A DNA stretch of 64,000 bases. It comes from Rheinheimera sp. D18. Its GTDB lineage: Bacteria > Pseudomonadota > Gammaproteobacteria > Enterobacterales > Alteromonadaceae. The first letter of the stretch is position 1. The number at the start of each line of letters is the position of its first letter. The stretch is from NCBI RefSeq assembly GCF_004345025.1, contig NZ_CP037745.1, positions 2,046,001 through 2,110,000 on the forward strand. The letters are read 5' to 3'. The notes below the pieces were generated by a model, which searched no databases, had not been told where the DNA came from, and worked only from the letters and a program-made list of their open reading frames with translations. Position numbers and translations under genes: made by a program. Of the stretch, positions 1 through 64,000 are shown one piece after another.

Positions 1-594
1 TACGATTTCATAGCCATCTTCACCAGTGTAACCGGTAGTAGCAATAAATAAATCACCTGCTTGCTGGCCAAAAAACGGCTTCATACCATCGATGGCCTTG
101 CGCTGCTCTGCCGTTAGTAAGGTTGCAACTTTAGCTTTAGCATTAGGACCTTGTACGGCGATATTAGCAAACTCGGTACGCTCAGTTACCTTAACATCAA
201 AGGCTTTAGCATGGGCATTGATATGCGCTAAGTCTTTATCACGGGTAGCTGAGTTTGCCACTACACGGAATAAATCTTCTTGCAGAAAATACACGATTAA
301 GTCATCAATGATGCCGCCAGTTTCGTTTAGCATAGGGCTATAAAGCGCTTTACCTGGCACAGTTAATTTAGCCACATCGTTGGCTAATAAATAACGCAAG
401 AACTCGCGCGTTCTAGCACCGTGTAAATCAATGATATTCATGTGAGAGACGTCAAACATACCCGCGTCACGGCGTACCGCGTGGTGTTCTTCGATTTGTG
501 AACCGTAATTGATTGGCATGTCCCAACTAAAGAAGTCGACCATTTTGGCACCGGCTTCTAGGTGTTTGCCATGTAACGCAGTTTGCTTAGCCAT
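1..594 (-). CDS. gcvT: Aminomethyltransferase of the glycine cleavage system (partial)
   Basis: T-protein transfers the methylene group from the H-protein aminomethyl arm to tetrahydrofolate and releases ammonia, in the cytoplasm. The 198 codons present begin [19 protein letters not shown] and include [10 protein letters not shown], the GMFDVSHM block and [12 protein letters not shown], all typical of GcvT. The ATG at 594 is preceded by AGGAAA at a good distance. The C-terminal half lies outside the window. The gene follows ubiI on the same strand, as in many gammaproteobacteria, but has its own promoter, so it is probably transcribed separately with the other gcv genes. Confidence 0.95.
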
Positions 595-698
595 TGTTAT
601 TTCCTGCTTATTGTAAGGCCGGTACGGCGCCAAAACGTAGCGCCGCAGCACAGTCTAACTTTATGTTATGCTGCCCTGGCGGATAAAAAGGCGTCTGG

Positions 699-725
699 AT
701 TATAGCGCAAGGTTGCGCCGGTCAA
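699..725 (-). promoter_or_regulatory. Predicted sigma-70 promoter for gcvT
   Basis: On the minus strand TTGACC (720-725) is followed by a 15-base spacer and a perfect TATAAT (699-704). The leader to the gcvT ATG at 594 is roughly 100 bases. The spacer is shorter than the usual 17, so strength is uncertain. I saw no glycine riboswitch fold in the leader. Confidence 0.55.
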
Positions 726-783
726 CAGCCCCTAATTAATTAGTTTTTGTAATGCGACAACTACTATTACAAAAAAAACTAAC

Positions 784-2007
784 TCAGGCATGGTGGCTGG
801 TTTTGCTTTGCTCGCAGGCCAATTTAGGTAAGTCGCCACTATTACCAAGGGCTGCAGCAATGATCTTAGCTTTAAGCCACGGCCATTGATTTACGCCACT
901 CATACCAACAGCTCGAACCAGCTTAAGTAACGGCTGTGAATTGCTGAAACCGCGTTTGAAAACTTCCATACTAGCAATTAAGGTTTGGGCTTCCGCTTTA
1001 CGCCAACGCTCATAGCGCCGTAATAACCGGTTGTCGGTAAAGTCTTTGTTTTGTTCAACAGCCTCATTTATTAGTTCTGCTAATGCAGTTACATCCATTA
1101 AACCCAGGTTCATACCCTGACCAGCAAGCGGATGTACGCTGTGTGCCGCATCGGCTACCAATACTACTCGACCACGCAACCAAGTGCTGGCATAGCGCAT
1201 TTTTAAGTCAAATGCCGTTGGTTGGTTTTCTAAACTGAGTACACCAAGTACTGAATTGCTCGCCGCTGTGAGTGCTTGATTAAAACCCTGAGCATCGAGC
1301 AATAATAACTCAGCAGCACGCTGTGGATTACAGCTCCAAACAATAGAGCACTGCTTAGTATTAGGCAGAGGTAATAGCGCCAGCGGGCCAGTAGGTAAAA
1401 ATACCTGCCGAGCAATGGCCTGATGTGGCAGCTCGGTATTAATAGTGGCAACTATGGCTTGCTGATCATAATCCCAGTGCGTAACGGGCAGTTGCATAGC
1501 TTTACGCACCATAGAGTTAACACCATCAGCACCGACTAATAAACGGCTAAGTAATAACTGCTGCTGATTAATATTTACTAATACATCGCGCTCGCTTTGC
1601 ACCACACTATTAATAGTGCAGTTAAATTCGCAGCGCACGTTAGTAAAGCTTTTAAGCTGCTGGTATAAGGCCAGGCGAATATTTTCGTTATCGCAAATCC
1701 AGCCTAAACTTTCGACGCGCTCGGTTAGCGCATCAAATTCAATGCGGGCGAAGCTGTCGGCATCCCATACCTGCATTTTGTCATACGCTTGCGCCGTTGC
1801 GACAATAGCTGGCCAAGCACCAACATGAGCAAGCACACGCTGCGAGGCCAAATTAAGCGCACTAACGCGATGTTGCTCACCTTTGCGCCCTGCTGGTTCG
1901 CTGCCCTGCTCTAACACGGCTAACGATAAACCTAACGGCGCTAACAGCAGCGCTAGCGTTAAACCCGCACTACCAGCACCAACAATAGTAATATCGACGT
2001 TTTGCAT
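784..2007 (-). CDS. ubiI: 2-octaprenylphenol hydroxylase, FAD-dependent (UbiI/VisC family)
   Basis: A flavin monooxygenase predicted to hydroxylate C5 of the ubiquinone ring precursor. The 407-residue protein starts with a Rossmann FAD site (VGAGSAGLTLALLL). It has the family RVSALNLAS stretch near residue 50 and the second FAD motif VLVADAAHSVHPLAGQG near residue 285, followed by GMNLGLMD. Its start lies one base after the ubiH stop, so the two are co-transcribed. The order ubiH-ubiI-gcvT matches the E. coli locus and is the main reason for calling this copy UbiI rather than UbiH; the two paralogues share motifs. Confidence 0.9.
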   Translation of the reverse strand: MQNVDITIVGAGSAGLTLALLLAPLGLSLAVLEQGSEPAGRKGEQHRVSALNLASQRVLAHVGAWPAIVATAQAYDKMQVWDADSFARIEFDALTERVESLGWICDNENIRLALYQQLKSFTNVRCEFNCTINSVVQSERDVLVNINQQQLLLSRLLVGADGVNSMVRKAMQLPVTHWDYDQQAIVATINTELPHQAIARQVFLPTGPLALLPLPNTKQCSIVWSCNPQRAAELLLLDAQGFNQALTAASNSVLGVLSLENQPTAFDLKMRYASTWLRGRVVLVADAAHSVHPLAGQGMNLGLMDVTALAELINEAVEQNKDFTDNRLLRRYERWRKAEAQTLIASMEVFKRGFSNSQPLLKLVRAVGMSGVNQWPWLKAKIIAAALGNSGDLPKLACEQSKTSHHA

Positions 2008-2008
2008 T

Positions 2009-3283
2009 TTAGCTCCGCAGCCCCATAGCTTGTTCAGCTAATGGGCGTTTTAATTCATCACATAAGGTCATGGCAAGCAGGCCAACATTTCTGGCGAGCG
2101 CAACGGTGCGTGAACGATTTGAAAACAGCCGCACCAAGGCATCAGTGGCGGTAGTAACCCGTTCAATATCGTGCTGACGCGCTTGCTGATATGCCCGCAA
2201 CATAGTGTAACCACCAATATCATCTGGTTTAGCGGTAACTTGCCGCACTAACTCGGCGATATCTCTAAGTGCAAGATTAAAGCCTTGTCCGGCAATGGGG
2301 TGTAAATTATGCAAACTGTTGCCTAACAGTGCAACGCGATGGCGTACTATATCACCACTTACGCGCAAGCTAAGCGGGTAACTAGCGCGCGCGCCACTGG
2401 CTTTAAAAATACCGGCACGATAACCAAAGGCTTGCTGCACGCTGTGTAAAAAAGCGTCATCGTCAAGTTGCATTAAGCTGCTGGCCATTTCGGCAGTAGT
2501 GGTAAACACCAATGAAAATCGTTGTTTAGATAAGGGTAACAAGGCAATGGGGCCGTGTTCGGTAAAGCGCTCGAAAGCGCGGTGTTGATGACTGTGATTA
2601 AGCGCTAAGTTAGTAATAACCGCATGTTGCTGATAGTGGCGTTCAGTCACACTAAAGCCGGCCAATGTTCGGCTTGGCGATGCCCCACCTTCAGCAATAA
2701 GCAATAAGCTAGTTTTTATGATCACGCCACTATTTAAGGTTAACTGTTGATGTTGCTCAGTAGGCGTTATCTGGCTTATGGTATTGGGCGCAAAGCGTTT
2801 AAGTTGCTTACAGTTCGCCAGTTTTTGGCTGAGTAACGCACCTAAATAGTCTACTTCAAGCACATAACCTAATGCATGCTGCTGATATTCGGCAGCGGTT
2901 AGCTGGGTTTTACCAAAATGACCACGATCTGATACATGAATATGCTTAATAGCACAGGCGTTAGCCGCTAATTCTGGCCATAGCCCCCATTGCTGCAGTT
3001 TATTTACACTACCGGCAGCCAGCGCAATGCTACGGCTGTCAAAACTAACGGGGCTAACCTGTTCAGCTTGCTGCTCAATAATAGCCAGCTTTAACCTCGG
3101 CTGCGCGTGCAGTAACGCCCAAGCTAAGGTACTGCCGGCCATACCACCGCCGCTAATAACAATATCGAAATGCTCAGACTCAAACTGTTTATCGGCCAAT
3201 TCGGCGGGCTCAAGTGGTTTATCACTCAATAGTGCGGGTTCAAACTGCTCATGAGCAAAGGGTTCTGGGCTAGGTTTACTCAT
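2009..3283 (-). CDS. ubiH: 2-octaprenyl-6-methoxyphenyl hydroxylase (UbiH family)
   Basis: A flavin monooxygenase of ubiquinone biosynthesis, predicted to act at C1 of the ring. The 424-residue protein carries VISGGGMAGSTLAWALL for FAD binding near residue 42, DSRSIALAAGS near residue 80, and HRVALLGNSLHNLHPIAGQG near residue 320. The last motif has GNS where most relatives have GDA. The ATG at 3283 directly abuts the ygfB stop (TAAATG). About 38 residues precede the Rossmann fold, rich in Glu, Pro and Phe, where E. coli UbiH has almost none. No alternative ATG lies between them. Confidence 0.9.
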   Translation of the reverse strand: MSKPSPEPFAHEQFEPALLSDKPLEPAELADKQFESEHFDIVISGGGMAGSTLAWALLHAQPRLKLAIIEQQAEQVSPVSFDSRSIALAAGSVNKLQQWGLWPELAANACAIKHIHVSDRGHFGKTQLTAAEYQQHALGYVLEVDYLGALLSQKLANCKQLKRFAPNTISQITPTEQHQQLTLNSGVIIKTSLLLIAEGGASPSRTLAGFSVTERHYQQHAVITNLALNHSHQHRAFERFTEHGPIALLPLSKQRFSLVFTTTAEMASSLMQLDDDAFLHSVQQAFGYRAGIFKASGARASYPLSLRVSGDIVRHRVALLGNSLHNLHPIAGQGFNLALRDIAELVRQVTAKPDDIGGYTMLRAYQQARQHDIERVTTATDALVRLFSNRSRTVALARNVGLLAMTLCDELKRPLAEQAMGLRS

Positions 3284-3877
3284 TTAATGCAGTGTCTTAT
3301 TGCTAGCGGTTTGGTGGCCAAACTTTTGCCCAACCTCGGTATAACAGGCCAAAACCATAATCCGAATATGCTCTAACACCAGAAAATAGGCCTCATCATT
3401 TTCTTCAACGCTACCATCATCGGTAGTATGAATATCAATACGGGTTACTTCGCTTAATTGATCCAGCGCTTCGCGAACATCGTCAGATACCAATGACAAG
3501 TCCGTTTGCTGAATGGCAAAACCAACCAAAAATGCCTGCGTCCACTCTACCATCGCGTCTAAGCGCTCAGGCAAGCTATCGTCATCACTAGGTAATAACA
3601 GGCTAAAGCTAAAGTCATTTTGTGCTAATTCTTTGGCGGTACTTTCAATTAAGCTAATTACGTGTTGTTTTACATCTTGGCTTAGCGCTTGACCGTCATG
3701 CAAAAAGTCGCTTAACACTGGCAGTATTTGCTGTGGGCTAGCCTCAACGCCAGCGCTAAGTAAACCGGCAATAATGCCGTGTACTTCAGCGGCCGACGCC
3801 ATCACATAAGATTGATCTAGCTTGTACATCCACTCATCGTATGTCAGTAAAAATGGGCTATTCATATCAGTATTCAT
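3284..3877 (-). CDS. ygfB: YgfB family protein (UPF0149)
   Basis: YgfB proteins are small acidic alpha-helical proteins. In Pseudomonas aeruginosa YgfB is reported to affect beta-lactamase regulation, but the general role is unclear. The 197-residue product has AAEVHGIIAGLLSAG near the N-terminus, the internal LLLPSDDDSLPERLDAMVEWTQAF region and the short C-terminal KTLH ending seen in E. coli. I chose the ATG at 3877 (MNTDMNSPF); 3865 is possible. A reading frame open further upstream to 4009 would add a hydrophobic N-terminus unlike the family. The gene abuts ubiH with no pepP between them. Confidence 0.85.
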   Translation of the reverse strand: MNTDMNSPFLLTYDEWMYKLDQSYVMASAAEVHGIIAGLLSAGVEASPQQILPVLSDFLHDGQALSQDVKQHVISLIESTAKELAQNDFSFSLLLPSDDDSLPERLDAMVEWTQAFLVGFAIQQTDLSLVSDDVREALDQLSEVTRIDIHTTDDGSVEENDEAYFLVLEHIRIMVLACYTEVGQKFGHQTASNKTLH

Positions 3878-4049
3878 GCTTGTATTAACTGCTGTTATGC
3901 TACCACCACAGAGAAAAAGCGCCAACTTTCGCGCTAGAGTTTTAATTGCCAGTTTAAAACCTAAACAAAAGTTGCTGTAAAACCATGCAACTAGCAGCAA
4001 TAATAGCAAAACTGCGATGAATGGCCTTATACAGCTAGAAATGCGGTGT

Positions 4050-4055
4050 TATACT
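4050..4055 (+). promoter_or_regulatory. Predicted -10 element of the 6S RNA promoter
   Basis: TATACT at 4050-4055 sits about six bases before the predicted 5' end of 6S RNA. No convincing -35 hexamer is visible at the standard distance. Confidence 0.5.
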
Positions 4056-4059
4056 CAAG

Positions 4060-4246
4060 CCAGTTCTCTGAATTGTTAGTGATCAGGTGAATGTCCCTGA
4101 GCCGATAATTTTTTTCACCCAGGGATTTTTTTGCGTTACCAGTGTGCAAGCCCAGCTAGTACTGGGAAGCCTGAGGTAGCCATCTGACTCCCGCCTTGAA
4201 CCTAGGGTTCAAGGGCTGACATCAGACACGGCAATTTGGAGAACCC
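4060..4246 (+). ncRNA. ssrS: 6S RNA
   Basis: 6S RNA binds the sigma-70 RNA polymerase holoenzyme and mimics an open promoter, lowering transcription in stationary phase. The segment holds the conserved 5' block TCCCTGAGCCGATAATTTTT near 4097. It also has the 3' block CCTTGAACCTAGGGTTCAAGG near 4194, close to the E. coli counterpart. The ends pair: TTCTCTGAATTG near 4063 against CAATTTGGAGAA near 4232. As in most gammaproteobacteria it lies directly upstream of ygfA and may be processed from a joint transcript. The exact ends are estimates. Confidence 0.93.
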
Positions 4247-4308
4247 TTTTATTTTTTGCCCATTCAGGCATACTCGATAGTATTCGTTATTAAGCCATTA
4301 TTACTATT

Positions 4309-4902
4309 GTGTCTACTCGCATAACCTTACGCCAACAGCTTAGACAACTGATCCGTCAACGACGAAAGCAACTTTCAGTGTTAGAGCAAGCAAGCGCCGC
4401 CGCAGATTTAGCAGCACAACTTACACAGAGTACACTTATTCAGCAAAGCCAGCATATTGCGCTGTATTTAGCTAATGATGGCGAACTCGATCCTTTTGCC
4501 TTAATTCAGGCGTTATGGCAGCTTAATAAGCAGGTTTATTTACCGGTATTACACCCCGTTGTTGCTGGCTATTTATTATTTGTTAAATACGACCGCGACA
4601 CACTGCTTTATCCTAACCGTTTTGGCATTCCAGAGCCGCTAGTACAGTGCCATCATATTATGCCGGTGCAACTGCTCGATATTATATTTACGCCGTTGGT
4701 GGCGTTTGACGCTGCAGGTAATAGATTAGGTATGGGTGGTGGGTTTTATGACCGTACACTTTCGCAACTGCCGGCTAGCGCGCAGTGTAAAGTAATAGGT
4801 TTAGCGCATAACTGTCAGCAAGTAGATAGCGTGCCTACCGAAGCCTGGGATATTCCGTTAACGCAAATTATAACGCCGTCCAAACATTGGAAATTTAGCT
4901 AA
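4309..4902 (+). CDS. ygfA: 5-formyltetrahydrofolate cyclo-ligase
   Basis: Converts 5-formyl-tetrahydrofolate to 5,10-methenyl-tetrahydrofolate with ATP in one-carbon metabolism. The 197-residue protein has the basic N-terminal segment (LRQLIRQRRKQL), the DGELDPFALI strand region, VYLPVLHP, and the glycine-rich GMGGGFYDRTL loop that binds phosphate. It ends with DIPLTQIITPSK. The start is a GTG at 4309 without a clear Shine-Dalgarno; no better start lies nearby. It follows 6S RNA, a partnership conserved in gammaproteobacteria and linked in E. coli to persister formation. Confidence 0.93.
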   Translation: MSTRITLRQQLRQLIRQRRKQLSVLEQASAAADLAAQLTQSTLIQQSQHIALYLANDGELDPFALIQALWQLNKQVYLPVLHPVVAGYLLFVKYDRDTLLYPNRFGIPEPLVQCHHIMPVQLLDIIFTPLVAFDAAGNRLGMGGGFYDRTLSQLPASAQCKVIGLAHNCQQVDSVPTEAWDIPLTQIITPSKHWKFS

Positions 4903-4927
4903 CCACTATTGTCTTGTGTATCATTTC

Positions 4928-5022
4928 GGCCACAACACCCGCTCTGGCTCGTCACAGCAACTCGCCCTTCTGCCGTTGGCAGGGCTCAGACACTCTGTGA
5001 CGCCCAGATCGTGTTTCTGGCC
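4928..5022. repeat. Imperfect long inverted repeat in the ygfA-rpiA gap
   Basis: Outer arms GGCCACAACAC and GTGTTTCTGGCC pair imperfectly. Inside them GTCACAG (4951-4957) pairs with CTGTGAC (4995-5001), and CTGCC (4970-4974) with GGCAG (4978-4982). The whole stretch can fold into one long hairpin. No coding potential is seen. It could be a MITE-like or REP-like genomic repeat, or a terminator-like structure after ygfA, but it lacks a T-run. Confidence 0.5.
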
Positions 5023-5118
5023 TTCATTAAATGCCTGCGATATCCATTGAATTAAAACCGCAGAAAATTGTTTTCATGTTTATTCTACTTTTACCCTTTT
5101 GTCGGCAAGCCCTTTCGA

Positions 5119-5124
5119 TATAAT
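5119..5124 (+). promoter_or_regulatory. Predicted -10 element for rpiA
   Basis: A perfect TATAAT lies about 55 bases before the rpiA start. The best upstream hexamer, TTGTCG at 5099-5104, gives a spacer of only 14 bases, so the -35 assignment is weak. Confidence 0.4.
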
Positions 5125-5179
5125 ATCCATCTGTATGGCTAAATACTCCGCAATACCTGCACATAATAAAGAGACTGCA

Positions 5180-5836
5180 ATGACACAAGATGAGATGAAA
5201 AAAAACGCCGCTTGGGCAGCATTAGAATTTATTCCACGCAACACTATCGTGGGTGTTGGCACTGGCTCTACGGTTAATCACTTTATCGATGCCTTAGCCA
5301 GTATTAAACAGGATATTAAAGGTGCGGTATCAAGCTCAGTGCAGTCTACCGAAAAACTTATCGCGCTAGGCATTGAAGTACTTGATTTAAACGATATTGC
5401 CAGCTTTAGCGTATACGTTGATGGTGCCGATGAAATTAACCGGCAAAAACAGATGATCAAAGGTGGTGGTGCCGCCCTTACCCGAGAAAAAATTGTCGCC
5501 GCCGTTGCTGATAGCTTTATATGTATTGTCGATTCAAGCAAGCAAGTTGAGGTACTCGGTAAATTCCCGCTACCGGTAGAAGTTATTCCTATGGCTAGCG
5601 CCTATGTTAGCCGGCAACTCATTAAACTTGGCGGCCGCCCTGTTTTGCGTACTGGTGTAACTACCGATAACGGCAATGTTATTCTTGACGTGCACGACTT
5701 AGAAATTACTCAACCACAACAGCTAGAACAGCACATTAATAGCATTGTTGGCGTCGTAACCAATGGCATCTTTGCCCAGCGCGCCGCAGATATCGTGTTA
5801 GTTGGCAGTGCCGATGGTACCCAGATTATACGCTAG
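5180..5836 (+). CDS. rpiA: Ribose-5-phosphate isomerase A
   Basis: Interconverts ribose-5-phosphate and ribulose-5-phosphate in the pentose phosphate pathway. The start at 5180 ([11 protein letters not shown]) follows AAAGAGA and gives 218 residues, the normal length of the family; an open frame extends 27 codons further but is unlike RpiA. Visible motifs are [15 protein letters not shown] near residue 24, YVDGADEI near 80 and [13 protein letters not shown] near 91, which form the active site. It lies 34 bases before serA on the same strand, the same pairing as in E. coli where the two are close neighbours. Confidence 0.96.
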
Positions 5837-5870
5837 CGTACCGTATTTTAACTTATTAAAGAGACCTAAC

Positions 5871-7097
5871 ATGAGCAAGTTTTCGCTAACCAAAGATAAA
5901 ATTAAAATACTGTTGTTGGAAGGTTTACATCAAAGCGCGGTGCAAAGCTTTAAAAGCCAAGGCTACAGCAATATTGAGTATTTGAAAACCTCGTTACCAG
6001 AAGCTGAATTAATAGAGCGAATTAAAGATGCACATTTTATTGGTATTCGCTCTGGCACCCAATTAAATGAGCGCGTACTTGATGCAGCCCAAAAACTCGT
6101 TGCCATTGGTTGTTTTTGCATAGGCACTAATCAGGTTGATCTAACCGCTGCATTAAAGCGCGCCATTCCGGTATTTAATGCCCCGTTTTCAAATACACGT
6201 TCGGTCGCCGAGCTTGTGCTTGGCCAAATTATTATGCTACTGCGCGGTATTCCGCAGCGTAATGCGGCTGCGCATCGCGGCCAATGGCAAAAAACCGCCA
6301 CTAACTCGTTTGAAGCTCGCGGCAAAACCTTGGGTATTATTGGTTATGGCCACATTGGTACGCAGCTCAGTATCATGGCAGAGAACATTGGTATGCGGGT
6401 GCAGTTTTACGATATTGAAGACAAGTTAGTTTTAGGTAATGCTACCCAAGTTGATTTTGGCACCCTACTTAAAACCTCTGATGTCATTAGCCTGCATGTG
6501 CCAGAAACGGCGCAAACTAAAAATATGATTAGCGAGGCTGAGCTAGAACTGATGAAAGCCGGCTGCGTACTCATTAACGCCTCACGTGGCACTGTTGTGG
6601 ATATTAACGCACTAACCGATGCCCTGCGTAATGCTAAGTTAGCCGGTGCAGCAATTGACGTATTTCCAATAGAGCCCAAGGGTAACGATGATGAATTTAT
6701 CTCGCCACTGCGTGAGTTTGATAACGTTATCCTAACCCCGCACATTGGTGGCTCTACCCAAGAAGCGCAAGAAAACATTGGCTTTGAAGTCGCAGGTAAA
6801 TTAGTGAAGTACAGCGATAACGGTTCTACCTTGTCAGCGGTTAACTTTCCTGAAGTATCTTTACCTGAGCATAAAGGCCGCTCTCGCCTGCTGCATATTC
6901 ATATTAACCAGCCCGGCGTGCTAACTAAAATTAACGAAGCCTTTGCCAAACACAATATCAATATTGCTGGCCAGTATTTACAAACTAATGCAGAAATCGG
7001 CTATGTAGTAATAGATATTGATTCAGACGACGTAGAGCAAGCACTTAACGAATTAAAAGCCATACCCGGCACGCTACGCGCCCGAGTATTACATTAA
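5871..7097 (+). CDS. serA: D-3-phosphoglycerate dehydrogenase
   Basis: Catalyses the first step of serine synthesis, oxidising 3-phosphoglycerate with NAD. The ATG at 5871 (MSKFSLTKDK) gives 408 residues, close to E. coli SerA (410). An N-terminal substrate domain is followed by the NAD site LGIIGYGHIGTQL near residue 158, the catalytic HIGGSTQEAQ segment near 292, and a C-terminal ACT domain (about 335-408; HINQPGVLTKINEAF). The ACT domain implies feedback inhibition by serine. A terminator follows closely. Confidence 0.96.
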   Translation: MSKFSLTKDKIKILLLEGLHQSAVQSFKSQGYSNIEYLKTSLPEAELIERIKDAHFIGIRSGTQLNERVLDAAQKLVAIGCFCIGTNQVDLTAALKRAIPVFNAPFSNTRSVAELVLGQIIMLLRGIPQRNAAAHRGQWQKTATNSFEARGKTLGIIGYGHIGTQLSIMAENIGMRVQFYDIEDKLVLGNATQVDFGTLLKTSDVISLHVPETAQTKNMISEAELELMKAGCVLINASRGTVVDINALTDALRNAKLAGAAIDVFPIEPKGNDDEFISPLREFDNVILTPHIGGSTQEAQENIGFEVAGKLVKYSDNGSTLSAVNFPEVSLPEHKGRSRLLHIHINQPGVLTKINEAFAKHNINIAGQYLQTNAEIGYVVIDIDSDDVEQALNELKAIPGTLRARVLH

Positions 7098-7112
7098 ATA
7101 GCGCATTAAAAT

Positions 7113-7140
7113 AAAAAACCTGCTTTATGCAGGTTTTTTT
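7113..7140 (+). terminator. Rho-independent terminator after serA
   Basis: The stem ACCTGC / GCAGGT with a five-base loop is flanked by an A-run and followed by seven or more T residues. Confidence 0.85.
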
Positions 7141-7168
7141 GATCTTACAATTAACGCGATATGGTAGA

Positions 7169-7268
7169 TGAACTGATATGTTCTAAGCTGACCGTTGAAG
7201 CCCTGGACGGGTGGAAACGAGCCCCCATGGATGGGTTTACGGCGTGTCAACGTGAGCATGTCAGTTCA
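7169..7268. repeat. Intergenic inverted-repeat element
   Basis: The arms TGAACTGATATGTTC (7169-7183) and GAGCATGTCAGTTCA (7254-7268) pair at 13 of 15 positions. The interior holds two related direct motifs, TGGACGGGT and TGGATGGGT. I have the impression that similar GAGCCCCCATGGATGGGTTTACGGCGTG-like segments recur between genes in Rheinheimera-type genomes, but cannot confirm it here. It carries no open frame. Confidence 0.5.
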
Positions 7269-7293
7269 ACCAACTCAGTTAACTTAAATTAAA

Positions 7294-7683
7294 TTAATCT
7301 TCCTGCATTTCACTCATTAGCGTGTCGGCTAGCTCTTCTGGTAACACCACCACACCTGGGCCATCAGTGTCTGGTAACACGGCAATCGCCAGTTCATCGC
7401 CATTTAAACCAGAGGTCCACTTTTCTAACCAGGTTTCAACATCTACTGCTTGCGCAGTGCAATGTGACCATTCACCTTCAATCCACTGCTCAGCTAGCTC
7501 CGCATGCGGCCATACCGGTACACAACGCTCGTCTTCTGCGCTAACTAACACAAAGCCTTCGTCGTCAGTTAAAATCCAGATCTGCTGCAAATCGACTACT
7601 GCTTGAATAAAATAAGCATAACGCTGCTCCGCATCTAATGCGGTAATGCGGCTTAGTTCTTCAGTAGTTAATTGGTATTCCAT
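7294..7683 (-). CDS. DUF2750 family protein
   Basis: A 129-residue acidic cytoplasmic protein with no signal peptide or membrane segment. The motif series RYAYFIQAVVDLQQIWIL, then GFVLVSAEDERCVPVWPH and AEQWIEGEW is how I recognise DUF2750. The fold and function of the family are not established to my knowledge. The gene stands alone on the minus strand, facing serA across the terminator and the inverted-repeat element. The start at 7683 is preceded by AGGAACA. Confidence 0.75.
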   Translation of the reverse strand: MEYQLTTEELSRITALDAEQRYAYFIQAVVDLQQIWILTDDEGFVLVSAEDERCVPVWPHAELAEQWIEGEWSHCTAQAVDVETWLEKWTSGLNGDELAIAVLPDTDGPGVVVLPEELADTLMSEMQED

Positions 7684-7772
7684 AAATTGTTCCTGTGTTT
7701 AAATCAATAATTGCGCTAATGATGACGGATTTAACCGGTTTTTACCAACAATTATTCAGTAACCAAACCACA

Positions 7773-8192
7773 CTAGGCCAAACAAACTTGCCACATAATT
7801 CGCAACCATATTGCCCATAACACCGCACAACCAAGCAAAAACACATTAAAGCGTAGTCTCACATTGTTAGTGCCTATATGAATAAAGGTGTGCGCCACCC
7901 GCAAAAAGACAAACGCAGCACCTAATGCAACATAAGCGGTATCAGCCAGCCCCAGCTGCAAGGTAAACAATACACTAAACAGATACAGCATCGGCATTTG
8001 AAACTGATTATCAAAATTACGGCTAGTCGCAATAACTTGCTCGTTTGCACCGGTTAAATTCATCGTTTTAAATGCGGCTATGCTAATTTCTTTATTTTTT
8101 GCTGCGCGGATCCTGCGCCGTCCCATCAGTATCATTACAACGCTGGTTAGCAGTACCTGCACAAATACCGGCAACAATATTAGTTTTTCCAT
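7773..8192 (-). CDS. MAPEG family membrane protein
   Basis: The 139-residue protein has about four hydrophobic helices: near residues 5-23, 70-85, 87-103 and 115-135. It carries the MAPEG-like pattern of a loop with NFDNQFQMPMLYL and a third helix with LRVAHTFIHIG. MAPEG members include glutathione transferases and eicosanoid enzymes; bacterial members like this one are mostly uncharacterised. It lies in the inner membrane by prediction. It is monocistronic by layout, with a 137-base gap to tdk, which is divergent. Confidence 0.8.
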   Translation of the reverse strand: MEKLILLPVFVQVLLTSVVMILMGRRRIRAAKNKEISIAAFKTMNLTGANEQVIATSRNFDNQFQMPMLYLFSVLFTLQLGLADTAYVALGAAFVFLRVAHTFIHIGTNNVRLRFNVFLLGCAVLWAIWLRIMWQVCLA

Positions 8193-8329
8193 TATTTACT
8201 CCTCTAAAAGCTGGCCTGAGCTTAATGTAGTATTGCTAAAGACGCTAGCGCGTTTCAGTAATTGCGCCGCACTTTTATATTTTTATTGCCAATGTTGCTA
8301 TACTGCGGCGTCTTTTATTAGGTGATGCT

Positions 8330-8914
8330 ATGGCACAATTATATTTTTATTATTCAGCGATGAATGCGGGTAAATCTACCTCACTATTACAAAGCGCGTA
8401 CAACTATCAAGAAAAAGGCATGACCGTTGCTATTTATACCGCGGCGTTAGATAACCGCTATGGCCTAGGTAAAGTAAGCTCGCGTATTGGCCTAACGATG
8501 GACGCCTACATATTTGACCCACACTTTGATTTCGTAGCCCACATTCAGCAATTAAAAACGCAAGGTGCATTAGATTGTGTGCTACTTGATGAAGCGCAGT
8601 TCTTATCTAAAACTCAGGTGCGCCAACTTACCACCGTTGTTGATAAGCTAAACATTCCAGTATTAGCCTTTGGCTTACGTACTGATTTTTTGGGTGAAAC
8701 CTTCGCCGGCAGCGCAGCGTTATTGGCCTGGGCCGATAAGCTAATTGAACTTAAAACTATTTGTCACTGTGGCCGCAAAGCCAACTTTGTGGTGCGGTTA
8801 GATGAAAAAGGCAATGCCGCCACTCAAGGCTCGCAAGTGCAAATTGGCGGCAACGAAAGCTATGTTTCAATGTGCCGCGAGCACTTTAAAGCCTTAGTGT
8901 GGCAAGATTGCTAA
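8330..8914 (+). CDS. tdk: Thymidine kinase
   Basis: Phosphorylates thymidine to dTMP in nucleotide salvage. The 194-residue type II kinase shows the P-loop [13 protein letters not shown] near residue 9, the DEAQFL Walker B motif near 88, the [12 protein letters not shown] lasso region near 112, and zinc-ligand cysteines in ICHCGRKA and MCREH. AGGTGA precedes the ATG. It converges on the yjb operon with only five bases between the stop codons. Confidence 0.96.
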
Positions 8915-8919
8915 TTTAG

Positions 8920-11025
8920 TTAATCATAAAACGGTGACGTTTGCTCGGTAGCATTAATCAGCGTATTCGGTCGATTAAGTGGTTGACCACCGTCACGGCT
9001 AATTGGGATCCACGGCAATTTACCTCGGCCTTTAGACGGGCGTAGTGAGAATAAATCAAAGGGTATAGACACATAAAAGCCTTTGCTAAAACTCCCCTCA
9101 CCATATTGCTCAGACGACACATCGGTAATAGCAGCATAAGCGCCAACAATAATACCGCTATCAAAACGCTTAGCAAAATCGATATTAACGCCTTTATCTT
9201 TAGCTAAAAACTGACCGATGTTAAACGTCAACTGAGTATCAGGTAAAAACTCTGGCTGCCAGTACACATTAATATGCCCGGTAAAGGTTTTGTAATCAAA
9301 GAAATCAAAATTGTTTTCATACGAGCGTTGTTGCACGTAGTTAACGTCAAAACCAATAGCAAAACGTGAATCAACTGGTCGGTATAACATCTCGCCGCCA
9401 ACACCGCCAAACATGGTTTCTAAATAACCGCCGTAGGCTTGAGCATAAATGTTCGGGGCTATTTTGTCTTGCCATTGCAAGTATAGGTTTTCCATACTGA
9501 TGGTACTGCCAGTTACATACTCGCGCACGTAAGTTCTTACGCGGGGCAAGCTAACCGTTTCTGCGTCAACCTTGTAATTAAACTTATCGAAGTTTTCTAG
9601 CAAGGTTACTTTGGCCGTACCATTTAACATCAGGCTACGGTTTAACCTATAGCCGGCGTTAGCAAAAACACCACCTTGATACATATAAAACGCTTCTGGG
9701 TTGCCAAAGGTTTGGATCCAAAAGGTTTCAACCCCAGTAAAAAAGCCTGAGTTAGATGGGTAACTAATATGCGCTACGGTATCTGGCTGCAGTTGCTGGC
9801 GCACATAAGTTGAGGTTATATCGGGTTGCAACACATCGTAGCGTGCCGCCGCTGTAAAATCTTTAGCGTCAATTACCGTTTCTACTAGTGGTAAATTACC
9901 GGCATAATTAACCACGCGATAACGGCTAATATGTGCAGGCACCTCGTTAACCATAATACGGCCAATACGCTCAATGGCTTCTTTGTTATCGCGATATGAC
10001 ACTTGTTCGCCGTAAATAACAAATTCATCATCACTCATATACGAGGTTTGCAATACAAAACCGGCTTCGTACAGCAAGGCCGTAGCTAGTGCACTGCGGT
10101 CAGTGATTTCGCTACGGTTTAGCACTTGGGGTATCACGCGCGGTGCCGGTTTTATTTTAACCTGAGTGGCGTTATGCAAATTCATTGCATAGTGCACACC
10201 AAAACCAAAGGTATTGCCGCGTTGATAATTAACGTCAAAATTAAAATCACCCCAGCGGTATACCGCGCCAAAATTCCAATTTGAATCTTGTACTAAAGCC
10301 CCAGCAAAATCGTTCTGATAATTATTGCCTTCGTACTCTAGTTTTAAGCGCAGCGGTTGCCAAGGTGTTTGGTATTCAATACCACCAAACAGCGATGCTG
10401 GGCCTTTAAAAAATTTATCATAATCTATTTTGCCGCCTCGACCGCCATAGCCTTGTGGCCGCTGACAAAAGCTGTCTTTTAGCTCGCAAAACGGATTACT
10501 GGTATTTGCACTGGTGCCTAAATAACCCCAGCCCATACCCAAATGAAAATCAAAATTATGCCACTTTTTACTTACACTAATAAATTCGCTTTCAAATAAG
10601 CCGGTGCCACCAAAATCGCGAACACCCACCGACACTTGTGGTAAATACATGCCCTCTTGTAACAGGCGAAATTTTACATCAATGCCTTTATCTTTATAGG
10701 TTTGCGTGCCACTAAAGCCAGGATCATCACTATATAATCGGTTACGCACATCGGTGTAGCGTACGGTAGATTCCATCCAATCAAATAACTGAATACTTAC
10801 CGACCATAATCTGTATTCTTGGTTGTCGGTATAGTTTATCGATAAGTCACCCGCCTGTGCCATGCGTGCGGTGGGCGTTTGAATTAAGCCAACGCCACCA
10901 TGTGCCATTTGCGACACGCCAGCGCCTTGCTGTTGCCAACTACTTGCATTGGCAGCATGCAATGAGGCTGATAGCAAAGCTAGCGTTAATAAAGATAACG
11001 TAAAAGAAGTACGAACAACCATCAT
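8920..11025 (-). CDS. yjbH: YjbH/GfcD family outer-membrane exopolysaccharide protein
   Basis: In E. coli the yjbEFGH genes and their paralogues gfcABCD act in exopolysaccharide or group 4 capsule export. YjbH is predicted to be an outer-membrane beta-barrel. The 701-residue protein begins with a signal peptide cut after HAANA. It has the family start GGVGLIQTPTARMAQAGDL near residue 43, many aromatic alternating strands, and an aromatic-rich C-terminus compatible with barrel insertion. Its ATG overlaps the yjbG stop (ATGA), implying translational coupling. AGGA lies seven bases before the start. Confidence 0.87.
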   Translation of the reverse strand: MMVVRTSFTLSLLTLALLSASLHAANASSWQQQGAGVSQMAHGGVGLIQTPTARMAQAGDLSINYTDNQEYRLWSVSIQLFDWMESTVRYTDVRNRLYSDDPGFSGTQTYKDKGIDVKFRLLQEGMYLPQVSVGVRDFGGTGLFESEFISVSKKWHNFDFHLGMGWGYLGTSANTSNPFCELKDSFCQRPQGYGGRGGKIDYDKFFKGPASLFGGIEYQTPWQPLRLKLEYEGNNYQNDFAGALVQDSNWNFGAVYRWGDFNFDVNYQRGNTFGFGVHYAMNLHNATQVKIKPAPRVIPQVLNRSEITDRSALATALLYEAGFVLQTSYMSDDEFVIYGEQVSYRDNKEAIERIGRIMVNEVPAHISRYRVVNYAGNLPLVETVIDAKDFTAAARYDVLQPDITSTYVRQQLQPDTVAHISYPSNSGFFTGVETFWIQTFGNPEAFYMYQGGVFANAGYRLNRSLMLNGTAKVTLLENFDKFNYKVDAETVSLPRVRTYVREYVTGSTISMENLYLQWQDKIAPNIYAQAYGGYLETMFGGVGGEMLYRPVDSRFAIGFDVNYVQQRSYENNFDFFDYKTFTGHINVYWQPEFLPDTQLTFNIGQFLAKDKGVNIDFAKRFDSGIIVGAYAAITDVSSEQYGEGSFSKGFYVSIPFDLFSLRPSKGRGKLPWIPISRDGGQPLNRPNTLINATEQTSPFYD

Positions 11026-11765
11026 GGCAAAATCCTATACACAGCAAGTTGCTGTAGCAACGTGTTTAGCTGAGTAATATTACTATCAGCAGTAAGCCTA
11101 TCTAACAATGGCGGCGCAAATAACACCAATAACTGAGCGCCAGGCATGGCTTCTATTTGTTCAAGGTTCCAATAACTTACTCCGGCTATTTGCACTTGTC
11201 CGTTGGTTTGCACCACAGCTAGCTGGCTGCTATCTGCACCGTTAAGCAGTTTAGCACTGGCAAGGTATTCTTTTACTGGCGCACCCGCTTTATGAGGCAC
11301 AGCGCCAAACTGGGCAATACCCCCCGTTAAATACACCTGCTCAGGTCGTAATTTTAGCTGCAGTAAATACTCGCCATCATCTAAACGCGGGTTTAACTCT
11401 GGTTTTACGCGTGCAGCGTCGTAATCTATGGCTAAAACAACACGCTCAGCTAGCTGCCAACTTAACAGTTCAGTACCTAAACTCGCATAGGTTTCGCGTA
11501 AACCCAAATCAGAGGTTTGCTGACCAAGCGTATTTAATAATTGCAAAACTCGCTGGCGCAGCTGTTCAGGTTTGTTGCTATCGGTACGATACAGCGTAGC
11601 TGCGGGCCAATACCAAGGTTGCTGCAATGCATAAGGCTGTAACACCTCACTAATACGCGGGTTAGTGTCATAACGGCGTGTATCAGTATTTACGGTTACC
11701 GTAACGGCCGCATTGGCGTTAATTACAAATATTAACGCTAATAATAAAAGGCTTACTTTACTCAT
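11022..11765 (-). CDS. yjbG: YjbG/GfcC family periplasmic capsule/exopolysaccharide protein
   Basis: A 247-residue exported protein: the signal peptide MSKVSLLLLALIFVINANA is followed by the mature part with RRYDTNPRISEVLQPYAL. The E. coli GfcC structure resembles the Wza D2/D3 domains, and YjbG is thought to assist polymer passage. The middle region RLDDGEYLLQLKLRPEQVYLTGG resembles SLBB-type strands. Eight bases overlap with yjbF upstream and four with yjbH downstream, so this is one translationally coupled unit. The function here is inferred from the operon as a whole. Confidence 0.8.
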   Translation of the reverse strand: MSKVSLLLLALIFVINANAAVTVTVNTDTRRYDTNPRISEVLQPYALQQPWYWPAATLYRTDSNKPEQLRQRVLQLLNTLGQQTSDLGLRETYASLGTELLSWQLAERVVLAIDYDAARVKPELNPRLDDGEYLLQLKLRPEQVYLTGGIAQFGAVPHKAGAPVKEYLASAKLLNGADSSQLAVVQTNGQVQIAGVSYWNLEQIEAMPGAQLLVLFAPPLLDRLTADSNITQLNTLLQQLAVYRILP

Positions 11766-12459
11766 GGGTTATCGCCTTATCTGCTGGCAGTAAACGCGCA
11801 ATACGGCTGATATAAATCATTTCAATGGGCTCTGCAAAAGGGGCCAGTGTTTGTATGCTTTTTATTAACGTGCCACTGGCTGTGTCGAACCAAAAGTAAT
11901 TTTTCCAGTTGCGGTCTGTACGCAAAAAATTAGCATCGCTAGCGTAATATACATCTTCGGTCACTAATATCGTGTCAAAACTGTGTTGAAAAAACGGCAA
12001 AGCGTGCTGCTCTTGGCGCAAAAATGTCGACTGCAGTGCATAGCCATATTCGCCATGTTGCCAATCGGCAATGCGGTGCCAACTGCTGTTAGGTGTAATA
12101 GCTGCAACATTGCGTATGGCATCTGCGCCAGTATTACTAAGGTAAAGTAAATTATCACTAAAGCCGGTAGTTCGCACAATACGGCCCTGCTCTATTATTA
12201 ACAATGCCTTATCACCCGACACCCATTTATGTTGGCCTGCTTCAATGTGTAGCAATGCCATAGCCGCTTGGCTACGTTCACCGCGCTTTACATACAACAA
12301 GTCTGATTTTGCCGCTTGCACGTCAGCTAACGTAAGGCTAATGTCAGTCGGTTTGGCAAATGCTAGCGTTAAGGTATCAATATAGGCATTGTAGGTGCCA
12401 GCGCAGGCACTTAACATAGATAGCGCGATAACCGCGACTACACCTTTAATTACTGTCAT
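11758..12459 (-). CDS. yjbF: YjbF/GfcB family outer-membrane lipoprotein
   Basis: A 233-residue lipoprotein with lipobox LSAC at residues 16-19 and Ala after the cysteine, consistent with outer-membrane sorting. The mature part contains LTLAFAKPTDISLTLADV and ALLIIEQGRIVRTTGFSDN, typical of the family DUF2886/YjbF. It is predicted to work with YjbG and YjbH in exopolysaccharide secretion. It is the first gene of the overlapping F-G-H trio and is separated from the small yjbE-like gene by a strong hairpin terminator. Confidence 0.85.
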   Translation of the reverse strand: MTVIKGVVAVIALSMLSACAGTYNAYIDTLTLAFAKPTDISLTLADVQAAKSDLLYVKRGERSQAAMALLHIEAGQHKWVSGDKALLIIEQGRIVRTTGFSDNLLYLSNTGADAIRNVAAITPNSSWHRIADWQHGEYGYALQSTFLRQEQHALPFFQHSFDTILVTEDVYYASDANFLRTDRNWKNYFWFDTASGTLIKSIQTLAPFAEPIEMIYISRIARLLPADKAITHE

Positions 12460-12504
12460 GAAAATGAGCCTGTTAAGTCAGTGTGAAACCTAATATATAG
12501 CAAT

Positions 12505-12532
12505 AAAAAAGCCGCCAACAGGCGGCTTTTTT
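12505..12532 (-). terminator. Hairpin terminator between the yjbE-like gene and yjbF
   Basis: A perfect 6-bp GCCGCC/GGCGGC stem with loop AACA (CAAC side) is flanked by A-runs and T-runs on both sides, so it could work on either strand. It lies directly after the yjbE-like stop and 46 bases before the yjbF ATG. With no clear promoter between it and yjbF, it probably acts as a partial terminator that lowers F-G-H expression. Confidence 0.8.
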
Positions 12533-12544
12533 CTAACTAACTAA

Positions 12545-12865
12545 TTACTTAGCAGCATAAGTAAAGGTTGCTGTTGCAGTAACTGAACCGGTATTGGTGC
12601 CAGTACCTGTAACAGTAGTGCCAGTACAAACACCATTAACCGGCGCTGCATCGCCTACATTACAAGTTGGGTCAACTGGGCCTGCGTTAACCGACGTACC
12701 ACGGTTATTAGAAATAATAGCTGCTGCCACTGCAACACCTACTGCACCCGCAGCAATAGTACTAACGGCTACGCCACCAATTGTACCTTCGCCGCCAGTG
12801 TTTTCTTGAGCATTTACGTTAAGCGCTAAGGTTAAAGCTGCAGCCGCAATTAATAATGTTTTCAT
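12545..12865 (-). CDS. Small secreted Ala/Gly/Thr-rich protein in the YjbE/GfcA position
   Basis: The 106-residue product has a signal peptide (MKTLLIAAAALTLALNVNA) and a mature part rich in Gly, Ala, Thr and Val. A hydrophobic stretch GAVGVAVAAAIISNN resembles a membrane-spanning or assembly segment. One cysteine pair (TCNVGD and VCTGT) may form a disulfide. It fits E. coli YjbE/GfcA in size, composition and position, but sequence identity cannot be judged here. The ATG at 12865 lies six bases after AAAGGA; the ATG at 12871 touches it directly and is unlikely. It has its own promoter and terminator. Confidence 0.7.
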   Translation of the reverse strand: MKTLLIAAAALTLALNVNAQENTGGEGTIGGVAVSTIAAGAVGVAVAAAIISNNRGTSVNAGPVDPTCNVGDAAPVNGVCTGTTVTGTGTNTGSVTATATFTYAAK

Positions 12866-12907
12866 AGTCATTCCTTTAAAAGACGTTGTGCAAAAAATTT
12901 ATCCAAG

Positions 12908-12935
12908 ACTATACCAAAATACCACTAAACATCAA
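12908..12935 (-). promoter_or_regulatory. Predicted sigma-70 promoter for the yjb operon
   Basis: TTGATG (12930-12935), a 16-base spacer and TATAGT (12908-12913) on the minus strand place the transcript start about 36 bases before the yjbE-like ATG. Confidence 0.55.
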
Positions 12936-12973
12936 GCACTAAATAGCCATCATTTAGTTAACAGGCACCTTGT

Positions 12974-14275
12974 TCAACATGGCTGCCGCGCTTTGCTGAA
13001 ATACAATGCCATTAGCGTAAAAATAGCACTGTGCATCACGCCTACCATAGCAAAGGCAGCAATAGCCTTGATCGGATCACCGGTGTGGCTGCCCACAAAC
13101 CATAACAGGGCCAAACGTAAACTTAATGTCAGCACATTTAATGCTATAGCCCAGTGCTGAACTTGCAGTACCATAACGGCTTTAACGCTTGGCGTATTTA
13201 CAAAAGCAAAATATAACCAAACCGCCATCCAGCGTGCATAGTCACCACTTTGCTGCCACTGGGCGCCAAATACCCAATCAAATAGCCAGGGGCCGGCAAC
13301 AATAAACACACTAAACGGAATAAGACCGACAGCCGCCAGGCCTAAGGTTGCCTTAACTAAAATCCCCGCTAATGGCTTACCTTGTTGATATGCTTTGGTG
13401 AAATGCGGATAAAATACATCCCCCACAGCTCGCCCCAGCAGTATGGCGGGTAACATCAGAACAGTTTTTGCCAGTGTATAAAAACCTGCGGCGGTACTGC
13501 CATACAAAGCTGCCAAAATTAATACCGGTGCGCTTTGCGCTGCAGCATTTAACAAGGCCTGTGGTGTCTGAAACAGCGGAAAGGCCCTGAACTTGCGCAA
13601 AGTCCGACGCAGACCCAGCCAATAGCGACGTGAGCCGAGGTGGCGTATTAGGCTAACTGGCTGCCAACTGGGTTCAGCGCGACCACTAAACAGTTGCAAA
13701 AGGATGGCATGCAACATGTACCCAAATGCCGCTATGGTAATAAGCACTGCCGAAATACTTTGCCACAAGCCAAATAACAGCCGCGACAGATTAACAAGCA
13801 GCGCTTGTAAAACATCGGCTTTTGCCAACACCTTAAATTGCTGTTGCTTAATCAGTATTTGCTGGGCAATCTGCAAACGGGCGGCAAACAACATGGCAAG
13901 CGGTAGCAAAAACACCAGATTGCCAATATTCTCTACCGACAACAATACCAACAACGGCTGTTTGAACAGTAACAACAACACAAACAGCAAGCTGCTAAAC
14001 CCCAAGGCAACCAGCCAGGCTAAGCTGGCAATATGGCGACTTTGTGTACGGTTACGCCCCTGGACCACTGCCATTGGCAGGCACAGCGCAGCCAAGGGAA
14101 ACAGTATTAACAGCAAAGCATTAAAAGTACCTAGCTCACCAAACTCCGCCGGACCATAAATACGTAGCACCAGCGGCATAAAGCCAAAGTTAATCAGCTG
14201 CACCAGCATAGTACCGCTTAACAGCAGGGAAACCTGGCGCACCAGTTTATTAGCAACAATGGATTTTAACACCAT
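12974..14275 (-). CDS. Polysaccharide flippase, Wzx/MOP superfamily
   Basis: A membrane protein of 433 residues with about twelve hydrophobic helices, predicted to flip lipid-linked oligosaccharides across the inner membrane. The N-terminus (LLSGTMLVQLINFGFMPLVLRIYGPAEFGELG) and the YGSTAAGFYTLAKTVLMLP segment are typical of O-antigen flippases of the MATE-like superfamily. I chose the ATG at 14275, three bases after AGGATTG; a TTG one codon earlier touches the Shine-Dalgarno. It follows the pyruvyl transferase gene by 107 bases. It is a second flippase, distinct from the one at 54437. Confidence 0.83.
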   Translation of the reverse strand: MVLKSIVANKLVRQVSLLLSGTMLVQLINFGFMPLVLRIYGPAEFGELGTFNALLLILFPLAALCLPMAVVQGRNRTQSRHIASLAWLVALGFSSLLFVLLLLFKQPLLVLLSVENIGNLVFLLPLAMLFAARLQIAQQILIKQQQFKVLAKADVLQALLVNLSRLLFGLWQSISAVLITIAAFGYMLHAILLQLFSGRAEPSWQPVSLIRHLGSRRYWLGLRRTLRKFRAFPLFQTPQALLNAAAQSAPVLILAALYGSTAAGFYTLAKTVLMLPAILLGRAVGDVFYPHFTKAYQQGKPLAGILVKATLGLAAVGLIPFSVFIVAGPWLFDWVFGAQWQQSGDYARWMAVWLYFAFVNTPSVKAVMVLQVQHWAIALNVLTLSLRLALLWFVGSHTGDPIKAIAAFAMVGVMHSAIFTLMALYFSKARQPC

Positions 14276-14382
14276 CAATCCTGTAAATTAGCAAACAATC
14301 TGCGATAAGCGCACACAGACAATTCTCACGCGCGGCAAGCCGCTTAAGTATAAACTGAGTCTGCTTTATCAGCGCAGGCTCG

Positions 14383-15522
14383 TTAACGATTTATAAGCTC
14401 TACAACATGCTGCCACATATCAGCTGAGCGCTGCATTAACGACTCCCGGCCGTTTTTTAACAGTGGCGAATCACTTTGATTGATGGCATGACGTAACTTT
14501 TGCTCAAACTCATCCGGTGTCGTCTCTGGAGGCAATATACAATTTTCCAGCTGATACTCCTCGAACAGTCGCTCATATTTATGGCTCCAGCTGGTACTCA
14601 GGCAAGGCACCCCCTGAGACAAGGCGCTGACACAACCATGAAAGCGGGAGCATATAACAGCTTTGCTACTAGCAATAATGCCTTTAACGGCAACGGGGTC
14701 GCTCTCGTTGATTAGCATTACATCTAAATCACGTTTTAATTGCTGACAAATGGCATCATCAGCGGCCCCCTCGTGGTTAAGCAAAACCGGAGTAAACCCG
14801 AAACGTCTTATGCTCTGGATCGCATGTTGCAGCATTGGAATATAGGTTTGTTGCCAAAGCGCCTGTTTATTGCGGCTGCTTACCATATTGCTGTTAGGGA
14901 TAATTAATACTGTATCAGCAGGCACCATTTGCTCGTCGGCAAGATCTGCTTTCACCAAATTAGTAAAATCAGGGTACTGCACTACATTTTGCGCATCGCC
15001 AAGTAATGTTCTCAGGTACTGATAGCTGGTATGTTCACGGGCACAAACTAATGTTGCCAGCGGTAAGGCAGCCTTTAGCTGGCTGATATCTGCCGCTCGG
15101 GTAAAAGGGCCAAACGCCTGCGGCAGTAAAATGTATTTTTTACCATGTTTATCTGCGCGCTTAATTTCGTTGCACAGTTGAGTAATCAGCGCAGAAGGCC
15201 ATTGATCACTGTAAGCAAAACCTGAGACATCTAAAACTACATCTATGTCTGCCTCAGTCACTAACCCCAAACGGCTTTTTAACCAGTTACGCAAGCGTGC
15301 CGGTAAAAAAAAACTCAAACCGTTTAAATCCAGCCGCCCTTTACTCAAAGGCAACTTTTGGTAAGCGGCAAGTCGGGCTCTGGCTTTGTAAGGTGAATTA
15401 GGGCCCGGCGCCAACGCAATATCAGCTTCTGGCCAGTGCTGTTGTAATTGTTGTAATACTGCGTGTAGCATCAGCTCGGCACCTTTATTTACAAATTGCA
15501 CGCCTTTTACTTCTATCATCAT
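14383..15522 (-). CDS. Polysaccharide pyruvyl transferase family protein
   Basis: The family (CsaB, WcaK, PssM) transfers pyruvate from PEP to form ketals on sugars of surface polymers. The 379-residue cytoplasmic protein opens with VKGVQFVNKGAELMLHAV, matching the family N-terminal nucleotide-like fold. It has VLDVSGFAYSDQW near residue 97, YILLPQAFGPF near 130 and the C-terminal ICSRFHGCVSALSQGVPCLS segment with the family RxH/HG motif. Its ATG directly abuts the nitroreductase stop (TAAATGATG), so the two are coupled. The modified polymer is unknown. Confidence 0.85.
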   Translation of the reverse strand: MMIEVKGVQFVNKGAELMLHAVLQQLQQHWPEADIALAPGPNSPYKARARLAAYQKLPLSKGRLDLNGLSFFLPARLRNWLKSRLGLVTEADIDVVLDVSGFAYSDQWPSALITQLCNEIKRADKHGKKYILLPQAFGPFTRAADISQLKAALPLATLVCAREHTSYQYLRTLLGDAQNVVQYPDFTNLVKADLADEQMVPADTVLIIPNSNMVSSRNKQALWQQTYIPMLQHAIQSIRRFGFTPVLLNHEGAADDAICQQLKRDLDVMLINESDPVAVKGIIASSKAVICSRFHGCVSALSQGVPCLSTSWSHKYERLFEEYQLENCILPPETTPDEFEQKLRHAINQSDSPLLKNGRESLMQRSADMWQHVVELINR

Positions 15523-16578
15523 TTAACAAACATCCTTTACCAGCAACCTATCTGGTTTTTTTTGTGAATAAGCAATGCCCCCTTCAGGATCGGCGTAACC
15601 CACAGCCAACAACATAACTACCCGCTGATGATATTCCAAACCAAGTATTTTACTTAACTGTTGCTCGCGCAGTTCTATATCAGGCCAGTTAATTGGGCAA
15701 CTGGCTAGTCCCAGGGTTTCGAGCGCCAGCATAAACTGCATAGCAGCAAGAGACGCATCAATATAAATAACGTGCCGGTCGCGTTCTGCCGGGTAAGCTG
15801 ATAAATCTGCAACTATTGCTATTACACAAGGAAAATTCTCGGCAAAACCAATAGTCCCCATAGCGCAATTTGCCATCGCTATGGCTTTTTCACCATGGGC
15901 GACCATAAACTGGTATGGCTGGCGGTTACAGGCGGAAGGTGCCAACGACGCAGCCTGAGCCGCAAGTTTAATATTATTGGCATCTACAGCTTTAGGTAAA
16001 AACCAACGCACCGACCGCCTGCGCTGTAATAACGTCATCAGTTGGTTGTAAGAGCAATCTGACCTGATTAGTTCTGCATAACAATATGGCACTGCATTAG
16101 TGCGATCTGGCTTAAGTACCTGCTGAAATTGCTTTTTAGCCGCCGTAATAGTTGGATGCTCTGCTACTACGGCGAAATATTCATCCAACACGTCAGTGGC
16201 CCATTGAAATTCATCGCGGCAAAACTGTGGACTGGCGGCTACTTTTATAAAACAATCTATCGTTTCACCGAGATAGTCCAACGCAAACACTGGCCGGCGC
16301 GGACGCATAATCAGGCCCTTTTCCAGCCGGTGGATATTTCGGCGTAACAATGCCGAGCTGAATTTTATGTCGCTGAGTGTGCGCTGGTAAGCTAAACGGC
16401 CCTGCAGTACCGCCTTGTGCTCGCGATAAAACTGCCGACTAAAAAAAGTGTAGTAAATAGAAGCTAAAAAGCCGTTAAAGGCGAACAGCCGTAAAAAAAC
16501 CAGTTCAAGCTGATTGAGCTGGGATTTAATACCAATTCGCCATGAATGCGGGATCAGACGCTTTAACTTATTTAGCAA
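15523..16578 (-). CDS. Nitroreductase family protein with N-terminal extension
   Basis: A predicted FMN-dependent oxidoreductase. The nitroreductase domain covers about residues 185-345, with RRRSVRWFLPKAVD (FMN phosphate contact), SLAPSACNRQPYQF and the C-terminal LLAVGYADPEGG. The first 180 residues, including FLRLFAFNGFLASIYYTFFSRQFY and HRLEKGLIMRPRRPVFAL, are not part of the standard fold and may bind the membrane or a partner. The start is TTG at 16578, six bases after AAGGGG. It is coupled to a pyruvyl transferase, suggesting a role in polysaccharide modification rather than detoxification. The substrate is unknown. Confidence 0.8.
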   Translation of the reverse strand: MLNKLKRLIPHSWRIGIKSQLNQLELVFLRLFAFNGFLASIYYTFFSRQFYREHKAVLQGRLAYQRTLSDIKFSSALLRRNIHRLEKGLIMRPRRPVFALDYLGETIDCFIKVAASPQFCRDEFQWATDVLDEYFAVVAEHPTITAAKKQFQQVLKPDRTNAVPYCYAELIRSDCSYNQLMTLLQRRRSVRWFLPKAVDANNIKLAAQAASLAPSACNRQPYQFMVAHGEKAIAMANCAMGTIGFAENFPCVIAIVADLSAYPAERDRHVIYIDASLAAMQFMLALETLGLASCPINWPDIELREQQLSKILGLEYHQRVVMLLAVGYADPEGGIAYSQKKPDRLLVKDVC

Positions 16579-16678
16579 AGTCAGCCCCTTATTTGACAGA
16601 ATAAATGCTTGTCTTGCTGAAATCTGTTGAGTACTTGCAGGACTGCGCTGCAGCTCGACGCGGATGGCGAAAACTCAA

Positions 16679-16711
16679 CAAAAAAAAACCCTTAACTACA
16701 ATATAAGGGTT
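16679..16711 (-). terminator. Terminator after the asparagine-synthetase-like gene
   Basis: An 8-bp perfect stem AACCCTTA/TAAGGGTT with a nine-base loop is followed on the minus strand by nine T residues. It separates the gene at 16801 from the nitroreductase operon. The rest of the 16579-16800 gap shows nothing else clear. Confidence 0.8.
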
Positions 16712-16800
16712 ATAAGGTTTCTTAGAAATTGAGATCTGGCCTAACGAAGAATATTACTACAGCAGATAAGCAAAAGCATCCAAAATATACTGATAAATTG

Positions 16801-18378
16801 TCAGTTTTTGTCAATTTCCTTTTGCAGGTATTTTTTTATCAATATACCAAACGGCGTTGCTGGCGCTTTACGCAACTTTAGCCGGCAAGCCAGCCAGTGG
16901 CTAAAAGGCACAAGGGCATACAAAGCATTGTCGTCGGTAAAGTAATTAAATAACATAGTAATACGCCGCCATAGCGGGTTATTAATAGTTGCCGCATTGC
17001 CGGTTACAGCTTTGCCAGGCGCCAGGGCTTGCATTTTCTGGTCAATAAATTGCTTCCATAATTTTTTGCCTAAGCGTTGCTCTAATGGCACTTGCTGCCA
17101 AAATGCCAGCAAGGCGTCATCCCACAAGGGCATCCACCAGTCCAACTGTAAATAGTCATAATAACGGTTTGAATTAACAATAAACTTAGCTTGGCGCTCT
17201 TGCCAATTCCAGGTTTCAGCAAGTGAAAACATTGGACAATTTAATGGTGAGCTACCGGCTAACAGTTCGGTTAATGATTGTTGCAAATGCTGATATAATT
17301 GCTCAGATAACGGATTCCCGCTATAAACAAAATGACGCTTAATTACGGCTTGCGTTAACTCGTCAAGACTATTAACATTTGCGTAATTTTCAACAATATG
17401 CCCGCCACTGATAAAGTCACCGGTATGCCCTGGCACCAGCACAGCATCGGGTTTAATAATGCCCCGTTTTAATAACTCACTCAGTGCAGGAAACACCTGA
17501 ATATTGGGCACTGACACGCTATGATGGCAAAAATCCATATAACGGTTAAAGTCAGGTTGTTTTAATAATGTTCGCCACATACTTTTTGTATACGGTACAT
17601 AGTGCCAGCTTAAACCTAACGTAGCAGCCACTGCTTTACTCATATTAGCCTCAGGACTACCTGCACGGCCAAACGTAAAACACAGTGTGTTTTTATAACC
17701 CATCTGGCTTAAATATAATGCGATAATGCGCGAGTCATAACCACCACTTAATGGAATAACTACTTGCCGGCCGCCGGCATAGTATACTAAGCGCTCAATT
17801 GCCAGCGTTAGCGCTTTGTCTAATTCGCTATGCAATGCATTAGCGGTTTTCTTAATCACGTTATCTGCAATGGCTAAGTTTTTAGGTACAAAATAATAAT
17901 AGCGCAGGCTACTATAACCGCCGGTAAGCCAATTAAGGCTTACCACTTCAGCGGCTTGTACTTGAAATACGTTTTGCTTTAAAGTTAGCTTACCTGGCGT
18001 CCAACCCAAATGCGCAAAAGCTTCTGCAGCCAGCTTATCTGTTGGATAACAATTTTCTTTAGTACCTGTGTTATAAAATAATTGCTCGGGCTGATCAGAT
18101 ACCTGCCAACCACTTGTTGTATGACAATAAAATAATGGCCTGCTGCGCACCTTGTCGGTTATTAGGTAAACCTGCTGCTGGTACTGCACTACAATACTAA
18201 AAAAACCCTGCAGCTGTTTAAGCTGCTGTTTAAGCGTATTAGTTATAATAGCGTCGAGCACCATATCATGTAATTGTTGTGCCGTTATTAATTGATTATG
18301 CAAATAAGCTTGGCCACTCAGCCAAATGTGCTTAGCTTTCTCAAGTTTACCAAAACGCCCTGTTATTGCTATCCGCAT
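16801..18378 (-). CDS. Asparagine-synthetase-like amidotransferase lacking the N-terminal cysteine
   Basis: The 525-residue protein has the AsnB architecture. A glutaminase-like N-terminal domain (about 1-190; LQGFFSIVVQY, YLITDKVRSRPLFYC) is followed by an ATP-dependent synthetase domain with the PP-loop VVIPLSGGYDSRIIAL near residue 209 and GHTGDFISGGHIV near 318. Functional glutamine-dependent enzymes start MCG; here the protein starts MRIAITGRFG, so glutamine hydrolysis by Cys2 is not possible. It may use ammonia or another amine, as beta-lactam synthetase and related enzymes do. It is a single gene bounded by terminators, directly downstream of the secreted-protein gene. Confidence 0.8.
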   Translation of the reverse strand: MRIAITGRFGKLEKAKHIWLSGQAYLHNQLITAQQLHDMVLDAIITNTLKQQLKQLQGFFSIVVQYQQQVYLITDKVRSRPLFYCHTTSGWQVSDQPEQLFYNTGTKENCYPTDKLAAEAFAHLGWTPGKLTLKQNVFQVQAAEVVSLNWLTGGYSSLRYYYFVPKNLAIADNVIKKTANALHSELDKALTLAIERLVYYAGGRQVVIPLSGGYDSRIIALYLSQMGYKNTLCFTFGRAGSPEANMSKAVAATLGLSWHYVPYTKSMWRTLLKQPDFNRYMDFCHHSVSVPNIQVFPALSELLKRGIIKPDAVLVPGHTGDFISGGHIVENYANVNSLDELTQAVIKRHFVYSGNPLSEQLYQHLQQSLTELLAGSSPLNCPMFSLAETWNWQERQAKFIVNSNRYYDYLQLDWWMPLWDDALLAFWQQVPLEQRLGKKLWKQFIDQKMQALAPGKAVTGNAATINNPLWRRITMLFNYFTDDNALYALVPFSHWLACRLKLRKAPATPFGILIKKYLQKEIDKN

Positions 18379-18470
18379 AGTGCTCTACCTTATTTAACCT
18401 GCCTGAAGCTACATTTAATAATGTATCTAAAACAACGTGCTATTTTACGCAGTTAACACAGGCTTAAAGC

Positions 18471-18500
18471 AAAAAAAAACGCCCCTTAGGGCGTTTTTAT
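18471..18500 (-). terminator. Terminator after the S-layer-like gene
   Basis: A hairpin ACGCCC/GGGCGT with loop CTTA is followed on the minus strand by a run of about nine T residues. It lies 18 bases after the stop codon of the secreted-protein gene. Confidence 0.85.
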
Positions 18501-18518
18501 CAACGTTTTCAGTATCAA

Positions 18519-20339
18519 TTACAGACGAACTAAACCAACGTTAGAGTCTGTAGCAATTTCTTTGCGGCCATTAGAATTGTTAATTACTAAGTTACGGTCT
18601 TGATTTACGTTGTAACCAGAGTAAATTTCAATTTCAGACGTATCGCCAGAAACAATGAAATCAAATGCGAAGGTTTGTGAACTTGCACCATCCCACACAC
18701 CGCGTGCAATAAGCGCATCACGTACGTGCTCAGTTAAGCGAGTAACACCTGGCTGAATATCAACATTCATGTTAAGAACATGCGCGTCTTTAAACTTATC
18801 GGCTGCTGCACGGTTATGGTTTTGCGTGTAAACATCAACAGCGATTTGACGTGCCGCTGGGCCAGTATTAGTAACAAACAATAACTGGCTAATACCGTTA
18901 CCGTATGGCATGTAAGGTACAAACACGGTAGTACCGTCATTTGTCCAAGTACCAATATTACGGTTTAAGGTTTTGCTAGCACTGCCAGCTGTACCGCTGT
19001 ATGACATAACTGCTGATAAGTTAAAGTCTTGACGCGCTAAAACACCTGTAGGCGTCCAAGCGCCTGGCACTGCTAAACCAAAGTCAAAATCAGTACCAAC
19101 ACCACAGTTGAACTTCAGCGCTGCAGGTTGAGCGGCACCAACAGGGAATGTAGGTGCTACAATGTTACCATCTGCGACAACGTTTCCACCGGTTGTACCG
19201 TTTAGATTAAAACAGTTAGCACCCCATTGGCCACTAGCAGGAACATATGCACCAGCTACTGAAACAGAAGTTGCACCGGCTACTGTACCACCGTTAACAG
19301 GAGCAACAACACCAGCATTATTAGCTGTTAAGAAGTGGCCGTAGTTGCCCGCAACAGTAAATGCGGTTTTGATATCGGCATTTTTCAATGCAAAGTTCCA
19401 ACCAGTTGCGTTAGGAACAGTAGAGAATTCAAACTTGAAACGGTTACCTACTGAACCTACCAACACGTTAGCGGCTGTGGTCGCAGTAGTAACATCAGGA
19501 GCAGCAAAGGTTGCGCCGTAAGCTACTTCGTTAGTACGACCTTGACCGCTACCTGCAACGAAAGCTTGACGTGGCGCATTACCCGTTTTTGCAACGTTGT
19601 GATCAAATGTGTTAATACGCGCAGTTAGGTTACCGCTGTAGTTACCATCTAACTGATTACCAGTACGAATAAAGGCAACGTTAGTACGACGAGTACCAAC
19701 AGTATCAAAAACTCCACCGTTATTCTTGTATTCAGCGCGATATGAAATATCTACACCCTGAGCCGCTTTAACAGCTAAAGAGTTAAATTTGAAGGCAGAT
19801 GTTGTCCAGTTACTAATAGCATTGCCTGCTGCTGGCATATCTGGTGTAACACCAAAAAACAGCTGTGCATTCTGAGTATTTGCACCTTCAGATACGTTAG
19901 TTACACGATATTCAACAACAGTGTTGCCATCTACTACTGTAGAGCCGATACGACCGATAGTAATAACACCGCGAACTGGGTCAGCTACTGATGGAGCAGT
20001 TGGAATAATATAGCCTGTGCGTGACAATGGCAAAGAAGCCACGTCAATAGATGTTCCTGAAAACGTAACAAAAATACGGTCATCTACTGAGTACTGATCT
20101 TCTACAACAATACGAAAATGTGTGCCTGTTGGTATAAGAGCAGCTTCAGTTGGTGAAGATACAGATAAATTAGTATTAACTTCTAACCACTCGTTAGCTG
20201 CTGTTAACACTTCATAACCAGTAGGCGCACCATTCTGATCTAAAAAACCACCTAATACATCAATACGTGCTGCATTTGCAGTTGAGCATACACCGGCCAG
20301 TGCTGCTGCAACTAAAGTAACTTTAAACATGTTTTTCAT
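18519..20339 (-). CDS. Secreted surface protein, S-layer-like (Slr4-type candidate)
   Basis: A 606-residue exported protein: signal peptide MKNMFKVTLVAAALAGVCSTANA, cut before ARIDV. The mature part is rich in Thr, Asn, Gly, Ala and Val, poor in Cys (a pair around 378 and 412) and Met, and looks all-beta. It contains no enzyme motif I recognise. This composition, the strong promoter, the long leader and the neighbouring dedicated type II secretion operon suggest an abundant surface-array protein. Slr4, the S-layer protein of Pseudoalteromonas tunicata, is the closest idea I have; I could not align it. GGAGAG lies five bases before the ATG. Alternatives are a matrix protein or a secreted adhesin. 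Confidence 0.6.
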   Translation of the reverse strand: MKNMFKVTLVAAALAGVCSTANAARIDVLGGFLDQNGAPTGYEVLTAANEWLEVNTNLSVSSPTEAALIPTGTHFRIVVEDQYSVDDRIFVTFSGTSIDVASLPLSRTGYIIPTAPSVADPVRGVITIGRIGSTVVDGNTVVEYRVTNVSEGANTQNAQLFFGVTPDMPAAGNAISNWTTSAFKFNSLAVKAAQGVDISYRAEYKNNGGVFDTVGTRRTNVAFIRTGNQLDGNYSGNLTARINTFDHNVAKTGNAPRQAFVAGSGQGRTNEVAYGATFAAPDVTTATTAANVLVGSVGNRFKFEFSTVPNATGWNFALKNADIKTAFTVAGNYGHFLTANNAGVVAPVNGGTVAGATSVSVAGAYVPASGQWGANCFNLNGTTGGNVVADGNIVAPTFPVGAAQPAALKFNCGVGTDFDFGLAVPGAWTPTGVLARQDFNLSAVMSYSGTAGSASKTLNRNIGTWTNDGTTVFVPYMPYGNGISQLLFVTNTGPAARQIAVDVYTQNHNRAAADKFKDAHVLNMNVDIQPGVTRLTEHVRDALIARGVWDGASSQTFAFDFIVSGDTSEIEIYSGYNVNQDRNLVINNSNGRKEIATDSNVGLVRL

Positions 20340-20435
20340 GCTTTCTCTCCGATTTCTAGAAATAGAGTTTTAGGCATCTTGCCCTGGCTCTTGTTTTTTT
20401 AACATTAAATTCGACTGCTATTGCAGCACCAATGA

Positions 20436-20463
20436 ATTCTACCTGCGCGTGGTAGCATGTCAA
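20436..20463 (-). promoter_or_regulatory. Strong predicted sigma-70 promoter of the S-layer-like gene
   Basis: A consensus TTGACA (20458-20463), a 16-base spacer and TAGAAT (20436-20441) on the minus strand give a leader of about 90 bases before the ATG at 20339. The 20340-20555 gap contains no gene. This promoter lets the protein gene be expressed independently of, and above, the upstream secretion operon. Confidence 0.7.
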
Positions 20464-20555
20464 TAATTAGTTTTATAAAGCTCATTATTTTTAATGATTT
20501 TTATCAAAAAATTATAGACATGTTAGGCACATGCATTCGAATCTAAGTACGCTAT

Positions 20556-22646
20556 TTATTCAGAAATATTTAAATTTGTCAAGCCTTCTGCAATTCGTGC
20601 ACGCAGTTCAGGCCATTGGTCAACAGAATCAATTACTGTTGGTGTAATAAAGATAATAAGCTCAGTTTTTTCTGATTTTCGTCCAGTACCTTTAAATAAA
20701 TTACCGATTAAAGGAAGCGCAGATAACAGCGGAACATGGGTATTGGAGCTACTACCATTATCGGAAATTAACCCACCTAACAATATGGTTTGTCCACTTT
20801 GTGCCAATACTTCAGTTTTTATTGAGCGTTCAAAAATAGAAGGTGAACCTTGCAAACTTGGTCCTGTTTCCGTGGTATTAGAAATACTTTGATCTATTTG
20901 CAGCACCACTAAACCTTGCGAATTAACCGTTGGCGTTACGGCTAAATTAATACCTGTTTTACGATAATTAATTACTGTAGTTTGCCGATTACTTTGTTGC
21001 GGATCGCTAATGGTCGCACCTATTGTGGGTATATCATTACCAACACTGATATTTGCCGCTACCCCGTCGCGCACGACTAATGTTGGGTTAGACAAGACAT
21101 TAATTAACGTAGTACTGGCAGAAAGACCCGCCAATACCTGTTTTAAACCCGACTGCCAATTTAAACTTAACCCGCCAACATTGGCTGCACCTAACGCGCC
21201 TAGCGTACCACCACTAAACTTCCCTTCACGAAAAGCAAACTCAAAACCTTGAGCGAATTCGTCGGTTAAGGTTACTTCTGCAATGGTAGCATCTAGCAAA
21301 ATTTGTTTGGGCATTACGTCTAAGCTGCGAATAATTGGCAACAAAGACTGGTAAAGCTGGCCGGAGGTAAAGAAAATTATGCTATTTGATCTATCATCAA
21401 CGGTCATTTTAACATCTTCACCGTTAACACTTATTGCGCCGCCTGCCGATTTTGCTTTATTATTTTGCTGGCTGCTTGATGGTTGCGACCCAGCAGCAAG
21501 CCTAGGCATTGCCGATTGGGTATCACGGCTACGGTCAACATTAGTATTACCGCTACCAAAATCACCTAAAAGCGGGCCTACTGATTCACCTAAATCTGAG
21601 GCTCGGGCATAACGCGGGTGGTAAATAAAATAACGCGCAGCACTACTTTGGCTTGGCTTATCTATCATCGCGGCCCAATATTCCATGCGCTGCATAATGG
21701 CGGCATCACCTGAAAATGCGGCTACTGCACTTATTTGACTAACAGGCACAAACAATAACGCACTGCTGTCAGAACTGTTTAAGTTTTTGCCAGCCATAAT
21801 ACCTTCGGCTTTTAGCAAATCGCTTACGGCCGTAACAAATTCGTCTGGGCTAATATAGCTAAGATGATACATGCTAACGTACTTTCCTCTGTTAGCTGGG
21901 GTATCTAATAAATTAACTAAATCGATAATACGCAATATTTCACTGCGGTTACCCTCAACAAATAAGGCATTTTGCTCTGTGTCAGATGATATTTTGGCAT
22001 CTGACAAGCTACGTATAGTGCGTTCTATGCTGTTAGTAACACCAAAACGTAAAGGAATAATTTGTAATATTGGCTGTGCACTTTCTGGTACATCAATTGC
22101 ACGTCGGCCTTGGCCAATAATAGCTTGGTTACGTATGCCGGTTTGCTTGGTGTTTATATAAAAGATATCTTCACTGCGACTAAGTGTTAAGTCATTTTGC
22201 TGTAACAGCTCTGATACCAGCATAACTAATCGGCGAGAGCTCACCGGTTCAGAAATATTTAACGTAATTTTAGCGCTACTGGCACGAGCACTATCAGAAA
22301 TAATATAATTTACACCAAGTTGTTCAGCAAAAACTAGCTGTACAAATTGACCGATGTTCATTTGGTTGGCCGCTAATTGTAACTGGTCTTTGGTTGATAA
22401 CCCCAACAACATTCCACTTTGATCTGAAATTTTGTTACTGTCGTTACGTAAGGTTTTGATAGGCTGCATGCCTAAAGGCATCACTTTATCGTCGTCAATA
22501 ACAATATCAGTATCAATCGCCTGCTCTTGTTTATGAGCAACGGCAAACCGGTTAAGTGGTACATCCAATTTGGTTTGCCTAGTATGGGAGCAACCTGCTA
22601 ACACGCTAGTTACTGCAATTATCAGCAAGGTTTTACGAAATAACAT
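20556..22646 (-). CDS. gspD: Type II secretion secretin, lipoprotein type (GspD-like)
   Basis: Forms the outer-membrane channel of the secretion system. The 696-residue protein has a lipobox LAGC (residues 16-19) followed by Ser. N-domains include MNIGQFVQLVFAEQLGVNYIISD near residue 93 and ILRIIDLVNLLDTP near 235. The C-terminal secretin domain has VLSNPTLVVRDGVAANISVG near 525 and LGGLISDNGSSSNTHVPLLS near 635. Ordinary GspD proteins have a cleaved signal peptide and use a pilotin; lipoprotein secretins such as HxcQ insert by themselves. It is the last gene of the operon, 13 bases after gspC. Confidence 0.9.
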   Translation of the reverse strand: MLFRKTLLIIAVTSVLAGCSHTRQTKLDVPLNRFAVAHKQEQAIDTDIVIDDDKVMPLGMQPIKTLRNDSNKISDQSGMLLGLSTKDQLQLAANQMNIGQFVQLVFAEQLGVNYIISDSARASSAKITLNISEPVSSRRLVMLVSELLQQNDLTLSRSEDIFYINTKQTGIRNQAIIGQGRRAIDVPESAQPILQIIPLRFGVTNSIERTIRSLSDAKISSDTEQNALFVEGNRSEILRIIDLVNLLDTPANRGKYVSMYHLSYISPDEFVTAVSDLLKAEGIMAGKNLNSSDSSALLFVPVSQISAVAAFSGDAAIMQRMEYWAAMIDKPSQSSAARYFIYHPRYARASDLGESVGPLLGDFGSGNTNVDRSRDTQSAMPRLAAGSQPSSSQQNNKAKSAGGAISVNGEDVKMTVDDRSNSIIFFTSGQLYQSLLPIIRSLDVMPKQILLDATIAEVTLTDEFAQGFEFAFREGKFSGGTLGALGAANVGGLSLNWQSGLKQVLAGLSASTTLINVLSNPTLVVRDGVAANISVGNDIPTIGATISDPQQSNRQTTVINYRKTGINLAVTPTVNSQGLVVLQIDQSISNTTETGPSLQGSPSIFERSIKTEVLAQSGQTILLGGLISDNGSSSNTHVPLLSALPLIGNLFKGTGRKSEKTELIIFITPTVIDSVDQWPELRARIAEGLTNLNISE

Positions 22647-22659
22647 TAGCTCACTCCAC

Positions 22660-23328
22660 TCATTGTTGTTTTTTCATTAGTTCAAGCAGAGCTTTTAAGT
22701 CTTCTGCATCTTGCTCATTGGCACTGTCTAATACAGACAGTAATTTGTCTGCCGGCGTGTCACCTGGTTTACCCGGGCCTGCAGCCTCTGGTTTCGCGTT
22801 GTCGGCCGCAGTAAACAGCGGCAAAAGCCGGCTGTCGTCACTATCAACGCTAAGGGCTACACGTTCCGTTTGTATCTCGGTAATTAAAAACTGCCCTAGA
22901 CTGGCGCCTGGTTGCAGCAAATGTGCTACTACTTTACCAGCGCTGTCGCCCGCTAATAATTGCTGTTCGATTAATGCCAGCCTGGTATTTTCACCAGCAT
23001 GTTGCCGGATAAATACCGCACGTAAACGTAAACGGCTATCGCCAAATACTTCACTGCCCGGCAGCGCAACAATTGGCTTGGTTGTATCGGCCAGTGCGGC
23101 TGAGTCTGCTGTTTTTTTATCTGCAGGATGAATAAAAGCCTGCAGACGCCCTGCTGGTACTGGCGTAGCTAAACTGCTCTGCCATTGCTGCAGATCTGTT
23201 GCGATTAAAGCCTGATTGCTTTGCCGCATCGGGGCATAAAGACGACTGCTGAAATCAATATAAAAAATCAGTGTAAGTAACAGCAGTAAGGCTATTACAT
23301 AAGGTTGGCGAAAAGAGCTTAAGCTCAT
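22660..23328 (-). CDS. gspC: GspC-like inner-membrane component
   Basis: GspC links the inner-membrane platform to the secretin and takes part in substrate choice. The 222-residue protein has one N-terminal membrane helix (about 11-30), a proline- and lysine-containing linker, and a beta-rich HR-type domain at about 92-165 (LRLRAVFIRQHAGENTRLAL, then LLQPGASLGQFLITEI). The C-terminus is an acidic helix instead of a PDZ domain. Its position between gspM and gspD is unusual, since gspC normally leads the operon. The assignment rests on topology, the HR-like stretch and context. Confidence 0.65.
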   Translation of the reverse strand: MSLSSFRQPYVIALLLLLTLIFYIDFSSRLYAPMRQSNQALIATDLQQWQSSLATPVPAGRLQAFIHPADKKTADSAALADTTKPIVALPGSEVFGDSRLRLRAVFIRQHAGENTRLALIEQQLLAGDSAGKVVAHLLQPGASLGQFLITEIQTERVALSVDSDDSRLLPLFTAADNAKPEAAGPGKPGDTPADKLLSVLDSANEQDAEDLKALLELMKKQQ

Positions 23329-23900
23329 TTTGGTTCCTCCGCATTATGCTTAACAGCGGCTATTTGTAGCATAACTACCATGCGGCCGTGGCCCGTTGCA
23401 GAGCGTTGATCAGGGTACAGGGTGTTTTCAAGTAACTGCACGCCGACTAATTGCTCATGCGCGGCCTGCAAAGCATTTAGCATGCCCGGCAGTGCGCCTT
23501 CCAGCGTTAGCCTGGCGCGATAACTGCGCAAATACCCCCCAGCCTCATCCTGCACCGTAAGCCACTCAAATACCGTTAAATTGGCTGCATATTTACGGAT
23601 ATGTTGTTCTAGTTGCTGTTGTGCCTGCAGACGAAATTCTGCGTCATTACGATAAACTAAGAAACGCTGTTCAGTACTCTGGCGCAGCGCTACCAGCTGT
23701 TGCAAACTATCGCTTGCTGCCGGTGGTAAGTTCACTACGCGCTTGGCTTTAATGAGCTGTTGCGACGTTAACGCCAGCATATCATGGCTTTGTTGCTGTT
23801 GCTGATACCATGGCTGCAATATAAATTTAGCGTAAAGTAAAAAAGCCACTACAAGTAGCAAGGTGGTGCGCTGCGCTGCGCTGGTCTGAGCTACTGTCAT
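23325..23900 (-). CDS. gspM: GspM-like inner-membrane platform protein
   Basis: A 191-residue protein with one N-terminal membrane helix (about residues 12-29, TLLLVVAFLLYAKFILQPWY), a coiled-coil region (QQQQQSHDMLALTSQQLIKAKR) and a ferredoxin-like periplasmic domain ending with VQLLENTLYPDQRS. GspM pairs with GspL to hold the assembly ATPase. It overlaps gspL and gspC by four bases each, so translation is coupled. Sequence similarity in this family is low; the call depends on topology and place. Confidence 0.75.
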   Translation of the reverse strand: MTVAQTSAAQRTTLLLVVAFLLYAKFILQPWYQQQQQSHDMLALTSQQLIKAKRVVNLPPAASDSLQQLVALRQSTEQRFLVYRNDAEFRLQAQQQLEQHIRKYAANLTVFEWLTVQDEAGGYLRSYRARLTLEGALPGMLNALQAAHEQLVGVQLLENTLYPDQRSATGHGRMVVMLQIAAVKHNAEEPK

Positions 23901-25063
23901 TTTGTATCTCCGGGCTGTGGCAGCGCTGCCGGCACTGCACCAGCAGAAGGATAAGGCACAGCGGTGTCTATCGTTAAACGCAAACTAAAGAACTCGCCGT
24001 TGCGCCCACGTCGCATGGGGGCGGTGAATTCAATATTGCTCACAGCAGAGTGTGCCGACAGCAGGCTGACCAACTCGGTTGTACTCTCTGTTTCACCGGT
24101 CACTGACATAACATCGAGCTCTGACTTAACATTGGCAAGGACAACCCCCTGATTAATAAGTAAGGCCAACAGGTCCCAGTGCTGCAGGGTCAGATTCCAG
24201 TTTCCTTTTGCCTCTACCAGGGCGGCGAGTTTGCGCTGTTCTTCGTCCATTGCACTTTGAATAGCCAATTTATCAGCAACATCTGAGCTTAACCGCTCCA
24301 GTTGCGATTGACGGCTGCTGTTTAATGCATACAGATAACCTGAGCCTATAACGCCATACAGCGTAACTGCTACTGCGGCGGTAACTAATAACTGCCGGAT
24401 ATTAAACGCCGGTTTGCTATTGCTGCGGCTTTGCCAGTTAACTAATACATTAACGGGTAAGGCAAACAAACTATCGAGTTGTCGCTGTAAAAATGCGTCC
24501 CGCTGCCAGCTTTGTAGCTCAGTTGCCGGGCTTATACCAAGGGCAGAACGAATGGCCGATTCGCTTTGCAACAGCCCTTGAGGAAAAAACGATCGCACCA
24601 AACCGTCGCGGTCAATATGTATTACCAGCTCGGTGTCGGCGCTAGTGACTTTATGACAAGACCCTGCAGTCTGGCTGGCTGCAAATAACCAGGTTTCTGG
24701 TATCAAAATAATACTGTCGGTGGCGACTTCTAATACGGCCGGCAACCAACTGATAATTTGTACCCTTTGTTGGTTGTTGTCAAAACTGCCAATTTTATAC
24801 AGCACATTTTTACCAAATTCAGACAGAATAATCTTCTTTAAATCACTTTTGTCTGATACCGGGTAGGTTTTGATCAACTCTTTATAGCTGTTTCTTGCAA
24901 CTACAACTATTGGCCTGGCTTTCTTACCGGCAAACCAGTTGCGCCCGGCCTGGCCGTTAATCGTTGCCAGGGGCGTGCATTGATTACCGTCATAATAAAA
25001 CGCACTGCGTATCAGAATTGACCGGCTTAGCTTTTCACTTATTTTATTGAACTGGCTTAACAT
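23897..25063 (-). CDS. gspL: GspL-like inner-membrane platform protein
   Basis: GspL recruits the GspE ATPase to the membrane. The 388-residue protein has a cytoplasmic N-terminal domain of about 220 residues of actin-like type, a membrane helix at about 229-248 (LLVTAAVAVTLYGVIGSGYLYAL), a short coiled coil (SQLERLSSDVADKL) and a periplasmic domain resembling PilN. The C-terminal tail is Pro/Ala rich. It starts 22 bases after gspK and overlaps gspM. The family is poorly conserved at sequence level, so order and topology support the call. Confidence 0.75.
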   Translation of the reverse strand: MLSQFNKISEKLSRSILIRSAFYYDGNQCTPLATINGQAGRNWFAGKKARPIVVVARNSYKELIKTYPVSDKSDLKKIILSEFGKNVLYKIGSFDNNQQRVQIISWLPAVLEVATDSIILIPETWLFAASQTAGSCHKVTSADTELVIHIDRDGLVRSFFPQGLLQSESAIRSALGISPATELQSWQRDAFLQRQLDSLFALPVNVLVNWQSRSNSKPAFNIRQLLVTAAVAVTLYGVIGSGYLYALNSSRQSQLERLSSDVADKLAIQSAMDEEQRKLAALVEAKGNWNLTLQHWDLLALLINQGVVLANVKSELDVMSVTGETESTTELVSLLSAHSAVSNIEFTAPMRRGRNGEFFSLRLTIDTAVPYPSAGAVPAALPQPGDTK

Positions 25064-25085
25064 GCTGCTACCAGGTTACCTTTTA

Positions 25086-25943
25086 TCATTGATGATCTGT
25101 TATTGACAAAAACTGCAGTGGCTGCAGGCCGTAGGGGCGTAGCTCTATATCTACCTGTCTGATCTGGCGAGCAGCTGACGTATCAGCGCAACATTGCAGC
25201 TCCAGCCGCAAATAAGGCCCGGGTGTCATTAGGGTAAAGTCATCGGGTACCAGATCGGCTAAGCTAAAAAATTGTTCAGCAGACAAAACCGCATTATTGC
25301 GGCTGACACGAATCATATCAGCTTTTGGTGCAGAAAAAAGTAAATCAAGCATTGCTGACGGGATATATGCCGGACTGTTGCCGGCAAATGGCACTAAGGT
25401 AACAAATGGCGCTACTCTGCGCTGCCAGTAACGGTCCCAATGCGGCAAGTTGGCTAACTCAGTTAAATGTTGCACTGGCAAAACAACAGCATTATGGCTA
25501 AGTCTGTCACGCTGTAAAAACGGATTTTGCCGCAGTTTAATTTGCTGCACCATGGCTTCAGCTTCATGTTGTGGCTTACCGTGGTACTGCAGCAACTGTT
25601 GCAAACCGGCGAAGTCTGCTTGCAGGTTTATCAAGCTTGGTAAGTTAAACAGTCTTACGTCGCTATTTTGCCATACAAAGGGGCTACCGTAAAAATTCCA
25701 CTGACTCAGCAAAGTGTTATCATTGTTTGTCTGATTGACCAGTGGCTCAGTTAACAAGTTAAAGATCAGCTCATTGGTTTGGCTATACAACATATTTTTA
25801 TGTTGCAATTGCTGCTGTAGCGCCAGTACTTGTTTTTGCTGCATTTGAGTATGGCCAACGGCGATCATCAGCAAAGCCGCCAAAATGCCGGTAATAAGTA
25901 GCACCTGTACTAAGGCAATACCAAGATGTGCTCTGGTTAGCAT
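25086..25943 (-). CDS. gspK: GspK-like minor pseudopilin
   Basis: GspK caps the pseudopilus tip with GspI and GspJ. The 285-residue protein begins with a prepilin-type segment, HLGIALVQVLLITGILAALLM, with Gly before the predicted cleavage and no Glu at +5, as is usual for GspK. A large globular domain follows, with LQQLLQYHGKPQHEAEAMVQQI near residue 112 and a C-terminal NAVLSAEQFFSLADLV region. It sits three bases after gspJ. The size and lack of Glu5 distinguish it from the other four pseudopilins here. Confidence 0.8.
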   Translation of the reverse strand: MLTRAHLGIALVQVLLITGILAALLMIAVGHTQMQQKQVLALQQQLQHKNMLYSQTNELIFNLLTEPLVNQTNNDNTLLSQWNFYGSPFVWQNSDVRLFNLPSLINLQADFAGLQQLLQYHGKPQHEAEAMVQQIKLRQNPFLQRDRLSHNAVVLPVQHLTELANLPHWDRYWQRRVAPFVTLVPFAGNSPAYIPSAMLDLLFSAPKADMIRVSRNNAVLSAEQFFSLADLVPDDFTLMTPGPYLRLELQCCADTSAARQIRQVDIELRPYGLQPLQFLSITDHQ

Positions 25944-25946
25944 CGG

Positions 25947-26624
25947 TTAATACTCCGGGTCAGCACGTGTTTTAAGTAAGTTGTCAGACACATCATGCAC
26001 CATCACCGGCCATGAAAACTGCTCTACATTAATTTGCACCACTAAAGGGTGTTGCCGACGCTTAATACCATCGTATTCGGTAAACCAGGCTCTGGGTTCA
26101 AACTGAACCGAAGAAAGCGGATCGCTGCCGATTTCTCGGTCTGTCAGGCTGGGCCAGCCAAAATACTCGAAATTGATACTTTGCTTGCCTTGAAACAGAA
26201 CAAGTCTGTACGAAAAGGGTAATTGTTGGCCAGCTTCAGCTAATAATGTCTCTGCAATCACGGCTTCCTCATACACCAACTGGCTGGAGCCGTCAGGCAG
26301 GCTTTCTTTGAACAACCGATATACAGCAGGTGAGCCTGGTGCTTGCACAGAGGTATGACTTACAGCTGTAAAACCATCTTCTTTACCCAAAAAATAAAAG
26401 GCATATTGTTGTCCGGAAATAACCATGTGCGGAAAGGTTTTAGTCAATACCCGGTTGGTAAGCTGCCAGGCGGCGTAGTCGGTCATCGCGGTTTGAAAAC
26501 GGATTCGCGTTTTTTGCCAGTTATCCTGAAAATACTGAAACACCATAGCGCCACTTATCACCAACATGCTCAATAATATCAGAGTGATTAACACCTCTAT
26601 CAGGGTAAAGCCGCGCTGTTTCAA
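25947..26624 (-). CDS. gspJ: GspJ-like minor pseudopilin
   Basis: The 225-residue protein starts with the short leader KQRG and the type III signal GFTLIEVLITLILLSMLV with Glu at +5. The body contains VYRLFKESLPDGSSQLVYEE and the C-terminal WPVMVHDVSDNLLK. The start is a TTG at 26624, six bases after AAGGA, and overlaps the gspI stop (TTGA). GspJ joins GspI and GspK in the tip complex. Processing needs a prepilin peptidase that is not encoded in this window. Confidence 0.8.
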   Translation of the reverse strand: MKQRGFTLIEVLITLILLSMLVISGAMVFQYFQDNWQKTRIRFQTAMTDYAAWQLTNRVLTKTFPHMVISGQQYAFYFLGKEDGFTAVSHTSVQAPGSPAVYRLFKESLPDGSSQLVYEEAVIAETLLAEAGQQLPFSYRLVLFQGKQSINFEYFGWPSLTDREIGSDPLSSVQFEPRAWFTEYDGIKRRQHPLVVQINVEQFSWPVMVHDVSDNLLKTRADPEY

Positions 26625-27076
26625 AGTACTTCCTTCAGCTCTGGGACATAGGCAAACTCCAGATACTCAAATTGCTCTTGCGCGCTCAGATAACTGACTG
26701 TTACTTTGACACTGTACAACATGTAACGATCCTGATAACGCAGAAACTGGCTGGCTTCAGGGTCAAAACGAGGCACGGGAGGAGCTTTTCGCGACACTTC
26801 AGCAGTCCAGTTAAAGCTTACTTCGAGTAAATTATTTGAACCCGATAACGCCGCGCTCGGAGTCTCCTGCTGTGCATCGAGAATAGCTTTTTGTATATGG
26901 CTCTTAATCGGCTCAATTCGCGCCAGCAACAGCAGTTTATCGGTCGCTTTTTTAGTACCTTGCATAGCGACCTGAAAGGACAGTAATGCACTGGTTACTG
27001 AGGCAAATAATATTACCGCAGCGACAAGCACTTCGATAAGGGTAAAACCTTTATTCCGAGTCAATTCAGAATTCAT
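26621..27076 (-). CDS. gspI: GspI-like minor pseudopilin
   Basis: A 151-residue minor pseudopilin: the leader MNSELTRNKG is followed by FTLIEVLVAAVILFASVTSA with Glu at +5. The start at 27076 gives a normal short leader; the open frame continues upstream but that part overlaps gspH deeply and is unlikely. It overlaps gspH by eleven bases and gspJ by four. The C-terminal half (VSRKAPPVPRFDPEASQFLRY, SYLSAQEQFEYLEF) is a small globular domain as expected. Confidence 0.8.
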   Translation of the reverse strand: MNSELTRNKGFTLIEVLVAAVILFASVTSALLSFQVAMQGTKKATDKLLLLARIEPIKSHIQKAILDAQQETPSAALSGSNNLLEVSFNWTAEVSRKAPPVPRFDPEASQFLRYQDRYMLYSVKVTVSYLSAQEQFEYLEFAYVPELKEVL

Positions 27077-27524
27077 AGTGAATTCCGACTGTTGGCAATT
27101 GATACTCCCGCTGGCGGCTAGGCGCAGAAGCCGGAGCCCAGACAATCTGCGCAACAGACCAAAAGCCGTTAGCGTTTACCGAAAACTCCTGTTTGGCAAA
27201 ATGCAATGTTTCAAATTCATGCTGACGCGGCACCGGGCTTGTATCTGGCTCGGCTCTGGCGGTTAGCCAATATGCAGGCTGTGGTTTAATGGTCAGTACA
27301 TTGCCGTTAAGTTCTATCTCAAATGCAGTCTGATTGTTAAGTGCGTTGAAACGTGCCTGATCTAACAGCGAAAAAACCTGTTCAATTTCTTTTAACTGAC
27401 GGCTGCTGTCCAGTTGCTTGAATGTAATGCCGCCAACCAGGGTAAGGCTCAACCCCATTATTACCATTACAATCATCAGCTCTATCAGTGTAAAACCGCG
27501 GCGGCTGCTATTAGAGATCAACAT
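27066..27524 (-). CDS. gspH: GspH-like minor pseudopilin
   Basis: A 152-residue protein with leader MLISNSSRRG and the segment FTLIELMIVMVIMGLSLTLVGG with Glu at +5. The body includes QLKEIEQVFSLLDQARFNALN, where GspH/FimT proteins carry a similar helix, and a beta-rich C-terminal half. Fourteen bases overlap the end of gspF. The order H-I-J-K matches other type II systems and places it here as the first minor pseudopilin. Confidence 0.8.
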   Translation of the reverse strand: MLISNSSRRGFTLIELMIVMVIMGLSLTLVGGITFKQLDSSRQLKEIEQVFSLLDQARFNALNNQTAFEIELNGNVLTIKPQPAYWLTARAEPDTSPVPRQHEFETLHFAKQEFSVNANGFWSVAQIVWAPASAPSRQREYQLPTVGIHYEF

Positions 27525-28704
27525 TAGTTACCGCAGATATACTCAGCATCATTACCACCACTACAGTGCCGACTATTATCCCCATTACCATTATCAGTAG
27601 CGGCTCAAGCAAATTAAGCAGCCTGCTGACCCATGCATAAAACTGCGTTCTGGAACGATCGGCAATTTCATTAAATACCTGCTCAAGTTCAGCGCTTTCC
27701 TCACCTATGGTTAACAAGGATGCAAAGAACGGCGGAAACAGTGACGTCTCGCCGAGACTACTGGCTAACCCATTGCCACGCCTGATATTGTCTAAAGCGG
27801 CGTTGGTTTCAAATTTAAAGCGTTGGGTTCGCAAGGTTGCGCTGGCCAACTGCAGCACCTTATCTATGGCTAATCCAGCAGACAACATTGTTGCTATAGC
27901 TGAACTAAACCTTATACGCTCGACCATCAGATTAGCCGAACGGACAATAGGCAATCGCTCTTTTGCCCATTGTGTTACCTGCACTATCCGCTGATGATCT
28001 CTATATGAATGCGCCATAGCGCTGAGCAGCACAACAACAACACCAAGGTGAATTTGGTAGCTGACGAAAAAATCACTCACATCTAACAGTAACGACGTAT
28101 ACCAAGGCAAATTTCCCGCGTCCCGGAACAACTGGGACATATTAGGTACAACAAAGTTGAAAATAAATAGCAGCGCCAGAATACAGACAAACAAGATTAC
28201 TGATGGGTACACCAAGGCTTGCTTAATTTTTGCTGACAGTTCAAGTTGATATTTCATTTCCTGCGATAGTTTAGCAAAGGTGTCAGCCAGTTGACCTGTT
28301 TCTTCGGCAATTTTGACCAAACCAATATATAAAGAATCAAATGCAGGATTTGCAGCTAAAGCATCTGACAGCGCATGGCCTTGTTTAATTTCCTGCAGAA
28401 TATTATCCAGCAGATTAGCTAACGCCTGATTTTCAACATTTTGCTGCAAAATTGTCAGTCCGCGGTCGAGGCGTAAACCAGACTTAAGCAACAACGCCAG
28501 CTCTGTAGTAAAAAACTCTATATCTTTTACTGTTAGCGTACTATTTCTAAACGCTAGTTTGTGCTCAAAATGCTGTTTTATTTCAATAATTAGCAAGCCA
28601 TTTGCTTTGAGCTGCTGCTCAGCTTCTTGCTTTGACGCAGCAAACAGGGCAGCTTGTTGTTTCACACCACTTTTGGTGTAAGCAGTATAGGTAAACTTGG
28701 CCAT
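27511..28704 (-). CDS. gspF: GspF-like inner-membrane platform protein
   Basis: A polytopic inner-membrane protein around which the pseudopilus is assembled. The 397 residues comprise two repeated T2SSF domains (about 65-190 and 265-390). The first has FFTELALLLKSGLRLDRGLTIL and the second has IATMLSAGLAIDKVLQLA. Three membrane helices lie near 165-187, 208-228 and 362-385. The ATG overlaps the gspE stop (TAATG). Length and architecture are normal for the family. Confidence 0.9.
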   Translation of the reverse strand: MAKFTYTAYTKSGVKQQAALFAASKQEAEQQLKANGLLIIEIKQHFEHKLAFRNSTLTVKDIEFFTTELALLLKSGLRLDRGLTILQQNVENQALANLLDNILQEIKQGHALSDALAANPAFDSLYIGLVKIAEETGQLADTFAKLSQEMKYQLELSAKIKQALVYPSVILFVCILALLFIFNFVVPNMSQLFRDAGNLPWYTSLLLDVSDFFVSYQIHLGVVVVLLSAMAHSYRDHQRIVQVTQWAKERLPIVRSANLMVERIRFSSAIATMLSAGLAIDKVLQLASATLRTQRFKFETNAALDNIRRGNGLASSLGETSLFPPFFASLLTIGEESAELEQVFNEIADRSRTQFYAWVSRLLNLLEPLLIMVMGIIVGTVVVVMMLSISAVTNVDL

Positions 28705-30356
28705 TACCCTGCCACCCTTAATACTTCATCCAGTGTCGTAATACCTTTTAGCACTTTAAGAATGCCGTCTTCCAACAGTGTTCTGAAGCCATTTTCTGCA
28801 TTATGTTGTTGAGCTTTATGAATAAATCCAGGCTCCGATATGTGCGCTTTTATGTGGTCGTCGCAACGCAAATATTCAACAATGGCTATACGGCCAGAAT
28901 AACCGGTATTTGCACAGTGCTCGCAACCAACAGCATGTTTAATAGTGATGTCCCGCCCCAGAGTGGCGGTGAGTTTTTTCATATTAAATTGGGTAAACAC
29001 TGCTTCTTTAAACGGTTCAGGCTCAGCACAATGCTGGCAAAGCTGCCTGACAAGGCGTTGTGCTACCACACTTTTAACCGCAGCAGCCAACAGAAAAGGT
29101 TCAACACCTAAATCAACTAGTCGCGTGTATGCACTGGCGGCATCATTGGTATGCAAGGTGCTAAAAACCAGGTGACCGGTTAACGAAGACTGCAAAGCGA
29201 TAGACGCGGTTTCAAGATCACGGATTTCCCCTATCATGATGATATCCGGGTCCTGTCGTACGACGCTTCTGAGTGCTTTTGCAAACGTATAACCGATATC
29301 ACTTTGTACCTGAACCTGATTTACACCGGTTAACTGGTATTCTACGGGATCTTCAATGGTAATTATTTTAATGCCCGGCTCGTTCCTACGGGTAAGAAAA
29401 GAATACAGGCTGGTAGTTTTACCAGATCCCGTTGGGCCAGTGAGTAAAACAACTCCAGACGTTGAGTTGATGTCCTGCATAAGGCACTTTTCGACGTCCG
29501 GTTCTATACCCAGCCTGGAAACATCGTATTCGAGTGATCCTTGCAATAAAAAGCGTAAAACCAGGCTTTCCCCAGTAGCAAGCGGAAGTGCTGACACGCG
29601 GATATCGAGTGACTTACCATCGACACGCATTTCAATTTTGCCATCCTGTGGCCTGCGTTTTTCTGCAATATCCATTCTGGACAATAGTTTTAAGCGGGTA
29701 ACAACCGGCAACAGCATGGCTGGTGTCAAAATATCTGCATCTTGTAATACTCCATCTATGCGATACCTGACACGGCCTTTGTTTGCATAAGGCTCAATAT
29801 GCATATCAGACGCTTTTCTGCGCAAACCTTTAGCTATAAGGCTATTCAGTAAATTTACAGTTGGTGCTTCTGACGCCATTTCCTTAAGGCGCTCTTCTTC
29901 TAAACTGGTCAAACCGGCATCAGAAGGTTGCGTTTGCAGGTTCACCTGTGACGCACGTAAAGCATCAAACTGAATTTCGCTGCACAACGCTAAATGCACT
30001 TTGTGTGGCAAGGAGGCTATAAACTCGTTGACATCAATATTGGATGGGTCACGTAAAATCAAGTAGAGGGTGTCATCTGCGTAGCGGTAAGCAATAATGT
30101 CTAATGCCAGTGCTTCAGCAATTAGCTGCTCAGACAACACCTCTGACATGTCAGTCGTTGTGATTTCATCTTCAATTAAAGGTATACCGAACAAGCGCGC
30201 GTAAAGTCCGGGCAAGAGTTCTGATGACAAACTGCCCAAACGAACCAGAATTTGCTCAAGTTTGCCACCATATTTTTCCTGATACGACAGTGCTTTGTTC
30301 AGGTCCTGCGAGCTGATACCGAAATCTTCAGATAACAGGCTTTCTAGTGTTTTCAT
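28704..30356 (-). CDS. gspE: Type II secretion assembly ATPase (GspE-like)
   Basis: A hexameric ATPase that drives pseudopilus assembly at the cytoplasmic face. The 550-residue protein has an N-terminal GspE domain (about 1-140) and a central domain with MHIEPY and RYRIDGVL. The Walker A GPTGSGKTTSLYS lies near residue 310, the Asp box IEDPVEYQL follows, then the Walker B region MIGEIRDLETASIAL and the His box HLVFSTLHTNDA. A zinc-binding tetracysteine element (CQHC and CEHC) lies near 462-495. It follows gspG by 39 bases. Confidence 0.95.
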   Translation of the reverse strand: MKTLESLLSEDFGISSQDLNKALSYQEKYGGKLEQILVRLGSLSSELLPGLYARLFGIPLIEDEITTTDMSEVLSEQLIAEALALDIIAYRYADDTLYLILRDPSNIDVNEFIASLPHKVHLALCSEIQFDALRASQVNLQTQPSDAGLTSLEEERLKEMASEAPTVNLLNSLIAKGLRRKASDMHIEPYANKGRVRYRIDGVLQDADILTPAMLLPVVTRLKLLSRMDIAEKRRPQDGKIEMRVDGKSLDIRVSALPLATGESLVLRFLLQGSLEYDVSRLGIEPDVEKCLMQDINSTSGVVLLTGPTGSGKTTSLYSFLTRRNEPGIKIITIEDPVEYQLTGVNQVQVQSDIGYTFAKALRSVVRQDPDIIMIGEIRDLETASIALQSSLTGHLVFSTLHTNDAASAYTRLVDLGVEPFLLAAAVKSVVAQRLVRQLCQHCAEPEPFKEAVFTQFNMKKLTATLGRDITIKHAVGCEHCANTGYSGRIAIVEYLRCDDHIKAHISEPGFIHKAQQHNAENGFRTLLEDGILKVLKGITTLDEVLRVAG

Positions 30357-30395
30357 GTTAATTTTTATGCTCTGCTCAGGCGGCTTAAATAACCA

Positions 30396-30785
30396 TTAAT
30401 TAGTAATTACATCTTCGGCATTAGCTTGTCCTGAAGGACCATAAGACATAATCGTAAAGGGACTGTTGTTCAGTCCTGGCGTTTGATACACATAGGGATT
30501 TCCCCATGGATCAAGGGGTACATCTTTAGGTAAGTAGGGACCATCCCAACGTGGATGCTCACTTTTCCTTAACTCGTCAAGACTAACCGGAAAACGCCCT
30601 GTGTCTATGCGAAAGGTGTTCACCGCAGTTTGCAGCATGCTAATTTGAGTTTCCGCAGTTTGCACTCTGGAACTGTCTACTCTTGAAAACATTTGTGGCG
30701 CAACAATTGACGCCAATAACCCCAAAATGACAATTACAATAAGCAATTCTATTAATGTAAAACCCGCTCTCTTTTGCTTTACCAT
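30396..30785 (-). CDS. gspG: Major pseudopilin GspG
   Basis: The main subunit of the type II secretion pseudopilus. The 129-residue protein has the leader VKQKRAG, the FTLIELLIVIVILGLLASIV segment with Glu at +5, and the C-terminal DGPYLPKDVPLDPWGNPYVY that is a hallmark of GspG (calcium site region). The ATG at 30785 lies seven bases after GAGG; a TTG two codons earlier is less likely. It is the first gene of the operon instead of following gspF, and lies opposite a divergent glycosyltransferase gene across about 180 bases. Confidence 0.93.
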   Translation of the reverse strand: MVKQKRAGFTLIELLIVIVILGLLASIVAPQMFSRVDSSRVQTAETQISMLQTAVNTFRIDTGRFPVSLDELRKSEHPRWDGPYLPKDVPLDPWGNPYVYQTPGLNNSPFTIMSYGPSGQANAEDVITN

Positions 30786-30970
30786 ACCCAAACCTCAAAT
30801 CAGACTTTTCTAATGATAATTACATCCTGCTATTAACGTAACTTTGCATTGTGATGCATATCGCGTTGATGCTGCTAGGATACCAAAAACTCACGTTATA
30901 AGTAACATGCTATTTGCGATGAAAAAAAACGGGCAAGTTGATATACTCGGTAAAAAAGTCGAAGTAGTTT

Positions 30971-31900
30971 ATGCCAGCTCTTAGTATTGTCATTCCGCTG
31001 TTTAACAAAGTTAACTCTGTAGCGCGTGCTATTGAGTCTGTTTTGCAGCAAAAGTTTACTGACTTTGAACTTATTGTTGTAAATGATGGTTCTACGGATA
31101 ACAGCACTAAGGCGGTAGCACAATTCTCAGACCCCAGAATTAAGCTGATTGACCAGCCTAATCAAGGCGTGGCAGTGGCGCGAAACAGGGGAGTGTCAGA
31201 GGCCAAAAATGCCTATGTTGCCTTTCTGGATGCCGACGATTGCTATCATCCTGAGTTTTTGCAACGCATAGCTGAACTGGTAAGTATGTATCCGGACGCT
31301 GCTCTTTATAGTTGTCGATTTAATATTGCCGATGAAACAGGTCGCATTTTTACGCCAAAAGGTATATTCGCTGATGGCACTGTTGGCGAGTTGCCGGCAT
31401 TTTTATCTGACTTTAAACGTGACCGGACTATTATCCATCCTTCTTGTATGGCGGTAAATAAAAGCCGGTTTTTAGCTTGTGGCGGTTTCCCAGAGGGCAA
31501 AAAAGTTGGTGAAGATTTGCAGTTGATCCTTCGCATGTCTTTGCTCGGTGCCGTCGTGCATGATCACAGCGTATTAGCAACCATACACCGGGATGCAGAA
31601 AACAGAACGCATCACCGGCTAAAAGCAGAGCCTGCCTGCCATTTACAATATTTTTTGACCGATGATAACTGGCAACAGAACATTTCTGAGCAACAAATTG
31701 CTGCGGTGCATGACTTTGTCAGGCACAACACGCTTTTACATATAGCAGGCGCTGCGCTGCTTGGACAACGCAGCCTGGCCCGTTATTATTGTGCCATGCT
31801 GTGGCAGCAAAGTCCGCGGCAAAGTATCGCAGGTTATTGCATATCCATAGCCCCAAAAGCCATCTTACACTGGTTAAAACGGAGGCGTAACAGTGCTTGA
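30971..31900 (+). CDS. Glycosyltransferase family 2 protein
   Basis: A GT-A fold sugar transferase of 309 residues. Features are the N-terminal SIVIPLFNKVNSVARAIES, the nucleotide site IVVNDGSTDNSTKAV near residue 36, the DxD-type motif FLDADDCYH near 88 and the acceptor-side GGFPEGKKVGEDLQL near 173. The donor and acceptor are unknown. There is no membrane helix. It heads a two-gene plus-strand unit that interrupts the otherwise minus-strand series between the secretion operon and the O-antigen genes. A TATACT lies about 25 bases upstream of the start. Confidence 0.85.
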   Translation: MPALSIVIPLFNKVNSVARAIESVLQQKFTDFELIVVNDGSTDNSTKAVAQFSDPRIKLIDQPNQGVAVARNRGVSEAKNAYVAFLDADDCYHPEFLQRIAELVSMYPDAALYSCRFNIADETGRIFTPKGIFADGTVGELPAFLSDFKRDRTIIHPSCMAVNKSRFLACGGFPEGKKVGEDLQLILRMSLLGAVVHDHSVLATIHRDAENRTHHRLKAEPACHLQYFLTDDNWQQNISEQQIAAVHDFVRHNTLLHIAGAALLGQRSLARYYCAMLWQQSPRQSIAGYCISIAPKAILHWLKRRRNSA

Positions 31901-32741
31901 TCCTCTGGTAACGATATATATACCTACGCACAACCGACCTGAAATGTTAGCGCGGGCGTTAAAAAGTGCCATCGAGCAAGAGTATAGCAATATTGAGATT
32001 ATTGTCGTTGATGATGGTTCAACTGAAGAAAACTATGTAAAAGTTGCCGAACTGTGCAAGCGCTACAACAATGTAATATTGTTGCGGCAACAAACCTCCG
32101 CTGGCGCTTGCGCCGCGCGTAATTTAGCCATTACCACAGCGAGCGGACAGTTTATAACCGGCCTTGATGATGACGATGAATTTCTACCTGGACGCATCAG
32201 CGCTTTTGTTGTTAATTGGCATAAGCTAACCTCGCCGTCACTTTTATGTACCGGATACCGCTTTATACTACCTGGCGGTGCTGTTGTCTGTAGCGGAGGC
32301 ACAGAGCGCAGTATAGATAGAGCCCGCATTTTTCATATAAATGATGTAGGTAATCAGGTTTTTACCCGCACTGCATATTTACGGCAAATTTCTGGTTTCG
32401 ATACAGCTTTAGTAGCGTGTCAGGATTACGATGTATGGATGAGGCTAATAACAACTTTCGGCACAGGCTACCGGCTCGCGCTTGTCAATTATGTAGTGCA
32501 TCAGGAACACGACTCACCACGGATCTCGCAATTTGATAAAAGATTACGGGGCCACAACCAGCTAATCAACAAATACCAGGCCGTTCTGACCACAGAGCAA
32601 TTACGCAGCCAAAGGTTTTTTTGCGCGCTATATGGCGGTGAAAAAAACCTTTGGCGATTGCTTAAACTAAGCGGATGGCGCCATCTGCTGGTACTGGTAA
32701 AATTTATGCTGGCGCGCGCAATGATTAGGCACGACAGTTAA
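31893..32741 (+). CDS. Glycosyltransferase family 2 protein
   Basis: A 282-residue GT-A enzyme with VTIYIPTHNRPEMLARAL, IIVVDDGSTEENY near residue 35 and the metal motif GLDDDDEFLPGR near 88. QDYDVWMRL near 178 is the probable acceptor and base region. The start is GTG at 31893, eight bases after a perfect GGAGG, and it overlaps the preceding GT2 gene by eight bases, so the pair is coupled. It converges on the WbpM-type gene with an eleven-base gap. Its sugar specificity cannot be told. Confidence 0.85.
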   Translation: MLDPLVTIYIPTHNRPEMLARALKSAIEQEYSNIEIIVVDDGSTEENYVKVAELCKRYNNVILLRQQTSAGACAARNLAITTASGQFITGLDDDDEFLPGRISAFVVNWHKLTSPSLLCTGYRFILPGGAVVCSGGTERSIDRARIFHINDVGNQVFTRTAYLRQISGFDTALVACQDYDVWMRLITTFGTGYRLALVNYVVHQEHDSPRISQFDKRLRGHNQLINKYQAVLTTEQLRSQRFFCALYGGEKNLWRLLKLSGWRHLLVLVKFMLARAMIRHDS

Positions 32742-32752
32742 ATTTTAACAGT

Positions 32753-34672
32753 TCAGACAACACGTTTGATCTTGCTACTGCTGTTATCGGTATGATGGGT
32801 CAGCGCAACCAGATCACAATTGCCGTCAGAGGGCATAAATGCAACTTGCTCATTTAGTAATAGCTGGCGAATAGCCTCAACGTCGTAGTTATTACAGGCT
32901 GTTTTTAACATGCCCAATAACTGCTGCATTGCACTCCAGCTTAATGCCGTTTCGTTTGCTTTCATAATCCGCGGGTGATCAGTTTCTTGCTCGTTACCAC
33001 TAATTAAAAGTTCTTCATACAGTTTTTCGCCTGGCCTTAGGCCAGTAAATTGAATTTCAATATCACCGCTGGCGTGCACATCATCTTTTACTTCTAACCC
33101 CATCAAATGCACCATTCTTCGCGCCAAATCAGCTATTTTAACCGGCTCGCCCATATCTAACACAAACACATCACCGCCCTGTCCCATAGCACCGGCCTGA
33201 ATAACCAACTGTGCGGCTTCGGGTATGGTCATAAAATAGCGAATAATATCTTTATGGGTTACGGTGATAGGGCCGCCACGGCGAATTTGCTCGCGAAATA
33301 ACGGCACCACAGAGCCACTTGAACCCAGCACATTACCAAACCTAACCATACAAAACCGCGTGCTACTTTGACGCTGTGATAGGGCCTGAAGCACTAGCTC
33401 AGCCATGCGTTTAGTTGCACCCATAACGTTGGTTGGCCGTACGGCTTTATCAGTAGAAATTAAGACAAAGGTTTCAACACCAGAGTTAATTGCTGCCTCA
33501 GCAGCGCAGTTTGTACCGAAAATATTATTTAGCACACCTTCAGTAACATTAAATTCAACTAAGGGTACATGTTTATACGCCGCAGCGTGATAAACAGTTT
33601 GTACGCCAAATGCGCGCATGACATTTTCTAATAAACTCTGCCGTCTCACCGATCCCATAATAGGAACCAACTTAATATCTAATTGTTGCAACTTGATTAA
33701 CGCAGCAAGCTCCTGTTCAATGCTGTATAACGCAAACTCTGAACATTCAAATAGTACTAGTACTTTGGGTTCATATTTAATAATTTGCCGGCATAACTCT
33801 GAACCAATAGAACCGCCAGCGCCAGTAACCATGACCGCCTTATTAGCAATGTTAGCTAACATTAGTTTATTTTTCGGTGCCACCGAGTCACGGCCTAGCA
33901 AATCTTCTATTTTTACGTCTTGTAATTCATCAATACGCATTGAGCCATCGATTAAATCACTCATTCCAGGTATTGATTGTACTGGAATTGGCAGCTCTTC
34001 TAGCGCATCCAATACTTCTCGGCGTCTTGCTCGACTTGCCGATGGCACTGCCAGCAAAATTCGGTTGATATTGTGGGTTTTTATTAAGTTAGATATTTGG
34101 GTTTGTGCACCAACCGGCATGCCTAATATAGTAGAACGATGCAATGTCGTGTCATCATCAACAAAGACTACCGGGTGATACTGTTCACCATTCATTAATG
34201 CTTGTGCTAGTTGCCTACCCGATGAACCTGCTCCATAAATTAAAACTCGTTCTTTATAGCCATTATTGCGTTGTACCAGAAACATGCGTGCCAATAAACG
34301 TAAACCGCCAGATGACACTAGCGCTAAAATAGCATAAACAAAAATAAGGTTGCCTTTATCGTGGATCTGAAATAAACCAAACAATAATGCAAGAATAAAT
34401 GTACTACTGACTATCCCCGCTAGCACTGCACCTAGTGCATGTTGGCCGATATAGCGAATAACTGCTCTATACAAACCTAATTTAGTGAAAATAAACAACG
34501 TTATTGGCAATGTAATAGCAAAAGCTAGTGCAATTTGCGGTACGTGGTTTAAATTAGTTTGCTGAGTTAAAAAATAACCTGCTACTAATGAGCAAACTAG
34601 TAAAACTATATCGGCACAAACTGAAATTAGCCGCTTAACCGAACGCGGCAAGGCTAGTAACCAAGCTAGCAT
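32753..34672 (-). CDS. UDP-N-acetylglucosamine C6-dehydratase, WbpM/CapD family
   Basis: A 639-residue membrane-bound enzyme that makes UDP-4-keto-6-deoxy-GlcNAc, the precursor of FucNAc, QuiNAc or bacillosamine-type sugars. Four N-terminal membrane helices (about 10-110) are followed by a first Rossmann-like domain (YGAGSSGRQLAQAL near 146) and the catalytic dehydratase domain (VTGAGGSIGSELC near 293). LISTDKAVRPTNVMGATKRM carries the family Met in place of the SDR Tyr, plus Lys. It is the last gene of the minus-strand O-antigen series, a common position for wbpM. Confidence 0.9.
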   Translation of the reverse strand: MLAWLLALPRSVKRLISVCADIVLLVCSLVAGYFLTQQTNLNHVPQIALAFAITLPITLFIFTKLGLYRAVIRYIGQHALGAVLAGIVSSTFILALLFGLFQIHDKGNLIFVYAILALVSSGGLRLLARMFLVQRNNGYKERVLIYGAGSSGRQLAQALMNGEQYHPVVFVDDDTTLHRSTILGMPVGAQTQISNLIKTHNINRILLAVPSASRARRREVLDALEELPIPVQSIPGMSDLIDGSMRIDELQDVKIEDLLGRDSVAPKNKLMLANIANKAVMVTGAGGSIGSELCRQIIKYEPKVLVLFECSEFALYSIEQELAALIKLQQLDIKLVPIMGSVRRQSLLENVMRAFGVQTVYHAAAYKHVPLVEFNVTEGVLNNIFGTNCAAEAAINSGVETFVLISTDKAVRPTNVMGATKRMAELVLQALSQRQSSTRFCMVRFGNVLGSSGSVVPLFREQIRRGGPITVTHKDIIRYFMTIPEAAQLVIQAGAMGQGGDVFVLDMGEPVKIADLARRMVHLMGLEVKDDVHASGDIEIQFTGLRPGEKLYEELLISGNEQETDHPRIMKANETALSWSAMQQLLGMLKTACNNYDVEAIRQLLLNEQVAFMPSDGNCDLVALTHHTDNSSSKIKRVV

Positions 34673-34724
34673 TTAAAGCTCCAAGTATTTTTAGCAATAT
34701 ATTGCAGTGACGCTATTATAACAG

Positions 34725-35660
34725 CTAATTAGGCATTTCACCGTTATCCGCAAGATTGGCGGCAATTAACTTATTAAGCCACTGCTGAAATTTCGGGCCT
34801 AAATTAATATCACGCAAGCCATATTCAACAAACGCCTGCATATAACCGAGTTTATTACCACAATCATGGCTACGGCCAACAATATGGTAAGCATTCACAT
34901 GCTGCTGTTTCATCAATATCGCAATAGCATCTGTTAGCTGTATTTCATCACCTGCGCCCATTGGCGTATGTTTTAACGCATCCCAAATCAGCGGTGTAAA
35001 AACATAACGCCCCACCACAGAAAGATTTGATGGTGCGTCTTCAACTGCGGGCTTTTCAACGATGGCGGTCATATTAACAGAATCTGCCGACAATAAATTA
35101 TGGCCGCCTATATCAACAACACCATAACTACTAACACTTTCCATTGGCACTGGTTCAACCATCACCTGACTAACACCGGTTTCGCTAAATAATGCACACA
35201 TTTGCGCCAAATTATCGCGTTTTAGGTTACTGTCATAACCATCTATTAATACGTCGGGTAGTACCACTGCAAAGGGTGCATCGCCAATCAATGGTTTAGC
35301 ACATAACACGGCATGGCCGAGCCCTTTCGCTTCGCCTTGGCGCACATGCATAATAGTAACGTCTTTTGGGCAAATAGCCTGCACTTCATCTAACAGTTGG
35401 CGCTTAACCCGCTTTTCTAGCATTGACTCAAGTTCAAAGCTTTTATCAAAGTGGTTTTCAATACTGTTTTTTGACGAGTGCGTTACCAGTACAATTTCTT
35501 TAATACCCGCAGCAATACATTCTTGCACCACGTATTGTATTAATGGCTTATCTACTACAGGTAGCATTTCTTTGGGAATGGCTTTCGTAGCTGGCAGCAT
35601 TCTAGTGCCTAACCCTGCCACTGGGATCACCGCTTTGGTTACTTTATTGTTGCTGGTCAT
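34725..35660 (-). CDS. galU: UTP-glucose-1-phosphate uridylyltransferase
   Basis: Makes UDP-glucose from glucose-1-phosphate and UTP. The 311-residue protein starts [18 protein letters not shown] and has the nucleotidyltransferase signature [29 protein letters not shown] near residue 133 and TAIVEKP near 185 are also typical of GalU. The ATG at 35660 follows GAGGA by nine bases; a longer frame from 35693 is unlikely. UDP-glucose is the substrate of the Ugd encoded further up in the same series. Confidence 0.95.
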
Positions 35661-35692
35661 ATTTTTACGTCCTCGTATTACCCGCTCGTCCA

Positions 35693-35728
35693 TATAACTG
35701 GCTATATTAGCATTAATGCCCAGTTATA
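35693..35728. promoter_or_regulatory. Nested palindrome upstream of galU, possible operator
   Basis: The arms TATAACTGG (35693-35701) and CCAGTTATA (35720-35728) are exact inverted repeats. They enclose a second perfect palindrome, GCATTAATGC (35710-35719). The element begins 33 bases upstream of the galU ATG. It could be an operator or a weak hairpin after wecC; there is no binding-site consensus I recognise. Confidence 0.45.
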
Positions 35729-35825
35729 AAAAAGACAACGCTAGGCATAAGTTGATTCATTGGCAACTATATGACCAGATTAACCCTAACCATCATGCCT
35801 TAACGTTAACTCGGTGCTAAAACTA

Positions 35826-37088
35826 TTAACGCAACAAGCCAACCGCATCAACTACGGCATTATGGTTAGCCAATTCAGGTTTTATTACGCTAAATGCACT
35901 ATGGCGCACCAACACACAAATAATATCGGCGTCTAATGCGCTACGTACATCAGTTAATACTACTTCAGGTTGAGTGAACTGTTTCGGTAAAGCAGTTATA
36001 TTAGGTTCGACAATCAACAGTTGGCAGCCAGTATCAGCTAACTCAAGAGCAATATCTAAGGCTGGGCTTTCACGTAAATCGTCAATATCGGGTTTAAACG
36101 CCAAACCTAATACCGCAACTTTAGCATGGCTTCGTCCAGCATCTGGGTTGGCTTTATGCCAAGCATCCAGTTGCTGTTTTACTTTATCTAATACCCACTC
36201 TGGTTTACTGTCGTTTACTTCACGGGCCATACGAATAATGCGTGCTTGATCAGGGCATGAGTCAACGATAAACCATGGGTCGACAGCAATACAGTGGCCA
36301 CCTACACCAGCGCCAGGTTGCAGAATATTGACCCGCGGGTGCCTATTGGCAAGAGAGATCAGTTCCCACACATTAATATCTAACTTGTCGCAAATCATCG
36401 ACAACTCGTTAGCAAAGGCAATATTAACGTCGCGAAAACTATTTTCAGTCAACTTTGCCATTTCGGCAGTGCGCGAATTGGTAATAACGCAGTCACCTTT
36501 AACAAAGGTTTTATACAGCGCTACGGCTGCAGCCGAACAGGCTGGCGTCATACCACCGATAACGCGGTCATTTTGCACTAATTCACGTAATACATGGCCC
36601 GGCAATACCCGCTCTGGACAATGCGCAATGCGAATATCTGAACTTTCGCCATGGCTTTGTGGAAAGGTTAAATCAGGCCGCGCCTCCGCCAACCATTCCG
36701 CTATTTTTTCTGTGGCCCCAACTGGAGAAGTCGATTCAAGTATAACCAAGTTGCCTTGTTCTAATACCGGCGCTAACGCCTGACAGGCTTTTTCAATATA
36801 GGTTAAATCAGCAACATGATTTTCTTTAAACGGTGTCGGTACGGCAATAATAAAGGCATCAGCAGCAGATACCTTAGTAGACGCGGACAAATAGCCTTCA
36901 GTAACTGCCGCTCGTACAATAATATCTAAGTCTGGCTCTACAATATGAATGCCACCACGGTTTATGGTTGAAACGGTATTTTCATTAACATCAACACCAT
37001 ACACCCGTACTTTACGTGAAGCGAAAACAGCAGCAGTAGGTAAACCGATATAACCCAAACCAATAACCGATAATGTCTTAAACATCAT
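35826..37088 (-). CDS. wecC: UDP-N-acetyl-D-mannosamine dehydrogenase
   Basis: Oxidises UDP-ManNAc to UDP-ManNAcA with two NAD. The ATG at 37088, six bases after GGAG, gives 420 residues, the E. coli WecC length. The match is strong along the whole protein: SVIGLGYIGLPTAAVFASR at the start, IHIVEPDL, VILESTSPVGATEKIAEWL, catalytic-region NSFRDVNIAFANELS, and GAGVGGHCIAVDPWF with the active-site Cys. No UDP-GlcNAc 2-epimerase gene (wecB) is in the window, so the substrate must come from elsewhere or the sugar differs. Confidence 0.92.
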   Translation of the reverse strand: MMFKTLSVIGLGYIGLPTAAVFASRKVRVYGVDVNENTVSTINRGGIHIVEPDLDIIVRAAVTEGYLSASTKVSAADAFIIAVPTPFKENHVADLTYIEKACQALAPVLEQGNLVILESTSPVGATEKIAEWLAEARPDLTFPQSHGESSDIRIAHCPERVLPGHVLRELVQNDRVIGGMTPACSAAAVALYKTFVKGDCVITNSRTAEMAKLTENSFRDVNIAFANELSMICDKLDINVWELISLANRHPRVNILQPGAGVGGHCIAVDPWFIVDSCPDQARIIRMAREVNDSKPEWVLDKVKQQLDAWHKANPDAGRSHAKVAVLGLAFKPDIDDLRESPALDIALELADTGCQLLIVEPNITALPKQFTQPEVVLTDVRSALDADIICVLVRHSAFSVIKPELANHNAVVDAVGLLR

Positions 37089-37202
37089 GAAGAACTCCAA
37101 AAGATAAGCGTAAGAGGGTTAGCATACTGCGTCTGGCTGAATATAAACCGAATGAAATTGCATACAATAAAAGAAATATATAACATTTTACTCGAATCCC
37201 TC

Positions 37203-37279
37203 TAATCCCTCCAAACCTCCCTTTATAAAGGGAGGCTTTATTTTCCCCTCTTTCATAATGAGGGGGTACGGGGGAGATT
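37203..37279. repeat. Left copy of the palindromic repeat flanking the DUF559 gene
   Basis: A 77-base unit from TAATCCCTCC to GGGGGAGATT, containing the perfect 20-base palindrome at 37216-37235 (CCTCCCTTTA and its complement) and a second imperfect CCCCTCTTT/GAGGGGG palindrome. It aligns to 37692-37770 with four mismatches and one two-base gap. Its right end encodes the last eight codons and stop of the DUF559 gene. Direct orientation relative to the right copy. Confidence 0.85.
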
Positions 37280-37627
37280 TAGAAGATTAAACCTGATCTC
37301 TTTCAACACTGACAACAAATCTGTTGTCACTTTTCGATTAGAGAATCGTAACACTGTCAAACCAAGTGAAGCCATTATATTATCTCGTATAGCGTCATAT
37401 TCACGTGCATTTGCATGGTCATGTATTTCACCATCAAGTTCAATAACTAGTTTTGCCTTAGCGCAGTAAAAATCAGCTATATAACCAGCAATTGGTTTTT
37501 GCCGGTAAAACTGCATACCGCACAACTGTTTTTTTCGTATCGCGTGCCACAGTATGAGCTCAGCGTCTGTCTGGTTAGAACGTAACGTGCGAGAAAATGC
37601 TTTCAGGTTTTTATTATATGGCAGCAT
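37253..37627 (-). CDS. DUF559 domain protein, PD-(D/E)XK-like nuclease fold
   Basis: A 124-residue protein of the DUF559 / very-short-patch-repair-endonuclease-like group. Motifs are RSNQTDAELILWHAIR near residue 17, FYRQKPIAGYIADFYC near 40, and VIELDGEIHD near 61, which supplies the acidic E-x-D centre. VLRFSNRKVTTD follows near 92. Enzymatic activity of the family is predicted, not proven to my knowledge. The C-terminal residues NLPRTPSL are encoded inside the flanking repeat. The gene is isolated between the repeats and unrelated to sugar metabolism, so it looks like mobile or selfish cargo. Confidence 0.85.
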   Translation of the reverse strand: MLPYNKNLKAFSRTLRSNQTDAELILWHAIRKKQLCGMQFYRQKPIAGYIADFYCAKAKLVIELDGEIHDHANAREYDAIRDNIMASLGLTVLRFSNRKVTTDLLSVLKEIRFNLLNLPRTPSL

Positions 37628-37655
37628 ACAATCCCTCCAATTTCGCCGAGCTTCC

Positions 37656-37818
37656 TAATCCCTCTAAACCTCCCAATCCCTCCAGACCTCCTAATCCCTC
37701 CAAACCTCCCTTTATAAAGGGAGGCTTTATTTTCCCCCCTCTTTCGTAAAGAGGGGGTTAGGGGGAGATTCGGGAGGCTTTACCCCCCTCTTTCGTAAAG
37801 AGGGGGCAGGGGGAGATT
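37656..37818. repeat. Right repeat block: three 18-base tandem units, one full and one partial palindromic unit
   Basis: Three 18-base tandem units start at 37656, 37674 and 37692 (TAATCCCTCTAAACCTCC and variants). The third runs into a full copy of the palindromic repeat (37692-37770), nearly identical to 37203-37279. A shorter third copy follows at 37772-37818, lacking four bases of the T-run. The last copy encodes the C-terminus and stop of the metallo-hydrolase gene. The period is not spacer-interrupted, so this is not a CRISPR. Confidence 0.85.
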
Positions 37819-39240
37819 CGCATTCACCCCTTTCTCCTGCAACAACTTTTGCAGTGTGGCTTTAGCACTATCATCGCCGTGTACAATGCGCACTTGCTGT
37901 GGCGGTTTTTTCATGCCTAGCACAAAGCGTAATAAACCTTGTTGATCGGCATGCGCCGAATAGCCCGATAAACTAATAATTTCAGCGCCAATGGTTATCC
38001 GCTCGCCGTCGATATCAACATAACCGCCTTTGGGGCCATATTGCGTAATAGCCGCACCTAAGGTGCCGCGTGCTTGATAACCAACAAACACCACCTGATG
38101 CACTGGGTCTGGTAATAATGCTTTTAAATAATTAACTACCCTGCCGCCTTCACACATACCACTCGCGGCAATAACAATTGCTGGTTGGCGGGTGCTGGCT
38201 AAGTATTGCACCAAGGCTAAATGCTGCTCATGGCTGTCAACAGTATGCAGCTGCTCAAAGCTAAGTGGATGCCGGCCTACTTTTAAACGGTGTTTAGCTT
38301 CTTTATCCCAGCGCGATTTTAAGCTGTTATAAGCGTCGGTAAAACGTGCAGCCAAGGGTGAGTCGACAATAATTTGTAGCTCGTCCCAGCTAAGTGCTTG
38401 ATGAATTTTCTGCCCGCGTAGCCGGTGCATAATGGCTTCAAGCTCATATAACAACTCTTGGGTACGGCCAATACTAAAAGCCGGAAACAACACCGTGCCG
38501 TTATCTTGCAACGCATGCAGTAATACCTGCTCTAACTGTTTAACTCGCTCGCGCCTATTGGGGTGTAGCCTATCGCCATAGGTACTTTCTATTACTACCG
38601 TATCAGCCGCATACGGCGGTTTAGGTGCGGGCAGTAAAGGTGCGTAAGGTGCGCCTAAATCACCAGAAAACACGGTTTTATACGGTTTGCTTGTTGGTTT
38701 ACTAGCTGAGCTGTTAGTTGGTACGTTGTGGCGCAGCTCTACATAGGCCGAACCTAAAATATGCCCCGCTGGTTGCAAACGCAGTTGCAAATTAGCATCA
38801 GCTAGCACAGGTAAATTAACCCATTGCTTAAACTCACACGCCACTAGCTGCCGGTTAATTTTAGCCAAAAAAGCGGCAATAAGCTTAGTATCTCGGGTTA
38901 CGCCCACTTTAAGGGCATCTTCCAATACCAATGGCAGTAAGGTAGCCGATGCTACTGTGCAATAAATTGGTCCAGTAAAACCGGCAGCTAATAAATACGG
39001 AATACGCCCCACATGATCTATATGCACATGGGTAACAATGAGCGCTTTAATATGCGTAACAGGAAAATTAATTTGTGGTGAACTCGACGAGCCAGAACCA
39101 GATACTTCAGCGCCTTGAAATAAGCCGCAGTCAATTAGCAGGCCATAATCGTCACTAATGCGGTATTCATGACAAGAGCCTGTAACGCCATCTACCGCAC
39201 CGTGGTGAATAAATCTCGGGCTTGAATATATGCTAGACAT
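37780..39240 (-). CDS. Metallo-beta-lactamase/beta-CASP family hydrolase (RNase-like)
   Basis: A 486-residue cytoplasmic protein with the MBL metal motif VTHVHIDHVGR near residue 70, then AGHILGSAYVEL near 158 and FSGDLGAPYAP near 190. VLFPAFSIGRTQELLYEL near 251, AASGMCEGGRVVNYL near 356 and the C-terminal LSGYSAHADQQGLL near 427 are beta-CASP motifs. Relatives act on RNA or DNA 5' or 3' ends. The final twelve residues NLPLPPLYERGG are encoded by the adjacent genomic repeat, so the native C-terminus was probably replaced. Its place within an O-antigen series is unusual. Confidence 0.87.
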   Translation of the reverse strand: MSSIYSSPRFIHHGAVDGVTGSCHEYRISDDYGLLIDCGLFQGAEVSGSGSSSSPQINFPVTHIKALIVTHVHIDHVGRIPYLLAAGFTGPIYCTVASATLLPLVLEDALKVGVTRDTKLIAAFLAKINRQLVACEFKQWVNLPVLADANLQLRLQPAGHILGSAYVELRHNVPTNSSASKPTSKPYKTVFSGDLGAPYAPLLPAPKPPYAADTVVIESTYGDRLHPNRRERVKQLEQVLLHALQDNGTVLFPAFSIGRTQELLYELEAIMHRLRGQKIHQALSWDELQIIVDSPLAARFTDAYNSLKSRWDKEAKHRLKVGRHPLSFEQLHTVDSHEQHLALVQYLASTRQPAIVIAASGMCEGGRVVNYLKALLPDPVHQVVFVGYQARGTLGAAITQYGPKGGYVDIDGERITIGAEIISLSGYSAHADQQGLLRFVLGMKKPPQQVRIVHGDDSAKATLQKLLQEKGVNANLPLPPLYERGG

Positions 39241-39292
39241 GCTGTCACTCCAGAAACTAAGCGAAGCTAAATGCTAACAAATTAAATTCAAA

Positions 39293-39703
39293 TTAGTAAC
39301 ATGAGCGGAGAGTATAAACGTAATAAAGATACCGACGTTTAATTAAATACGGCAAAGAAAATCTAACATAGTGCGAACAATTTACGGCAGTTTGGTAAAA
39401 TAAAATTGATATAATAGTAGGCATCAACTGACACCGAATATCTCTGGGATAACTAAATGGTATCTTAACTAAATCACCAAGGCTGTTGCTGCTTACTTGT
39501 TGACGTACAGCTCGGTATGCTGCTCTATCCTTGCATAAAAAATCAATATCTATAGATTCACGATACTCGTTAAGCTCAAGCGCAATACGAGTGCCTCCGC
39601 CGAATAATATATTATGCTGCTTAAGGTAATCGCTATTAAAATTATGCAAACAGGTTGCAATTAGCTGGTTCTGAAAACAGCGACTATTTACGCTACAAAA
39701 CAT
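39293..39703 (-). pseudogene. Remnant of an AbiEii/AbiGii-type nucleotidyltransferase toxin gene
   Basis: The 136-codon frame carries the family nucleotidyltransferase signature FGGGTRIALELNEYRESIDIDFL near residue 34, and DLVKIPFSYPRDIR. After that the reading becomes unrelated. Near 39435 another frame continues with VDAYYYINFIL, which resembles the next family segment, and then stops. Full proteins of this family are about twice as long and pair with an AbiEi-like antitoxin, absent here. I read it as a frameshifted, truncated remnant in a cargo patch between ugd and the hydrolase gene. Confidence 0.6.
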
Positions 39704-39733
39704 ACACCAGCGCTGGTTATATGTCCAGTTAGG

Positions 39734-40900
39734 CTAGTCATTACCAAATAAATCGCGGGTATACACCTTAGTATCTACATCAGCTAAAGCATCGCTGCGT
39801 CTATTCGCCACAATAACATCGGCGTATTGCTTAAACTCAGCTAAATCACGTATTACTCGGCTGTGGTAAAAATGCTCTTGCTCAAGCTCAGGTTCGTATA
39901 CAACTACCTCTACGCCCTTAGCTTTTATGCGCTTCATAATGCCTTGAATAGCAGAAGCGCGAAAATTATCTGAACCAGTTTTCATTACTAAGCGAAATAT
40001 GCCCACTACCTTAGGGTTACGCGACAGTATAGATTCAGCAATAAAATCTTTACGAGTGCGGTTAGCATCAACAATAGCCTGCATAATGTTATTCGGTACA
40101 TTTTTATAATTCGCCAATAACTGTTTAGTATCTTTAGGTAAGCAGTAACCGCCATAGCCAAAGCTAGGGTTATTATAATGGTTACCAATACGCGGGTCTA
40201 AGCCGACACCTTCAATTATTTGCCGTGAATTTAAGCCATGGCTTTCAGCGTAGCTATCCAGCTCATTAAAATACGCCACCCGCATCGCAAGATAAGTGTT
40301 AGAAAACAGCTTTATCGCTTCAGCTTCAGTGCTGTCGGTAAATAGTACCGGCACATCTTGCTTAATTGCGCCTTGTTGCAACAACGCTGCAAACTGCTTA
40401 GCACGTTCGCTTTGTTCGCCAACTATTATCCGGCTTGGGTATAAGTTGTCATATAACGCGCGACCTTCACGTAAAAATTCTGGTGAAAACAAGATATTTT
40501 CGCAGTTAAATTTTTCACGTACACTTTTAGTGTAACCCACTGGCACGGTTGATTTAATTATCATTACCGCTGTTGGGTTAATAGCTAATACGTCAGCAAT
40601 TACCGCTTCAACACTACTGGTATTAAAATAATGGGTTTGTGGGTCGTAATCGGTTGGTGTGGCAATAATAACAAAATCAGCATCGGCATAAGCTAGCCGT
40701 TTATCGAGCGTTGCGGTGAAACTTAAGTTTTTATTCTGTAAAAAGTCACTAATTTCTTTATCGTCAATCGGCGATTTTTTGTCATTTAATAACGCTACCT
40801 TATGCGGCACAATATCAATGGCCACAACCTGGTTGTGCTGCGCCAGTAACATGGCATTAGATAAACCAACATAGCCGGTACCAGCAATAGTAATTTTCAT
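39734..40900 (-). CDS. ugd: UDP-glucose 6-dehydrogenase
   Basis: Oxidises UDP-glucose to UDP-glucuronate using two NAD. The ATG at 40900, after GGATGGAAA, gives 388 residues, the length of E. coli Ugd; an upstream ATG at 40912 adds four codons. Motifs are [30 protein letters not shown] near residue 118, [20 protein letters not shown] near 139, and [12 protein letters not shown] with the catalytic Cys near 253. UDP-GlcA could be used directly or epimerised to GalA for the polysaccharide. Confidence 0.94.
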
Positions 40901-40994
40901 TTTTCCATCCATTTTAGTAGCTTATACCAACGAATCGCCATGCTACAGTAGCAAAGCTTAACGAAAAGTTAAGAGCATAATTAATTACAACCGT

Positions 40995-42398
40995 CTAAAC
41001 TCTACCATAGCGATCAGAAAGCCGAACAATATCGTCTTCACCTAAATACGCCCCAGTTTGCACTTCAATAATTTCTAGCGGCATATTACTGGGATTCTCC
41101 AGTGCGTGCACCGCGCCAATAGGAATATAGATTGACTGGTTTTCATAAAGTAAGGTTTCAGTACCATTAAGTGTTACTTTTGCCATGCCTGAAACCACGA
41201 TCCAATGTTCAGAACGGTGATGATGCAGCTGCATAGATAACGTCTCACCCGGCTTTACCGTTATGCGCTTTACCTGATACCGCTCGCCACTAGCAATTGC
41301 CTCGTACTTGCCCCAAGGTCGGTATACTTCGCGGTGTATTTTATACTCACTGCGCCCTGTTGTTTTTAATTGCTGCACTATAGCTTTTACAGCTTGTACT
41401 TTATTTTTTGTTGCTACTAATACCGCATCTTTAGTTTGTACCACCACAGTATCAGTTAAACCTAACGTCGCCACTAGGCCCGTTTCGGCAAACACATAGT
41501 TATTGCTACCATCAATATCCAGCACATCGCCTTTATGCACATTACCAGCACTGTCTTTTGCGCTAATGTCCCATAACGATGCCCAAGAGCCAATATCATT
41601 CCAGCCGGCATCTATTGGTACTACTACTGTCGCGCGGGTTTTTTCCATTACTGCGTAATCTACTGAATCACTTGGGCAGGCTATGAAAGCATCATAATTA
41701 ACGCGAATAAAATCTAAATCTGGGTTTACGTCAGCCATTGCGCGCTCGCAGGCGATATATATATCAGGTCGATGCTGTTTTAGCTCAGTTAAATACACGC
41801 TGGCTTTAAACATAAACATGCCGCTATTCCAGTAGTACTCACCGCTGGCTAAGTACTGCTGCGCAGAAGTTAAATTGGGCTTTTCCACAAACTGCGCCAC
41901 GCTATAAGCATCACCTAATGCCGCACCACGCTTTATATAGCCATAACCGGTTTCAGCTGCGGTAGGCACTATGCCAAAAGTCACTAAGTTATTGTTGTTC
42001 GCCAACACGTCAGCTTGCGCCAAGGCTTTGATAAACTCCGTATTATTGGCAATAACATGGTCAGCGGCTAGCACTAACAATAATGGGTCAACGCCCTGTT
42101 TAAGCGCCGTAAAAGCAGCAAGCGCAATAGCGGGTGCCGTATTACGCCCTGCGGGTTCTAAAATAATATTATGGTCAAGCTGGCTAATTTGCCGTAGCTG
42201 CTCGGCGGCAATAAAGCGGTGATCTTCGTTACAAATGACTAAAGGCGGTAAGGTTTTTATACCAGCTAGGCGCAAAATAGTGGTTTGCAACATAGTGTGT
42301 TCGCCATGCAGCGTTAAAAACTGCTTTGGCATTAAATCACGCGACAAAGGCCATAATCGGCTACCTGTGCCACCAGCCAAAATAACAGGCAAGATCAT
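40995..42398 (-). CDS. manC: Mannose-1-phosphate guanylyltransferase / mannose-6-phosphate isomerase
   Basis: A bifunctional type II enzyme (467 residues) producing GDP-mannose. The N-terminal guanylyltransferase domain has [16 protein letters not shown] and [14 protein letters not shown] near residue 171. The C-terminal cupin domain (about 345-467) holds [20 protein letters not shown] and the metal-binding HHHRSEHW. No phosphomannomutase or GDP-mannose 4,6-dehydratase is in the window, so mannose itself or a GDP-sugar made elsewhere is the likely donor. It precedes ugd by 82 bases. Confidence 0.95.
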
Positions 42399-42428
42399 GT
42401 TTACCCCTTAGCGCTATAGTTAGTTGTG

Positions 42429-42971
42429 CTAGTCGTAATACTCTGCAGCAGAAAACGGTAATGCCCGCTGATCTTTTTCTGACAAGATTATTTGCGTGGT
42501 ATTCGGCCAATTTATTGCAAGTTGTAGGTCGTTCCAGCAAATACTGCGCTCACCCGCTGGGCTATAGAAATCTGTCGTCTTATAAAATACATCAGCATAC
42601 TCTGACATCACTAAAAAGCCGTGCGCAAACCCCGGCGGAACCCATATTTGCTGACGGTTTTCTGCAGACAGGATATTAGCAGTCCACTGACCAAACTGTG
42701 CAGAGCTGCGGCGCAAATCAACAACGACATCATAAATCTCACCATGCAATACGCTAACTAACTTTCCCTGCGGTTGAATAATTTGATAATGTAAGCCGCG
42801 CAGAACGTTTTTAACTGAGCGTGACTGGTTATCCTGAACAAAGTCAACGCCACTAACCTGTTGATGAAACTCTTGCTGATTAAAACTTTCAAAAAAATGG
42901 CCGCGTGCGTCGTTATATATGCTTGGTGTCATTAGTAGAACATCCACTAAAGACGTATGAGTTACCCGCAC
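42429..42971 (-). CDS. rfbC: dTDP-4-dehydrorhamnose 3,5-epimerase, second copy
   Basis: A cupin-fold epimerase of dTDP-rhamnose synthesis. I start it at the GTG at 42971, seven bases after a perfect AAGGAG at the end of the rmlD copy; this gives 180 residues, the usual size. A longer frame to 43004 would overlap that gene and has no such site. Family residues are seen in DARGHFFESF, VDFVQDNQSRSVKNVLRGLHYQ (His at HYQ), and [11 protein letters not shown]. The final QLAINWP region is typical. This is a divergent paralogue of the copy at 56724. Confidence 0.9.
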   Translation of the reverse strand: MRVTHTSLVDVLLMTPSIYNDARGHFFESFNQQEFHQQVSGVDFVQDNQSRSVKNVLRGLHYQIIQPQGKLVSVLHGEIYDVVVDLRRSSAQFGQWTANILSAENRQQIWVPPGFAHGFLVMSEYADVFYKTTDFYSPAGERSICWNDLQLAINWPNTTQIILSEKDQRALPFSAAEYYD

Positions 42972-42972
42972 G

Positions 42973-43875
42973 TTAGCGCTCCTTAACTGTTTGTTGCCAC
43001 TCAATAAAGGTCAACGTTAACTGACTCTGCCAACTGGGTAACTGTAAATTAAAGGTTTGTTCAATTTTATTTAAGCTCAACCTTGAATTAAGCGGCCTTA
43101 CTGCTAGTGTTGGATATTGTGTCGAACTAATAGCGTAGCAACGTTGAGGCTCGAGTTTTAGCTTAACACCTTGCTGTCGAGCTAACGCAAAAATTGCTTG
43201 CGCAAAACCATACCAACTAATTTCCCCCTTGGTCGTTAGATGATAAATGCCACTGAGTGCGCGGCCTTGATGTAGTGCTTGAGCAAGTGTCAAAGCAGTA
43301 ATTTGTGCAATAAGTTTCGCCGGTGTAGGCGCGCCAATTTGATCGGCAACCACATTTAATGTGTCGTGATTAGCCGCCAGTTTAAGCATGGTAAGTAAAA
43401 AATTATTACCCCGCGCCGCGTATATCCAGCTAGTGCGAAAAATTAAGTATTTGCTACAGTATTGCTGTATCGCGTTGTCACCGGCTAACTTACTAGCGCC
43501 ATACACTGACAAGGGCTCTGCAACATCTGTTTCTTGCCATGCACGAGTACCAGAACCCGAATATACGTAATCAGAAGAATAATGAACTAGCCAAGCATTT
43601 ATCTGCTGCGCCAGTTTCGCCAGCGCCTCTGGTAAATTGGCATTGAGGATAAAGCATGCTTCTTGCTCAGTTTCGGCCTTATCTACAGCAGTCCACGCTG
43701 CAGCATTAACAATAATATCTGGCTTATGCTGGGAAATTCGCGCAAGCAACATGTTAATATTGGTAAAATCGACGTCTTGTCTACTTAAGCAATGAACATA
43801 CCCTAACTCAGCTAAACTGTGCACTAGTTCAAAACCTACTTGCCCGTTAGGTGCAAGTAAAACAATATTCCTCAT
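42973..43875 (-). CDS. rfbD: dTDP-4-dehydrorhamnose reductase, second copy
   Basis: An SDR-type reductase of 300 residues. The NAD(P) site reads VLLAPNGQVGFELV, with the first Gly of the usual GxxGQxG pattern replaced. VNAAAWTAVDKAETEQ near residue 57, SSDYVYSG near 103 and the catalytic YGASKLAGD near 130 follow. VADQIGAPTPAKLIA near 177 is family-typical. It is coupled to the adjacent rmlC copy. No rmlA or rmlB accompanies this pair; the complete set is at 55870-59211. Confidence 0.9.
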   Translation of the reverse strand: MRNIVLLAPNGQVGFELVHSLAELGYVHCLSRQDVDFTNINMLLARISQHKPDIIVNAAAWTAVDKAETEQEACFILNANLPEALAKLAQQINAWLVHYSSDYVYSGSGTRAWQETDVAEPLSVYGASKLAGDNAIQQYCSKYLIFRTSWIYAARGNNFLLTMLKLAANHDTLNVVADQIGAPTPAKLIAQITALTLAQALHQGRALSGIYHLTTKGEISWYGFAQAIFALARQQGVKLKLEPQRCYAISSTQYPTLAVRPLNSRLSLNKIEQTFNLQLPSWQSQLTLTFIEWQQTVKER

Positions 43876-43898
43876 TGTTTAACCAACTTATGTCAGAG

Positions 43899-44453
43899 TC
43901 ATCTTTTTACTCTATCGCCACTACCTTTGCCTGACACTGTCATAATAATGTATTTAAAGTAGTTGGCTATGTTAAGCGATGCCAGCATACGCGCATCAGT
44001 TTGCGCGAGTAACTCTGGCGTAGACATATCAATGTCGTTTACCTGTGCTAAACCGGTTATGCCTGGGCGGGCTTTTAGCACGCCGCGCTGTTCGCGCTCG
44101 GCTATTAATTCTTGTTGATTAAACAAACTCGGCCGCGGGCCGACTAGGCTCATATCACCGCATAGTACATTCCATAACTGCGGTAACTCATCTAATTTGG
44201 TTCTACGCAAAAAGCCACCGAATGGCGTAATTGCGCTGGCGTTGGCTAAATGGCTAGCAACATGCGCCGTATCGGGTTTCATGGTGCGAAACTTTACTAA
44301 AGTAAAAGGCTTTTTATTACGCCCTACCCGCACCTGACAAAAAATGGGTGAGCCGGTATCAAATAAGCCGATAACGGTAAGAATAAGCAATACCGGAAAA
44401 CCAAACACCAGGCCACAAAGGGCAAAAAATATATCTAACAGCCGAATTAACAT
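43899..44453 (-). CDS. Monotopic phosphoglycosyl transferase (bacterial sugar transferase family)
   Basis: Transfers the first sugar phosphate to undecaprenyl phosphate at the inner membrane, starting repeat-unit synthesis. The 184-residue enzyme has the small PglC-like form: one re-entrant N-terminal helix (about 5-30), VRVGRNKKPFTLVKFRTMK near 42, the catalytic RTKLDELPQLWNVL near 85 with the Asp-Glu pair, SLVGPRPS, and ARPGITGLAQVN. With the WbpM-type dehydratase and the epimerase at 46147 the likely first sugar is a FucNAc or QuiNAc derivative. Confidence 0.9.
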   Translation of the reverse strand: MLIRLLDIFFALCGLVFGFPVLLILTVIGLFDTGSPIFCQVRVGRNKKPFTLVKFRTMKPDTAHVASHLANASAITPFGGFLRRTKLDELPQLWNVLCGDMSLVGPRPSLFNQQELIAEREQRGVLKARPGITGLAQVNDIDMSTPELLAQTDARMLASLNIANYFKYIIMTVSGKGSGDRVKR

Positions 44454-44494
44454 ACAACCTCTAAACTAAAAACTAAATACTGATAATTCGCTCT

Positions 44495-44587
44495 TTATTC
44501 GACAATATCAGCGGTATATTCATTAAACTGCATAATTAGCTGAGCGAGACATTGTTGTAAATACTCAACCAAGCTTAGCCTGTTCAT
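44495..44587 (-). CDS. 30-codon open frame coupled to the nucleotidyltransferase gene
   Basis: The ATG at 44587 overlaps the stop of the preceding nucleotidyltransferase gene (ATGA), the arrangement typical of MNT-HEPN pairs. The product MNRLSLVEYLQQCLAQLIMQ and ten further residues is helical and far shorter than a HEPN toxin, and lacks the RxxxxH motif. It may be a degraded toxin remnant, a start fragment, or a chance frame. Confidence 0.35.
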   Translation of the reverse strand: MNRLSLVEYLQQCLAQLIMQFNEYTADIVE

Positions 44588-44871
44588 ACCGTTATCTCCT
44601 CGGCTGTTTGCCGGATCATTTTCACAAAAGGTTCTGAACCATCGACACTGGTGACAATATCTATTTTTTGCTCACCCAATTGCTCCACGATATGCCAACG
44701 GGCTGCGCGCTGTTGTTTTTTGTCAAAGCCGTTAGATAACACCAACAAGTCAATGTCTCCGCCACGGGCGGCATCATCCGTACGTGAGCCGAACAAAAAT
44801 ACCCTTGCATTAGCATCTTCTGCTGTTATCGCTTTGAAAATAACTGTTTTTTCAAACTCAGACAGTCGCAT
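44584..44871 (-). CDS. MNT-type nucleotidyltransferase domain protein
   Basis: A 95-residue protein with the minimal nucleotidyltransferase motif FLFGSRTDDAARGGDIDLLV near residue 22. It differs from the standard GSxA..SD.DL only in having Gly in place of Ser. Proteins of this size are usually antitoxins that modify or neutralise a HEPN RNase. The ATG at 44871 follows GGAGAG by three to four bases; six codons upstream are less likely. The gene sits between a GT4 gene and the phosphoglycosyl transferase gene with no functional link to either. Its partner appears truncated. Confidence 0.75.
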   Translation of the reverse strand: MRLSEFEKTVIFKAITAEDANARVFLFGSRTDDAARGGDIDLLVLSNGFDKKQQRAARWHIVEQLGEQKIDIVTSVDGSEPFVKMIRQTAEEITV

Positions 44872-45009
44872 ACACTCTCCTGGCAACAATAAGCAAAAGT
44901 TTACCCAGCTATCACACTTTTAGCCAGTAGCCTTTGTCTGACAAACACTCAACGCATTGCAGTGAAACAGTGTGCGATAGCAGCTACACAGCAAAGCGTA
45001 ATATTGGAG

Positions 45010-46125
45010 CTACGACATGTAAATGTCCTGATGAGCCTTCACGACAAAATCTATATCAAAGTTGTTTTCAGCATAAATACGTCCTTGCTGACCAAATTCT
45101 ACACATTTGTCGTAGTGATTCAGTAAATAGTTAATTTTCTCTACTAAAGGTTTAACCTGTTTAACTGGGACAAGAAAACCTGTTTTGTTGTTAATCACCG
45201 CATCTTCGCAACCCGGTACTTCGGTTGTAATAATCGCCCGACCAACAGCCGCAGCCTCTATCAACGCCTTTGGGAAGCCTTCGCGGTAAGAAGGTAGCAC
45301 AACGATAGTTGATGCTTTTAGCACGCTATAAACGTCTTTCTGAAATCCCAAAAATGTTATACCGTCAATTTTCGACCATTGAGAAACTTCTTTTGTTGTC
45401 AACGAAGAAGGATTCGCAGGATCAATATCCCCAGCTAACCAGAACTCAACATCGGTTCTTTGCTGCAGCACCAACTGAGCCGCCTGTAAAAACTCAGATA
45501 CGCCTTTCTCTTTGAGTAATCTCGCCGTTAGCAGCACCACTTTTTTGTCTGTAGTGGGTAAAGCTGACAGCGAAAACTTGGTTAGATCAACACCAGAACC
45601 TCTAATCAGTTTAGTTCTAGCTTTAGGAATAATTTTTCGTTCGACAAAAAAGGCTCTGTCATGTTCGTTCTGAAAAATTGCTGTGAGCTTAGGGTTACCA
45701 AGAGCCAGTTTATAAAACCGGATAGATATAAATCTGAGTACACTATTTTTAACGCTGTCTGTAGTAAACACGGAACCCAAACCTGCAATTGCTACCACAA
45801 CCTTACGAATATTTAATAACCTTGCCGCTAAGCCGCCATACAGAACAGGCTTCACGGTAATACAGTGCACTATGTCCGGCTTAAGCTGCTTAATAAGCTT
45901 GAATAAATTAAACAAGCCAATAAGCTCTTTGAACGGATTTGTCCGGCCACGCTCGATATCAACAAAATGAAATTGGTAGCCTAGCTCACGCAGATGCACC
46001 GTTGATTCATGATTCACAGAAGCGATATGAATTTCATACCCGGCTTGTGCCAGGTTTTTTGCTAACGCAACTCGGTGTGATAAAAAATAATCGGGACGAT
46101 TTACGATAAATAACGCTTTAGACAT
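45010..46125 (-). CDS. Glycosyltransferase family 4 protein
   Basis: A GT-B enzyme of 371 residues. The N-terminal half begins FIVNRPDYFLSHRVALAKNL and contains ALGNPKLTAIFQNEHDRAFF. The C-terminal half has VVLLTARLLKEKGVSEFLQ near residue 192 and the donor-binding EX7E-type motif REGFPKALIEAAAVGRAII near 276. The type resembles PglA/WbpT-like transferases that add the second sugar. It is 21 bases after the epimerase gene. It is paralogous to the enzyme at 47107, with related N-terminal and donor motifs. Confidence 0.88.
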   Translation of the reverse strand: MSKALFIVNRPDYFLSHRVALAKNLAQAGYEIHIASVNHESTVHLRELGYQFHFVDIERGRTNPFKELIGLFNLFKLIKQLKPDIVHCITVKPVLYGGLAARLLNIRKVVVAIAGLGSVFTTDSVKNSVLRFISIRFYKLALGNPKLTAIFQNEHDRAFFVERKIIPKARTKLIRGSGVDLTKFSLSALPTTDKKVVLLTARLLKEKGVSEFLQAAQLVLQQRTDVEFWLAGDIDPANPSSLTTKEVSQWSKIDGITFLGFQKDVYSVLKASTIVVLPSYREGFPKALIEAAAVGRAIITTEVPGCEDAVINNKTGFLVPVKQVKPLVEKINYLLNHYDKCVEFGQQGRIYAENNFDIDFVVKAHQDIYMS

Positions 46126-46146
46126 ATATAAAACCCGACCTAGAAT

Positions 46147-47106
46147 CTAGACTTCTTTAGTGTTGCTTTTTTGTTCAAAACACCGAGCAATACCCTGCTC
46201 TATAGTAAGTGGCGGTGACCAACCTAATAATTGCTTGGTATGTGTTATGTCGACCTGCAGCGAATCACACAATTTCGTTGCCATATTTTTTCTACCAAAA
46301 CACGAAGCAATAAACTTTAAACACCACACTGGTATTGGGAGTAACATCGCGCCTTTTCCACTTGCCTGAGCGACGAGCCTCACCAAATCTGTGGTCGAAA
46401 CATCATGATCATCACTGACCATAAAAGTTTGATTTTTTGCTTTAGGATGAGAAATACAAATGCGAATTAAATCAACGAGGTTATCCAAAGATACCAAACT
46501 ACGTTTATTGTAAATTGCGCCTAGCGGCAACGGTATTCGCTTTTGAGCGAGCTTAAACAGATGTCCAAAATTACCTTTGGCGTTAAGTCCATAAACTAGA
46601 GGCGGCCTTACAATAACAAACTCAGTGTTTGTTCCTTCAAGCAACTGCTTCAATCCCATTTCAGCTTCGAACTTTGAAATAGCATAGTCTTCAGCCGGGT
46701 TAGGTTCATCAGCTACCGTAAAAGGTTTAGTATTATTTATGCCATTAACGCCAATAGAACTGATAAAGATAAATCGTTTAACATTACTTGCTAGCGACTG
46801 ACTCGCTAAAGCCATTGTTGCATCAACATTTACAGCTCTAAATTGTTTAAGCGCTTCATTGTGGTTGTCATTAACCGCATGCACTCTGGCTGCGCAGTGT
46901 ATAACAACATCAATTTCTTTAAGTGCTAAAGACCAGTCTGTTGTTTTTTCTATCGACTCGATATGGATAAGACTTACACCGGAGGGAAAGTTATTAACAC
47001 GAGATCTTGATACTACTGTCAAGTTGTATAAGCCTGAAGCCAGGAGTTGTTCAACCAGTTTATTGCCTATAAAACCACTTGCTCCGGTAACTAATATATT
47101 TTTCAT
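46147..47106 (-). CDS. NAD-dependent nucleotide-sugar epimerase/reductase, WbpV-like
   Basis: A 319-residue extended SDR: the NAD site VTGASGFIGNKLVEQLL, VIHCAARVHAVND near residue 69, the catalytic Ser in FISSIGVNG and the Tyr-Lys pair in DYAISKFEAE near 138. NKRSLVSLDNLVDLI near 202 is typical of the WbpV/WbvB group, which reduces UDP-4-keto-6-deoxy-GlcNAc or epimerises UDP-HexNAc at C4. With the WbpM-type gene it could supply UDP-FucNAc or UDP-QuiNAc for the phosphoglycosyl transferase. It directly abuts the preceding GT4 stop (TGAATG). Confidence 0.85.
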   Translation of the reverse strand: MKNILVTGASGFIGNKLVEQLLASGLYNLTVVSRSRVNNFPSGVSLIHIESIEKTTDWSLALKEIDVVIHCAARVHAVNDNHNEALKQFRAVNVDATMALASQSLASNVKRFIFISSIGVNGINNTKPFTVADEPNPAEDYAISKFEAEMGLKQLLEGTNTEFVIVRPPLVYGLNAKGNFGHLFKLAQKRIPLPLGAIYNKRSLVSLDNLVDLIRICISHPKAKNQTFMVSDDHDVSTTDLVRLVAQASGKGAMLLPIPVWCLKFIASCFGRKNMATKLCDSLQVDITHTKQLLGWSPPLTIEQGIARCFEQKSNTKEV

Positions 47107-48243
47107 TCAGACTGTTCTGCTTAAAAGTTTATGATACATAAAAAGATAATCGGCTGAAATTTTATCCACATCGAATCGCTGCTCAGCCAGTATTCTACCT
47201 CGCTTACCAAACTGCAGCCGTAGCGTGGGGTCTTCAGCAAGCTTTGCTATTGCACCAGCCAAGGCAGTCGTCTGACCTGGTGGGACTAGCAAACCCGTTG
47301 TCCCTGGTAAGATAACATGGCGACACCCCGGCACATCGGTTGTCACTATTGCTCTGCCACAAGCAGCAGCTTCCATCAGCACCTTAGGTAACCCTTCGCG
47401 GTATGATGGCAACACAACAATATTACTTCTCGATAAAATGTCGGCCATATCCTGCCGAAACCCCAGAAATGTCACCACATTTTCTGTAGTCAATTTATCA
47501 ATTTCTTGCTGAGACACAGATGCTGGATTGACCAGGTCAGGTAAACCTACAACCCAGAACTCTATAGTATCACCATGAGACGAACGCAGCATTCTGGCTG
47601 CAGCCACAAATTCAAAAAATCCTTTGTCTTTTAATAATCTAGCTGCAAAGGTTACAACAGTTTTATTTTCAGGTTCCGTGGTATAACTAAATTTTCTTAA
47701 ATCAACGCCAGCGCCATGCACAACTTGCACTTGTTTAGGCATAACAATTTTTTTTAACAAAAAATAAGTTTTGTCTGATTCGTTTTCAAAAGTAGCAAAA
47801 ACATTTTTATGCCGAAACACCGTTTTGTATAGCTGCACTACTACATAACGCAACAGCCTAACTTTAAGTTTTTTGCTAATAAATACAAAACCTAAGCCTG
47901 TTATACTAACAACAACTGCGGGTACATTAGCGAGTCTTGCCGCTATTCCACCGTAGATGACCGGCTTAATTGTCATCAAATGAACAGCATCAGGTTTCAC
48001 TTTCTTCATTAGCCGGAAAATAGCAATTGCGGATAATAGCTCAATAAGCGGATTAGTCCCACTTCGATCTATTGCTAAATCATGACAAATAAAACCCTCG
48101 TCAGACATAACGTCAGCTTTTTCGCTGACATTAGTCGCCACATGTACTTCATAGCCCGCACATTTGGCTGCTCTTGCTAAAGGTAGCCAGTGAGAAACAA
48201 AAAACCAATCAACGTTGACAACAAATAATAACTTTTTCTGCAT
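47107..48243 (-). CDS. Glycosyltransferase family 4 protein
   Basis: A 378-residue GT-B enzyme. I chose the ATG at 48243 (MQKKLLFVVNVDWFFVSHWL), which shares a base with the asnB stop; the longer frame to 48288 lies inside asnB. The donor-domain motifs are FAARLLKDKGFFEFVAAARM near residue 191 and SYREGLPKVLMEAAACGRAI near 275. PVIYGGIAARLANVPAVV near 97 matches the paralogue at 45010, so the two probably arose by duplication and act at successive steps. Sugar specificity is unknown. Confidence 0.88.
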   Translation of the reverse strand: MQKKLLFVVNVDWFFVSHWLPLARAAKCAGYEVHVATNVSEKADVMSDEGFICHDLAIDRSGTNPLIELLSAIAIFRLMKKVKPDAVHLMTIKPVIYGGIAARLANVPAVVVSITGLGFVFISKKLKVRLLRYVVVQLYKTVFRHKNVFATFENESDKTYFLLKKIVMPKQVQVVHGAGVDLRKFSYTTEPENKTVVTFAARLLKDKGFFEFVAAARMLRSSHGDTIEFWVVGLPDLVNPASVSQQEIDKLTTENVVTFLGFRQDMADILSRSNIVVLPSYREGLPKVLMEAAACGRAIVTTDVPGCRHVILPGTTGLLVPPGQTTALAGAIAKLAEDPTLRLQFGKRGRILAEQRFDVDKISADYLFMYHKLLSRTV

Positions 48244-50168
48244 TAGTGGTATCTCTGATACCAGGCCTGAAACATAAGAATGTCCCAAAGCTGATATTGC
48301 CAGTTACGTTTTCCTGACAGATGCTCCTGCCACATAGTGCGCACGGTGGCGACATCAAAAAAGCCTTCACGGCTAAGGCGTTCCTCAGCCAATAAGCCTT
48401 CTGCCCACTGCTGTAGTGGCCCACGTAACCAGGCGTCTAAGGGTACGGCAAAGCCCATTTTCGGCCGTTCAATTAAATCTTTCGGTACATATTTGTACAA
48501 AATCTGCCGCAAACACCACTTAGACTGGCCATTGTTGAGCTTGACAGCCTTGGGTAAACGCCAGGCATGCTCCAGCACCTGATGATCGAGAAACGGCACC
48601 CGGGTTTCCAGTGATACCGCCATCGCTGCGCGATCCACTTTTACCAGAATATCATCCGGTAAATAGCTTAAGGTATCCTGCGCCATCATTTGCAAAATAG
48701 GGTCGGTAAAACAGGCTTTGCGTTGCGGATCAGTCAGCACCGTTAACGGCTCTTTACTGCCAAGCACAACCTGCTCAGGGTTTTGCCAGTGTGACACCAG
48801 CCCCAGGTACAAATGTTCGGCATCACGACAGGCCAATACAGCCGCTGCTTTATGTAACTTATCGCCTAAATTACTTAGCCGAGCGCGTAAGGGCAATATT
48901 TTACCCAGCGCATTCCAGCCTTTAACCGGTATTGCTGTCATCACGCCAGCGAGCATTTTACGCAGTAACACCGGCACCCGGTTAAGCTTATGCCACAAGC
49001 GGGCCGTTAGCAGGTAGCGGTTGTAACCACAAAACAACTCATCACCGGCATCGCCTGACAGCGACACCGTAACGTGCTGCTGGGCAATTTGGGACACCAA
49101 AAAAGTCGGAATTTGTGACGAGTCTGAAAACGGCTCATCGTATATTTCAGCCAGTTTAGGCACCACAGCCAGGGCATCCTCTGCCGTAACATACAACTCG
49201 GTATGTTCAGTACCCAAATGCTTTGCTACCGCTTTAGCAAATTCAGCTTCGTTAAAACGTGGATCATCAAAGCCGATTGAAAACGTTTTAACCGGCTTGG
49301 CCGACTGTGCCTGCATTAAAGCGACAATAAGCGACGAATCAACGCCGCCGGATAAAAAGGCGCCCAACGGCACATCGGCGACCATTTGCCCGGCAACGGC
49401 CTGTTTAAGCGTCTGTTCTAGCGCGGCAACTTGCTGCTGCGCCGGCGCATTATCAGGGTTAGCTGCAGCTTGCGCCATGGCTTCGCGTACCGACCAATAG
49501 CTGTCAGTGTGCAGCTGCTGATCAGCGCTCAGTGTCAGTATAGTGCCGGGCAACAGTTTATAGATCTGCTGATAAATCGAGTACGGCGCGGGTATATAGT
49601 TATGCCGTAGCAATAATGCGATAGCATCGCGGTTAATTTCTGGGGCAAAAGCCGGGTGTGCGCGCAGCGCGTTTAACTGTGAACCGAATAAGAAGCAACC
49701 TTGTTGCCAGCCGTAATATAACGGTTTTTCGCCAAAGCGATCACGGGCCAGCTGCAACTGCTTAATGTGGCTGTCCCAAAGTGCCAGTGCAAACATGCCG
49801 GTAGCTTTTTGCAAAGTAAGCCTAAGGCCCCACTGCTCTATCGCGGCTAACAGCGTTTCTGTATCCGAGTGGCCACGCCACTGCCGCGGACTAATTTGCT
49901 CCAGCTCGTTACGTAATGCCTGATGGTTATACACTTCACCGTTGTAGGCCAGCATATAACGGCCAGAGCCAGATGCCATAGGTTGATGGCCGGCCTCTGA
50001 CAAGTCAACGATAGCCAGACGACGGTGCGTCAGACCCACTGTATTATCTTCACTGGTCCAATAGCCCGCGCTATCCGGGCCACGATGTGTGATAGCATCA
50101 GCCATGGCGACTAGTTGCTGCGACAACAGATTACCGTCGGGTGCTACGACTCCGGCAAATCCACACAT
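48243..50168 (-). CDS. asnB: Asparagine synthase family amidotransferase (glutamine-hydrolysing)
   Basis: A 641-residue protein of AsnB type. Cys2 is present (MCGFAGVVAPDG). The glutaminase domain has HRGPDSAGYW, AIVDLSEAGHQPM and YNGEVYNH. The synthetase domain has the PP-loop AFLSGGVDSSLIVALM near residue 268 and SLSGDAGDELFCGYNRY near 372. Inside O-antigen loci such enzymes often amidate uronic acids instead of aspartate. The nearby Ugd, WecC and the UDP-HexNAc dehydrogenase provide possible acids. It follows a GT4 gene by 48 bases and overlaps the next. Confidence 0.9.
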   Translation of the reverse strand: MCGFAGVVAPDGNLLSQQLVAMADAITHRGPDSAGYWTSEDNTVGLTHRRLAIVDLSEAGHQPMASGSGRYMLAYNGEVYNHQALRNELEQISPRQWRGHSDTETLLAAIEQWGLRLTLQKATGMFALALWDSHIKQLQLARDRFGEKPLYYGWQQGCFLFGSQLNALRAHPAFAPEINRDAIALLLRHNYIPAPYSIYQQIYKLLPGTILTLSADQQLHTDSYWSVREAMAQAAANPDNAPAQQQVAALEQTLKQAVAGQMVADVPLGAFLSGGVDSSLIVALMQAQSAKPVKTFSIGFDDPRFNEAEFAKAVAKHLGTEHTELYVTAEDALAVVPKLAEIYDEPFSDSSQIPTFLVSQIAQQHVTVSLSGDAGDELFCGYNRYLLTARLWHKLNRVPVLLRKMLAGVMTAIPVKGWNALGKILPLRARLSNLGDKLHKAAAVLACRDAEHLYLGLVSHWQNPEQVVLGSKEPLTVLTDPQRKACFTDPILQMMAQDTLSYLPDDILVKVDRAAMAVSLETRVPFLDHQVLEHAWRLPKAVKLNNGQSKWCLRQILYKYVPKDLIERPKMGFAVPLDAWLRGPLQQWAEGLLAEERLSREGFFDVATVRTMWQEHLSGKRNWQYQLWDILMFQAWYQRYH

Positions 50169-50216
50169 TATTAAAATTCCTTTATAACTGCAACGGGCAT
50201 TACTGGCCGGTAAACA

Positions 50217-51338
50217 TCAGTTTTGTAAACTACTGTACAATTGCTGATAACGCTTAACCATTTGCTCTATAGAAAAGTGTTCAGACACCCGTTTATGTAA
50301 ATTTTGCCCTAACTGGGCACGGTATTCTGCAGAGTTAGCGAGTATACCCGACAAACACTCAGCCAACGACGCACTGTCAGCGGGTTTTGCTAATGTAACC
50401 AAATTACCCGTCATATATTCTACGTCGCCAACATTGGTTGCCACAACAGGCAAAGCTGCACACATCGCCTCGCCTAAAGCCAGCGGAAATGCCTCAGTGC
50501 GGGATGGCATACAAAACACATCGATAGTATTGAGCAAAGCGGGAATATCTGAACGCTCACCAAGAGCAAGTATTTTTTCCGGATACGGACAAGCTTTTAC
50601 CAACTGTTCCATAGCCGTGTTATCTGCATCACAACCTCTGCCAACGAATAAGAAAATAACGTCCGGATTGGCTATCTGGACATGTTTTATTGCCTCAAGC
50701 ATCAGGTCCTGGCCTTTATCAGCATGCCAACGGGCTATTATTCCGACAATGACAGCTGACGACGGCAATTGCAGTTCCCGGCGTAAAGCCTGTCGTAAGC
50801 CTGGCTCAGGCGCATACTCAGAGACCGCAAACCCATTAGGGATAACGCTAATTTTGTTCGCTGCATAACCGCTGCGCACATGTAATTGCTGCGCTGCCTT
50901 GGCCACACACACTATTTTATCTGGCACGCGGTGCGATAAAAATGCACAGCATTTCATAATCAGCCAGGTTGCAGGATTACCCTTGGGCAATTGGCAAGTG
51001 TGAATACCCCAGACATAGCGAATGTCTTTTAACCAGAACGAACTTAACGATGCAATAAAGTCGGCATGATACAACCAGCTTTGTACAACCTCAGGTTTGA
51101 TAACCTGAAGTAGCTTAACCAGTTTAATCACTGCAGATGCTAACGAAAAAAGCCCACTGACATTGAGCGAATACACCTGAAAACCAGCATCACGGAGCTT
51201 AGCGGCTAAAGCCCCCTCTGGACGCAAGGTTATAACAGAAACATCGGCGACATTATCACGCTGCGCAGACAATAGCCGGTAAAGCACCAGCTCAGCACCA
51301 CCAATATCGAGAGAAGTGATTACATGACAGACTTTCAT
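50217..51338 (-). CDS. Glycosyltransferase family 4 protein
   Basis: A 373-residue GT-B transferase beginning MKVCHVITSLDIGGAELVLY, a classic GT4 start. The donor-side motifs are VGIIARWHADKGQDLMLEAI near residue 196, FVGRGCDADN, and PSRTEAFPLALGEAMCAALP near 280 with the EX7E arrangement. It overlaps the upstream glycosyltransferase gene by four bases. It probably adds one sugar of the O-unit; donor unknown. Confidence 0.9.
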   Translation of the reverse strand: MKVCHVITSLDIGGAELVLYRLLSAQRDNVADVSVITLRPEGALAAKLRDAGFQVYSLNVSGLFSLASAVIKLVKLLQVIKPEVVQSWLYHADFIASLSSFWLKDIRYVWGIHTCQLPKGNPATWLIMKCCAFLSHRVPDKIVCVAKAAQQLHVRSGYAANKISVIPNGFAVSEYAPEPGLRQALRRELQLPSSAVIVGIIARWHADKGQDLMLEAIKHVQIANPDVIFLFVGRGCDADNTAMEQLVKACPYPEKILALGERSDIPALLNTIDVFCMPSRTEAFPLALGEAMCAALPVVATNVGDVEYMTGNLVTLAKPADSASLAECLSGILANSAEYRAQLGQNLHKRVSEHFSIEQMVKRYQQLYSSLQN

Positions 51339-52348
51339 TGATAATACTTAGCAAAAATATCAATTAACTGAGTAGAAACAGATGTAACCGAATAATGTGC
51401 ATCAATTACTTGAGGGCCAGTTTTTGCCATTAAATCCATTAACATCGGCTGCATAACCAATTCATGCAGAGTGGTAGCCCAATCTAGCGGATTATCAACA
51501 CCAACCCCCACGCGTCCTTTAGCTAACACTTCATTATTATTACCTATCGAAGACACAACGCAAGGCACACCACAAGCCATGTAAAGCAGCATTTTATAAC
51601 TGCATTTTCCCAGGCTCCACGGATTACTATCGAGTGGCATAATACCAATTGCCATATCCTGGATATCAGCTACTTCGGTAGCTACAGACCATTTACGATA
51701 TTCAATTTTACATTCAGGAATACTAGTAAAATCGGGTTTTCTATCCGAACAAATAAGTAGTTTGTAGTCAGGATGGCGCTTTAAAAATCCGTTTAACTGC
51801 TCCTGAATAGCATACAAAAAAACAAAACCACTTGAGCTACCTGACCAGCCAATATAATTTTTAGAGCCCTTTAACATGGATGGAACGAATCGAGAGTTAT
51901 CAACAGCAGTGGGGACTATATGAATTTGAGAATTGTACTTAGAAAAATAATCTGCTAAAAACTCATTGCCGCATATAACAGCATCGACATGTTCTGCAAT
52001 TTTTTTTGCAGCAAAACCCTTCCTATTTAGAAAGATAGCATCATCAACATCAAATAACTTTACACCTTTCACAAAGGGTTCAAATGTTGGTAAAGTCGAT
52101 ATCATTTCACGCTGTATAAAGTGAAAATGACTTTCATTATTCAATAGCTGTTTAGCGCGATGGACTAGCTCTGATGCCAACCATGCAGGCCTCTTAAAGG
52201 TCTGCGCAGGCGGGAAAGCAGATACCTTTGCATGATTCAAACTTACCTGGTAACCAGCTTTTTCAAAAGCAGGCAAGTATTGTAAAAGCCGAAACCGGGT
52301 ACTTGGCGAGAATTCACCTTGTGTGTGTGCGCAAATGTTCTTTGTCAT
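51335..52348 (-). CDS. Glycosyltransferase (GT-B type, GT4-like)
   Basis: The 337-residue protein has an N-terminal GEFSPSTRFRLLQYLPAFEKAGY segment as found in many O-antigen GT4 enzymes, KLFDVDDAIFLNR near residue 97, VVPTAVDNSRF and SWSSGSSGFV near 167-170. The donor-site region is NPWSLGKCSYKMLLYMACGV near 246. The pattern differs from the other three GT4 proteins in lacking EX7E in standard form. Its first 35 bases overlap the end of the polymerase gene, so translation is coupled. Confidence 0.8.
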   Translation of the reverse strand: MTKNICAHTQGEFSPSTRFRLLQYLPAFEKAGYQVSLNHAKVSAFPPAQTFKRPAWLASELVHRAKQLLNNESHFHFIQREMISTLPTFEPFVKGVKLFDVDDAIFLNRKGFAAKKIAEHVDAVICGNEFLADYFSKYNSQIHIVPTAVDNSRFVPSMLKGSKNYIGWSGSSSGFVFLYAIQEQLNGFLKRHPDYKLLICSDRKPDFTSIPECKIEYRKWSVATEVADIQDMAIGIMPLDSNPWSLGKCSYKMLLYMACGVPCVVSSIGNNNEVLAKGRVGVGVDNPLDWATTLHELVMQPMLMDLMAKTGPQVIDAHYSVTSVSTQLIDIFAKYYQ

Positions 52349-53552
52349 GAAATTCTCTGTAAATATAATTCATAATAATTATCATTATTGGAAAGAAGAA
52401 AACAAACCTGTAAGCGACAAGCAGTGGATAACCAAAATCAGATATCAATATAAATGCAAAAAGCATTGAGGCCATCATCTTGCTAGAAACATTACTAAAG
52501 CAAAAAAACAAGACTAACACGAGATATATAAAGTAACTTGCAAACCCACCGCGCAATACATATTCTGAAATGAAATTATCACCAAATGCAATATTAGCGT
52601 TATATGTAAATCCAACGCCTTGCAGGGGGTTGTCAAAAACATAAGTATAACTACCAGCGAGCCGACTATTCATACTTAACCTGGCAAGTATACCATTGTG
52701 TTCACTGGTAAGAACCTCGAGTATTTTTTCATAAGCCAGAGAAATAATATCAGAGTAATTAATGAAAACATAAATAAAACAAGAAACAACAAAGAAAGAT
52801 AAGAAAAACCTAAAAACAACCCCAGATTTTTTCATAGAAAAATAAAAATAAAAAAACAACATACCGACAAAAAGAAAAAGACCTGTATTAGAGAAGATAA
52901 AGACCAACAAAGAACTGTAAAGAATGCTAATTAACAAAAAAGCAAATCGAGAAAAAGAACCTTTAACCTCGTAATACAGAACAAGAAAAACCAACGAAAA
53001 AACAAAAAAAACGAAACCTGCAACAGAGTGTGTGGCATAAGTAATAACAGGCTTATTCTCCCAACCAATCATATAATAATACAAATCTGGAACCATCTGA
53101 TAAAAACTTTCAAAGACAGCCTTCACCCAGGACACTGAGAAAACTATCATAAATGCGACAATCAACTGAAAAATTGCAAACAAGAATAGGAATAAAAGCT
53201 GACGCCTAGATAGATATACATTTTTATATGAAACACTGACTATAATAAAAAGAGTAACATAAGGAACCACAGCCCCCAGAGTCACTTCAGAAAAAGGAGA
53301 TAAGAAAGAAAGAAGAGAAATTGCTATTATAAAAATCAAGCCCAGCACTACGCGCTCTGAGCCTAGAGGCACTTTACAAAAAAACACACCAAGAAGCAGC
53401 AAAAAAAGGGCTAAAGAATTACCCAGCAATGATAGCTGCTCGATTATACTCCCGCCTATTGAAGACGGAAAATACAATGATACCAACAGACTGGCAATTA
53501 AAAACCACGTAAAACCTGTGCTAGTCTTGAACTGAGTTTCTTTATTCACCAA
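52314..53552 (-). CDS. wzy: O-antigen polymerase candidate (Wzy-like)
   Basis: A 412-residue polytopic protein with about ten to eleven hydrophobic helices and a periplasmic loop near residues 130-180. This topology, extremely low similarity to anything, low GC and AT-rich codons unlike neighbouring genes are typical of Wzy. The sequence LSMNSRLAGSYTYVFDNPLQGVGF near 291 resembles the conserved Arg-containing loop of O-antigen ligase/polymerase proteins. The start is TTG at 53552, seven bases after GAGG; a GTG one codon later is possible. It overlaps the GT2 gene upstream and the GT downstream. Confidence 0.78.
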   Translation of the reverse strand: MVNKETQFKTSTGFTWFLIASLLVSLYFPSSIGGSIIEQLSLLGNSLALFLLLLGVFFCKVPLGSERVVLGLIFIIAISLLSFLSPFSEVTLGAVVPYVTLFIIVSVSYKNVYLSRRQLLFLFLFAIFQLIVAFMIVFSVSWVKAVFESFYQMVPDLYYYMIGWENKPVITYATHSVAGFVFFVFSLVFLVLYYEVKGSFSRFAFLLISILYSSLLVFIFSNTGLFLFVGMLFFYFYFSMKKSGVVFRFFLSFFVVSCFIYVFINYSDIISLAYEKILEVLTSEHNGILARLSMNSRLAGSYTYVFDNPLQGVGFTYNANIAFGDNFISEYVLRGGFASYFIYLVLVLFFCFSNVSSKMMASMLFAFILISDFGYPLLVAYRFVFFFPIMIIIMNYIYREFHDKEHLRTHTR

Positions 53553-54444
53553 TCTTTAGCCTCACGCTATCGGCCAGTCGTAACAATACACCTAACCAAG
53601 CCAATGGATTTATTACCCAGGACAAACTAATTCCTTTTGCACGTGATTCGAAGCGAAAGTAGTTAATTAATGCTTTATATCGATCCCAGTAACCAAGCTC
53701 CAGCAGTAGCATTTCTTTATAAACCAGTGCAGCGCCGTTTGGGCTATTAACACGTATTTTCAACATTGACGCAGTCAGCCCATCCTCTCTGGGAGTAAAA
53801 ATGCGCAAGCCTTCATTAACAAAAAGAGTCGAGTAGTGTAACGACAATCTATTCCAAATCAGACTTTCCGGGACAAAGCGCTCTCCAGGAAACACTGGGA
53901 ACAGATTATCGCGCATTAATGCTGTTTTGTTGATACCCCACCGCTCAGCCTGGCTTCGCAGCATGAGCTGTTCGGAAGGCGAACTGACAATTTTTTGTTT
54001 AAACGCATATTCTGGACCAACATTAGTACCACTGTCGGTAACGGAGCGTACAGAAATAGTAGAAATAGCAGAAAGTTCTGCAGCACTTAGCGTCTGGCAT
54101 AGCTGATAAAATCGCTCTATCGTGTTCGGCGTGCATTTATCATCTGAGTCAAATATTAAAAACCATTCTCCCTGCGCCATCTCCACACCCAGATTAATAG
54201 CGGTGTGTTTTCCGCCATTAACCTTTTTAGCGTAACGAATGCTAATACGATTTTCGTCTATCCAGCTTTGCACTAAGTCTGTTGTATTGTCTGCTGAACC
54301 ATCATCAACAATAACCCACTCAAAATTCTGCATGGATTGCGCGCACAAACTCTCATATACGTCGCCAAGTGAATAAGCTCTGTTATAGGTAGGTGTAAAA
54401 ACTGTGATAAAAGGTTTATGCTGTAATTGCGACTGGTCAAACAA
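53542..54444 (-). CDS. Glycosyltransferase family 2 protein
   Basis: A 300-residue GT-A enzyme with ITVFTPTYNRAYSLGDVYESL, WVIVDDGSADNTTDLV near residue 39, and the DxD-like metal motif LIFDSDDKCTPN near 93. The start is a TTG at 54444, seven bases after a perfect AAGGAG that lies inside the end of the flippase gene; the overlap is eight bases. The C-terminal FRFESRAKGISLSWVINP is amphipathic. Donor unknown. Confidence 0.87.
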   Translation of the reverse strand: MFDQSQLQHKPFITVFTPTYNRAYSLGDVYESLCAQSMQNFEWVIVDDGSADNTTDLVQSWIDENRISIRYAKKVNGGKHTAINLGVEMAQGEWFLIFDSDDKCTPNTIERFYQLCQTLSAAELSAISTISVRSVTDSGTNVGPEYAFKQKIVSSPSEQLMLRSQAERWGINKTALMRDNLFPVFPGERFVPESLIWNRLSLHYSTLFVNEGLRIFTPREDGLTASMLKIRVNSPNGAALVYKEMLLLELGYWDRYKALINYFRFESRAKGISLSWVINPLAWLGVLLRLADSVRLKIGE

Positions 54445-55861
54445 AATAACGCTCCTTTAAACGCTGACGTACACCCATATAGTTAGTCAGCAACAACATT
54501 CCGGAAAATACCAGCCCACCCAGCAAAACTTTGATGGTTAGCGCTGCCAGCGCAGGAAAATCTGGCACTACACTCACGGTGATAAGCATTCCGATTACTG
54601 CCACTGCGACTTTTAGCATACTACCGCTACCAAGTGAGGGCATGCTAAACACTTTTGGCCCGAGATACATACTAGCAAGCAATGCACAGCCAAAACCCGC
54701 AACGCTGGCCAGTGCTGCGCCCTTAATGCCTAAGCCTGGCACAAGCACAAAACATGCGATTAACGTTACCCCGGCACCAACGATTACAGTCAGTAACTGC
54801 AACATGGTGTTTTTACCAAGCTGAAAGGCATAGTCAAAGTAAAACGACTTTAACACGCTAAGAAAAAGTGCCAAAGCCACCCAAGGCATTATAGCTATTG
54901 CACCTTCGCGGTATTCTGCACCTAGCAGCAGGGTAACAATTTCTGTGCTGCACAGCACCAACCCGGCACAAACAGCTGCAGATACCGCCAGCACTAGCTC
55001 AAAATTATAGCGAAGCTGGCGCTGTAGCTGTTGTTCTGCGGTGCTGTTAAGTAGCCGTAAAACCAGTGGGAATGCAGCCAGATGAACCACCGCCAACAAA
55101 GTGCCGACTATATATTGTACAAACTCATACGCCACTGAGAATACACCAACGGCATCCGGACCATGGTAGCTACTAAGAAATAGCCGGCCACACACATCTA
55201 TGACAAAGGTCATCAGAAAGGTAAGTGTCAGTGGCAAACCATAAGCGCTCATTTTCCGTAACAGCACTGGATCGTAATGGGTTAGCTTCGCTGCAGACCA
55301 ATATTCTTTCTGCAACACACTACTGATAACCAGTGCCAATGCCAATGCCAGCAATACACCCTTTACACCTTGTCCGGATATCAATGCAACATAGCCCAGG
55401 CCAAGCGCTATCACACTCTTAATTAATGAGCTCATGCCATAGCGCATTGGACGTAAAGCAATATTGTCAAAACGAAGGGCCAGTTCAAACCAGGCTTGTG
55501 CCACAGCCACAATACCCAACATAGAAAACACTATGGCAAACTGCGGCAACCAATCATGCAATGGTAATAGCCATACAGCAGTCAGCATAACGCCGGATAA
55601 ACCTAACCAGCTGAATACCGCCGTTGAAATCCAGCGCTGTTTTAGATCCGACGATTCGCATTCTGGTAAAAACCGCCCAAGCGCGAGGTTTATCCATTGG
55701 AAAACAATCGCATTAATCCCCATCGCTACCACAACAGTCAGCGAGTAACGGCCATACTCTGCCGGAGAGAGCATTCGCGTGTACACTGACAGCGCCATTA
55801 GCGTTACCATAGCCGGCAACAAGCGGGCTATAAAATAAAGAATGCTGTGCTTAATAAGCAT
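54437..55861 (-). CDS. wzx: O-antigen flippase (Wzx-like)
   Basis: A 474-residue inner-membrane protein of the MOP exporter superfamily with about 12 to 14 helices. It moves lipid-linked O-units to the periplasm. LARLLPAMVTLMALSVYTRMLSPAEYGRY at the start, FRFDNIALRPMRYG near residue 130 and GPDAVGVFSVAYEFVQYIVG near 235 fit the family. It lies between rmlD and a GT2 gene, in the same series as the predicted polymerase, so this copy is the O-antigen one; the flippase at 12974 serves another polymer. Confidence 0.87.
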   Translation of the reverse strand: MLIKHSILYFIARLLPAMVTLMALSVYTRMLSPAEYGRYSLTVVVAMGINAIVFQWINLALGRFLPECESSDLKQRWISTAVFSWLGLSGVMLTAVWLLPLHDWLPQFAIVFSMLGIVAVAQAWFELALRFDNIALRPMRYGMSSLIKSVIALGLGYVALISGQGVKGVLLALALALVISSVLQKEYWSAAKLTHYDPVLLRKMSAYGLPLTLTFLMTFVIDVCGRLFLSSYHGPDAVGVFSVAYEFVQYIVGTLLAVVHLAAFPLVLRLLNSTAEQQLQRQLRYNFELVLAVSAAVCAGLVLCSTEIVTLLLGAEYREGAIAIMPWVALALFLSVLKSFYFDYAFQLGKNTMLQLLTVIVGAGVTLIACFVLVPGLGIKGAALASVAGFGCALLASMYLGPKVFSMPSLGSGSMLKVAVAVIGMLITVSVVPDFPALAALTIKVLLGGLVFSGMLLLTNYMGVRQRLKERYFV

Positions 55862-55869
55862 AGATGCGC

Positions 55870-56727
55870 TTAGAGTAATTTATCTAAGACAGGTGCCAAA
55901 GCTTCCAGCCAGTGTCTGTTTTTAACGGCAAAACGCTGGCTGATCCTGGTACTATTTAGCACACTATATGCTGGACGTTGAGCCGGTGTAGGATAGTCTT
56001 CAGTGGTGATAGGTTTTAAAGGTACAGCAATTTGCCTGCGCTGCAGAATGTGCCAGGCAAAATCATACCAACTGGCCACGCCCTGGTTAGCAAAGTGATA
56101 CACGTCGATTGCTGGCGCACTATGCTTTGTAGTTAACAATATCTGTACTATCGCCTGGGCTAAATCACCGGCATAAGTGGGTGCCCCCACCTGATCGGCC
56201 ACTACAGCCAATTCAGGTTTAGATTGCGCTAAGCGCAGGATGGTTTTAACAAAATTCTGCCCAAACTCGCTATATAACCAACTGGTACGAATTATCGCGC
56301 CTTTTTCGCAATGTTTTAATACCGCCATTTCTCCGGCTAGCTTGCTTTTACCATAAACAGACACTGGTGCTACGCTGGCACTTTCACAATAGGGCCGGCA
56401 GGCCAAGCCATCAAATACGTAGTCGGTGGAAACATGATATAGCGGCAAGCCAAATTGCTGGCATGCCACTGCCAACTGCTCTGGTAGGGTTGCATTCAGC
56501 TTAAATGCCATATCGGCATCTTGTTCAGCTTTATCTACTGCGGTATAAGCCGCAGCATTAACTACGGCATCTACAGCATATTGCTTAATGATGCCAGAGA
56601 AATCTGCCGTACAACTTAAATCAAGCTCAGCACGTGGTGGGGCGACATATTGTATACCGCCTAGCCCAAGTTCACGCTTCAGGCAGTTACCTAACTGACC
56701 ACTACCACCTAATATCAATATCTTCAT
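55870..56727 (-). CDS. rfbD: dTDP-4-dehydrorhamnose reductase
   Basis: Last enzyme of dTDP-L-rhamnose synthesis (285 residues). The NADPH site is ILGGSGQLGNCLKRELG. VNAAAYTAVDKAEQDAD near residue 58, STDYVFDG near 100 and the catalytic YGKSKLAGEMAV near 128 are characteristic. VADQVGAPTYAGDLA near 175 is a family signature. It overlaps rfbC by four bases; this is the tail of the rmlB-A-C-D run. Confidence 0.96.
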   Translation of the reverse strand: MKILILGGSGQLGNCLKRELGLGGIQYVAPPRAELDLSCTADFSGIIKQYAVDAVVNAAAYTAVDKAEQDADMAFKLNATLPEQLAVACQQFGLPLYHVSTDYVFDGLACRPYCESASVAPVSVYGKSKLAGEMAVLKHCEKGAIIRTSWLYSEFGQNFVKTILRLAQSKPELAVVADQVGAPTYAGDLAQAIVQILLTTKHSAPAIDVYHFANQGVASWYDFAWHILQRRQIAVPLKPITTEDYPTPAQRPAYSVLNSTRISQRFAVKNRHWLEALAPVLDKLL

Positions 56728-57263
56728 TTTTTGAATAACTCAGCAAACGTCGGCGCTGCAGCGTCTTTTGCCGACAAGACAGATTGCTGTAATGGCCAGA
56801 CAATATTCAATGTCTGATCATCCCAACGAATACAAGCTTCATCCGCCGGGTAGTAATACTCGGTGCATTTATACTCAAAGTCTGCACTGTCTGACGTTAC
56901 CTGAAAACCATGTGCAAAGCCTGGTGGCACCCAGAATTGCCGGGCATTTTGTTCTGATAAATAGACGCCGAACCATTGTCCAAACGAGGGTGAGTCTGGC
57001 CGTAAATCTACGGCGACATCGAACACTTCTCCCCGGACAACACGAACTAACTTGCCCTGCGGTTTGCTTTTTTGAAAGTGTAAGCCACGCAGCACGCCTT
57101 TAGTAGATCGGGAATGATTATCCTGCACAAAGGCAGCACTGATACCTGCAAGCTCCTGATAGCGTTTAACCTGGAAACTTTCCAGAAAAAAACCACGCTC
57201 ATCACCAAATACTTTGGGTTCAATAATGACACAATCTTTTAAAGTAGTTTGTATTACGTTCAT
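56724..57263 (-). CDS. rfbC: dTDP-4-dehydrorhamnose 3,5-epimerase
   Basis: A 179-residue cupin with the family residues in [37 protein letters not shown], the active-site His at RGLHFQ and Tyr in ECKCTEYY-like [27 protein letters not shown] follows near residue 119. Four-base overlaps with rfbA and rfbD show tight coupling. It is the canonical copy; the paralogue at 42429 is a divergent second one. Confidence 0.96.
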
Positions 57264-58132
57264 TTATAACCTTCTGCAACTTTTTTCAGGTAAAGTCCAT
57301 AACCTGTTTTCGACAGTTGCTCGTAGCGTTTCATTAACATTGCAGCACTTAACCAGCCCTGCCTGAAGGCAATTTCTTCCAGACAGGCTACTTTCAGGCC
57401 CTGCCTTTGTTCAATGGTTTGAACAAACTGGCCGGCTTCAATTAACGAATCATGTGTACCGGTATCAAGCCAGGCGAATCCACGGCCGAGTAAGCTGACT
57501 CGAAGTTTATTATTGTGTAAATATACATTGTTAACATCGGTGATCTCTAACTCACCTCTGGCTGACGGTTGAATAGTTTTAGCGATGGTTGCAACGTCGT
57601 TATCATAAAAATACAGGCCAGTGACTGCATAATGGGATTTGGGCACTTTTGGTTTTTCGACTATCGACAGCACTTTCCCTTGTTGGTCAAATTCAACCAC
57701 GCCAAAACGTTCAGGATCTGTCACATGGTAACCAAAAATTGTTGCACCAGCTGATTGTCTTGCTGCATCAAGTAATTTCTCTGAAAAATGCTGGCCGTAA
57801 AAGATATTGTCACCCAGCACCAGGCAGACACTGTCATTACCAATGAAGGTTTCACCAATAATAAACGCCTGCGCCAGCCCATCCGGACTCGGCTGCACAG
57901 CATAACTCAGCGCAATACCAAAGTCGGTACCGTCCCCCAGCAAGCGCTGAAACGCTGCCTGATCTTCAGCTGTAGTAATAATTAAAATATCGCGGATACC
58001 AGCCAGCATTAACACCGACAGCGGATAATAAATCATTGGCTTATCGTAAACCGGTAATAACTGCTTAGACACTCCAAGTGTAATTGGGTGTAGCCGGGTA
58101 CCTGAGCCGCCAGCTAAAATAATGCCTTTCAT
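57260..58132 (-). CDS. rfbA: Glucose-1-phosphate thymidylyltransferase
   Basis: Makes dTDP-glucose from glucose-1-phosphate and dTTP, the entry to rhamnose. The 290-residue enzyme has [20 protein letters not shown], the [15 protein letters not shown] segment, [14 protein letters not shown] near residue 105, and [12 protein letters not shown] near 222. Feedback by dTDP-rhamnose is known for the family. It overlaps rfbB and rfbC by four bases each. Confidence 0.97.
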
Positions 58133-59211
58133 TTTTCTGAGTTCTCCTGCCCTAAACGCTCCATGGTGTAGCTACCATCCAGTACTGGCTGCCACCAGGC
58201 TTTACTTACTAAAAACCATTGCACCGTTTTACGCAGACCGCTGTCGAAGGTTTCTTGCGGCCTCCAGCCAAGTTCATGCGCAATTTTGCTGGCGTCTATG
58301 GCGTAGCGTAGATCGTGGCCGGGGCGGTCTTTGACGTAAGTGATAAGTGATGAGTGTTTAGTGTTAACTGGATAACCACGCTGATGCATTGGTGCCAGCT
58401 CGTCCATTAGCTCGCAAATGGCGTGCACGACGTCAATATTTTGCTTTTCGTTGTGGCCGCCAATATTATAGGTTTCGCCAACCTTGCCCTCGGTTACCAC
58501 CTTGTATAACGCCCGGGCATGATCTTCTACGTAAAGCCAGTCACGGATCTGGTTACCCTTGCCATATACCGGCAAGGGGTTACCGGCTAATGCGTTTAAT
58601 ATCATCAGCGGGATCAGCTTTTCCGGAAAATGATAAGGGCCGTAATTATTAGAGCAATTCGTTACCAGCACGGGTAAGCCATAAGTACGGTGCCAGGCGC
58701 GCACTAAATGATCTGAGCTGGCCTTACTGGCCGAATACGGGCTACTGGGTGCATAGGGCGTGGTTTCGGTAAATAAGTCATCAGTACCGTGCAAATCACC
58801 GAATACTTCATCGGTAGAAATATGGTGGAAGCGAAATGCGGCTTTACGCACTGCATCCAGGCCGTTCCAGTAGCTGCGCGCTACCTCAAGCAAGGTGTAA
58901 GTGCCGACGATATTAGTTTCGATAAAGGCAGCCGGGCCGTCTATTGAGCGGTCAACATGGCTTTCTGCCGCAAGGTGCATCACCACATCGGGCTGATGCG
59001 TGGCAAACACCCGATCTAATTCAGCACGGTTACAAATATCGACTTGTTCAAAGCAGTAGCGCGCATTATCGGCTACATAGGCAACAGAAGCCAAGTTACC
59101 GGCGTAAGTAAGTTTATCTACATTGATCACACTGGCTTTAGTGTGTTCGATTATATGACGTACGACTGCTGAGCCGATAAAGCCGGCGCCACCGGTTATA
59201 AGAATCTTCAT
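58129..59211 (-). CDS. rfbB: dTDP-glucose 4,6-dehydratase
   Basis: An extended SDR dehydratase (360 residues) that makes dTDP-4-keto-6-deoxyglucose. The NAD site is [36 protein letters not shown] near residue 80, STDEVFGDL with the catalytic Asp-Glu near 132 and [14 protein letters not shown] with Tyr-Lys near 158 are all present. It leads the rmlB-A-C-D run. The upstream 51-base gap after wzz shows no clear promoter, so it may share the transcript. Confidence 0.97.
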
Positions 59212-59262
59212 TTAGAGTACCGTATTTCCACTAACACCGTATGCCCGGTGAAAAGCTGCTAG

Positions 59263-60177
59263 TCAGCGACGTCGCAGAGCTAAAAACACTATTAAAATAG
59301 CAAGTATTGCGCCCAGAAAAGCCGCTAAAACAACTGTTAATGCTCGCATTGGACCTGACTTTTCTTCTGGCACCACGGCTGGATCAACTACCTTAAGTAC
59401 ATACTCGTCCCGGACATTGGCCAACATAAGGGTTTTAGTTTGTTCTTCAATCAGCGAATACAACATAGTACGCACGTCTGCTATATCTGTCGTCTTAAGC
59501 TGCTGTTGCAAAAAAGCAATGCTTGATTCGGCTTCAGTAACATTACGTATGCGGATGTCATCATTAAGATCTTTCACTATCTGCATCAACCACTCTGTAG
59601 CCAGAACTGCAGAATAATGTTCAAGCGAAATTTTAACCATACCGCTGGCTTTTTCCTGATTGACCGTAAATTTCTTGCGCAGCTCTTTATGCACTTCTAA
59701 TGCTGAAGGTTTGATGTTTTGAAACGGCTTAGGCTTGCGTACCCAGGTCGCTTTAGCACTGTCATAGAGCTCTTCATCAATAACAAGGGTGTTACTGGCT
59801 CTGTCCCAACCTTTAGCTGCAATTACAGGCACATACAAATCGTGCTTCTCAATAAAGCGCATTAGAAAACCACGAGATTTTAATACTTCTATCGCTAAGG
59901 CGGTATTTTTACTGCCTGAAGAGCCGAGATTAACCCCGGCCAGGGCAGCCAAACCGCCTAACTGTCCGGGAATTTTCAAACCTGACTCTTCAGTCACGGG
60001 TGCCAAGACAGCTTCTGCTTTATAGACATTAGGCAGTTTTAACGCATACCACACGGCTACAGCTGAACAAAAGATGACACAGGCCATAATAAACCACTTG
60101 CCACGCCAGATAACGGCAAAAAGCTGCTCTAAAGTGATCTCAGATGGCTGGCCGTGTAAATCGTAATTCGAATTCAT
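59263..60177 (-). CDS. wzz: Wzz/chain-length determinant family protein
   Basis: A 304-residue inner-membrane protein controlling polysaccharide chain length. Two membrane helices lie at about residues 32-50 and 278-300, with a periplasmic region of extended helices (SIAFLQQQLKTTDIADVRTML near 208) and the family IEVLKSRGFLMRFIEKHDL segment near 99. The proline-glycine segment VVPEEKSGPMRALTVVLAAF precedes the second helix. There is no kinase domain. It follows the SLBB export gene by 14 bases and precedes rmlB, a common O-antigen order. Confidence 0.92.
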   Translation of the reverse strand: MNSNYDLHGQPSEITLEQLFAVIWRGKWFIMACVIFCSAVAVWYALKLPNVYKAEAVLAPVTEESGLKIPGQLGGLAALAGVNLGSSGSKNTALAIEVLKSRGFLMRFIEKHDLYVPVIAAKGWDRASNTLVIDEELYDSAKATWVRKPKPFQNIKPSALEVHKELRKKFTVNQEKASGMVKISLEHYSAVLATEWLMQIVKDLNDDIRIRNVTEAESSIAFLQQQLKTTDIADVRTMLYSLIEEQTKTLMLANVRDEYVLKVVDPAVVPEEKSGPMRALTVVLAAFLGAILAILIVFLALRRR

Positions 60178-60191
60178 GCAAACCTACCAAT

Positions 60192-62942
60192 TTAGAAATT
60201 GTTCAGCGCTGCTAAAGCCACCGCACTCTGATAGAAAATTTGTGTTACCTGAGTCCACAGGCTCAGATTATCTCTATATTCGGTATCCAGTGGCGCCACT
60301 ATGGTATCGCCGGCCTTCAGGTTGTTTTTGCTAACACTAAACCAGTTACTTTCCGGTACCATAACTGAGCCGTCGGCACGAATAACATAGACCCGGTCTT
60401 TATCAGCCCGTTTGCGAAAACCACCGGCCAGTTTCAGGTAGTCGTCCAGCATCAGGTCAGTGGCAAAACGGTGGCTACTGGGGTGCTGTACTTCACCGAC
60501 AATAGAGATAGTGTTGTTTACCCGTGGAATATGCAGTTTGTCGCCATCTTCTACCGGTAAATCGGCTGACGGATCACCGGCCATAATCAGCGGCAGATTG
60601 ACCACCAGACGCCCGACCGGTTTTACCTTTTCAATCTCATTGATCATGGTTATCGCATCTTCCGGTGAAATCCGTACCGTTTCACTGGATAAGGATTTTG
60701 CCGCGATATCCGAACGTAGCTGCTCAGTCAGCTTTTTCAGTTGCTGCGCTTCACGCTCACGGATTTGCTCGCGGGTGAATAAAGGGCCATCTACGAAAGC
60801 GTTAGACGTTACGCCACCAGCACGTTTAATGACGTCTGATAACATTTCGCCTTGCTGAATAGAATACACTCCGGGGAAGCGCACTTCGCCGCTGAGTTCT
60901 ATGGTGCGATCCAGGTTCCACTCTGGCACCGGGAACACATTTAACCGATCACGGCTGTTAAGCGGCAAGCTTTGTCCGCCAGTGAGTATGGCCGCTAAAT
61001 CGACTGTAGAGTGTTCAACATACAGGCCACGGTTTACGTCGGCGCGGGCAGTGGCTCGCGATAATTCGGCACGACGCAGAAAAGCAGAGTCTTTCAGACC
61101 ACCTGCAGCATCAATTAAATCACGCACATCACCGTTTTTCGCCAGTGGATACTCGCCCTCTACCAATACTTCGCCGCTCACGCTCACTAACAAAGGTTCA
61201 GCACCATTACGCGCCTGCAAACGCAGTTTTTCTAATACCGGATACAATAGCTCTGTACGGGTTAAATGTGGCGTCAGCTGTATTAATTCCGGGTCGTCCA
61301 GTACATGCTGTAGTAAATAGCTGAAGTTTTCTTTCAGCGCTTTTTGCTGATCGGGCTTGGCAATATCTTCCGGAAATAAACGCGAACCGGTATTTTTTAA
61401 CTCTTTAATGTCTTGCGCTAAACGCTCTTCGGTCAGCAGATCCTGTTCAGACAACAAACGAAAGCCTTCTTCGGCTAAGTCCAGCTGATTTAACCAGCGC
61501 AGTTCTACTGCAATATCAAACCGTTTTTCCAGCGCATCGCGCAGATACTTGTTAAGCGCAGAGCGCTGATAAGTTTGCAGCGCATTGTGAAATACAATAA
61601 CGGTATCGCGGGCCTGCAATGCAATATTTTCGCTACTGTCAGGCTGTGCTATGGCATCTGCAAGACGGAACTGCAGCACCTCAACATCACCCAGTGTATT
61701 CACTTCGCGCAGCACAATACCGTAGTTCAGATCTGCAGTACGCTGTAAATCTGACCATCTTGAACCCAGTAAGTCTGTCAGGTGCAGGCCCTGACGCCAG
61801 GCATGCACCCCAGGACGGGCCACAGCGCCGGCCAGTGTTACTGAATTTCTGATTTGTGGTGAAGTGGCGCCGACTCTGAGCACATCACCGGCGCGGGCTT
61901 TAATCTGTTGTTGTGCTTTATCGGTTAAGTCAACACTGAGGTAATCGCGCAGATGCTGATCGTTAAAACGTTGCAATACTGCTTGCTGCGGGTAAGCCCC
62001 GGGCTTGGCACCGCCTGCCATGTTCAGCAGGTCCAGTAGTGAATCATCTGCAGCCACTTCGTACAGCGCAGGCCGGTGTACTTCGCCTGCTACTTCTGCA
62101 ATAGCACTGACTGGGGCGATAAAAATCACATCGCCGTCTTTTAAATGCAGGTTGTTTCTGGCATCGCCTTTTAACAGCAATGCATACAAGTCAAAGGTTG
62201 CAACACTTTTACCGGCGCGCTGTACCGAAATCTGCCGCAGACTACCAATATCACTTACCCCACCGGCGGCGTAAAGCGCTTGTGTCACTGAGCTAAGTGC
62301 GGGCAAATTATAAGAACCAGGGTATTTGGCTTCACCCGCTATTAATACGTTGATGGTCCGCAGTGTTCCCATGCTGACGGCTACATCAGTGCCGAGCAAC
62401 TGCTGCCGTACCCGTTCAATAATCAGCTGTTTCGCTTCGGCGTAACGTAAACCTGATACCTGTACAGCGCCCATCTCGGCAATACTTACTGCGCCATCGC
62501 GGTTTACTTCAGCCTGTACATCGCGGTTTAGTTTGCCAAACAGTTGCAGTAACAGTTTGTCACCCGGCCCTAAAATATAATTGTCCGGCACCGGCAAATT
62601 TTTTGCCGGTGCAAATACTGAACTGGCTTCATCAAACATATTCATACCAAAGCGTTTAGGCTTAGTATCATCGTCTTTTTTCTTTTGTTCGAACTGTTGC
62701 TGTTTCCTACGCTGTTGTCGATCTTGTGTTTCAGTGTCGGCGGGCGTGCTGTCTGATACCGCGCTACCCGCTAAGCCAAGATCATTTAAATTTATGCCAT
62801 ACTGCTTAGCCAACTGCTCTTGTTGGGCTTTAGGTAATTGTTTAAATTGCTCTAGCATTGCCGGAGTAACCGTTTGCGCTATAGCAAATAAAGGTATGGT
62901 AAATAACCCAAAAAATGCTAACAATCTAACAAATTTAACCAC
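60192..62942 (-). CDS. Large SLBB-domain polysaccharide export protein (Wza/OtnA-like)
   Basis: A 916-residue outer-membrane or periplasmic export protein. The signal peptide (LLAFFGLFTIPLFAIAQ) is followed by a Gln/Lys-rich low-complexity region, then the polysaccharide export domain (NYILGPGDKLLLQLFGKL near residue 120). About six SLBB-type repeats follow, for example INVLIAGEAKYPGSY, AEVAGEVHRPALY, VSVSGEVLVEGEY and IELSGEVRFPGVY. A C-terminal amphipathic helix (NLSLWTQVTQIFYQSAVALA) could cross the outer membrane. Wza itself is less than half this size. The start is GTG at 62942, six bases after GGAG. Confidence 0.88.
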   Translation of the reverse strand: MVKFVRLLAFFGLFTIPLFAIAQTVTPAMLEQFKQLPKAQQEQLAKQYGINLNDLGLAGSAVSDSTPADTETQDRQQRRKQQQFEQKKKDDDTKPKRFGMNMFDEASSVFAPAKNLPVPDNYILGPGDKLLLQLFGKLNRDVQAEVNRDGAVSIAEMGAVQVSGLRYAEAKQLIIERVRQQLLGTDVAVSMGTLRTINVLIAGEAKYPGSYNLPALSSVTQALYAAGGVSDIGSLRQISVQRAGKSVATFDLYALLLKGDARNNLHLKDGDVIFIAPVSAIAEVAGEVHRPALYEVAADDSLLDLLNMAGGAKPGAYPQQAVLQRFNDQHLRDYLSVDLTDKAQQQIKARAGDVLRVGATSPQIRNSVTLAGAVARPGVHAWRQGLHLTDLLGSRWSDLQRTADLNYGIVLREVNTLGDVEVLQFRLADAIAQPDSSENIALQARDTVIVFHNALQTYQRSALNKYLRDALEKRFDIAVELRWLNQLDLAEEGFRLLSEQDLLTEERLAQDIKELKNTGSRLFPEDIAKPDQQKALKENFSYLLQHVLDDPELIQLTPHLTRTELLYPVLEKLRLQARNGAEPLLVSVSGEVLVEGEYPLAKNGDVRDLIDAAGGLKDSAFLRRAELSRATARADVNRGLYVEHSTVDLAAILTGGQSLPLNSRDRLNVFPVPEWNLDRTIELSGEVRFPGVYSIQQGEMLSDVIKRAGGVTSNAFVDGPLFTREQIREREAQQLKKLTEQLRSDIAAKSLSSETVRISPEDAITMINEIEKVKPVGRLVVNLPLIMAGDPSADLPVEDGDKLHIPRVNNTISIVGEVQHPSSHRFATDLMLDDYLKLAGGFRKRADKDRVYVIRADGSVMVPESNWFSVSKNNLKAGDTIVAPLDTEYRDNLSLWTQVTQIFYQSAVALAALNNF

Positions 62943-63076
62943 TCGTCACTCCGAATTTATATGTCAACTACCTTGCTACACATTACAACAATGTATGTAT
63001 TTCATTGCAGCCGCTTTTACTGAAATATAACAACGTCAAGCCAATAACTATGGCTTTGCCTAACAAAAAGCAGCGA

Positions 63077-64000
63077 TTATAACCGTAAATCGCTTTCTGT
63101 GGTATTTAATATATATTTTAGATCATATAGTACGCTGTTAGTTTTTGTTAATGCACGAATGCCGGCTGCGCCTAAGTCTCTAAATTGCTTATGGCCTACT
63201 GCCAAAACAACACCATCATAGCTATTCGCTTGCGGTGCGCTGACTAGCTTAATACCGTATTCATGCTCAGCCGCTGCGCTATCAACCCAGGGGTCGTATA
63301 CGTCAGCTTGTACGCCGTACTCTTTTAATTCGGTAAGAATATCAACAACCTTAGTATTACGAATGTCGGGGCAGTTTTCTTTAAAGGTAAGGCCCATAAC
63401 TAATACCTTGGCGCCATTAACTTGAATACTGCGTTTGATCATGGCTTTAACCAGTTCGCTTACCACATAGCGGCCCATGCTATCGTTAATGCGTCGGCCG
63501 GCTAAGATAACCTCAGGGTTATAGCCTATAGTTTGCGCTTTATGCGTTAAATAATATGGGTCTACACCAATACAGTGGCCGCCAACTAAGCCTGGGCGAA
63601 ACGGCAAGAAGTTCCACTTAGTACCAGCCGCTAACAATACTTCTTCGGTATCGATACCGAGTTTATTAAAAATAACGGCTAGCTCGTTAATTAAGGCGAT
63701 ATTGAGATCGCGCTGGGTGTTTTCTATAACTTTAGCCGCTTCAGCGACACGGATAGAACTGGCTTTATAGGTACCAGCAGTAATTATACTGCCGTATAAA
63801 GCATCGACAAAATCGGCAACCTGTGGCGTTGAGCCTGAGGTGACTTTTTTAATGGTGGTTACGCGGTGTTCTTTATCACCTGGGTTAATTCGCTCTGGGC
63901 TATAACCGGCAAAAAAGTCGACATTATATTTAAGGCCGGATATACGCTCGATAACGGGAATGCAGTCTTCCTCGGTCGCGCCTGGATATACCGTTGATTC
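63077..64000 (-). CDS. UDP-N-acetylhexosamine 6-dehydrogenase, TviB/WbpO-like (partial, 5' end missing)
   Basis: The reading frame runs to the edge of the window, so the N-terminal NAD domain is cut off. The visible 307 residues contain [28 protein letters not shown], the catalytic helix [19 protein letters not shown] and the Cys motif [40 protein letters not shown] is in the C-terminal domain. The sequence type is the WbpO/TviB/WbpP-linked branch which oxidises UDP-GalNAc or UDP-GlcNAc to the uronic acid. The 134-base gap to the SLBB gene holds no other gene. Confidence 0.9.

Follow-up and report, generated by a model that had tools for sequence, protein, structure and literature searches.

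An Slr4-family surface-layer gene of Rheinheimera sp. D18 and the type II secretion lineage that accompanies it

In the stretch of Rheinheimera sp. D18 analysed here (64,000 nucleotides, hereafter the window), the product of slr4 is very probably a crystalline surface-layer subunit that would be exported through the adjacent type II secretion system (T2SS) and held by a glycan of the same locus. In the mechanism we propose, slr4 would be strongly transcribed, probably from its own promoter, and its product would reach the periplasm via Sec; the adjacent eleven-gene T2SS, which would borrow the one prepilin peptidase that the genome has at another site, would then push it across the outer membrane through a lipoprotein and presumably self-piloting secretin. 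The subunit would crystallise on the cell as a predicted lattice, with a putative glycan from the same locus as its likely anchor. The features concerned are collected in Table 1.

Table 1. Features of the slr4 region, in window coordinates, with the evidence for each assignment
Feature	Positions	Strand	Evidence
Polysaccharide pyruvyl transferase, co-travels with the Slr4 cassette	14383..15522	-	PF04230, 125.4 bits
Nitroreductase-family protein beside the pyruvyl transferase	15523..16578	-	PF00881, 93.1 bits
Intrinsic terminator after slr4, 10-bp stem and T-run	18475..18498	-	scan and sequence
slr4, Slr4-family S-layer protein, 606 aa	18519..20339	-	PF19526, 79.1 bits (cut-off 25)
Sigma-70-like promoter for slr4, TTGACA-16-TAGAAT	20436..20463	-	11/12 consensus positions
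GspD-like secretin with lipobox LAGC	20556..22646	-	PF00263, 148.7 bits
GspC-like	22660..23328	-	position only, counterpart in relatives; no family match
GspM-like	23325..23900	-	NF040576, 23.3 bits (below cut-off 60)
GspL-like	23897..25063	-	PilN, 15.1 bits (cut-off 22.8); position
GspK-like minor pseudopilin	25086..25943	-	NF037980, 25.3 bits (below cut-off 130)
GspJ-like minor pseudopilin	25947..26624	-	N_methyl, 31.3 bits
GspI-like minor pseudopilin	26621..27076 (about)	-	N_methyl, 27.4 bits
GspH-like minor pseudopilin	27066..27524	-	N_methyl, 35.7 bits
GspF inner-membrane platform protein	27511..28704	-	T2SSF (PF00482), 167 bits
GspE secretion ATPase, degenerate MshEN-like N-terminus	28704..30356	-	T2SSE (PF00437), 415 bits
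GspG major pseudopilin	30396..30785	-	TIGR01710, 118.8 bits (cut-off 88.85)
CapD-type polysaccharide biosynthesis protein, polysaccharide-locus landmark	32753..34672	-	PF02719, 427.7 bits

The slr4 gene and its product

The first-pass annotation had described eleven minus-strand secretion genes followed by an exported, beta-rich protein of 606 residues, and family models, the signal peptide and a mainly-strand model all agree with this description. It had also named Slr4 of Pseudoalteromonas as a parallel, which the search against that family bore out: the whole PF19526 profile (positions 1-370 of 370) aligned with residues 87-582, Slr4 was the sole Pfam match of the protein at E ≤ 0.1, and a search of the genome gave no other PF19526 match, so that this genome has one slr4. 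Inspection by eye found a basic N-terminus, a hydrophobic core and A-N-A at 21-23, consistent with a Sec-type signal peptide, and the first 23 residues had the lowest entropy in an alignment of 73 Slr4 sequences. The positions most strongly conserved in the family are retained (G463, W465, P475, Y476, P478, N491, and R582). Pseudoalteromonas tunicata, described by Ali et al. in 2020 (PMC7821379), shares with the window the Pfam family, the T2SS immediately upstream and the Sec signal, and both organisms are marine or aquatic gammaproteobacteria.

Strand predominates in the predicted structure (mean pLDDT 71.1, with block means of 81-96 for residues 441-500 and 521-590), but no S-layer protein was among the best 50 of 771 Foldseek matches; these 50 were Ig-like, adhesin and similar beta proteins with a TM to query of at most 0.22. 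Searching the PDB by sequence and by profile also gave nothing credible. Furthermore, 606 residues is long for the family, in which the 84 Slr4 ORFs of more than 400 residues in named loci span 417-635 and only two exceed 600, and some stretches (e.g., 296-309, 361-379, and 392-405) are found in few relatives. This unusual length, the stretches that few relatives have and the adhesin-like beta domains among the Foldseek matches listed would suit an Slr4-family protein that is secreted as an adhesin or matrix component, in a lineage where the crystalline layer is no longer formed. We nonetheless consider such a loss of the layer unlikely, since the best-conserved family positions are kept and S-layer formation is proven for the P. 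tunicata member, whose p4 lattice is abolished in the deletion mutant (PMC7821379).

As regards expression, the promoter-like site upstream of slr4 would give a leader of about 90-100 nt; the promoter scan of the region found four sites against 4.7 in shuffles and is by itself no proof. The terminator scan found four sites against 2.2 in shuffles, and slr4 probably ends its own transcript because a terminator follows it directly. The effective codon number of slr4 (39.5) is the second lowest of the 48 genes in the window (mean 50.5), which partly reflects an unusual amino-acid mix.

The adjacent secretion operon and other secretion genes in the genome

Directly upstream of slr4, eleven T2SS genes occupy 20556-30785 on the minus strand. 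TIGR02517, TIGR02533 and TIGR02120 match proteins of this operon, all below their equivalog cut-offs; the prepilin N-methyl motif is the sole family evidence for H, I and J, and the assignments of C, L, M and K are weak. For the GspI-like gene, the ORF list has a TTG start at 27154, but an internal ATG, giving 27076, is likelier. The lipobox Cys of the GspD-like secretin is invariant in all 12 sequences aligned, and the protein may be a self-piloting liposecretin. As for the ATPase, c-di-GMP-responsive proteins of the MshEN type carry two half-motifs beginning RLGxx(LVI)(LVI)xxG (PMC5013675), and an MshEN-related model gave hits at E ≤ 0.01 to 14 of the 16 ATPases aligned. Compared by eye with this motif, both halves in the window ATPase are missing the R and G of RLG, and the second half is also missing the Q; NF053729 scored 31.9 bits, below its cut-off of 38. 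Because the motif is degenerate, we dropped c-di-GMP control of this ATPase as a candidate.

The genome has another gsp operon, of canonical type (C to M and a probable N), at 3.077-3.088 Mb. The first-pass annotation had proposed to look for one and had named a lone T2SS among the findings that would count against its reading; the operon beside slr4 is not the only T2SS in the genome, and the two belong to distinct lineages. The pilus secretin and pilus ATPase of the genome are separate from both T2SSs. The single prepilin peptidase is encoded outside the slr4 operon at 549 kb, near a pilB-like gene at 551 kb.

Linkage of Slr4 to a secretin lineage

Of 395 genomes in the family, 78 carry the tier-1 secretin, and 76 of these have Slr4 above the cut-off, as do 7 of the 317 without this secretin; since the genomes are related, the association does not count independent events. 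Among these seven, G325 and G358 do have a secretin, at 573 and 557 bits, and in G467 and G510 the proteins that pass the Slr4 cut-off are fam2a proteins; no secretin was seen in G357, G430 and G618, assemblies of 80-620 contigs. Conversely, G380 and G568 possess the tier-1 secretin with no Pfam Slr4 match. Of the 80 named relatives found with the secretin, 76 had room downstream of D, where an Slr4 gene was present in 72, and the exact order G-E-F-H-I-J-K-L-M-C-D-slr4 was seen in 56 of the 76. The arrangement of Slr4 with the T2SS is more than chance. That Slr4 stands beside a putatively dedicated T2SS has been in print since 2020 (PMC7821379; PMC11094555), and the window adds one more locus to this published pairing; among the new results is the near-strict tracking of Slr4 with the tier-1 secretin lineage. 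The proposal that the operon serves one substrate accordingly gains from this co-occurrence and from the separate lineage of the operon, but the idea of a dedicated T2SS was not itself new.

Within the genus, the cassette lies near the polysaccharide locus and occurs as two types, or is absent; in one genome, slr4 and the operon are gone together in a deletion of about 15 kb. The GC content of the cassette (0.446, against 0.445 in the rest of the window) shows no compositional sign of transfer. ORFs that appear split where neighbouring stretches were joined, such as D in A. ikkense and in Alishewanella, are artefacts of the joining and were left out of the counts. A copy of the pyruvyl transferase scoring at least 425 bits was present in six of six Slr4 genomes and in none of the 25 others of the genus, and the CapD-type ortholog was found in all 31 (spread over two contigs in G598). 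The window slr4 sits together with this co-travelling pyruvyl transferase in a cluster of the capsule/O-antigen type, whereas "pyruvyl" occurs only in a reference title in the P. tunicata text at hand (PMC7821379). The first-pass annotation had proposed that the adjacent O-antigen locus gives the anchor. Beside slr4, however, genes of a group-4 capsule (GfcB/GfcC/YjbH) and for a Wza-like exporter stand among others of Wzx-, Wzz- and Rml-type, and the sole Wzy_C (ligase/polymerase) match falls some 187 kb beyond the window, so that the glycan may be either O-antigen or capsule and an O-antigen anchor is one candidate.

In sister T2SS lineages, the operon is retained beside other exported proteins of 450-660 residues. 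A tree of the ATPases showed cargo class to follow clade, with eight changes, the minimum possible, against a shuffled mean of 21.9. T2SSs commonly export many proteins, and the adjacent one might likewise be a general system, shared with enzymes, that merely neighbours slr4, or the canonical gsp operon might export Slr4. This is very unlikely in our estimation, given that a canonical operon exists elsewhere in the genome, that slr4 and the adjacent operon stand together in the great majority of named loci, one genome having lost both at once, and that cargo class follows the ATPase clade. Export of Slr4 by the adjacent T2SS is hence the reading we retain.

Relation to the Aeromonas A-layer and other systems

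The parallel with Aeromonas VapA drawn in the first-pass annotation turned out closer than claimed, with apparent homology rather than analogy alone. The comparison was made through locus L039, of inferred genus, using its protein together with published gene order and lengths rather than the VapA sequence; L039 agrees with the sps/vapA cluster published for Aeromonas in its gene order and in most gene lengths. Its protein exceeds the Slr4 Pfam cut-off (53.7 bits), and Slr4 profiles built without L039 still recognised it, by hhalign at 97.5% over 409 columns (0.1% in a reversed control) and by hmmsearch at 83.5 bits. Plasmid searches with this protein and with the 606-residue protein gave no match. 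In A. hydrophila AH-1 (PMC4413209), T2SS genes ending in D are likewise followed by the S-layer gene, within an O-antigen cluster, and the tether of the A-layer is LPS. The order there is E-F-G-H-..., in contrast to G-E-F-H-... in the window, and the L039/Aeromonas-type ATPase falls in a different clade from the window ATPase. From the profile matches and cluster order, the classic A-layer of fish pathogens and the marine Slr4 layer appear to be homologous systems; with a common ancestry of cargo and exporter suggested, results on one, such as the LPS tether and the SpsD requirement, become predictions for the other.

NpdA of Paracidovorax citrulli and relatives (PMC10765051) is another S-layer protein whose gene adjoins a gsp cluster, in a genome that carries a further one. 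It is described as a family of its own, with no Alteromonadales genus in the tables of that paper, and is set beside Slr4 here by description only.

Profile comparison furthermore found the C-terminal ~115 residues of Slr4 to be common to three of the four sister cargo groups; for fam3a, the comparison gave 10.9 and 56% from only two sequences, at most a putative link. The fam3b match held with L039 kept out of the Slr4 alignment. Computation shows a common ancestry, as judged from sequence, for the secretion ATPases and for the C-terminal part of most cargo groups. As a tentative and rather speculative extension, gammaproteobacterial S-layers linked to a T2SS, with Aeromonas VapA, Slr4 and three or more other sister groups, might be one ancient unit, in which a dedicated secretion lineage is joined to a conserved C-terminal cargo domain (a secretion and/or anchor module), and the exposed N-terminal part behaves like a serotype cassette that is replaced, swapped or deleted close to a surface-polysaccharide locus. 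The Slr4 branch might then use as its anchor a glycan that the co-travelling pyruvyl transferase pyruvylates, which would parallel, in a Gram-negative bacterium, the anchoring of Gram-positive S-layers by pyruvylated polymers. The conserved C-terminal domain is a candidate module for recognition or anchoring, and further candidate S-layer proteins can be found through their exporters.

Slr4 and its secretion operon

As the first-pass annotation had claimed, eleven T2SS genes on the minus strand, transcribed in the order G-E-F-H-I-J-K-L-M-C-D, are followed by the gene of an exported 606-residue protein; D, F, E and G are firmly assigned, H, I and J are recognised by the prepilin motif, and K, M, L and C are placed weakly or by position. 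Compared with S-layer families, as that annotation proposed, the protein had Slr4 as its sole Pfam match (79.1 bits, cut-off 25). Given its own promoter-like site (11 of 12 consensus positions; such sites are no commoner in the region than in shuffles), its terminator and an effective codon number of 39.5, the second lowest among 48 window genes (mean 50.5), slr4 is probably a separate, abundant transcript. The N-terminus of the window ATPase resembles MshEN, its c-di-GMP motif being degenerate.

In published work, slr4 beside a putatively dedicated T2SS is already described (Ali et al., PMC7821379; repeated for AnnoView, PMC11094555), T2SS and vapA lie within the O-antigen cluster of Aeromonas hydrophila AH-1 (PMC4413209), and Paracidovorax NpdA adjoins a gsp cluster (PMC10765051). 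The core of the finding is therefore known, and the window is a real Slr4 locus of the published type. In the literature searched, Slr4 and VapA were named together only in PMC10765051, whose excerpts compare neighbourhoods, not sequences. Worth following up is the wider unit, namely the common exporter lineage, the common C-terminal cargo domain, the behaviour of the cassette (operon plus cargo gene) and the pyruvyl transferase.

Being the only T2SS of the genome would have spoken against a dedicated operon, but a canonical gsp operon exists elsewhere in this single contig of 3.31 Mb. There, C, D, E, F, G, J, K and L exceed the NCBIfam cut-offs, M is below, H and I are placed by position and weak similarity, and the 247-residue product of the last gene, with no family match, is probably N. 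Besides the two operon secretins, the genome has one further secretin-domain match, whose context (a PilN/GspL-like ORF nearby) fits PilQ; prepilin peptidase and Slr4 are found once each.

Table. Features of the window and of compared loci
Feature	Position or members	Strand	Remark
slr4	18519-20339	-	606 residues
T2SS operon	20556-30785	-	
Promoter-like site, slr4	20463-20436	-	
Terminator, slr4	18498-18475	-	terminator scan
Window ATPase	28704-30356		
Pyruvyl transferase	14383-15522		
Nitroreductase	15523-16578		
CapD	32753-34672		
tRNA-Thr(CGT)	37762-37837	+	within polysaccharide locus; overlaps 3' end of the beta-CASP RNase-like gene
beta-CASP RNase-like gene	37780-39240	-	
Second CapD-like copy	G636:C1:5408-7285		near contig start; broken by stops
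Scar of a likely 15.0-kb deletion in G537	L207 6536-6548		versus L211/L212
ATPase, Aeromonas-type locus	L039 5803-7458		
Slr4-type cassette	window, R. aquimaris, three Arsukibacterium, Alishewanella longhuensis		
fam2a-type cassette	G558, G613, G636, G651		
fam2a	12 loci		571-653 residues; invariant cysteines
fam2b	L116 (named locus), L181, L179		
fam3b	L195 (two proteins), L197, L198		
fam3a	L194, L196		

Slr4 and its secretin lineage

Slr4 was present in 14 of 295 genomes of the order, and T2SS genes occurred in the same stretch in all 13 relatives examined from this sample; one of these loci is cut by a contig end (L030), and another has a different gene order and slr4 on the opposite strand (L037). 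Among 395 genomes of the family, Slr4 was matched in 85 and exceeded the cut-off in 83. A profile of 12 Slr4-linked secretins scored 743-999 bits in 78 of these genomes, 488-602 in 19 and 338-405 in 18; four genomes (G558, G328, G031 and G560) had two-piece matches (best piece 195-286 bits), and the remaining scores were at most 143 bits among the matches listed. Slr4 exceeded its cut-off in 76 of the 78 top-tier genomes versus 7 of the other 317.

We then considered named loci, i.e., the best 80 of 91 with the window-type secretin. Among the 76 with room downstream of D, slr4 was there in 72 and the exact window order in 56; it was not downstream in L074, L089 (which starts within D), L116 and L117 (slr4 on the opposite strand). 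The D lipobox cysteine is invariant in all 12 aligned proteins, and a strict lipobox pattern fits 69 of 79 named D proteins; by eye, nine of the ten misses have a GC or NC site, and the tenth D is cut. Three to five consecutive Slr4 ORFs follow a single T2SS in L042, L044, L047 and L049 (Pseudidiomarina; one of the five ORFs in L049 is a 96-residue piece) and L078 (Ferrimonas). The slr4 frame is apparently interrupted in Rheinheimera texasensis (L031/L054; 217 + 294 residues) and Alkalimonas amylolytica (L041; 93 + 316 residues), which may be assembly error or real loss.

Polysaccharide flanks and probable cassette exchange

The adjacent O-antigen locus of the first-pass annotation stands in part: glycosyltransferase, Wzx-, Wzz- and Rml-type genes flank the operon, but they are mixed with capsule-type genes (GfcB/GfcC/YjbH and a Wza-like exporter), and the flanks are, as judged from sequence, an O-antigen/capsule locus. 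By raw count, at least one window polysaccharide protein was matched in 67 of the 80 named loci in the stretch covered. A pyruvyl transferase copy of at least 425 bits occurs in all six Slr4 genomes of the genus and in none of the 25 others, which have only a paralog (236-260 bits). The pyruvyl transferase and nitroreductase are not universal among named loci, since in the stretch covered 30 of 80 have one or both (22 both) and 50 neither. In Gram-positive S-layers, according to excerpts of PMC12175726, SLH domains bind pyruvylated polymers; the parallel is functional at most, because the Pfam search gave no SLH match in window Slr4. Titles and abstract beginnings among the matches listed held no case of such anchoring in Gram-negative bacteria.

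All 31 genus genomes have a CapD ortholog, and ten carry a cassette, six Slr4-type and four fam2a-type, at 1-18 kb from CapD in eight (79 kb in G613, 106 kb in G558). In four neighbourhoods read among the 21 other genomes, the same cluster was present and an intact cassette absent. One of the four, G537, is collinear with A. indicum DNA in four long pieces (78.6-84.4%) lying to either side of a jump of 15,027 bases. The jump spans slr4, the remainder of the operon, the nitroreductase and the pyruvyl transferase; G537 likely lost this part by deletion, because G and a match to E residues 1-460 remain as relics.

Between the window and R. aquimaris, several flanking genes are 74-89% alike (CapD 89, Wza-like 88, UDP-sugar dehydrogenase 86, YjbH 80), versus 56% for E, 46% for F and 48% for D in the cassette. 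The cassette was likely exchanged between lineages; its fast divergence may instead account for these values. Low identity is also found in other cluster genes (YjbF 60, YjbG 52, Wzz 45, glycosyltransferases 25-44), so that the whole locus is mosaic. In an ATPase tree (IQ-TREE, 47 rows: the window, 22 of the 80 named Slr4 loci, 16 of fam2a, fam2b and L180, five fam3, the Aeromonas-type L039, and the own GspE and PilB), window E falls with Alkalimonas, Alishewanella and Pseudidiomarina and apart from R. aquimaris. Slr4 (96/96), fam2a (97/89), and fam3a and fam3b (100/100) form clades, with L039 sister to fam3b (98/94); fam2b is not a single clade, because the unlabelled L180 is nested within it. 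The own GspE splits off from all cassette ATPases (100/99); the deep root is unsure, with two long outgroup branches flagged by the program.

Sister systems and their cargo

The 20 loci examined out of the 37 with middle- or low-tier secretins keep most of the T2SS operon; no cargo was seen in L180, where D lies 462 bases from the contig end. The cargo consists of exported proteins, grouped as fam2a, fam2b, fam3a and fam3b, and was picked by hand from the flanks, so that other cargo may exist. In 11 of 12 loci (L182, L184-L193), fam2a has as its neighbour a DsbA-like thioredoxin gene (235-275 residues; 3 of 11 checked in Pfam, several showing a lipobox by eye), which, together with the invariant cysteines of fam2a, makes disulfide folding before export likely. 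Pfam gave no family for five proteins tested (three fam2a, two fam2b), whereas the genome search scored fam2a in G510 and G467 with 36-37 bits, which exceeds the cut-off of Slr4; the two programs thus disagree there.

Against a 73-sequence Slr4 alignment holding none of the sister proteins, profile-profile comparison gave 96.1% for fam2a (118 C-terminal columns), 92.6% for fam2b (112), 97.2% for fam3b (402) and 56% for fam3a (51); with the 12-sequence set the values were 95.6, 77.3, 96.9 (129 columns) and 10.9%, respectively, and reversed controls gave at most 1.0%. By these comparisons, all groups other than fam3a share a domain at the C-terminus, centred on the motif G-x-x-VPY...TN, and fam3a may or may not have it. 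In single-sequence searches, 18 of 21 sister proteins reached E 0.01 with the 73-sequence profile and 8 of 21 with the 12-sequence profile, composition corrections being large.

L039 (GC 0.58), carried by one of 37 genomes of its genus (G230), fits Table 2 of PMC4413209, from which the genus is inferred to be Aeromonas. Lengths are equal for RmlD (295/295), RmlC (186/186), E (551/551), F (399/399), G (144/144), H (123/123) and M (198/198); Wzm-like is 264 (272 for the intact one), the fit is looser for RmlB (394/361), J (215/201), D (783/743) and the S-layer protein (465/469), and K and L have no confident counterpart in that table. L039 is thus a cluster similar to Aeromonas sps/vapA by gene order and most lengths; PDB and plasmid searches gave no relative. 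Its S-layer protein exceeds the Slr4 cut-off (53.7 bits). Slr4 profiles built without L039 match this protein at 97.5% (409 columns) and, for the smaller set, at 94.9%; fam3b is closer still (99.2%). By eye, the c-di-GMP motif is better kept in the L039 ATPase than in that of the window.
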